32,235 nt of DNA, taken from a bacterium (GTDB lineage Bacteria > Hydrothermota > Hydrothermia > UBA1063). Every line of letters starts with the position of its first letter. Within the stretch, counting starts at the first letter, position 1. The notes under the pieces were generated by a model. It saw nothing but the letters and a program-made list of their open reading frames with translations. It had not been told where the DNA came from and searched no databases. Shown one piece after another: positions 1 to 32,235 of the stretch. Both the position numbers and the translations under genes were made by a program. The stretch covers positions 43,497-75,731 of the forward strand of contig JASEFR010000006.1 of the NCBI GenBank assembly GCA_030019025.1. The letters run 5' to 3'.

Positions 1-138
1 GAGGCAAGCCAGCAATAAATTTAAATCCATGAAAGGGTTTTTAATACTCTGTTTTTCTCTTACATAGTCAATTTTTTCCTTAAAATTGAGTAGTTCCAGG
101 CTGCTGGTTAGTGGATATTTTATTAAGTTTATGGCCAT
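1..138 (-). CDS. Unknown protein, N-terminal part only (runs off window)
   Basis: An open frame of 46 codons starts at an ATG at 136-138 and continues past the left window edge on the minus strand. The start is supported by a strong ribosome binding site (GGAGGTT) lying seven bases before it, inside the end of the rlpA-like gene, which it overlaps by ten bases. This is the same tight-overlap style seen throughout the window. The visible residues begin MAINLIKYPLTSSLELL and show no signal peptide or motif I recognise. It is probably co-transcribed with the rlpA-like gene. The function cannot be told from this fragment. Confidence 0.6.
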   Translation of the reverse strand, partial: MAINLIKYPLTSSLELLNFKEKIDYVREKQSIKNPFMDLNLLLACL

Positions 139-512
139 GCAACAACCTCCAGTTTAATTAAAACAACACCTTTTATTTTCATATCTAATAACTCCGCTGC
201 CTTTTCAGAGAGGTCTATTATTCTGCCTTTCTTGAAAGGTCCTCTGTCATTTATCCTTACTATTACAGATTTACCGTTTTCCAAATTGGTTACCTTGACG
301 TAGGTGTTAAATGGAAGAGTCGGGTGGGCGGCTGTCAATTTTTTAGGGTCATATTTTTCACCCGATGCGGTTTTTCTTCCCCTAAATTCTTTTCCGTAAT
401 AGGAAGCATACCCAATCTGAACATATTCTCTGGATGTTTTCCTTGGAGCACAACCTGAGGCAAGAAGAAGGATGAGAATTAAAGGTGTAAAAACAACCTT
501 GAAAGAAATCAT
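129..512 (-). CDS. rlpA: RlpA-like lipoprotein (double-psi beta-barrel)
   Basis: Predicted cell-envelope protein of the RlpA family, whose studied members are septal-ring lipoproteins that bind or cleave peptidoglycan strands lacking stem peptides. Residues 1-21 form a lipoprotein signal with lipobox LASGC (Cys21). The double-psi beta-barrel fills the rest: GYASYYG, the GRKTASGEKYD segment, LTAAHPTLPFNT and INDRGPF are all present, including the Glu, His and Asp that align with residues needed for lytic activity in Pseudomonas RlpA. At 127 residues it lacks the C-terminal SPOR domain of the long form. The ATG at 510-512 has no ribosome binding site but sits nine bases after a near-consensus promoter, so translation may be leaderless. 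The gene downstream overlaps its end. Confidence 0.88.
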   Translation of the reverse strand: MISFKVVFTPLILILLLASGCAPRKTSREYVQIGYASYYGKEFRGRKTASGEKYDPKKLTAAHPTLPFNTYVKVTNLENGKSVIVRINDRGPFKKGRIIDLSEKAAELLDMKIKGVVLIKLEVVAWP

Positions 513-521
513 CTGATTTTA

Positions 522-550
522 ATAATAAAATATTGCGGTTGGTTTGTCAA
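522..550 (-). promoter_or_regulatory. Promoter of the rlpA-like gene, leaderless type
   Basis: On the minus strand, TTGACA (545-550) is followed by a 17-base spacer and TATTAT (522-527). Only nine bases separate the -10 box from the rlpA-like ATG, so the expected start of transcription falls within about three bases of the start codon. No Shine-Dalgarno sequence fits in that space. It is placed back-to-back with the promoter of the plus-strand operon. Confidence 0.75.
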
Positions 551-563
551 AGTCTTTAATTGT

Positions 564-592
564 TTGATTGACCCTTTGTGTTTATGTATAAT
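564..592 (+). promoter_or_regulatory. Promoter of the 599-5582 operon, leaderless type
   Basis: TTGATT (564-569), a 17-base spacer and a perfect TATAAT (587-592) are followed by only six bases before the ATG at 599. Transcription would begin essentially at the A of the start codon, and no ribosome binding site is visible. Confidence 0.75.
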
Positions 593-598
593 TTTGGC

Positions 599-1081
599 AT
601 GAAGAAAATTGGATGGTTTTTTTTTGTAATATCTATCGGAATTGTGGGCTATTTCCTCTATTTTTATCATTTTAAGTATGTTCCCGAAATCAACAGATTG
701 CAAGTTTTAATGGAAGAGAATCGTGTTTTGAGAGATAGCCTGCTTAAGGTGTTGCCAGTTGGCAAAATGGAGGTCCGTAAAGCTGAAAAATCCTTCAATT
801 TGCCTTATGAGGTGAAATACAAAATAGAAGATTTTTTTGTAAAAAACTCAGAGAGACTTTCAGACAATGCTAAAAGACGTTTAGGAGAGATTTCAAGATC
901 ACTCTCGGTGATACCTTATGATACAGTGGAGGTTATACTCTTTCCGGGTGGTCAATTGCAGATTAATAGAGCCCTTACTATAAAGAGGGAGCTTATATCA
1001 CAGGGATTAATGGAAGAAAAAGTTTTCGCCCGAGTGACAAAATATGGTGAGAAAGGTTTGATCATAATAAAAGTGAAATGA
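599..1081 (+). CDS. Membrane-anchored protein with coiled coil and OmpA-like C-terminus
   Basis: A 160-residue protein from the ATG at 599. An upstream in-frame ATG at 578 lies within the promoter and is unlikely to be used. Residues about 5-24 form one hydrophobic segment after MKK, leaving the rest outside the inner membrane. Residues about 28-50 look like a short coiled coil (EINRLQVLMEENRVLRDSLL). The last 70 residues have the size and order of an OmpA/MotB-like peptidoglycan-binding fold: a helix (LSDNAKRRLGEISRSL), a strand (VEVILF), an INRALTIKREL helix where the family has its NxxLSxxRA helix, then a closing strand. The classic signature residues are poorly kept, so this assignment is an inference. 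It is first of seven overlapping genes; its TGA overlaps the next ATG (ATGA). Confidence 0.7.
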   Translation: MKKIGWFFFVISIGIVGYFLYFYHFKYVPEINRLQVLMEENRVLRDSLLKVLPVGKMEVRKAEKSFNLPYEVKYKIEDFFVKNSERLSDNAKRRLGEISRSLSVIPYDTVEVILFPGGQLQINRALTIKRELISQGLMEEKVFARVTKYGEKGLIIIKVK

Positions 1082-1968
1082 TCGCATTGATTGTTAATCC
1101 GAGGGCAGGTCGTGGTAAAGCCTTTTCAGAACTTCCAAATGTGGAAAAGTTTGTAAAGAAATTTGAAATTCCGTATGAAGTGTTTATCACGTCGGGACCC
1201 GGTGATGCGACTAAGTTATCGGAAGAAATCAAGGGTTCTGGAAAATTTGAAAAAATTTTGATTTTGGGAGGAGATGGGACTGTTAATGAGGTGATACAGG
1301 CTCTTGTGGGAAGTGAAATTCCCATACTTCCTCTTCCTTTGGGAACGGGAAATGATTTTGTGAAGTTCTTTTATCCGCGTCAAAAATATGATACGGTTCT
1401 GGAAAGGCATCTGTTATCGGATAGGACAGCGAGGATTGACGTTGGTTTTTTGGAGAGTGAAAATTTAAAGAGGTATTTCATCAACGGAATGGGTATTGGA
1501 TTTGATTCTGAAGTTCTTAACAATATGAAAAAAATTAGATTGCTTAAGGGGGATTTCCTTTATACCAGTGCGGTTCTCCTAACTTTTCTACAATTCAAGG
1601 GTACGAATCTGGAAGTTTCTTTAGACAACGGCGAGATATCTTTTGCTGGGAAATTTTTGCTTTTTAATGTAGGTAACGGGCAGTATCTTGGGGGAGGTTT
1701 TAGGCTGTTTCCCGAGGCCAGTCTAAGGGATGGAAAACTGGACATTTCAATTATTGGATCTCTTAGACCGATGAGATTTTTCACTAACTTTTACAAGGCT
1801 TTTAAGGGAAAGCACATAACACTTCCTGAAGTTACTTATATAAAATCTGAAATTATCACAGTAAAATCAAATGTCCCCTTTAATCTCCAGCTGGATGGTG
1901 AACTTGCTCAGAATCTGACCTCTATTAAAGTTTCCGTTAGACCTGCTACTTTAAAGGTGGTAGTATGA
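1078..1968 (+). CDS. Lipid kinase, diacylglycerol kinase catalytic family (YegS/DgkB-like)
   Basis: Predicted cytoplasmic or membrane-associated ATP-dependent kinase for a lipid such as diacylglycerol. The 296 residues match the usual length of YegS/BmrU/DgkB proteins. Diagnostic motifs are NPRAGRGKA (7-15), the nucleotide-binding GGDGT followed by VNEV (64-72) and LGTGND (88-93). The C-terminal half keeps the beta-sandwich pattern, including GNGQYLGGGFRLFPEASLRDGKLD and an LQLDGE segment near residue 275. The start overlaps the previous stop by four bases. In bacteria such enzymes recycle diacylglycerol from phospholipid turnover or make other phospholipids; the exact substrate cannot be read from sequence. 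Confidence 0.88.
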   Translation: MIALIVNPRAGRGKAFSELPNVEKFVKKFEIPYEVFITSGPGDATKLSEEIKGSGKFEKILILGGDGTVNEVIQALVGSEIPILPLPLGTGNDFVKFFYPRQKYDTVLERHLLSDRTARIDVGFLESENLKRYFINGMGIGFDSEVLNNMKKIRLLKGDFLYTSAVLLTFLQFKGTNLEVSLDNGEISFAGKFLLFNVGNGQYLGGGFRLFPEASLRDGKLDISIIGSLRPMRFFTNFYKAFKGKHITLPEVTYIKSEIITVKSNVPFNLQLDGELAQNLTSIKVSVRPATLKVVV

Positions 1969-2888
1969 GATTTGTCGTTCTCGGCATTGGTTCCGTTGGA
2001 GGGTATCTGGTATCCCGGCTGGCTCTGGCAGGTAATACAGTGGAAGCCATTGTAAGTAAGAGATCTAACAAGCGTTTAATTGAAGTTGAAGGGATTGAAT
2101 ATTACGAAAAGGATAAGCGTTACGTTATAAAGGTACCCTGTTATGTTTACGAAGACCTTATGGAGATTGATACAGACTATCTAATCATTGCAACGAAGAC
2201 AGGAGACGCCCTACAAATTCTTGATGATCTCAAAGATAGGCGTTTTAACTTTAATTACATAGTTACTGTTCAAAATGGTATTGAATCTCACCTCAAAGCA
2301 GCTCAGATTTTTGGTGAAGATCATCTGATTCTCTCAATAAGGGAAGGCCTTTATGCCTTTGATTTGCACAAGATAAGGAATGTAAGTTACGGTAAAGTTG
2401 AAAACGTTGTGACGTCTTTAAGTGCAACCAGAGAATCTATGCAACAATTTGCTGAAATTTTAGTCGCTTCCAAGATTCCTGCTACGGTTTCATATGAGGC
2501 CAAGATGGTTTTGCACAAAAAGCTCGTTATAAATAGCATTATTAATCCTATCGCTTCGATTTTGAAAGTCAGGAATGGATATCTTCTAAAAATGCTAACT
2601 ACAAATACGGTGATTGGATTAATGAATGAAGCTATTAAGGTGTTATCCCTTGAAGGTGTATCCCTTAGTCAGATGGAGATAAGTGAAGATTTGAAGTCAG
2701 TACTTAAGGCAACTTCTGAGAATAAGTGCTCCATGCTGCAGGATCTTGAGAAAAAGAAAAAGACAGAAATCGATTATTTGAATGGATATCTACTGCGACT
2801 GGCAAAGAAACACGGGATAGAGATGCCTTTAAATCAAATGGTTTACGATCTCATTACAAGGATGGAGGAGCTCCATGGAGCGCATTGA
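1965..2888 (+). CDS. panE: 2-dehydropantoate 2-reductase (ketopantoate reductase) family
   Basis: Predicted NADPH-dependent reductase converting ketopantoate to pantoate in coenzyme A synthesis. Residues 7-13 (GIGSVGG) form the Rossmann dinucleotide loop. The C-terminal domain keeps the active-site residues known from E. coli PanE: HKKLVIN with catalytic Lys186 and Asn190, followed by INP, then SMLQD (Ser256) and TEIDYLNG (Glu268), ending with the usual HGIEMPLN segment. The length of 307 is typical. Its ATG overlaps the lipid kinase stop (ATGA). No other pantothenate genes lie nearby, so a related 2-keto acid reductase remains possible, but the full set of catalytic residues favours PanE. 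Confidence 0.85.
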   Translation: MRFVVLGIGSVGGYLVSRLALAGNTVEAIVSKRSNKRLIEVEGIEYYEKDKRYVIKVPCYVYEDLMEIDTDYLIIATKTGDALQILDDLKDRRFNFNYIVTVQNGIESHLKAAQIFGEDHLILSIREGLYAFDLHKIRNVSYGKVENVVTSLSATRESMQQFAEILVASKIPATVSYEAKMVLHKKLVINSIINPIASILKVRNGYLLKMLTTNTVIGLMNEAIKVLSLEGVSLSQMEISEDLKSVLKATSENKCSMLQDLEKKKKTEIDYLNGYLLRLAKKHGIEMPLNQMVYDLITRMEELHGAH

Positions 2889-4014
2889 CAAGTTGATGAA
2901 ACTGTTTGAAAATAAGCCCCTGGATGCAATTTTCCTTTTAAAACCTCTCAACATTTTTTATCTGACAGGGGCTTATGTGAATGGTGTACTTTACATCGGT
3001 GGTGAAAGACCGTTGCTTTTCGTGAGGAGGCCCAAAGAAAGACCTCTTAACTCCAGTGCAGATGTAGTTTTCATTAACTCTTTTAAAGATATTAAACCAT
3101 ATATCTCCAGACCCTTGAGTAAAGTTGGTCTTGAACTTGATTCACTTCCTTATAATACAGTGTTAAGAATGATTTCAACTTTTGGGATAGAAGAAACTGT
3201 AGACATATCCAATGAGGTTCGTCTTGTCAGGATGAAAAAGGATGATGTTGAAATTGAGAAAATTAAATCAGCAGGACAAATTGTGGCAAAAGTATTTGAA
3301 AGACTCAGAGATGTTTTTATCCCGGGTATGTCAGAACTGGATTTACTCATAGAGCTTGAGTATTTTTCAAGGAAGGTTGGAAACCTCGGGGTTTACAGAA
3401 TGCATTCCTTTGGAAACGAAGCCTCTTTTTCCCATATAATTCAGGGGGAAAGCGCCTTTTCCCCTTCGTATCTTGATGCCCCAACCGGGGGCCAGGGGGT
3501 ATCCGAGGCCTTCCCACAGGGGGCTTCCCACAGAAAGATAGAACCGAGTAAGCCTTTTACGGTTGACGTGATGATAAATTATGATGGTTACATTGCTGAT
3601 GCCACGAGGACTTTCATATATGGTGATATAAGTGAAGAGATTAAGGATTACTGGGGAAAACTTACTTCAATTTACAGATTTCTGACAGATTTACTTGTTC
3701 CTGGTAGCGTTTGTGAAGATGTTTATTTAAGGACCGTGTCTTATGTTGATTCTCTGGGATTAGGAGAAGCGTTTATGGGTGTAGGACGGGATAAAGTTAA
3801 ATTTATAGGCCACGGTGTGGGCCTTGAAGTCGACGAATTTCCCTTTTTAGCCAGAGGTTTCCCGCTAAGATTGGAGGAAAATACAGTTCTGGCAGTCGAA
3901 CCGAAGCTATTTAGTAAGTCTTTTGGAATAATGGGGATTGAAGATACTTTCTTAATTGAGAAAGATGGACCAAAGTCTTTAATCCCCTTCGACAAAGGGT
4001 TGATTGTTTTATGA
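2875..4014 (+). CDS. M24 family metallopeptidase (Xaa-Pro aminopeptidase-like)
   Basis: Predicted cytoplasmic dinuclear-metal hydrolase of the creatinase/prolidase fold. Residues 1-120 form a creatinase-type N-terminal domain (LKPLNIFYLTG is typical), and residues about 125-375 form the pita-bread domain. All five metal ligands are identifiable: Asp231, Asp242 (ADATRTF), His313 (GHGVGLEVDE), Glu342 (AVEPK) and Glu356 (GIEDT). The length of 379 fits Xaa-Pro aminopeptidases. The ATG lies just after GGAGGAG and overlaps the panE end by 14 bases. The insertion at about residues 185-222 is rich in Gly, Ser and Pro and locally GC-rich. Substrate is unproven; family members remove N-terminal residues before proline or act as dipeptidases. 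Confidence 0.85.
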   Translation: MERIDKLMKLFENKPLDAIFLLKPLNIFYLTGAYVNGVLYIGGERPLLFVRRPKERPLNSSADVVFINSFKDIKPYISRPLSKVGLELDSLPYNTVLRMISTFGIEETVDISNEVRLVRMKKDDVEIEKIKSAGQIVAKVFERLRDVFIPGMSELDLLIELEYFSRKVGNLGVYRMHSFGNEASFSHIIQGESAFSPSYLDAPTGGQGVSEAFPQGASHRKIEPSKPFTVDVMINYDGYIADATRTFIYGDISEEIKDYWGKLTSIYRFLTDLLVPGSVCEDVYLRTVSYVDSLGLGEAFMGVGRDKVKFIGHGVGLEVDEFPFLARGFPLRLEENTVLAVEPKLFSKSFGIMGIEDTFLIEKDGPKSLIPFDKGLIVL

Positions 4015-4823
4015 GGTTTTTAATCGGCTATCTTCAATATTTACCAGAGAAAGGAAATCCTGAGAAAAACGTGGAAAAGGTCAGAAGCATGCTGAAAGAC
4101 AAAGATTTTGACATCCTCGTTTTACCTGAATTGGCATTTTCGGGATATTTTTTCCTAACCCCAGAGGAGATTCTTCCTTATGTGGATGAGGGTTTCAACA
4201 GCACACCTGCTCTTTTTTTAAAGGAACTATCCAGAAGCAAAAAGGCTTTAATCCTTTGTGGTTTTCCCGAAAAAGCAGGTAGTAAGCTTTATAACAGCCA
4301 ATATGCTTTTTTACCTTCAGGGGACGTTGTAGTTTACAGGAAAAGTCACCTTTTTTATAAAGAAAAGCTTTTATTTGCTCCGGGAGATACCGGACCTGTT
4401 ATAGTTGAGTTTAAGGGAGCGAAGGTAGGGATGATGGTTTGCTTTGACTGGTTTTTCCCGGAATTTTCAAGGATTCTTGCTTTAAAAGGTGCTCAGTTGC
4501 TCGCACTGTCAGCAAATTTGGTGCTTCCGGGGTTGGGTCAGAAGGGAATGTATATCCGCTCCGTTGAAAATAGAGTATTCTCCATAGTGGCAAATAGAAT
4601 TGGAACTGAGTGTTCTCTGGATGGCGAGTGTTTGAATTTTACCGGAATGAGCCAGATAGTCTCACCCAAGGGTGAGGTTTTAGTCCAGAGTGGTGAAAGA
4701 GACGAAGAAGTGAAAATAGTATCTGTGGATTTGAAAGAGGCTGAAAATAAAAATGTCACGTCTCTTAATAATGTGTTTAATGATAGAAGAATTGATCTAT
4801 ACGGTAGATTCTTGAATGAGTAG
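4011..4823 (+). CDS. Carbon-nitrogen hydrolase (nitrilase superfamily)
   Basis: Predicted cytoplasmic amidase of the nitrilase superfamily. The three catalytic residues are clear: Glu40 in LPELAFSGY, Lys111 in YRKSHLF and Cys144 in MMVCFDWFFPE. The 270-residue length and the closing SPKGEVL segment are those of a single-domain amidohydrolase. It overlaps the M24 gene by four bases (ATGA) and the next gene by eight. Close relatives include omega-amidase, N-carbamoylputrescine amidase and deaminated glutathione amidase; I cannot choose between them. Location after a peptidase gene would fit peptide or metabolite repair and salvage, which is inference only. Confidence 0.87.
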   Translation: MRFLIGYLQYLPEKGNPEKNVEKVRSMLKDKDFDILVLPELAFSGYFFLTPEEILPYVDEGFNSTPALFLKELSRSKKALILCGFPEKAGSKLYNSQYAFLPSGDVVVYRKSHLFYKEKLLFAPGDTGPVIVEFKGAKVGMMVCFDWFFPEFSRILALKGAQLLALSANLVLPGLGQKGMYIRSVENRVFSIVANRIGTECSLDGECLNFTGMSQIVSPKGEVLVQSGERDEEVKIVSVDLKEAENKNVTSLNNVFNDRRIDLYGRFLNE

Positions 4824-5079
4824 TTTGATTTTTTGTCTTATTCTTTTTGCCCAGAATGACCCTTGGTGGGCAAAGGACAAGGTGAGGCATTTTGCAACCG
4901 CGTATATTTTAACAAAGGCAGCGATGCAGACAGGTATGGAAAAGAAGTGTTCTGCTGGTATAGTTATAAGTTTGTCAGTAGCCAAAGAAATTTATGATAA
5001 GAAAGTTAAAAAGAGTTCCTTTAGTTTTAAAGACCTATTATATGACCTTGGAGGAATTGCATTCGGCTACTTGCTATGA
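4816..5079 (+). CDS. YfiM-like (DUF2279) small envelope protein
   Basis: An 87-residue protein with a short hydrophobic N-terminus (1-12) that may act as a signal or anchor. The pattern DKVRHFATAYILT, then SLSVAKEIYDK, then SFKDLLYDLGGIAFGYLL matches the YfiM/DUF2279 group, in which a DK-xx-HF motif, a KE-x-YD motif and a closing D-xx-G-xxxG motif are conserved. The molecular function of that family is not known. The start overlaps the end of the nitrilase gene by eight bases and its own stop overlaps the Nudix ATG, so it is clearly translated within the operon. Confidence 0.6.
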   Translation: MSSLIFCLILFAQNDPWWAKDKVRHFATAYILTKAAMQTGMEKKCSAGIVISLSVAKEIYDKKVKKSSFSFKDLLYDLGGIAFGYLL

Positions 5080-5582
5080 GGCCTATTAAAGCTACTTTGC
5101 TTTATATCGTAAAAGACGGAAGAGTTTTACTTGTGTACAAAAAGAGAGGTCACGGAGAAGGCAAGTGGAATGGCATAGGTGGTAAGATTGCTAATGGCGA
5201 AACTCCTTTGGAGGGCATAATAAGGGAAGCAAAAGAAGAAGTCGGCATAGAGGTAAGAGACGTAAGGCTGAATGGAATTATCTATTTTTATAATGTTTAC
5301 GGGAAGGATTGGTGGGTGTGCGTTTTCAAATCATCAGAATTTGAAGGTAATGTTTCTGAAAGCGAAGAGGTCTTTCCTAAATGGTTTGAATTCAGTGAAA
5401 TCCCTTACGATGATATGTGGGAGGATGATAAGGAATGGCTTCCACACTTGCTTAGAGGTGGTTATTTCATCGGGAATTACTACTTCGAAGGTGATAAACT
5501 GGTAAAATCTGAATTGAATTTAGTTAGCGAAGAAGATCTTTTAAAAGAATACCAGATATTTGTTTCGGAGGGTGTTAAATAG
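5076..5582 (+). CDS. Nudix hydrolase, MTH1/8-oxo-dGTPase type
   Basis: Predicted cytoplasmic pyrophosphatase that clears oxidised or otherwise modified nucleotides. The Nudix box is complete: Gly36, Glu42, Arg50-Glu51, Glu54-Glu55 and Gly57. Two further regions resemble animal MTH1 (NUDT1) more than E. coli MutT: WNGIGGK before the box, and MWEDDKEWLPHLL followed by FIGNYYFEGDKL near residues 112-140, which in MTH1 shape the purine pocket. The length of 168 is close to MTH1. It is the last gene of the operon and its stop lies 14 bases from the convergent ARPP-1-like gene, with no obvious hairpin terminator between them. Confidence 0.85.
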   Translation: MRPIKATLLYIVKDGRVLLVYKKRGHGEGKWNGIGGKIANGETPLEGIIREAKEEVGIEVRDVRLNGIIYFYNVYGKDWWVCVFKSSEFEGNVSESEEVFPKWFEFSEIPYDDMWEDDKEWLPHLLRGGYFIGNYYFEGDKLVKSELNLVSEEDLLKEYQIFVSEGVK

Positions 5583-5596
5583 AATAAGGATGGGAT

Positions 5597-6502
5597 TTAT
5601 TCAGACGGAAAGGCCGCAACATGCAAAAGATTACCCTGGCTGGAAAATACTTTAGTAAGTAAGCTTTCTTTGCTTCCGATCAGGACTTCTCCCTCTGTTG
5701 GGGATTTGTGTTTTTTTAAGGTGATATCACTTATGAGATTAATAACCTCTTCAGGCGATTTGGGGATTGATGGCCCCTTTACATACCTTCTTATGTACCC
5801 ATCGAGAATATAACTTTTTAGCAGTTTTTTCTCAAATCTTCTATATATGGAATTAGAACCGAAAAAGTCGCACCCTATGAACTCGTCCTTTACGTATGCG
5901 AGAAATCCAATAGAATTTTCGATGGTCTCAAAGCCTTCCATAAGTTCTTCAATTACGTCATTTAAAGTTTTGTAAATGTCATGGAAGGAGCTTGTGAGAC
6001 TGCTAACCTTTGTCGCCTTTAATGTGCTGTCGATTTGAGACCAAATTAGCGACTGATTACTCTTAAACCCTCGTTTTTTCTCAAGGGATTCCTTTACAGT
6101 TTGAGCCAGTGTGCTTCTCAAAGTAGGAGTTATTGTGAATCCACCTTCGCTGAAAATTGGGCTTCCTGCCCATCGGTGCTGTTCGATGCAGGTTACGGGA
6201 ACCACATATTCTTTTTGAGGTTCTATGTATACATCCACGTTTAAAATTCTATTTTGCCTGGCTCCGAGAAGTTCCTCTCCATCTATTGCGAAGACCGGCC
6301 TTTCTCCGTTATTTTGGATTGATATTTTATCTACGCCGTGGGTATCTTTAAGAATGACACTTTTGTTTATTATTGCCTCCTCAAGGGTTGTAAAACCATC
6401 ATCTCCCAATTTACCTTCAATAGGGTGGATTTTAACATTGTGAATGAAAAATGGACTTCCAATTTTTAAATTACTAATAGACCATAAATCTTTTGATTTC
6501 AT
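5597..6502 (-). CDS. ARPP-1 family (DUF6569-like) domain protein
   Basis: A 301-residue protein recognisable by its central block: DGEELLGARQNRILN near residues 75-90, the VPVTCIEQHRW segment near 102-112, and GF/SNQSLIW further on. These are hallmarks of the ARPP-1 family (ARG and rhodanese-phosphatase-associated protein), which is widespread in bacteria and archaea but has no established biochemical activity. No signal peptide or membrane segment is visible, so it is probably cytoplasmic. It lies 18 bases after the GGDEF-ATPase-TPR gene yet has its own promoter inside the end of that gene; the ATG sits six bases after the -10 box without a ribosome binding site. Confidence 0.75.
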   Translation of the reverse strand: MKSKDLWSISNLKIGSPFFIHNVKIHPIEGKLGDDGFTTLEEAIINKSVILKDTHGVDKISIQNNGERPVFAIDGEELLGARQNRILNVDVYIEPQKEYVVPVTCIEQHRWAGSPIFSEGGFTITPTLRSTLAQTVKESLEKKRGFKSNQSLIWSQIDSTLKATKVSSLTSSFHDIYKTLNDVIEELMEGFETIENSIGFLAYVKDEFIGCDFFGSNSIYRRFEKKLLKSYILDGYIRRYVKGPSIPKSPEEVINLISDITLKKHKSPTEGEVLIGSKESLLTKVFSSQGNLLHVAAFPSE

Positions 6503-6508
6503 AATAAA

Positions 6509-6537
6509 ATATTAGCGTCATTATTGTGAAGAGTCAA
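6509..6537 (-). promoter_or_regulatory. Promoter of the ARPP-1-like gene, leaderless type
   Basis: On the minus strand, TTGACT (6532-6537), a 17-base spacer and TAATAT (6509-6514) are followed by six bases and the ATG at 6500-6502. The -35 box lies within the last codons of the upstream GGDEF gene. The spacing predicts transcription starting at the start codon. Confidence 0.65.
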
Positions 6538-9500
6538 CAAGAAAAAGCCTCTTAACTCTTTCTATCTTTCTTTTGAAGCGTTCAACATCTTGCGTGAATA
6601 AATTCCTCTCACTGTACTTGATGAGGAAATTCAAAATTTTAAGAGTGATATTGCCTTTACCCAGGTAACAGAACGTGTCTGCAATTCCCTCCAGAAAGGT
6701 AGTCCAGAAATCTATTCTTCTTTTTGGATCTGCTTTTTCAATGATTGACCATGCTTTCTGAAATGCTTGTTTAAATTCTTCTTTTTTACCAAAGTAAAAA
6801 TTGAACGCCATTTCAATTGAATAGGTGTTGATCTTTAACTCTTCATAAACACTGTTTTCAAGAGCCTGTTTTAATGTTTCCAAAAGCTCCTTTACTTTGT
6901 CATAGTCTTTTGCTATGAGGAAGATTTCAATTGCTTGTAAATAAACTATGAGGCTTGCGTGCGTTTTCTTTGGACTTCCTATTTCCTTCAAGACTTCGTT
7001 TATAATAGGTATAGATTTTTCAAGGTCTTTAAATCCTATAGCGTGTACATAAGCTAAATTTCTTTTAATGGAAATTAGAGCGTCTTTCATTCCCAATTCG
7101 CTGGCAACTTGATATGCCTCCTTTATAGCTTCTAAGGCCTCTTGATGATATTCCATGTGCCTTAGAGTTACCGAAATGTTATTCAAGGCAAGTGCAAGAA
7201 GATGCCTGTCAAACACTTTTTTCGACTCTATGGCGGCCTTTTTGAAGTTTTCAAGAGCCTCTTCGTACCTTCTCAAATCAAGATATATGGATGCTTTGTT
7301 GTTAAGGACTGTTATAAGTCCACTTTTATAGCCAGCCTTTCTATAGTAAAATTCAGCTCTATCATACTCCTTGAGGGCTTCTTCGTATTTGCCAGCGCGG
7401 GATAGGACAATGGCTCTGTTTACACACACGCTTCCAAGCCCACGAATATTTTGAAGTCTATTCCTTATTTCTTCGGCTTTTTCAAGAAACTCCAAGGCTT
7501 TATCAATCTGGTTTAAGTCCATTAAGTTTAGTGCCTGAGCATTATATGCATCAGCGAGGGTCTTCTCGTCTATCTGGATATCCTGTCGATTTAGAAGGTC
7601 CTCAAGCAGGTTATAAGACTCCTGTATTTTAAATTGTCTTTTCAAAATCCACGCTTTTAGGGTAAGAGATTCTGCATTTTCTTCCAGTTCTAGGGATTTT
7701 TCAATGGCTTCCATTGCACTGTGGGGATCACCACTCTCAACGAGGAGCTCAGCCAGTTTTCTGTATGAAAGAGCTGATACTTTATTATTTGCAATAAAGT
7801 CTTTCAAAAGTTCTATGGCTTTTTTAAGTTCACCTTTGATGGAGAGAAGGGTAACATATTCTGCAAAGGCTTTCTCCCTTTCTACTTCGTTGTCTTCTGC
7901 TTCTACATACCATTGTAAAAACCTAATGGCTTCGTCATAGGCAAAGGCTTTCTTCGTTTTTTCAGCAGCAAGCTTGGAATAAAACTTAATTTTTTCCTTA
8001 TCCTGAGATTGCCAGGCGTGGTAAGCGCAGAGCTCCTCTTTTCCTCCAAAACTCGGTAGTTTATTTTCGAGAACTTCTAAAATAGTTCTTGATATGTATC
8101 GCTTTTTTGCCGAGCTGATTTCGTTTAAAATTGCGTCTCTTATGAGGCCCTCTTTAAAAGCAAAATAATCCTCATTTAGCTGTACTATCAGGTTCTCCTT
8201 CAAGAGCTTGTTTATAACATCATAAATATGTCCCCGGTTAAGATTCGTAACGTTTGCTATTAGATCAATGTGAAATTCCTGACCTGTAATGGCGGCGACT
8301 TCCAAGACTTTTTCTCCAGAAAACTTTTTAATTTTGTTTTTTAGTAGAACTTCTATGGTTTCAGGTAAAATTATCTTATCATACTCTTTTAATTTCCACT
8401 CATCGTCTTCAAAAACAATATGGCCTTTCTCAAAAAGTTCTTTAATTACTTCTTCAATAAAGAGTGGATTTCCACCAGTTTTCTGGAAAATCAGCTTCTT
8501 TAAATCATCTTGAGCTGGGGCTTGAAGGATAGATTCAACGAGCTCAAAGGTGGAAGATTCTTCAAGGGTTGGTATTTCAAATTCAATTGTTAGTTTCTCG
8601 TCAAGTAACTTCTTTAAAGTCTCTTTAAGGTATGATGTTTCGAGCTCTTCAATCCTTGCGGTAGCAAGAATCTTTATGTTTTGTGGAGTATTTCTGACAA
8701 TATAATTTATCAAGTTTACAGAACTACTATCGATCCAGTGAATGTCATCAATGTATATGAGAAGTTGTTTATTGTCTGCTATCTCTTCTAGTAGTTGCAT
8801 AAAGGTTTCAAAGAATTTAAAGATTCCTATGTCGGCGGCAACCGGCTGGATTAAATCTGAGATTATGGGCCTTAATGCCTGTTTTTGGTAAGAGTCGAGA
8901 TTTGAATAGATTTCCCTGAATCCTATTTCGTCTTTTTCTCTGTATCTCTTTATGAGTTCCTGAAAGGGGACGTAAGGAATCTGGGAGAGGCTCCCGTAAC
9001 ATTGCGAGAATAAAATTTTTGAATCTTCAATAAGTTTTAAACATTCTATTGCAAATCGACTTTTACCAATACCTGCTTCGCCTTTGATAAGAACTAAAGG
9101 ATAATGCTTGTTAAGGAGTGTAATTAGTTTCGCTTTTTCTTTTTGCCTTCCAACAAAGATTTTAGAGGGTATCTTGGGGTAAAGGGTTTCCTCAAGGTAG
9201 GTAAAGAATCTTCCCTTTCCTTTTTGTTTTGCTTTGTACATTGCCTTGTCTGCTTTTTCTACTAATATTTCTGGTTCGCTTCCGTGGGTAGGAATTTCCA
9301 CTATACCAATGGAGCAGGATATTTTAATGTTTTGATCAAAAAGGTTTTTGATAATTCTACTGGCAACGTTTTCTGCACTCTCTAAAGATGTACTGGGAAG
9401 TAATATGATGAATTCGTCTCCTCCATATCTAACGATGATATCTGATTCTCGCAAAGTATTTTTAAGAATTTTGACGAAACTTACCAAGGTCTTATCACCT

Positions 9501-9682
9501 TCAAGATGCCCATAAAGGTCATTTATAGACTTGAAATTATCAAGGTCAACAAATAAAAGGGAGCTTTTCCCGCCGTATCTTTTTATTCGCTTTACTTCCT
9601 GCTCTATAAGTGAATAAATTGCACCTCTTGTGAGTGCACCTGTTAAGTCATCCACTATGTTTTTTACAGTTTCCCTTATCAT
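6521..9682 (-). CDS. GGDEF - STAND-like ATPase - TPR signalling protein (copy with intact GGDEF)
   Basis: A 1053-residue cytoplasmic signalling protein. Residues 1-165 are a diguanylate cyclase domain with metal site DLDNFKSINDLYGH, intact GGDEF (87-91) and an RESD inhibitory I-site (78-81) at the canonical five-residue distance. Residues about 175-400 are an AAA_16/STAND-type ATPase with Walker A GEAGIGKS (201-208) and Walker B LLIYIDDIHW (307-316). A winged-helix-like region and long TPR repeats fill about 560-1000. The plan resembles adenylate cyclase-ATPase-TPR and MalT-like regulators, with GGDEF as output. It likely makes c-di-GMP in response to a ligand or partner bound by the TPRs (inference). 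The stop of its paralogue is one base before its ATG, so translation is probably coupled. Confidence 0.9.
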   Translation of the reverse strand: MIRETVKNIVDDLTGALTRGAIYSLIEQEVKRIKRYGGKSSLLFVDLDNFKSINDLYGHLEGDKTLVSFVKILKNTLRESDIIVRYGGDEFIILLPSTSLESAENVASRIIKNLFDQNIKISCSIGIVEIPTHGSEPEILVEKADKAMYKAKQKGKGRFFTYLEETLYPKIPSKIFVGRQKEKAKLITLLNKHYPLVLIKGEAGIGKSRFAIECLKLIEDSKILFSQCYGSLSQIPYVPFQELIKRYREKDEIGFREIYSNLDSYQKQALRPIISDLIQPVAADIGIFKFFETFMQLLEEIADNKQLLIYIDDIHWIDSSSVNLINYIVRNTPQNIKILATARIEELETSYLKETLKKLLDEKLTIEFEIPTLEESSTFELVESILQAPAQDDLKKLIFQKTGGNPLFIEEVIKELFEKGHIVFEDDEWKLKEYDKIILPETIEVLLKNKIKKFSGEKVLEVAAITGQEFHIDLIANVTNLNRGHIYDVINKLLKENLIVQLNEDYFAFKEGLIRDAILNEISSAKKRYISRTILEVLENKLPSFGGKEELCAYHAWQSQDKEKIKFYSKLAAEKTKKAFAYDEAIRFLQWYVEAEDNEVEREKAFAEYVTLLSIKGELKKAIELLKDFIANNKVSALSYRKLAELLVESGDPHSAMEAIEKSLELEENAESLTLKAWILKRQFKIQESYNLLEDLLNRQDIQIDEKTLADAYNAQALNLMDLNQIDKALEFLEKAEEIRNRLQNIRGLGSVCVNRAIVLSRAGKYEEALKEYDRAEFYYRKAGYKSGLITVLNNKASIYLDLRRYEEALENFKKAAIESKKVFDRHLLALALNNISVTLRHMEYHQEALEAIKEAYQVASELGMKDALISIKRNLAYVHAIGFKDLEKSIPIINEVLKEIGSPKKTHASLIVYLQAIEIFLIAKDYDKVKELLETLKQALENSVYEELKINTYSIEMAFNFYFGKKEEFKQAFQKAWSIIEKADPKRRIDFWTTFLEGIADTFCYLGKGNITLKILNFLIKYSERNLFTQDVERFKRKIERVKRLFLVDSSQ

Positions 9683-9683
9683 A

Positions 9684-12600
9684 TCAGAAAGCCCTTTCCA
9701 AGTTTTCTTTTAATAGCATTAGTCTCTGCGATTCTAAATTTAACATTTTACTTTCAGCATCTTCTATCAGTTTTGATAGGATTTTTTTCATTCCTTCTTT
9801 TTTTGCCAATTGTCCAAGTAGAAGGGCAAAATATTCGTTGTATCGCACCTTCTCGTCTTCTCTTGAATTTTTCCGCAGTTTGGCAAGCTCTTTTAATGAT
9901 TCTAAGAAAGCTTTGTTGTCACTTCGTTTAAAGTTTAATATGCTCTTTATTATGTAATACTTCAAATTCATGTCAAAGGTTTTTGCTTCTTTAAGGGAAT
10001 TGTCAAACTGTTCAATTAGTCGACTTGCTCGGTCTATTTCGCGAAGGTATAATAAGTTCTCTGCGGTTTCAAGGACAGTGGAGGCAAGGGTGGTTGTGGA
10101 ATCAATGCGAGGTAGTAATTTATTTATTTCTTCATACTTTTTTAGTGCTTTTCCTTTATCGATTGTACCCCTGCTGTAAAGGTTCATGAATAATTGACTT
10201 ATAAAGAGGTTTAGCGTTTCAATTTGAAGGTTACCGGATACTTGTTCAGCTTCAGTCAAGAGTTTTTCCGCTTTCTCATGTTCACCTATGTCAATGTATA
10301 GTGAAGCCAAATTGCCTATGCCTATTACTAATGAAAGGTCATCCCCGATTTGTCGGGCGATTTTGATTGCGCTTTCAAGACCTTTGATGGCTTCTTCGTA
10401 TCTTTTGATGTATTTTAAGGTATCGCTGTAGTTGTGAATGGTGATGAGTACTCCCCGTTTATCTCCAATGCTATTATAAATTTCCTTAGCTTTTTCGTAC
10501 TCCTCAAGGGCTTGCTGATACAACCCCTGATTTGCGTAGAGTGTACCAAGATTTAAATAAATATTCGCCACGCCTTTTTCATTACCCAGTTTTTCTCGCA
10601 ATTCCAGTGCCTTTCTGAAATATTTTTCCGCCTTTTCAAATTCTTCTTGTTCCATTAAGAGAAGGGCACAGGTGTTGTAGTAATATGCTTTTTCGGGATC
10701 TGGGAGGTCGTTCTCTTTATTTTTAAATTCTTCTAAGATTTTTGAAGCCTCTTTTATTTTTTCACCGAATAAAAGAAGCCAGGCCTTTCTCAGAATATAA
10801 AAATCCTTTTTCTCAATTTTTATTGCCTTCTCAATGCTTTCTATGGCTTCGTAAAATTTTCCAGATTTTGAATAGGCTTCAGCCAATTTATTCAATATTG
10901 CTGCATCGTCTCCAAATTTGGAAAGGTATTGGTTTAGTTCTTTTATGGCTTTTACTATGTCTCCAATGTGTAATAGTAACTCTGCATATTCAAGTGTAGC
11001 TTCTTTTGCCTTGCCCGGATCATCCTCTATCTCAAGGTACCATTTGTAGTATTTCAACGCTTCTTCGTATGCGTAGAATTTTCTGAATTTTCTTGCTGCG
11101 TTTAGCGAATATTTTTTAACTTTTTCCGTTTCGCCGGCGTAATAGGCATGATGGGCGAGTTTTTCCTCAGGAACTTTAAGTATTTCTTTGTGGCTTTCAA
11201 GCGTTAAAAGAATACTTTTGTGAATAAATCTTTTTCTGTGTTCGGTAAGTTGGGACAATACAATTTCCCTTGTAAGTCCTTCTTTAAAAGCGAAGGTGTC
11301 TAAGCCTCTTTCAACAAGAATACCTGTCCTTATAAGTTTGTCAATTATGTCAAAGACCTCCCCGATGTTGGTTTTGGCAACAAGCTCGAGAATTTTTATG
11401 TTGAATTCGTTACCCAAACAGGCCATTATTTCAAGTATCTTTTCACTTTGGAAGCGTTTTAACTTTTCTGTTACTATGTTTTGAAGAGATTCAGGAACAT
11501 GGTCTTTATAATCAGTTTTAATGTGCCAGAGTTCTCCGTCGAAGGTAATAATTTCGTGTTTAAAATACTCTTTGATTGTTTCTTCTATAAAATAGGGATT
11601 TCCGCCACATTTTTCATATAGCCTATGTTTCAAACTTTCAGAACATTTTCCCTGTAGAATTGTTTCTATTAGTTCAAAAGTCTCAGCCTGGGTCAGTTCC
11701 TTAAGCTGTAACTCTTCAATCAGCCTTTCCCTTGTGACATGGGAGTAAAATTTTTCAAAGCTTTTGTTTTCCAGCTCTTCTTTTCTAAAAGCGAGAATCA
11801 ATTTAAGATTTTCTAAGCCTGCGTGTGCAACATAGTATAAAAGTTCAAGGGAAGGGGGATCTACCAGATTCAAGTCGTCTATAAAAGCAACGATCTTGTG
11901 GCGTCCAGAAAAGAGGGAAATTAGCTTTACATATGCATCGTAAAATTTGTATCGATCTACATTTTCAGGGATATACCCAAGCTCAGGATAAAGTAAACTT
12001 AGGGCTCTTCTTTCACTTTCATCAAGGGATTCTAAGGCGTCCTTGAAGAAGAAGTTGTCAGTTTCTTTAATTTTTTTTAAGATTATTTTGAGGGGGTAGA
12101 ATGGTGTAGAAAGTTCATCTCTTGAGGGTTTAGCAATTACAATAAGATAATCTTTTAAATTTTTTAGTGCTTCCTTAATCAAAGTAGATTTACCAACTCC
12201 TGGCGCACCTGAAACTGCTATTATTGGAACTTCTGATTTACTGATTTTTTCTAAAAGCCACAATAGTTCATTCTTTCTCCCTGCAATAATTGGTGCGGGA
12301 ATAATTGGAGCTATAGAATCTTCTTCTTGCAAGATGTAGTAAGTCTCTTTTCCACCTTTTTTCGCTTTGAATAGTGCTATTTCCAGTCTGGAAAAGATAG
12401 TTTGCCAGTCTGTTCCGTAGGTAGGAACTTCAACGACACCAATGGAGCAAGACACCTTACTTTTTCCGAAATCCTTGTTTTTAAGTTCATTTATTATCCT
12501 TTCACAAACGAATTTTGCATTAACCGCTGTTGTATTAGGTAGGATTACAATAAATTCATCGCCACTTAACCTAATCACCGTGTCTGACTCACGCAAGGAT

Positions 12601-12824
12601 TTCACAAGGAATTGGGCAAATTCATACAGCAGTCGGTCGCCTTCTTTGTGACCGTAAAGGTTGTTCACCAGATTGAAATCATCAAGATCTATATAAAGGA
12701 TTGTGAATTGCCCACCGTATCTTCTTATTTTTTTCAACTCTTGTGAAAAAATAATATCCAGGTAACGCCGATTGTATACCTGAGTAAGCTCGTCTTTTAG
12801 ACTATCTACAAGATCTAAAAACAT
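9684..12824 (-). CDS. GGDEF-like - STAND-like ATPase - TPR signalling protein (copy with SGDEF)
   Basis: A 1046-residue paralogue of the next gene with the same domain order. The cyclase domain (1-165) carries SGDEF at 87-91 instead of GGDEF and NN in place of the usual ND of the metal/substrate loop (DLDDFNLVNNLYGH), while the RESD I-site (78-81) is kept. Some SGDEF proteins are active, so this may be a weak cyclase or a c-di-GMP receptor. Walker A is GAPGVGKS (206-213) and Walker B is IVAFIDDLNL near 315. TPR motifs such as KAYYYNTCALLLMEQEEFEKA and GNEKGVANIYLNLGTLYANQG run from about 560 to the end. It is first in the minus-strand unit, from a promoter ending ten bases before its ATG. Confidence 0.88.
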   Translation of the reverse strand: MFLDLVDSLKDELTQVYNRRYLDIIFSQELKKIRRYGGQFTILYIDLDDFNLVNNLYGHKEGDRLLYEFAQFLVKSLRESDTVIRLSGDEFIVILPNTTAVNAKFVCERIINELKNKDFGKSKVSCSIGVVEVPTYGTDWQTIFSRLEIALFKAKKGGKETYYILQEEDSIAPIIPAPIIAGRKNELLWLLEKISKSEVPIIAVSGAPGVGKSTLIKEALKNLKDYLIVIAKPSRDELSTPFYPLKIILKKIKETDNFFFKDALESLDESERRALSLLYPELGYIPENVDRYKFYDAYVKLISLFSGRHKIVAFIDDLNLVDPPSLELLYYVAHAGLENLKLILAFRKEELENKSFEKFYSHVTRERLIEELQLKELTQAETFELIETILQGKCSESLKHRLYEKCGGNPYFIEETIKEYFKHEIITFDGELWHIKTDYKDHVPESLQNIVTEKLKRFQSEKILEIMACLGNEFNIKILELVAKTNIGEVFDIIDKLIRTGILVERGLDTFAFKEGLTREIVLSQLTEHRKRFIHKSILLTLESHKEILKVPEEKLAHHAYYAGETEKVKKYSLNAARKFRKFYAYEEALKYYKWYLEIEDDPGKAKEATLEYAELLLHIGDIVKAIKELNQYLSKFGDDAAILNKLAEAYSKSGKFYEAIESIEKAIKIEKKDFYILRKAWLLLFGEKIKEASKILEEFKNKENDLPDPEKAYYYNTCALLLMEQEEFEKAEKYFRKALELREKLGNEKGVANIYLNLGTLYANQGLYQQALEEYEKAKEIYNSIGDKRGVLITIHNYSDTLKYIKRYEEAIKGLESAIKIARQIGDDLSLVIGIGNLASLYIDIGEHEKAEKLLTEAEQVSGNLQIETLNLFISQLFMNLYSRGTIDKGKALKKYEEINKLLPRIDSTTTLASTVLETAENLLYLREIDRASRLIEQFDNSLKEAKTFDMNLKYYIIKSILNFKRSDNKAFLESLKELAKLRKNSREDEKVRYNEYFALLLGQLAKKEGMKKILSKLIEDAESKMLNLESQRLMLLKENLERAF

Positions 12825-12834
12825 ACCCTTTCTT

Positions 12835-12864
12835 ATTATAAAGAAAAGTATTATCCCTATTCAA
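12835..12864 (-). promoter_or_regulatory. Promoter of the tandem GGDEF-ATPase-TPR genes
   Basis: On the minus strand, TTGAAT (12859-12864), an 18-base spacer and TATAAT (12835-12840) precede the ATG at 12822-12824 by ten bases. The short stretch between contains GAAAGGG, which might pair weakly with the ribosome but would be mostly removed if transcription starts at the usual distance. The leader is therefore absent or a few bases long. Confidence 0.7.
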
Positions 12865-12891
12865 GCGTTAATGTGAGAGTTGCAAAACTTC

Positions 12892-13731
12892 CTACAAACT
12901 CAACTCCGATAATAACTTGGCATATTCTTCTTGAATCCGCGAGGTGATGGAGCTTAGGGGGATTTTTATATTTTCAATTCTATTAACAGGAAGAATATCA
13001 TAGGTTGTCCCAGCCAGGAATGCACCTTCCAGTTTCTGGATTTCTTGGAGTAATATTGGCCTTTCTTCCACGGTAATTTGTTGCTTTTGGGCAATGTATA
13101 TTACTTTTTCTCTTGTAATGGACGGTAGAATCTCGTTCGTTGCGGGATAAGTAATCAATTTTCCGTCTAATATCCCAAAGAAGGAGGATGAGGTGCTTTC
13201 AGTGATGTAGCCGTTTTTATGAAATAGTGCATCAAAAAATCCCCTTTCTTTTGCTTCAATTTTCGCAAGCACATTGGGTAGAAGCATGGTCGTTTTTATG
13301 TCACAGCGCGCCCACCGGATGTCAGGATAAAGTATCACCGAAACTCCTTCTTTAAAGAGTCTTGACGCAAGTGGTTTGAATTCGCTGGTGATTAATATAA
13401 GTGTGGGCTTCGTATTTTTTTTCGGTAAATGACTCCTTGGCTCTTTTCCTCTGGTTATCTGCACATATATGGCCGCTTCTTTTTTCTTGAGTTTTTTTAG
13501 TGATTTTTTGATTATCTCTTCAAGTTCTTCTTTATCAAGTGGGTAGTTTATTTTCAATTCCTTTAGCCCCCGTTCGAGTCTTGAAAGGTGCTCGTCGAGG
13601 AATAAAGGCTTTTCGTTTCTTGCTCTGATCACCTCATAAACGCTGTCGGAAAAGAAAAATCCCCTGTCCTCTACGCTTGAGAGGGGTTTCCTTTTAAATT
13701 TTCCGTCAAGAAAATAGACTCTTTTTGCCAT
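12892..13731 (-). CDS. dat: D-amino acid transaminase (class IV PLP aminotransferase)
   Basis: Predicted cytoplasmic PLP enzyme interconverting D-alanine and D-glutamate with their keto acids. The 279 residues match Bacillus D-amino acid transaminase. Diagnostic segments are DRGFFFSDSVYEVIR near 22-36, YVQITRG followed by PRSHLP (the Arg and His that bind the substrate carboxylate in the Bacillus enzyme), and DIRWARCDIKTTMLLPNVLAK, whose Lys carries PLP. The YITESTSSSFFGI and AGTTYDILPV segments also fit. The Arg-x-His feature favours D-amino acid over branched-chain or aminodeoxychorismate members, but this is not proof. The ATG lies six bases after a -10-like box with no ribosome binding site. 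It is divergent from pdxS. Confidence 0.8.
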   Translation of the reverse strand: MAKRVYFLDGKFKRKPLSSVEDRGFFFSDSVYEVIRARNEKPLFLDEHLSRLERGLKELKINYPLDKEELEEIIKKSLKKLKKKEAAIYVQITRGKEPRSHLPKKNTKPTLILITSEFKPLASRLFKEGVSVILYPDIRWARCDIKTTMLLPNVLAKIEAKERGFFDALFHKNGYITESTSSSFFGILDGKLITYPATNEILPSITREKVIYIAQKQQITVEERPILLQEIQKLEGAFLAGTTYDILPVNRIENIKIPLSSITSRIQEEYAKLLSELSL

Positions 13732-13737
13732 AAGAAA

Positions 13738-13766
13738 ATTTTACTGAATGTTTTATGAATATGCCA
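13738..13766 (-). promoter_or_regulatory. Putative promoter of the transaminase gene, leaderless type
   Basis: On the minus strand, TGGCAT (13761-13766), 17 bases and TAAAAT (13738-13743) lie six bases before the ATG at 13729-13731. The -35 box is poor, so this is weaker than the other promoters, but the -10 to ATG distance is the same as at 599 and 6502. Confidence 0.5.
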
Positions 13767-13782
13767 GAACAACCGATAATTC

Positions 13783-13811
13783 TTGACCTTACACGTAAAA
13801 AGTTATATACT
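13783..13811 (+). promoter_or_regulatory. Promoter of the pdxS-pdxT-glyA operon
   Basis: TTGACC (13783-13788), a 17-base spacer and TATACT (13806-13811) lie upstream of pdxS. A strong Shine-Dalgarno GGGAGGTGA (13822-13830) follows and fixes the pdxS start at the ATG at 13835 rather than the ATG at 13820. Unlike several other promoters here it leaves room for a short leader. Confidence 0.75.
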
Positions 13812-13834
13812 GAAAGCATATGGGAGGTGAGAAA

Positions 13835-14725
13835 ATGTCTACTATTTTGACTGGTACATTTAGATTGAAAGTAGGACTTGCTGAAATGTTAAAGGGTGGG
13901 GTCATAATGGATGTAACCTCTGCCGAACAGGCTAAGATTGCAGAGCAGGCAGGGGCTGTCGCTGTTATGGCTCTGGAAAGAGTACCTGCAGACATAAGGA
14001 AAGAAGGCGGGGTTGCCAGAATGGCAGACCCTGAAAAGATAATAGAAATTATGGAAGCGGTTTCCATTCCCGTTATGGCAAAGGTTAGAATTGGACATTT
14101 TGTTGAGGCCCAGATTCTTGAAGCCCTTGGGGTTGATTTCATTGACGAGAGTGAAGTCTTAACCCCTGCTGATGAGGAATACCATATTAACAAACACGTT
14201 TTCAAAGTGCCTTTTGTTTGCGGTGCCAGAGACCTTGGTGAGGCATTAAGAAGGATTGCCGAAGGTGCTGCAATGATTAGAACAAAAGGTGAGGCAGGTA
14301 CTGGCAACGTAGTGGAAGCGGTCCGACATATGAGGAAGATTCAATCAGAGATTAAGAGATTAACAACACTTGGAGAAGAAGAGCTGGTTACCGAGGCTAA
14401 AAAGCTTGGTGCTCCTTACGAACTGGTAAAATATGTGCGCGATCACGGTAAATTGCCTGTTCCGAATTTTGCTGCAGGTGGTATCGCCACGCCCGCTGAT
14501 GCGGCTCTTATGATGCAGCTTGGCGCAGAAGCAGTATTTGTTGGTAGTGGGATTTTCAAGTCTGAAAACCCAGAGGAGAGGGCAAGGGCAATTGTTGATG
14601 CTGTTACCTATTACGATGATCCTGAGATACTTGCGAGAATTTCCAGGGGACTTGGTGAGCCGATGCGAGGAATCGACGTTTCTAAATTATCACAAGAAGA
14701 GCTGTTGCAAACAAGGGGGTGGTAG
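13835..14725 (+). CDS. pdxS: Pyridoxal 5'-phosphate synthase, PdxS subunit
   Basis: Synthase subunit of the DXP-independent vitamin B6 route: it condenses ribose 5-phosphate, glyceraldehyde 3-phosphate and ammonia from PdxT into pyridoxal phosphate. Nearly the whole chain matches the highly conserved family, including [30 protein letters not shown] with the substrate-binding Lys83, and [15 protein letters not shown] with Lys151, the second lysine that carries the intermediate. The Shine-Dalgarno GGGAGGTGA five bases upstream selects ATG 13835, giving 296 residues. The stop overlaps the first base of the pdxT GTG start, so the two subunits are translationally coupled, as expected for a two-part complex. 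Confidence 0.97.
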
Positions 14726-15309
14726 TGAAAATTGGAATTCTCGCAATACAAGGGGATTTTGAGCTTCATGCACGTAAAATTGTTGAAACGGGCAACGATT
14801 ATTTACTTGTGAAAAAAACATCACAGCTCGATGAAATTGATGGTATAATCTTACCAGGTGGAGAGAGCACGACCATAAGCAAGATTATTAGCAGATATGC
14901 TTTAGACGAAATTTTGAGAGAAAGGGTCGAAAATGGTTTCCCTGTTTTTGCCACCTGTGCAGGCTTAATAATGCTTGCAAAAAAGCTCGAAGGAAAAGAA
15001 AGCGAGGTGACCCCCCTTGGAGTTCTTAATATTACTGTGAAAAGGAATGCTTATGGAAGACAGAGGGAATCCTTTGAAGCTCCCTTGAAGATTAACTTAG
15101 ATGGAAAAGAAGTTGGAGTTACAGGTGTTTTTATAAGAGCACCAAAGATCGTTGACATGGGAAAGGAAGTTCAGGTCCTTGGAAGATTTGAAGACTCTCC
15201 GGTCATTGTAAGGCAGGGAAACATCCTTGCCATGACTTTTCATCCAGAATTGGCAGAGGGTACGGAAATTTATGAATATTTCTTGAATATAATAATAGGG
15301 AGAAGATAG
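14725..15309 (+). CDS. pdxT: Pyridoxal 5'-phosphate synthase, glutaminase subunit PdxT
   Basis: Glutamine amidotransferase subunit that hydrolyses glutamine and channels ammonia to PdxS. From the GTG at 14725 the protein begins [15 protein letters not shown], the normal PdxT N-terminus; a GTG six bases earlier would add two residues but lies too close to the GGGGGT ribosome binding site. The catalytic triad is visible: Cys78 (ATCAGLI), His173 and Glu175 (FHPEL). LPGGESTTI is the family signature, and the 194-residue length is normal. The gene overlaps pdxS by one base and is followed one base later by glyA. Confidence 0.95.
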
Positions 15310-15310
15310 C

Positions 15311-16579
15311 ATGTTTGAAAACTTAAGAAAAACTGACCGTGAAGTGTTTGAGGCTATCTTTAATGAGCTTCAAAGGCAGAGAAATGGCCTTGAGCTAATT
15401 GCTTCGGAGAACTTCACTTCTGATGCAGTGATGGAAGCGATGGGCAATGTTATGACCAACAAGTACGCGGAGGGGTATCCTGGGGCGCGGTATTATGGGG
15501 GATGCGAATTTGTGGATGTAGTTGAGAAGCTTGCCATTGAAAGGGCAAAACAGCTTTTTGGTGCTGATCATGTTAACGTCCAGCCTCACTCGGGTGTTCA
15601 GGCAAATATGGCGGTTTATTTCGCGGTACTAAATCCCGGCGACACAATTTTATCGATGCAGCTTTCTCATGGCGGTCACCTTTCTCATGGCCACAAGGTT
15701 TCTTTTTCTGGAAAACTTTACAATGTAGTCCATTACACAGTTCACCCTGAAACGGAAAGGATTGATTTTGACCTCGTAAGGAAGCTTGCTTTAGAACATA
15801 AGCCCAAGATTATTTTATCAGGATATTCAGCCTATCCCAGAATTATTGAGTGGGATAAGTTCAGGGAAATTGCAGATGAGGTTGGAGCCTATTTCATGGC
15901 CGACATTGCGCACATTGCTGGACTTGTTGCAGCAGGAGTTCATCCCTCACCTATTCCTTATGCCCATTTTGTTACAACGACGACTCATAAAACCTTGCGT
16001 GGACCGAGAGGCGGTATGATTATGTGCAAGGCTGAGTTTGCGAAAGATATTGATAAAGCGGTATTTCCGGGCGCTCAGGGAGGACCATTAATGCATGTTA
16101 TTGCTGCGAAGGCCGTTGCTTTTAAGGAGGCACTTACTCCTGAATTTAAACAATACCAGGAGCAGATTGTAAAGAACGCTAAGAAGCTGGCTGAGACCCT
16201 CATGTCCGAGGGACTGCGTCTTGTTACAGGAGGGACGGATAATCATTTAATGCTCGTGGATTTGAGACCCTTTAAGATTACTGGAAATATTGCTGAAAAG
16301 GCTCTGGAAAAGGCGGGCATTACAGTGAACAAAAATACTATCCCCTTTGATCCCGAAAAGCCCACAGTTACAAGTGGTATAAGGATTGGAACCCCCGCAG
16401 TGACTACAAGGGGTATGAAAGAGGATGAGATGGTAAAGATAGGGAAATTAATAAGTAAGGTTTTAAAGGCTCCCGATGATGAGAAGGTTATTGCCGATGT
16501 AAGAAGGGAAGTTCAGGAACTCTGTGAATCCTTTCCGCTTTATCAGGATCGGTATGAAAATATGAGGAGACTTTTATGA
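15311..16579 (+). CDS. glyA: Serine hydroxymethyltransferase
   Basis: Cytoplasmic PLP enzyme converting serine and tetrahydrofolate to glycine and 5,10-methylene-tetrahydrofolate, a main source of one-carbon units. The 422-residue length is typical. Conserved features include ELIASENF near 28-35, [40 protein letters not shown] and the PLP-binding [14 protein letters not shown] with Lys227. The C-terminus keeps the [14 protein letters not shown] segment. The start follows the pdxT stop by one base and has GGGAGAAG upstream. Being co-transcribed with PLP synthase places a PLP consumer directly with the cofactor's producer. Its stop overlaps the next ATG (ATGA). Confidence 0.97.
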
Positions 16580-17391
16580 AGAAAATATTAAAAGCATCGC
16601 CTCTTCTAATTTTGGTTGGTTTACTATTCGCATCTCACGAAAACATTGGAATTACTACCTATTCAAGATCAATTTCTGAAAGCGGCGTTGGTGGTGTCTT
16701 TGGTGTAGAGGCTCTCTTTATTAATCCTGCAGGTCTTTCTTCTGGTTCCAAATTTGAACTTTTGCTTTCTTATGAAATCCCTTATGGTAACATTAAGGGC
16801 CTAAAATCAACAATTCTTGGATTTAAGTATTCTAATTTTGCTATTGGGATTAGTGAGTATTTTCTGAACATAGAGAATGAGGGCAAGTACGCTGAAGGAA
16901 TGTATCTCCTCTCTTATGGGAGAAATGTAGGGGTCATCAATGTAGGTGGCAGTTTAAATATATACAAGTTTCAGGACCCAAGATTTGGCACAGATTACAA
17001 GGGTGGAATTGATCTGGGCATACAATCTGCGGTCTCAGATTTTGTTTCTGCCGGTGTTTTTTATAAAAATATAACACGAAGTGCTATCAGGGGAAGCGAT
17101 TTGCCTCAATATTTGGATACCGGTATAACTATTTCCATTCAAGGATTGAGTTCCACTTATTTGAGTTTTCGTATGTATCCTGGCAATTCTCCCATTTTTA
17201 TGCTCGGTGAGGAGGTTTCCCTCGCAGATGGGCTTCTTCAGGTTAAAGGGGGTCTAAATTACGGTGATGATTACAAAAAGGCTTCCTTTGGGCTTGAAAT
17301 TAATTTGAAAGGTTTTATTGTAGGTTATGCCTTTTCAACGAACTTTGAGTTGTCTCCCGCTCATTCCTTTTCTATCAATTTCAGGAGGTGA
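16576..17391 (+). CDS. PorV/UPF0164-like outer-membrane beta-barrel protein
   Basis: A 271-residue exported protein with an N-terminal signal (about 1-19, [18 protein letters not shown] then AS). The mature start has the pattern of the PorV/PorQ/UPF0164 group: a [19 protein letters not shown] segment followed by repeated amphipathic strands of alternating Gly, aromatic and polar residues up to SFSINFRR. It is short for a PorV (usually 330-400). In type IX secretion PorV-like proteins shuttle cargo at the outer membrane, but many relatives lie outside that system. The ATG overlaps the glyA stop by four bases, so an outer-membrane gene is fused into a metabolic operon. Confidence 0.65.
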
Positions 17392-17393
17392 TA

Positions 17394-19775
17394 GTGTTAA
17401 AGCATTTTCTTCTCATTTTCGTTATTTCTCAATTTGAGGGAAAGGTTGATCTCAACAAATCAAGTGTAGAGGAACTTCTCAAGGCCCTTCCCATTGACAG
17501 CATTAAAGTAGTGAAGCTTTATACCTATCGGGAAAATTACGGTCCTTTTCAGGATATCTATGAGGTGGCTAAACTGCCCTTTCTTACGCCAGAAGATATT
17601 AAAATTTTGAAGGAGCGGGTCTATTTTAGTCAAAGGGAGAGAGGAGCTTACTTTTCTTTTTATGCTCAGGAAGTAAGGGAAAGGATAGTTACTGAAGAAA
17701 GCCCTCAAGAAACAGCGCTGGATTACTGGTTCAGCGCTCTTGCTAATCCTATAAATGTAAATAAGGCTTCTATTGACGAGCTGTATTCCATATATGGAGT
17801 TTCGCTCATTGATGCAGTTCAAACTTATAAGAGAGCCAAAATGGTTGGTTTTCTGAGGCCTTCTCATCTTAGAAGGGCTCCTGGCCTATCATATTACGGG
17901 TATCGCAACATGCTTCCTTACATAACCTTCAGAGATACGAGACCTGTTCCCTTTACTGGATGGGTTACCTTTAATATTAGCCATTATTCAGAACTTTTCC
18001 AAGAAGAGACCAGCGACATTGAAGCCCGCCTTGAACAGTTAACTACCTCTATAGCAGATACGACCACAACTCTTTGGACCAACTTAAAGGCAGCGGGTTG
18101 GACTGCCCAAGATAGCCTTTGGCTTGCTAATCAGCTTTTAAAGGAAAAGGATGAATCTTCCCGCTTAAAACCCGAACCATATATTAGGTTTAAATTTAAC
18201 GGCCTCGCTTGGGGGAAGGTGAGAGTAGGACTCTCCTATTACAACAATCCCTATTTACCTCAACCCTTGCCAAAGTACTTCGCATCGGTGGAAAAGCTAA
18301 AGTTACCCTTTGGATTAGTTCTTAATAAGGGAATTCTTGGGTACTATCGGATTACCCTCGATCATGGTCTTCTTATTGATAACAGTGACGAGGGAAGATC
18401 CCGGCTTATGGATAGGGTTTTTGGAATATTTGGTGACCTTTCACGTTATGATGCATTTTCTCTTTATGGAGGTGCGGTTGAGGCCGTTAAAGGGCCTGTG
18501 AAAATCTCCCTGTGGCATTCTTACTCTTTAAAAAATGGAGTTGAAGATAAAGAGGGAAATCTGATTTTTTATTACGATGGGGATTTTATACCCTCCGTTT
18601 TCAGAGATAAGTTTTACGAAAAAGTCCAGGGATTTAATGTAAAACTGGATGTTCTGGAAAAAATTCCTGGGACCCAAATAGGTTTTTCGGGAATGAGAAT
18701 ATGGTATTCTCGTCCAATGCTCTGCAACTTTTCCTTCATGGATATTCCCCTCGATAGAGAAGATTTTTCTGATCCAGTTTTCAACTGGATTGGTGGGCGG
18801 GAGAAAAAGTTTATCCAGCTTTCTGGTAGAACGGTCCTTTACCCCTTTTCTCTTGAGATGGAGTATGCGAAAGAACTCAAGGGAGGAGATGCAGTTTTTT
18901 TAAAAGGAAGAGTTCAACAAAGCATTTTTAACTTGACACTAATTTACAGAGATTACGACATTAACTACACAAACCCTTATGCAAGAACCTTCTACGAAGA
19001 TACGCGGTTCAGATACACCGTCTTAACAAGAAGTTACAGGCTTATAGATCCCATGTATGCGAGCCTTGGATATCTTCCCTTTCCAAAACCTGAACAAGGT
19101 ATCTATATTGAAGCAAGGTATCAACCTTTTGCAAGGCTTCTCTTTCCAAGGTTATACCTTGATTTGTGGCGAGACAAATCAGATTTGCAGAATAACTACC
19201 GGGCTCAATTCCAGGTGGAATATAGAGTTATTAACCAGTTCAGAATCAGGTATACCAATAGGATGCAAAGGAAATCAAATATCAGGTACCTTGGGATCTC
19301 TACCAGTTGGCTTAAAGAAAACTCATTGCAGTTTATGATTCCCTTTGGTGGTACTTTCTTTACCGCAGAGTATAGAAATTCTATAATGAAATTAACCGAA
19401 CGGGGTATTGATTTCAGAACATCCATTTACGGTTCTTTTCTTTCTTTTTACTTAGATAGGGATGTAACTTCAGGTCTCTCAATCAAAGCAGGTGCAGTGG
19501 TATGGGCAACTAACGGTTATTCTCTCTGGCATTTTGAAGATACTGGTATCGACTTTCTTTATGGTGATGGTAGCAAGTGGTTTTTATCCGTTGTTGAAAG
19601 GATTAGACCCAATCTCGGTTTGCGTTTTAAGGTGAAGGATAAGTTAACAACTTATCCGCATACTGGTTTACTAAACATGAATATCGTTGATCCAGAGGGT
19701 AACGAAGTCTATTTACCCTTTTTGGATCGCAGGAGGGTAGTTAATCTCCAGTTAAGTTTGGACTACTCTTTTTAA
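17394..19775 (+). CDS. Outer-membrane barrel with N-terminal ComEA-like helix-hairpin-helix repeats
   Basis: A 793-residue exported protein. AGGAGG at 17383-17388 selects the GTG at 17394 (protein begins MLKHFLLIFVISQ). After a short signal, two helix-hairpin-helix/ComEA-like units follow: VDLNKSSVEELLKALP with YGPFQDIYEVAKLPFLTPED (about 17-75), and INVNKASIDELYSIYG with FLRPSHLRRAPGLSYYG (about 118-180). The remaining 600 residues are strand-rich with frequent Tyr/Arg/Phe and end in SLDYSF, a typical outer-membrane barrel terminus with final Phe. ComEA domains bind DNA during uptake, so a DNA-handling role at the surface is conceivable, but such fusions are uncharacterised and the domain may serve another purpose. 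Confidence 0.7.
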   Translation: MLKHFLLIFVISQFEGKVDLNKSSVEELLKALPIDSIKVVKLYTYRENYGPFQDIYEVAKLPFLTPEDIKILKERVYFSQRERGAYFSFYAQEVRERIVTEESPQETALDYWFSALANPINVNKASIDELYSIYGVSLIDAVQTYKRAKMVGFLRPSHLRRAPGLSYYGYRNMLPYITFRDTRPVPFTGWVTFNISHYSELFQEETSDIEARLEQLTTSIADTTTTLWTNLKAAGWTAQDSLWLANQLLKEKDESSRLKPEPYIRFKFNGLAWGKVRVGLSYYNNPYLPQPLPKYFASVEKLKLPFGLVLNKGILGYYRITLDHGLLIDNSDEGRSRLMDRVFGIFGDLSRYDAFSLYGGAVEAVKGPVKISLWHSYSLKNGVEDKEGNLIFYYDGDFIPSVFRDKFYEKVQGFNVKLDVLEKIPGTQIGFSGMRIWYSRPMLCNFSFMDIPLDREDFSDPVFNWIGGREKKFIQLSGRTVLYPFSLEMEYAKELKGGDAVFLKGRVQQSIFNLTLIYRDYDINYTNPYARTFYEDTRFRYTVLTRSYRLIDPMYASLGYLPFPKPEQGIYIEARYQPFARLLFPRLYLDLWRDKSDLQNNYRAQFQVEYRVINQFRIRYTNRMQRKSNIRYLGISTSWLKENSLQFMIPFGGTFFTAEYRNSIMKLTERGIDFRTSIYGSFLSFYLDRDVTSGLSIKAGAVVWATNGYSLWHFEDTGIDFLYGDGSKWFLSVVERIRPNLGLRFKVKDKLTTYPHTGLLNMNIVDPEGNEVYLPFLDRRRVVNLQLSLDYSF

Positions 19776-19776
19776 A

Positions 19777-20121
19777 ATGATTTCCGTTGGAATTGATATA
19801 GTGAGTGTAAAAAGGTTTTCTTTTTTGATTGAGAAGTATGGAGATAAATTTCTTCAAAGGGTCTTTTCAAAAGTTGAGTATGATTACTGCAGTAGAAGAA
19901 AAGACCGGCATATTTGCTATGCAGGGAAGTTTGCAGCTAAAGAGGCGGTGATAAAGGCTATGGGACTTAAGAATATAAGTTTGAGAAATATTGAAATTTT
20001 GAATTCAGAGGGAACTCCTTTTGTTAGGGTAAATGGGGAAATTGTGCGAGGCTCTTCAATAAGTGTATCCCATGAAAGGGATTTCGCAATAGCAGTTTGC
20101 GCCTTTGTTAAGGAGGTATGA
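19777..20121 (+). CDS. acpS: Holo-[acyl-carrier-protein] synthase
   Basis: Cytoplasmic phosphopantetheinyl transferase that moves 4'-phosphopantetheine from coenzyme A to the serine of acyl carrier protein. The 114-residue length and the two signature motifs are standard: GIDIVSVKRF with Mg-binding Asp7, and KFAAKEAVIKAMG with Glu56. The closing ISVSHERDFAIAVCAF strand also fits. It begins one base after the stop of the barrel gene. Its own end contains AAGGAGGT, which serves as the ribosome binding site for the carbamate kinase gene that follows, so the genes share sequence. Confidence 0.95.
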   Translation: MISVGIDIVSVKRFSFLIEKYGDKFLQRVFSKVEYDYCSRRKDRHICYAGKFAAKEAVIKAMGLKNISLRNIEILNSEGTPFVRVNGEIVRGSSISVSHERDFAIAVCAFVKEV

Positions 20122-20122
20122 A

Positions 20123-21058
20123 ATGGAGAAGATCATTATAGCCCTCGGTGGAAATGCACTCAGAAGAAAGGGAGAACCTTTTACCATAGAACATCAGTAT
20201 TTAAATGCTTCGAAGGTCATAAAACCGGTGGTTGCCCTTGCAGAAGAAGGCTATAAGATTTGTATCACGCATGGGAATGGTCCACAGGTCGGGGTAGAGT
20301 TTTTTAGAAATATCTTTTCAAGGCAAAAGTTTCCTCCGTACCCCCTTGACGCTCTCAATGCTGAGACTCAAGGGTGGATCGGGTACATTGTTTCGAGAGC
20401 AATTAGAAAACAACTGCGAGAAGATAGCATTGATAAAGAAGTTGTTGCTATAGTTACTCAAGTAGTGGTTGACAAAAATGATCCTGCTTTCAAAAATCCC
20501 ACTAAACCGATTGGTGATTTCTTTACCAAGGAAGAAGCAGAAGAATTGATGAAAAATTTTGGATGGGTGATGAAGGAAGATGCAGGAAGGGGTTATAGAG
20601 TAGTTGTCCCATCTCCAAGGCCACTTAAAACCGTTGAAGCTCCAATAATTTCTAAACTTGTCGATGAAGGCGTGATAGTTATTGCTTCAGGTGGAGGTGG
20701 CATACCTGTAATTGAAGAGAATGGTGTTTTGAAAGGTGTTGAAGCGGTAATAGACAAGGATCGGGCTTCGGCCCTTTTAGGGAGAGAAATAAAGGCTGAT
20801 CTTTTCATGATTTTAACTGAAGTTGATTATGTTTATGTTAACTTTGGAAAACCTGATGCAAGGCCTTTGAAAGAAGTTAAGGTTGATGAACTCAGAAAAT
20901 ACTACGAAGAGGGTCAATTCCCTGAAGGTTCGATGGGACCAAAAATTGAGGCAGCCTTTGATTTTCTTGAAAATGGCGGAAGAAAGGTTATTATAACTTC
21001 TATTGAAAAAGCGCATGACGCACTCTACAACGGTTTTGGAACTCACATTTATAAATGA
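20123..21058 (+). CDS. arcC: Carbamate kinase
   Basis: Cytoplasmic amino-acid-kinase-fold enzyme that interconverts ATP plus carbamate with ADP plus carbamoyl phosphate. AAGGAGGT at 20110-20117 selects the ATG at 20123, giving 311 residues starting MEKIIIALGGNAL. Further family motifs are THGNGPQVG, the PIGDFFTKEEAEEL lid segment, ASGGGGIPV, a VIDKDRASALLG segment that binds the nucleotide, LTEVDYVYVNFG and FPEGSMGPKIEAA. It closes the pdxS operon. No arginine deiminase or ornithine carbamoyltransferase is in the window, so whether it makes ATP from carbamoyl phosphate or makes carbamoyl phosphate from ammonia is open. Confidence 0.95.
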   Translation: MEKIIIALGGNALRRKGEPFTIEHQYLNASKVIKPVVALAEEGYKICITHGNGPQVGVEFFRNIFSRQKFPPYPLDALNAETQGWIGYIVSRAIRKQLREDSIDKEVVAIVTQVVVDKNDPAFKNPTKPIGDFFTKEEAEELMKNFGWVMKEDAGRGYRVVVPSPRPLKTVEAPIISKLVDEGVIVIASGGGGIPVIEENGVLKGVEAVIDKDRASALLGREIKADLFMILTEVDYVYVNFGKPDARPLKEVKVDELRKYYEEGQFPEGSMGPKIEAAFDFLENGGRKVIITSIEKAHDALYNGFGTHIYK

Positions 21059-21146
21059 AAAGGCACAATTTTAAAGAATAAAACTTCAACTTTTTGAAAA
21101 TTAGAAATTTTGGCTATAAACTTTATCTGTAAAAACAGTGAGTATA

Positions 21147-22280
21147 ATGAGATTGTTTACTTTGCGCTTTAAAGACACGGGTCTTGAGAGAAAATTCCGT
21201 GAGGAATATGCACGAAAATCTTTGCCAATTATAAGGTTGGCCTTACTTTTTGGTATTTTCCTATATTCAATCTTTGCCTTACTTGACGCTGTAATAGTTG
21301 GGACTTTGAAAACGGTAATTTGGATGATCAGATTCGAGTTTGTCGTTCCTGTTATTTTTATTTTATTTTTCCTGACTTTTCTAAAAATTTTTCACAGGCA
21401 TTTACAAATGATATCATCTCTTGCTGCACTAATAGGTGGTTTTGGTATCCTTGCAATGCTTGCGCTTATAAAACCCCCTTCAATGTATCTGTACTCTCAA
21501 GGCTTGACATTGGTTTTGTTTTTTAACTTTGCTCTGCTGAGGTTAAGGTTTGTCTACGCAGCAATTAACGGTATTATTCTCTTAATTGGATTTCAAATTG
21601 TGAGTTTGAAAGTTAATCCGTTACCAAAGGCGGTTTTTATTAACAACAATTTTTTCCTCGTCTCTACTTACGCAGGTGGTCTTTTTATCTCCTACGTTAT
21701 GGAAAAACTGGAAAGGGAAAATTTTCTACACACTATAACTCTTAAAAAAATTGCCGAAACAGACGGACTTACTGGAGTAATGAACAGAAACTCTCTTCTT
21801 AGCACATTAAAGATAGAAGCACAAAGAGTTGCCCAAAAAGGCGAAAACCTTGTTTTTTGCATGATAGACCTGGATAACTTTAAAGAGGTTAATGATTATT
21901 TTGGACATCTAAAAGGGGATGAACATTTGAAGAATTTCGGACAAATATTGTCTAAGAAATTTCGCACGACAGACTATGTCGGCAGGGTAGGGGGCGATGA
22001 ATTCGGTGTAATCCTTGTTGGGCTTTCTGACATAGGAAGAGTGATTGATGCTTTTAGAGACGTTAGAAAAGAATATTTTAGCTTACAGGCAGATTCAGTT
22101 ACTAAATCATCATTTTCCGTGGGATGTGTCTTCTTTAATAGTCCCGAAGCATCTCAGGATGAGTTTTTCTTCTATTCTTTAGCTGATATTGCCCTTTCGA
22201 AAGCCAAGGAGAAAAAGAATACTATATGCATTGTGGACCAGAGAAACAAATGTCTTTATTTCGGAGAAATAAAATCTTAA
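21147..22280 (+). CDS. Membrane-bound diguanylate cyclase (GGDEF)
   Basis: Predicted inner-membrane enzyme making c-di-GMP. From the ATG at 21147 it has 377 residues; a GTG nine bases earlier is also in frame and neither has a good ribosome binding site. About six hydrophobic helices lie between residues 25 and 185, forming a membrane sensor domain I do not recognise. A short helix leads to ETDGLTGVMNRNSL, then the cyclase domain with MIDLDNFKEVNDYFGH and GGDEF about 282-286. RTTD sits exactly five residues before GGDEF, an intact inhibitory I-site. A 12-base inverted repeat (CTGT/ACAG) precedes the start, and the 88-base gap after carbamate kinase holds a TTGAAA/TATAAA pair with suboptimal 15-base spacing. 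Confidence 0.88.
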   Translation: MRLFTLRFKDTGLERKFREEYARKSLPIIRLALLFGIFLYSIFALLDAVIVGTLKTVIWMIRFEFVVPVIFILFFLTFLKIFHRHLQMISSLAALIGGFGILAMLALIKPPSMYLYSQGLTLVLFFNFALLRLRFVYAAINGIILLIGFQIVSLKVNPLPKAVFINNNFFLVSTYAGGLFISYVMEKLERENFLHTITLKKIAETDGLTGVMNRNSLLSTLKIEAQRVAQKGENLVFCMIDLDNFKEVNDYFGHLKGDEHLKNFGQILSKKFRTTDYVGRVGGDEFGVILVGLSDIGRVIDAFRDVRKEYFSLQADSVTKSSFSVGCVFFNSPEASQDEFFFYSLADIALSKAKEKKNTICIVDQRNKCLYFGEIKS

Positions 22281-22319
22281 CGGAAGTATTAATGAATAAT
22301 TTTGAAGGAGGGTTTCAAT

Positions 22320-23021
22320 TTGATACATCGCAGGTTCTTTCTGGTAGTATTTTTTTTAATAACAGGATGTTCTAGGCTTCCTCAAATGCCGGAGCCTACT
22401 TCTCAACCAATAATTCCGGTTTTTGAGGTTTTTGGGTATGCGAGATGCCCTAATTGTTCTATTGTTGAAAAGTCCCTCGACTCTCTGAAACAAAACTTGA
22501 GCGATTCTGTTGTGGTTTTGCAGTATCATATGAGAACTCTTGGTGATACTCTCTCCCCCGAATCGATTTTGGAAAGGCAAAATCTTTATAATATTGGATC
22601 TTCCGCTCCTGTTACGATCATTCACGGGGAGGAAAGAATTGAAGGTTCTTCTGGAGTGAGTTTGAGCATGTTTGAGAACTATTACAGAGCACTTAGAAGC
22701 CGGGAAGATTCTTTAGGACTAAAGGTAACATATATAGATGAAGGTGATACGGCGAGAATGATAATTGGTGCGGCTGGTGAATTTAGTTTGGAAAGATTAA
22801 AATTGTTTGTGTTTCTTACGAGGGATAGCATAATCTTTAAACAGCCCGGTGCCCCCGATTCCATTTTCAACAATGTTGTAACGTTCTACCGTTCATCGGT
22901 TGCAGCGATACCTTATGAGATGAAAGTTGATAAAAACCTTTTAATTGGTGGTAATTTTGTGGCTTTTTTACAAGATACTGTTAATTTAAAAATAATTAGT
23001 GTGCTACAAAGGAGGTTTTAA
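22320..23021 (+). CDS. Lipoprotein with thioredoxin-like CPNC motif (Omp28/DUF1223-like)
   Basis: A 233-residue predicted lipoprotein. AGGAGGGT at 22306-22313 points to the TTG at 22320 (MIHRRFFLVV) rather than the earlier in-frame TTG. The lipobox is LITGC with Cys17. Next comes a Pro-rich linker and a thioredoxin-like core: FEVFGYARCPNCSIVEKSL with Cys43 and Cys46, and APVTIIHG about 70 residues later where a cis-proline loop is expected. This order resembles Omp28-related and DUF1223 proteins. The C-terminal third is a strand-rich region of unknown fold. It probably acts on thiols in the periplasm or at a membrane surface (inference). It is first of four tightly packed genes for exported proteins. 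Confidence 0.65.
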   Translation: MIHRRFFLVVFFLITGCSRLPQMPEPTSQPIIPVFEVFGYARCPNCSIVEKSLDSLKQNLSDSVVVLQYHMRTLGDTLSPESILERQNLYNIGSSAPVTIIHGEERIEGSSGVSLSMFENYYRALRSREDSLGLKVTYIDEGDTARMIIGAAGEFSLERLKLFVFLTRDSIIFKQPGAPDSIFNNVVTFYRSSVAAIPYEMKVDKNLLIGGNFVAFLQDTVNLKIISVLQRRF

Positions 23022-23614
23022 TGGGCAGTGTAGTTTTTATCATAATTATTTCAATGTTTTCTCTCAGGACTTTGGGTTCTCCTTATATTTATGTGGATAC
23101 TAACAGCTATGCCACTTTGAAGATTGAACTTTTAAATGACAGCATTCCAAGAAACCTTATATTTCACTTTGAGCGAATATCTGCCCCCTCGGATCTACAG
23201 TTTATGCAGTGTATTCAACAAATGTGCTATTATTCAGATAGTGTTGAGGTGAGTATTCCTTCGGGGATTAGAGATACGATTCAGCTTGACTTTTACTCAG
23301 GTTCTGAAACTGGTCCATTGAATGCGGTATATAGAGTTTATGATGCTGACAATTTTCAGGATAGGGATTCAGTTTATATCACAGGGCAGGTTCCTGTCAG
23401 AGAGTTCACGAAAAGACTTTACTACAAGTCTGGCATGCTTTATGGTGATGGGTTAAAAAGAGTCGAGGTTTACGATCCACAGGGTGTTTTACTTTTTTCA
23501 AGAGATCTTGATTATGTGAATTCTCTTCCGTTTGAACTTAAAAATGGGGTTTATTTTATTAGAGCCTTTACATCATCAGAAGTGCAAACCTTAAAAATAT
23601 TGGAGGTTAAGTAA
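23021..23614 (+). CDS. Exported protein with type IX sorting-tail-like C-terminus
   Basis: A 197-residue protein; its ATG overlaps the previous stop by one base and follows GGAGG. Residues 1-20 form a hydrophobic signal peptide. The middle part is strand-rich and holds a close cysteine pair, Cys64 and Cys69 (CIQQMC). The last 50 residues run KRVEVYDPQGVLLFS, a short loop, then ELKNGVYFIRAF and TLKILEVK, the pattern of a type A sorting domain of type IX secretion (Por_Secre_tail). That tail normally sends cargo to the cell surface in Bacteroidetes-like organisms; here it is an inference from pattern. I do not recognise the rest. Confidence 0.6.
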   Translation: MGSVVFIIIISMFSLRTLGSPYIYVDTNSYATLKIELLNDSIPRNLIFHFERISAPSDLQFMQCIQQMCYYSDSVEVSIPSGIRDTIQLDFYSGSETGPLNAVYRVYDADNFQDRDSVYITGQVPVREFTKRLYYKSGMLYGDGLKRVEVYDPQGVLLFSRDLDYVNSLPFELKNGVYFIRAFTSSEVQTLKILEVK

Positions 23615-24052
23615 ATGTTTAAAGCATTTGTATTGTTTACTTTTGCATTGCTTAATTCAAGAGAAATAAAAACTTTTAATTATGGCGTTGTTGATATGGA
23701 TACAATTTGGGGCAAGAAGCCCGTTTATATTAGCTTTTGGGCTATTTGGTGTACCAATTGTGTGAAGGAACTTGACAAAATTAACAAAATAAAAGACTCT
23801 CTTAATATTGTAGTTATTGCGATTAATGAAGATGGTCAGCGCAAGCTGAGTCGGGTGGACGCTTTTATTAAGACTAAAAAATGGGATTTTCCCGTTGTAA
23901 TGGATTTTGACCAGTCTCTTATGAAATCTTATGGCGTTAGTGCCCTTCCTACCTCTTTCTTATATTCAAAGGAGAAAAAGTTACTGAAACGATTTACGGG
24001 ATTTTCAACAAAGGATAAGGAATTACTGAAAAAACTCTTAGTGGAAGAGTAA
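23615..24052 (+). CDS. TlpA/ResA-like thiol-disulfide oxidoreductase
   Basis: A 145-residue thioredoxin-fold protein, probably periplasmic: residues 1-14 are hydrophobic and may act as a signal peptide or anchor. FWAIWCTNCVKEL carries the redox pair Cys46 and Cys49, and SALPTSFL supplies the cis-proline loop facing it. The VVIAINEDGQ and FPVVMDFDQSLMKSYGV segments are typical of the TlpA/ResA branch, which usually reduces disulfides in apocytochromes or other exported proteins. The ATG follows the preceding TAA directly, with GGAGGT upstream. Neighbouring genes also encode exported proteins with cysteine pairs, which makes them candidate partners. Confidence 0.82.
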   Translation: MFKAFVLFTFALLNSREIKTFNYGVVDMDTIWGKKPVYISFWAIWCTNCVKELDKINKIKDSLNIVVIAINEDGQRKLSRVDAFIKTKKWDFPVVMDFDQSLMKSYGVSALPTSFLYSKEKKLLKRFTGFSTKDKELLKKLLVEE

Positions 24053-24054
24053 AT

Positions 24055-25437
24055 ATGAGGTTTTTATTTGCTTTACTTGTGCAATTTAACTTTAGCCTAA
24101 ACGGAGATTATTTCCTTGATCGAAAATCCTTAGAGGAGCATGTTTTGACCTTTGGAAACTTCCGGCATTCACTCTCCAACTTCTTAATTTTTTCAGATTT
24201 TGTTATTCAGCAGCCTTCTCAATGGAACAAGGGATTATTAGTGTTAAAACCCGGCTTTTCTTTCAATAACGATTTCGTTGAGTTAAAACTTTTTGATTTT
24301 CAGCAGCAATTTCAAAGGGGGCTCGTATTATCTCAGGTTAGTGATTTTCAGTTCAGAAGGTTGAGGTATATAAGGGGTTTTGAAATTGTGGGAAAGCATG
24401 GCGGAATAGCCCTTAACCTTTTGAGTGGCCAACTGGTTTCCTATGATTATGACAATTTTATTTTTTTCTTAACCAACGATACAACGGACGTGATTAGAGC
24501 TTTAAATATCACTTGTGAAAGAGAGAACATTGATATTGAAGCAACCTATGTTAGGTTGAACAGAAAAAATATGCCAGAAAGTTCAGCTTTTCAAGAAATT
24601 TACGGTTTTCGGAGCGAGGTTTCTCTAAAGTCAGTCAGTTTTGAAATTAATATTGGGAGGAAATGGGGTGTTGATCCAATAACTTACTCTCGACTTAAAG
24701 GCCTGGGAGTTAATGCAAACTTAATGGGCAACTTTAACTCTTTTAATATTAGCCTTTCTGGTGTCTATTACGATTCAATAAATTTCTGGAATTACAATCT
24801 TCCACCAGTTATTACTGAAAAAGAACTTTTACCAGAAGCGGGATACGCCGACAAAGGGCTGAGCCTACTCTGTACTTATAACATCTCTGATTCCTATTTT
24901 GAATTGCAACTCGCCAGTATAGTTGATTTAAAGGAAAATAGCATTATAAGTCCTTCTTATAGTAAAGCCTTTCAAGAGGGGTATTTAAAATTCTATGGAC
25001 ATGTTAATGGAATACCTTTGAATTTGAAAGGCGCAAGGGAGAAGTATCTCAGAGTTGAGCCTGAATACCAGACATTATTGACTTATTACCTTGAAGCACA
25101 TTCTGAGTTTAATTTCAAAGTGCCAATTGAGTTAGGTTTTAAAATCACCCGAAGTCAAGAGGATAGCATAAAATACTGGATGACTGAAATTACTTATGGG
25201 CTGAATCTATTTGAAAATCTTAGTGCTTCCTTTCAGATTGAGTATTCTACCAAGAAAATCCCCCGTTTCAATAACGAGAATTTTTGGGCGACTTTTGAAG
25301 TGATATACCGCTTTGAAAATGGGAGTATTGCTTTGTCTTATGGGAAAAGGAGGGGAGGACTCGTATGCTCTGGCGGAATGTGCAGGATTTTGCCCTCCTT
25401 TGATGGTTTAAAACTGGGACTTAATATCGGGTACTAA
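24055..25437 (+). CDS. Outer-membrane barrel-like protein with C-terminal CSGGMC motif (DUF6029-like)
   Basis: A 460-residue exported protein beginning MRFLFALLVQFNFSLNGDY, a short signal. The rest alternates hydrophobic and polar residues with many Phe, Tyr and Asn, typical of a large beta-barrel. Two features stand out: QRGLVLSQ near residues 82-89, and RRGGLVCSGGMCRILPSFDG at the end with Cys438 and Cys443. I associate these with DUF6029-like proteins of Bacteroidetes and Chlorobi-type genomes, though this is from memory and weak. It starts two bases after the TlpA-like stop. The cysteine pair near the C-terminus could be a disulfide formed or broken by the neighbouring redox proteins (inference). 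Confidence 0.6.
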   Translation: MRFLFALLVQFNFSLNGDYFLDRKSLEEHVLTFGNFRHSLSNFLIFSDFVIQQPSQWNKGLLVLKPGFSFNNDFVELKLFDFQQQFQRGLVLSQVSDFQFRRLRYIRGFEIVGKHGGIALNLLSGQLVSYDYDNFIFFLTNDTTDVIRALNITCERENIDIEATYVRLNRKNMPESSAFQEIYGFRSEVSLKSVSFEINIGRKWGVDPITYSRLKGLGVNANLMGNFNSFNISLSGVYYDSINFWNYNLPPVITEKELLPEAGYADKGLSLLCTYNISDSYFELQLASIVDLKENSIISPSYSKAFQEGYLKFYGHVNGIPLNLKGAREKYLRVEPEYQTLLTYYLEAHSEFNFKVPIELGFKITRSQEDSIKYWMTEITYGLNLFENLSASFQIEYSTKKIPRFNNENFWATFEVIYRFENGSIALSYGKRRGGLVCSGGMCRILPSFDGLKLGLNIGY

Positions 25438-25611
25438 GGTAAGATGAATTAAAGTTATTTGTGGGATTTGAAACCCCTTACTCGATTTTTTATTACATCC
25501 AATGTGTTTATTTAAACTAACGAGCAACTGGGGCTTTGAACTATGTCTTTCATTCTTTTAGATGGGATTTTAAAGTCCTACATTCGCTCTTTAACAAGGA
25601 AGACTTCAGGA

Positions 25612-26526
25612 TTAAAAACCCTTTGTGAGTTTAAATCCCCCATAGATTGCGTAGTTGATTTTTGTCTCTTTGAAACCCAGAGTAAACCCAGTTTCTAAAA
25701 TTACGTTATTGCTCATTACGTATCTATAGTCAAGGAGAGAGATAAACGTTTTATTGTCTATGTCTAAGAAGCAAAGAAAATATGGAATTTCAAAGATGCG
25801 GTCTTGGAATTTTACTTCAACAGCAAGCAGGTTTTTTGTCAGCATATAATTTGCAGGGATTATCGTGAGTTCAGGATAACTGGAATGGGAGAAACTCACC
25901 AAAAGCAGGGTGTTCCTTACTGGAAACTCAACGCTGGCTGTGACTTTCAGTATAGAATCCTTTAGGAAGCTCTGCATCTTTGCAGTCAGTTTACCGAAAT
26001 AACCGCAATAGCCTCCAATATTTAAGCCCTTTTTTATCTCGCTGTAGACACCTATCTCAAATTTTGAGAATCCTTTTGACAGCTGAGCCTTCACAATGTC
26101 AGATGTGCTCTCTTTAAATGTGTAAAAAAGAGTTGGCGTTATTATATCGTTTATGAATCTTAAAAAAAGACCTTTTTCTCCTTCAAATTCCGTTTCAACA
26201 GTTTCAAAAGCTACGGGATAGAAAAAGGGATTGAAGAGCCCCGGAAATCCGGGGATGTACAGGATTTTTCCTCCTTTAATTTCCAGGCCATTATGCTGGT
26301 ATTTTAAGTAACACTGGTAAATCTTCCCCCTGATATCGGTAGAATCCTCTGTTTTAATTGCATTTAGTCCAAAGTCTGAGTAAAGCCTGAAATCGTTAAA
26401 CTTCAAGTTAATGTTAACGGAAGGTCTTAATATCCCCGTAAAGTTTTCACTTTTAGAGTCATAAAATCCAAAGGCTGATAATCCAAACTTTAAAGTAGAA
26501 AGAAAGATTAATGCCAGAACTTTCAT
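25612..26526 (-). CDS. Predicted outer-membrane barrel at the end of the Lol-like operon
   Basis: A 304-residue exported protein starting MKVLALIFLSTLKFGLSAFG, a signal peptide with likely cleavage after about residue 18. The mature part is made of alternating strands with turns such as GLFNPFFYPVAFETVETEF and ends in GGFKLTKGF, an outer-membrane type terminus with final Phe. I recognise no family. Its ATG overlaps the stop of the LolA-like gene by four bases, so it belongs to the ABC transporter unit and may be the outer-membrane end of that export route (inference). The 174 bases to the convergent neighbour contain a short T-run at 25485-25490 after a weak GGG/CCC inverted repeat and no gene. 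Confidence 0.6.
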   Translation of the reverse strand: MKVLALIFLSTLKFGLSAFGFYDSKSENFTGILRPSVNINLKFNDFRLYSDFGLNAIKTEDSTDIRGKIYQCYLKYQHNGLEIKGGKILYIPGFPGLFNPFFYPVAFETVETEFEGEKGLFLRFINDIITPTLFYTFKESTSDIVKAQLSKGFSKFEIGVYSEIKKGLNIGGYCGYFGKLTAKMQSFLKDSILKVTASVEFPVRNTLLLVSFSHSSYPELTIIPANYMLTKNLLAVEVKFQDRIFEIPYFLCFLDIDNKTFISLLDYRYVMSNNVILETGFTLGFKETKINYAIYGGFKLTKGF

Positions 26527-27230
26527 TTTTTGAGTTCGCTCAATAAGAAGTACTTTTCAGGGACGGGAATATCTAATTCAATTTCTTTAAAAACAAACTT
26601 GGTGTAAGAATCTTTAAGCCGTAAATCTCTCATCACAATTAGGGTGGGAAATTCTCTCCCTTTGAAGTTTCTAAATTCAACAGCTTCCACTTCTTTTATC
26701 TTTCTACCGCTTTTTGTAATTAACTCCTCTTTAAGCCAGATGCCTTTATTAGGATCCACAATCATTCTTATTTTGTAGTATGGGGCGCTTCCCGTTGTAT
26801 CCACAAGTTCTAAAATCGCATATTTCCTTTCCCCGATCATCGTATCACTCATAGAAGTTGACATATAATATTTCAAAGGATCTTCTTGCATGACGTCCTC
26901 ATAGGATAGGTCACTTCCCATGAAGGATTGCTTGAGCATATCACCAGAAAGCCTTACTACATCGTCAATATCGGGCAAGTATATGTAAAGATTATCTTTC
27001 AACTTAAGGTATTTTACACCTCTGTCTTCAGGATTCGTGAATTCCAGGTAAAAGTTTTCACTCTTGCTGTATCCTTTAAAAGATTTAGTAAGGATTCTTT
27101 TTCCTTTTTTAATCTCAATCTCGGCAGTGAAGCGGGAGGTATTGTATTTCAAGTTTCTCCTCAACTTGTTTAAAACTTCCTCTGAAGAAAATTGTTGAAA
27201 CAGAACCAATATTATAAAAATTGCTTTCAT
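26523..27230 (-). CDS. LolA-like outer membrane lipoprotein-sorting family protein
   Basis: Predicted periplasmic carrier with a LolA/LolB-like half-barrel. AGGGGGAACC directly before the ATG at 27228-27230 sets the start; a longer in-frame extension upstream has no support. Residues 1-18 are a signal peptide. The mature protein shows EIEIKKGKRILTKSFKGYSK, then NPEDRGVKYLKL, NLYIYLPDIDDVVRLSG and MGSDLSYEDVMQEDP, which is the pattern of the 'outer membrane lipoprotein-sorting protein' family (LolA_like). Such proteins often sit next to MMPL or FtsX-type exporters. The 235 residues are normal. It would receive a lipid or lipoprotein from the adjacent ABC permeases. Confidence 0.8.
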   Translation of the reverse strand: MKAIFIILVLFQQFSSEEVLNKLRRNLKYNTSRFTAEIEIKKGKRILTKSFKGYSKSENFYLEFTNPEDRGVKYLKLKDNLYIYLPDIDDVVRLSGDMLKQSFMGSDLSYEDVMQEDPLKYYMSTSMSDTMIGERKYAILELVDTTGSAPYYKIRMIVDPNKGIWLKEELITKSGRKIKEVEAVEFRNFKGREFPTLIVMRDLRLKDSYTKFVFKEIELDIPVPEKYFLLSELKK

Positions 27231-27238
27231 GGTTCCCC

Positions 27239-28453
27239 CTATATGTTTCTCAAAGTTTCTTGAGGCGTTAGTCTCTTTGCCTTCAAGGCAGGAAAGATTG
27301 AAGCCAAAAAGGACATCGAGGTGACAATTAGAAAGGCAAGAACAAGAATCCATGGATTCGCTGAAGGCCTAATTATGTAAGGGAATGGAAATTCTATTCC
27401 TTTTATCAAAGATTCAAAGTTTATTCCCTTGGTATGCAAAATTGTGTTGGTAAGAAAACCTATTAATCCACCCGCAAGGCCCCCCGTAGAACCAATAAGG
27501 GTTCCTTCTAATCCGAATAGTTTAAAGATTTCGTTATCAGTCATTCCAAGGGCTTTTAGCGTACCGATTTCTCGCATTCTTTCGAAAACAGCAACGGTCA
27601 TAGTATTAATGATGGCAAAGGCAGCAAGTAATGTGATGAGAATATAAATGTTGAGATAAAAAACGTCTGCGAATTTATAAAAAAAGGCAAATCCCCCGAG
27701 TGCGAAGGTGTAGGGATTAGCGGTAAGTCCCTCGGGTAAATGAAGGGAATTTATGAACTTATTTATATCTTTCTCCTTTTTAAGGAATACAAGTATTTCA
27801 TGGGTTCCATCACCCATTTTTAGAAGTTTTTTAGCATGTTCAAAGGATAAGACTATAAGTGAACGATCCAGAGTGGCATAACCTATCCTGGCAATTCCCG
27901 AGACGGGTAATTTTGTAGCAGATAAGCCGCCTGATACACTGTGTGTCAGAATTGTAAGAGTATCACCGGGTTTTAACTTCAAGGTGCGCGCTAAGTCTGA
28001 AGCTATAACACAACCTTTCTCTAAATCACTAGTCCCCTCTACTATTTTTTTCTTCAATTCAAAGGTTTTTGATTCCTTTTCTGGATCTATAGCGAAAAGG
28101 TAGCTGGGCTTGTTGGTTCCGTCCTTAGTAAAGACCATTCCCCCGGCTTTGATCCGCAAGGTGTAAAAGTTCACATATTTTGAATTTTCAAGAAGACTTA
28201 TGACCTCGTCAAGTTCCTCTATGTACTCTTCCTGTGGCAGGAATATCCGCCTTTCAAAGTAGTCTTTTGTTGTGATGAGAACATGTCCTGTGTCCAGTTT
28301 GATGATTAACTCTCTTGAGGCGTTGAGTGCCCCCTTAAGATACCCATGTAATGCGACTATTACAAATCCCGAAACAAAAAGGGATAGGGCGGTCAAAAAC
28401 GACCTGCGCTTATTCCTCATCAAATTTCTAAATGCAAGCTTTTTTATATCCAT
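27239..28453 (-). CDS. FtsX/LolE-type ABC transporter permease (second)
   Basis: A 404-residue inner-membrane permease. The ATG at 28451-28453, eight bases after GGAG, gives MDIKKLAFRNLMRNKRRS; a GTG three codons upstream is the alternative. One membrane helix near 20-40 is followed by a large periplasmic MacB-type domain (about 45-265) and three C-terminal helices. The cytoplasmic loop AVFERMREIGTLKALGMTDNEIFKLF is the classic FtsX-family coupling segment, and the protein ends PALKAKRLTPQETLRNI. It overlaps the first permease by ten bases; the pair shares the same fold and likely forms a heterodimer like LolC/LolE. Confidence 0.9.
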   Translation of the reverse strand: MDIKKLAFRNLMRNKRRSFLTALSLFVSGFVIVALHGYLKGALNASRELIIKLDTGHVLITTKDYFERRIFLPQEEYIEELDEVISLLENSKYVNFYTLRIKAGGMVFTKDGTNKPSYLFAIDPEKESKTFELKKKIVEGTSDLEKGCVIASDLARTLKLKPGDTLTILTHSVSGGLSATKLPVSGIARIGYATLDRSLIVLSFEHAKKLLKMGDGTHEILVFLKKEKDINKFINSLHLPEGLTANPYTFALGGFAFFYKFADVFYLNIYILITLLAAFAIINTMTVAVFERMREIGTLKALGMTDNEIFKLFGLEGTLIGSTGGLAGGLIGFLTNTILHTKGINFESLIKGIEFPFPYIIRPSANPWILVLAFLIVTSMSFLASIFPALKAKRLTPQETLRNI

Positions 28454-29643
28454 CTTAAACACTCCGCAGGTAATAAACCCTTTGCCTTTTTTGCCGGCAA
28501 GTAACTGGCGATTAATGTAGAAATTGGCCCGAGAATCAGTGAAATCCAGATACTCTTAAAATTCCACGTATTTTTTATTACCCCCGAAACTCGGTAACCG
28601 AAGTTCATGTCCTTCGGAAGCAATGGAGACCAATCAATTCCGTATTTAACCAGAAGGTAATTTATTATCACACCTAAAAGAACGCCAAAAATGGACCCTA
28701 CAACTCCAATAAGTACGCCTTCGGTTACGAAAAGTTTCATAACCTCACTATCTTTCATACCAATTGCCTTTAGGGTACCAATTTCTCTCATTCTTTCAAA
28801 AACTGCTATCATCAGGGTGTTGGTTGTACCTATAATTCCAATAAGAATTATGAAGAAAAGCAAGATGTTCTGTGAAAATTTTTTCGCTTCACTTATGGAG
28901 AGAAAATCTTTCCCTTCCTCCTGCCAGGTTTTTACTGAATATTTTGGAAGGATTTTTTCAATCTCGATCTTATATTTAAAGGAGTTTTCAAAATTGTCTG
29001 TTTTGACAAATATTTCTGAAATTTCACCTTCAAATTCCCCAATTTCGTTTAGGGAGTTTATGTGTGTAAAGACTTGAAGGTTGTTGATGATAAAGCTTGG
29101 TGCATCAATAATACCTTCCACAGTAAACTCCTTGGAAACAATAGCGCCTCTTTTCCCCTTGAAAGTTAAGTATAGAACATCACCTTCCTTTACTTTAAAT
29201 CTATCAGCGATTACACTTCCGATCCAAAGCCCTGACTGTGAGATCAGGCCATTAGTGTACTTATGTAGTTCAAAAACTGCAGTATCCTTATCTGGATCGA
29301 TTCCCACAATTATAACAGGATATTCATCTATTCCATTGTCCAGAAACCCTGCTATTTTAAGTCTTGGACATATTCCTTTGACGAAAGGCAATGACTTTAG
29401 TGTCTTTTCCACATTAATATAGGTATGCATTCTCCCTTCAAAGGTTTCTGGGTTATATTCCTCCGATGTTATTTTCAGATGTCCCGTTTCCAGGTTTATG
29501 AAGTTTTTTGTTGATTCAATCTCAAATCCATCAAGCATGCCCTGGATAACAATATAATACATTATCGCAACGCTTAAGATGGAAAAAGTTAGCAGGGTTC
29601 TCCTTTTGTGCCTGAATAAATTTCTGAAAGCCGTTTTTAACAT
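28444..29643 (-). CDS. FtsX/LolC-type ABC transporter permease (first)
   Basis: A 399-residue inner-membrane permease with the LolC/LolE/MacB topology: one helix near residues 18-38, a periplasmic domain of about 230 residues beginning INLETGHLKITSEEY, and three C-terminal helices. AVFERMREIGTLKAIGMKDSEVMKLF is nearly the same as in the second permease, showing the two are paralogues. The C-terminus SYLPAKKAKGLLPAECLRWI closes the family pattern. The ATG follows the ATPase stop by one base. With the ATPase it should form a four-subunit exporter acting on envelope lipids, lipoproteins or a small molecule; the substrate is not evident. Confidence 0.9.
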   Translation of the reverse strand: MLKTAFRNLFRHKRRTLLTFSILSVAIMYYIVIQGMLDGFEIESTKNFINLETGHLKITSEEYNPETFEGRMHTYINVEKTLKSLPFVKGICPRLKIAGFLDNGIDEYPVIIVGIDPDKDTAVFELHKYTNGLISQSGLWIGSVIADRFKVKEGDVLYLTFKGKRGAIVSKEFTVEGIIDAPSFIINNLQVFTHINSLNEIGEFEGEISEIFVKTDNFENSFKYKIEIEKILPKYSVKTWQEEGKDFLSISEAKKFSQNILLFFIILIGIIGTTNTLMIAVFERMREIGTLKAIGMKDSEVMKLFVTEGVLIGVVGSIFGVLLGVIINYLLVKYGIDWSPLLPKDMNFGYRVSGVIKNTWNFKSIWISLILGPISTLIASYLPAKKAKGLLPAECLRWI

Positions 29644-29644
29644 A

Positions 29645-30322
29645 TTATACCTCGATTTTTCCGTCCCTTAGTTTTATTATTCTTTTAGCATACTGCATTA
29701 TTAATGGATCGTGAGTGGAGAAAATAAATGTAACACCCTGCTTTTCATTAAGTTCTTTCATTAGATTTACGATATTCTTTCCTGTTTCCGAATCCAGGTT
29801 GGCTGTAGGCTCATCGGCGAGGACAAATTCGGGATCTTTAACCAGCGCTCTTGCTATGGAAACCCTTTGTTGCTCTCCACCAGAAAGTTCGAGGGGTTTA
29901 ATGTCCTTTTTGTCCTTGAGTCCAACTAATTCCAGAATCTCAAGAATTTTGCGCTCCTTCCCCTTTTTTGAAAGCCTTGGGTATTTTAGATTTAAGGCAA
30001 TTTCCACGTTTTCATAAACGTTCAGGACGGGTATAAGATTAAAACTTTGAAAAATGAAGCCAAAATAGTGCCTTCTTAACTGGGCAAGTTCATCGGAGCT
30101 TTTCTCATTTAGAACGGTATTTTCAATAAAAACTTTTCCCTTTGTAGGTTTGTCTATGCATCCTATAAGGTTAAGAAGAGTTGTTTTACCGGAACCTGAT
30201 GGCCCAACCAGGGCAATAAATTCTCCTTTTTCTACCTCGAGGTCAATGCCCTTCAGGGCATGGACTTGTACTTTTCCTGTATTGTATATCTTTTCGACTT
30301 TTTCAAGTTTTAAGAGAGGCAT
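29645..30322 (-). CDS. LolD/MacB-type ABC transporter ATPase
   Basis: A 225-residue ATPase that powers the two FtsX permeases. Walker A GPSGSGKT (40-47), Q-loop Gln92, signature LSGGEQQ (146-152), Walker B FVLADEPT (166-173) and switch His204 are all intact. The EPTANLDSETG segment and the overall length are those of the LolD/MacB/FtsE group. A strong ribosome binding site, GGAGGTAAG, stands directly before the ATG at 30320-30322. It is first of five minus-strand genes. The promoter must lie between this gene and the divergent gene at 30447; only weak -10 candidates are visible on this strand. Confidence 0.93.
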   Translation of the reverse strand: MPLLKLEKVEKIYNTGKVQVHALKGIDLEVEKGEFIALVGPSGSGKTTLLNLIGCIDKPTKGKVFIENTVLNEKSSDELAQLRRHYFGFIFQSFNLIPVLNVYENVEIALNLKYPRLSKKGKERKILEILELVGLKDKKDIKPLELSGGEQQRVSIARALVKDPEFVLADEPTANLDSETGKNIVNLMKELNEKQGVTFIFSTHDPLIMQYAKRIIKLRDGKIEV

Positions 30323-30379
30323 CTTACCTCCTTCTCAAAAATAAAGGTAAAGCAGGTTTGCGGTATTTTCAAATTCAAG

Positions 30380-30409
30380 TTGAATGCAAAATTTATCAAG
30401 TAGTATAAT
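30380..30409 (+). promoter_or_regulatory. Promoter of the tandem lipoprotein genes
   Basis: TTGAAT (30380-30385), an 18-base spacer and a perfect TATAAT (30404-30409) precede the ATG at 30447. A Shine-Dalgarno AAAGAGG at 30434-30440 follows, so this transcript has a normal leader of about 30 bases. Confidence 0.65.
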
Positions 30410-30446
30410 AAATAAACTGACTCTTGCAAGTTAAAAGAGGCTTAAT

Positions 30447-31292
30447 ATGGTAAGGAAAATCTTGGAAATAGGGGCTGGTGTATTATTGGCTTTGATGACT
30501 CTAACGGTCTCTGTTTCTACAGTTAGCAATACTGGATGTACAGTAAAAACAGATACCCTTTTTGTTCACGATACAACTTATTTGAGTGCTGTTTTCGTTG
30601 CTTTTATAGACGAAAATGACCAAGAGGCTTTTCTATTTTCTGATCCTGTTGCAGATTTAGCTTCTTCGCACGTAGTAATAGAATGGGATACAAATACATA
30701 CATATTCTCCGAGAAAGGCATTGGGCGGGGATACATATTCTTTGGAGATACCCTTTCCCTATTAGTTGGTGCTCCTTATACGCTTAGGTTGACCACCAAT
30801 TTGGGAGAATGTCAGGGAACTTTTACTATACCTGATACTGCCAACATTACTCAGCCTACAAGTGATGATACGATGAGTTTAGGTTCAAATATATTGGTTT
30901 CATGGAATAAAATTAGCAATGCATCTTTTTACGAATTGCATTACTCTTTTTCCGCATATGATAGTGGTGGGTATTGGATTGATTACGGGTACGCCGATAC
31001 TATTTTGATGGATACGATTTTCACGATTCCGGCAAGTTTTTTCAATGTTCCCGATGCGGCATTTTACCAAGCTTCAATATATGTGTACCCTTACCAAGGC
31101 CCTGCTTTAGAAGCGGGGGCTACTTCAAATACGCAGGGATCGATTAAGGGCTTTCTATACGCTGGAGGTGAGGGAGACTATGTGTATATTTACGTGGGAA
31201 CTCCTACGAGAAAGTCAGGATATTTTAAGATACCTGAACCAACCAAAGAAGCTATACGTGGTGCCATCTTAAAGAAACTTGGATTAAGATGA
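30447..31292 (+). CDS. Putative lipoprotein, tandem paralogue 1
   Basis: A 281-residue exported protein of unknown function. Residues 8-28 are hydrophobic and lead to SNTGC, with Cys31 as possible lipid anchor; the residue three before Cys is atypical for a lipobox, so plain membrane anchoring is possible. The mature part begins with a Thr/Asp linker, then a strand-rich region with AVFVAFIDENDQEAFLFSDP, then the IPDTANITQP link into a region resembling an Ig/fibronectin-like domain (SLGSNILVSWNKISNASFYELHYSF). The C-terminus is basic (KSGYFKIPEPTKEAIRGAILKKLGLR). The gene downstream encodes a clear paralogue with the same order. Confidence 0.7.
   Translation: MVRKILEIGAGVLLALMTLTVSVSTVSNTGCTVKTDTLFVHDTTYLSAVFVAFIDENDQEAFLFSDPVADLASSHVVIEWDTNTYIFSEKGIGRGYIFFGDTLSLLVGAPYTLRLTTNLGECQGTFTIPDTANITQPTSDDTMSLGSNILVSWNKISNASFYELHYSFSAYDSGGYWIDYGYADTILMDTIFTIPASFFNVPDAAFYQASIYVYPYQGPALEAGATSNTQGSIKGFLYAGGEGDYVYIYVGTPTRKSGYFKIPEPTKEAIRGAILKKLGLR
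31133..31184 (+). repeat. 52-base coding repeat, copy 1
   Basis: This segment near the 3' end of the first lipoprotein gene matches 32184-32235 in the second at 51 of 52 positions (GGA versus GAA in one codon). It encodes the GSIKGFLYA and GEGDYV segments. The two genes differ far more elsewhere, including at third codon positions. The match may extend further because copy 2 ends at the window edge. Confidence 0.9.
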
Positions 31293-31509
31293 AAAAGAAG
31301 TTTGGCATTGAATTGGGGATCTGCCTTTCTTCTGTGCGTAGCATTTTGGATATAAGAAAGTCCAGAAGTAAGTGTAGGAATAGTCCTGCATTTGTACTTT
31401 ATTTGAATATGCATAGTGTCATGAAGCATAGTGCAATAAAGTGTTGTTAGGGATAATAGCAGAATTTTCAAATCTTTAAACTAATATTGTTTGAAGGGGG
31501 GAGTATATG

Positions 31510-32235
31510 ATGGTAAAAAGGGTGTGGAGTATGTTATCAACGTTGATGTTCGTTGTTCTTGTAGTTACGGTGTCCGTTTCCACAATTTGCAGTACGGGCT
31601 GCTCGACAGAGACAGGCAGTACTCATGACGCCAACGATGCCTTTTTTGTGGCTTTTGTAAGTGAAGATCACCAGGAGGCTTATTTGCTGTCAGACCCTAT
31701 TCCTGATATAGCTTTTTCGGAGGTGAAAGTGGAACATGATACCACGGTATATACGATTTCCCGCAAAGAATTGGGTTTAGGTGGTATTTATTTCAGTGAT
31801 ACATTATCACTTTCCATTGGGTTGCAATATACAATGATAACAAACTCCCCTTTAGGTGGTTGTGAGGGAACTTTTGTTATACCTGACACTGCCAATATTA
31901 CTCAACCTGCAGATGATGATACCGTAAGTTTAGGTTCAGATGTACTGGTTTCGTGGAATAAATCTGACAACGCTTCTTTTTATTTCTTGCATTATTCTTT
32001 TGTTGGCTTTGATAGCACAGGGATGTGGCTTGATTATATATCAGGGGATACCTTTACTGTGGATACGAGCTTTGCAATTCCTGCCACTTTCTTCAATGTT
32101 GATGGTGCCGCTTATTATGAAGGGTTGATATCTCTTTATCCTTATCACGGATCTGTGCCCGAGGCAGGTGCTACTTGCAATATGCAGGGATCGATTAAGG
32201 GCTTTCTATACGCTGAAGGTGAGGGAGACTATGTG
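31510..32235 (+). CDS. Putative lipoprotein, tandem paralogue 2 (cut by window end)
   Basis: An open frame of 242 codons runs from the ATG at 31510 to the right edge without a stop. GGGGGGAG at 31496-31503 is well spaced for this ATG, and an ATG three bases earlier is possible. The start chosen puts the putative lipobox Cys at residue 31 (ICSTGC), exactly as in paralogue 1. Shared blocks are VTVSVST, FVAFVSEDHQEAYLLSDP, IPDTANITQP, SLGSDVLVSWNK and GSIKGFLYA. The region just after the cysteine differs most. It is presumably a surface or periplasmic protein of the same unknown family. The missing C-terminus should be about 38 residues if like paralogue 1. Confidence 0.7.
   Translation, partial: MVKRVWSMLSTLMFVVLVVTVSVSTICSTGCSTETGSTHDANDAFFVAFVSEDHQEAYLLSDPIPDIAFSEVKVEHDTTVYTISRKELGLGGIYFSDTLSLSIGLQYTMITNSPLGGCEGTFVIPDTANITQPADDDTVSLGSDVLVSWNKSDNASFYFLHYSFVGFDSTGMWLDYISGDTFTVDTSFAIPATFFNVDGAAYYEGLISLYPYHGSVPEAGATCNMQGSIKGFLYAEGEGDYV
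32184..32235 (+). repeat. 52-base coding repeat, copy 2
   Basis: Second copy of the segment at 31133-31184, differing at one base, and running to the window edge. It lies in the same frame and at the same place in the protein as copy 1. Confidence 0.9.

Follow-up and report, generated by a model that had tools for sequence, protein, structure and literature searches.

The DNA window analyzed here, a single stretch of 32,235 nucleotides, encodes two adjacent paralogs on the minus strand, P1 (6521-9682, 1053 aa) and P2 (9684-12824, 1046 aa). The sequence analysis supports P1, and less certainly P2, as a STAND-type signaling NTPase with an N-terminal GGDEF domain in the effector position. Open reading frames, Pfam matches, and alignment agree with the first-pass annotation that these tandem proteins join GGDEF, a Walker-type ATPase, and TPR repeats, and the placing of GGDEF ahead of a STAND-type NTPase with TPRs is upheld by Pfam, by profile matches in the PDB, and by Foldseek. 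Each of the domains is well known; the GGDEF-STAND-TPR architecture is apparently undescribed. No description of a GGDEF-STAND/AAA_16-TPR family was found in open papers, most subscription journals falling outside the search, and a prior description is possible. GGDEF has been listed as a rare signaling domain of NTP-dependent conflict systems (PMC7159879).

P1 and P2 are full-length paralogs with 32% identity over 1056 aligned columns. As the first-pass annotation anticipated, the profiles for GGDEF (P1 5.7e-41, P2 4.4e-38), AAA_16 (2.4e-18 and 7e-12), and several TPR families (best 2.6e-18 and 1.6e-26) match both proteins, and Pfam finds no effector domain other than GGDEF in either. The GGDEF domain of P1 (9203-9658, aa 9-160; Pfam and family alignment) contains DxLT at aa 11-14, the I-site RESD at aa 78-81, and GGDEF at aa 87-91, and its metal and base residues are intact at all active-site positions checked. 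It is followed by the AAA_16 NTPase (8681-9157, aa 176-334; Pfam and alignment) with Walker A GEAGIGKS at aa 201-208 and Walker B LLIYIDD at aa 307-313, by the remainder of the nucleotide-binding module (8048-8680, aa 335-545; alignment and PDB profile match) with Arg 343 and GGNP at aa 403-406, and by a TPR superhelix of approximately 13 helical hairpins (6542-8038, aa 549-1047; Pfam and the AF2 model). In P2, the corresponding parts are the GGDEF domain (12345-12797, aa 10-160; Pfam and alignment), the AAA_16 NTPase (11820-12281, aa 182-335; Pfam and alignment) with Walker A GAPGVGKS and Walker B IVAFIDD, and a TPR region with approximate limits (9705-11147, about aa 560-1040; Pfam), all likewise on the minus strand. 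The GGDEF motif proposed for both proteins is present in P1; P2 has SGDEF, and DLDDFN replaces DxDxFK, with Asn in place of Lys, while the I-site RESD is kept. Judged from these residues, P1 seems to be the member of the pair with a sound active site, and P2 itself is drifting, with the motif changed to GGDKF in one species. Proteins with SGDEF can be active, as ECA3270 is and MbaA seems to be, yet Ser at this position abolished the activity of VCA0965 (PMC3974145, PMC8079147), so that P2 may or may not be active.

The features of STAND proteins found in P1 and P2 are the Walker A P-loop, an hhhhDD Walker B, a GxP-like motif, and C-terminal repeats. When a profile of the NOD region was compared with the PDB, the best match was the plant NLR Sr35 (two sequences at approximately 1e-6, matching over part of the NOD), followed by a mixture of weaker matches, among them the NLRs NRC2 and NRC4 (approximately 0.005-0.012), Clp ATPases, and MalT (0.067). 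The GGNP present in both P1 and P2 is presumed, from its position, to be the counterpart of the NLR GxP motif; this region lies within the part matching Sr35, and most family members have a GNP-like sequence. A winged helix is presumed to lie within aa 335-545 of P1, a region for which Pfam gives no such model and where AF2 confidence is mostly below 50 (aa 433-524). The AF2 model of P1 was built from two sequences, P1 and P2 (a single-sequence run gave a pLDDT of 44), and depicts the TPR hairpins at a pLDDT near 90 and much of the GGDEF domain and NOD poorly. Foldseek with this model returned 6mfv, a STAND protein with TPRs, as the best match (E 4.6e-9), with low TM-scores and high rmsd. No HTH or LuxR-type DNA-binding domain is among the listed Pfam matches, and TPR_MalT fell under its cut-off. 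Membership of the MalT family was ruled out by the lack of a DNA-binding domain detectable by Pfam.

An alignment of 49 long relatives was used to examine conservation. The RxxD I-site and the guanine-site Asn and Asp are present in all 49, and GGDEF or SGDEF in 48 (GGDEF in most, SGDEF in three), the remaining protein, from G002, having GGDKF. The Walker A Lys is conserved in 46 of the 49, and the three exceptions form one orthogroup, consisting of C31 from the window's own genome and its counterparts in the congeneric species G001 and G002, in which the Walker A Lys and the Walker B Asp are lost and GGDEF is intact. In the sister species G003, the C31-type gene is apparently split (L127:5355-7997, plus strand) into a 257-aa GGDEF frame and an 880-aa STAND-TPR frame, which is either a real break or a sequencing error. 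Across the family, the residues ahead of DxLT number 10 at the median, and 22-28 residues separate the GGDEF domain from the NTPase. In known diguanylate cyclases (DGCs), a dimeric coiled-coil almost invariably joins the input and catalytic domains on the N-terminal side (PMC8041772). Most GGDEF domains of the family lie too close to the N-terminus for a coiled-coil to precede them, from which we infer that the signal arrives from the C-terminal end. Among P2-type orthologs, the TPRs are the least conserved part (36-45% identity, compared with 62-72% for GGDEF), which fits a sensor role. Because dS was saturated, pN/pS alone was used.

P2 is the first gene of the pair in the direction of transcription. 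At the junction (9680-9700, minus strand), the stop codon of P2 and the start codon of P1 are arranged as TGA-T-ATG with one base between them, as described by the first-pass annotation, and a Shine-Dalgarno-like GGAAAGG lies approximately 10 bases 5' of the P1 start. In G003, the same GGAAAGG is found at the same distance and the codons abut as TAA-ATG. The coupled translation deduced from this gap is possible, in that the junction permits it, and is not proven, given that P1 has a Shine-Dalgarno-like site of its own. A class IV aminotransferase gene (12892-13731, minus strand) lies 67 bases upstream of P2, and an ARPP-1 domain gene (5597-6502, minus strand) lies 18 bases downstream of P1. 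Both neighbors are kept in the genus, in each of its four species, with their identity in the other species assigned by eye from the first residues, and the ARPP-1 gene product is 80% identical between the window and G003. The literature search found no paper on ARPP-1. A NUDIX gene lies beyond the ARPP-1 gene. Another GGDEF protein, of 380 aa with a C-terminal GGDEF domain (aa 206-361), is encoded approximately 8 kb away on the opposite strand (21138-22280, plus strand), and four ORFs of the window have no Pfam match at 0.001: 22302-23614 (+), 16576-17391 (+), 25612-26526 (-), and 30447-31292 (+). Rfam gave no matches in the window. Promoter- and terminator-like sites exceed the shuffled-sequence level, and no single site was relied on.

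A search of genome contigs with P1 returned mainly GGDEF-only matches, which are uninformative about the spread of the architecture, and a profile spanning GGDEF and the NTPase region was used instead on 147 genomes of the phylum and 50 genomes from other groups holding GGDEF genes. The architecture is common in the phylum, with matches spanning both regions in at least 52 of the 147 genomes, in approximately 14 families among the matches listed, and up to 14 copies per genome. Counted in long frames, such proteins supply 14 of the 26 GGDEF matches of G006 and 8 of the 22 of G005; in the window's own genome they supply 5 of 12, a total that includes one 40-aa frame. Two of the 50 other genomes, those of Candidatus Geothermocultor (Actinomycetota according to NCBI) and Desulfobacteraceae SURF_3, encode an N-terminal GGDEF-AAA_16 arrangement with HEAT repeats. 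Among plasmids, no convincing relative came up; a record with an EAL annotation matched with 85% query coverage and 26.5% identity. The tree has long branches and weak deep support, and the GGDEF-STAND fusion may have arisen once or more than once.

The genome carries ten HD-GYP, one EAL, and three MshEN matches, and among nine genomes of the order, this one included, HD-GYP-type domains and MshEN occur in all nine and EAL in seven, with no PilZ match in any of them. This indicates that these genomes encode the means to break down c-di-GMP and a likely receptor for it. Two class III cyclase-AAA_16 genes are also found in the window's genome, at L023:601-3930 and L191:888-4565, and one is divergent from the C31 GGDEF gene, an arrangement repeated in G001 and G002. 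On L023, the class III cyclase-AAA_16-TPR gene (601-3930, minus strand) faces away from the GGDEF-AAA_16-TPR gene (5163-8522, plus strand), and on L023, L131, and L134, the divergent pair adjoins genes resembling Rnf subunits, identified by eye. In G006, a GGDEF-STAND-TPR gene is followed, after 43 bases, by a class III cyclase-STAND-TPR gene (L142:7688-11329, plus strand), and the two are possibly a cAMP and c-di-GMP pair. The parallel with class III adenylate cyclases drawn by the first-pass annotation thus stands on genes of the same genome, one of them beside such a GGDEF gene; the parallel with MalT fails at the DNA-binding domain.

On balance, we regard a STAND switch with GGDEF as its effector as the probable explanation for P1, and less certainly for P2. 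The domains and their order, the conservation of residues of the catalytic site, the I-site, and the Walker and GxP-like motifs, the kinship to NLR and STAND proteins, the lack of an N-terminal dimerizing linker, and the c-di-GMP hydrolases and MshEN domains of the genome are directly seen. In the proposed mechanism, the C-terminal TPR superhelix would be the sensor that keeps the resting ADP-bound protein closed. A ligand or partner at the TPRs would cause the nucleotide-binding module to swap ADP for ATP and self-assemble, and assembly would let at least two GGDEF domains meet face to face and produce c-di-GMP, with product feedback via the RxxD site. The effector-NOD-repeat order, the class III cyclases that this genome carries on a related chassis, and the replacement of TPR by HEAT repeats in other phyla support this explanation. 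The SGDEF and Asn-for-Lys changes of P2, the GGDKF of the G002 protein, and the weakness of the AF2 model and of the 6mfv match count against it. ATP switching cannot be universal in the family, because the C31 orthogroup, in three species, lacks the Walker residues. Added nucleotides revealed no isoform-specific regulation of human full-length sAC, the nearest studied analog (PMC12802110), and this result together with the C31 group is evidence against the generality of the STAND switch.

Alternatively, the GGDEF domain could be the input, with the I-site binding c-di-GMP and gating STAND assembly, and with protein binding via the TPRs as the output. P2 would be the clearest case. In favor of this reading, RxxD is invariant even where catalysis looks impaired, as in the P2 group (SGDEF and FN) and the GGDKF protein, and neither P1 nor P2 has a second effector domain detectable by Pfam. 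However, most members have an intact GGDEF motif together with intact metal, base, and Lys positions, which would not be expected under selection for binding only, and in related proteins the N-terminal slot holds class III cyclases, which suggests an output slot; we consider this alternative unlikely. A division of roles, in which P1 is a STAND-switched c-di-GMP synthase, P2, with its drifting active site and intact I-site, is a c-di-GMP-reading STAND protein that joins the P1 assembly or reacts to P1, and the many-copy members of the phylum run much of their c-di-GMP signaling via NLR-like assemblies, seems to us quite unlikely as a whole. An anti-phage sensor of the Avs kind, using a cyclic dinucleotide as an alarm signal, would have a similar plan, in that the effector-STAND-TPR order resembles that of Avs. 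PADLOC matched only generic TPRs, a TPR-bearing candidate model included, and gave no match to Avs or other STAND defense models beyond the TPR type. Moreover, the loci of family orthologs are shared by four species, the tree follows the species pairs, the neighbors of P1 and P2 are metabolic genes, and the genome possesses c-di-GMP hydrolases and MshEN, all of which makes a defense role highly improbable.

The first-pass annotation proposed that the pair forms a hetero-oligomer. A dedicated complex made from a single transcript, with the drifting P2 GGDEF domain paired to the sound one of P1, is favored by the gap of zero or one base kept in two species, by the sister relationship of the two proteins, and by the combination of a typical with an atypical GGDEF domain. 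At this locus, P2 and P1 are both present in the window's species and G003, and G001 and G002 have a single P2-type gene with SGDEF or GGDKF and are without P1. Of the 63 family ORFs inspected, few form direct tandems, namely those of this pair, of its G003 counterpart, and of a G006 pair with a 352-base gap. Copies of this common architecture are, accordingly, seldom paired. With the separate Shine-Dalgarno-like site of P1, these observations make the dedicated complex very doubtful, and its obligate form is not borne out. P1 and P2 are sisters in the tree (SH-aLRT 96) and the P2 type occurs in all four species, from which it is likely that the genes duplicated before the species split and that G001 and G002 lost P1. 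The pair would thus represent an old tandem duplication and is unlikely to be an obligate hetero-oligomer.

If the STAND switch with a GGDEF effector is correct, c-di-GMP signaling would be joined to the STAND/NLR switches that immune receptors use, and STAND activation could be followed simply, through a soluble product. Control of the known c-di-GMP cyclases is mainly by sensors at the N-terminus, via a coiled-coil; here, it would be exerted from the opposite end, by assembly. In genomes such as G006, this design may be one of the main means by which the c-di-GMP level is set.

The closest known systems are the class III adenylate cyclase-AAA_16-TPR proteins of bacteria and ADCY10/sAC of animals, which likewise have an N-terminal cyclase, a STAND-like NTPase, and a long C-terminal region; they use another cyclase family (CHD, producing cAMP) and their NOD similarity to P1 and P2 is weaker. 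In sAC, the cyclase domains number two, and bicarbonate and calcium regulate the enzyme (PMC12802110). MalT and 6mfv share the NOD and TPR sensor, but MalT carries a terminal LuxR-type DNA-binding domain, whereas P1 and P2 are without it and have GGDEF in front. Plant NLR resistosomes, e.g., Sr35 and NRC2, have an N-terminal effector, a NOD with Walker and GxP-like motifs, and C-terminal repeats, but their effector is a coiled-coil and their sensor an LRR. The canonical DGCs PleD, WspR, and DgcR have the same GGDEF, DxLT, metal and base residues, and RxxD I-site, and are driven by N-terminal input via a coiled-coil, whereas the presumed regulator of P1 and P2 is C-terminal. Kinase-AAA_16-GGDEF proteins, such as that of Oceanirhabdus (L194:1085-6454, minus strand, 1789 aa), also combine AAA_16 and GGDEF in one chain, but with an N-terminal Ser/Thr kinase and with GGDEF near the C-terminus.
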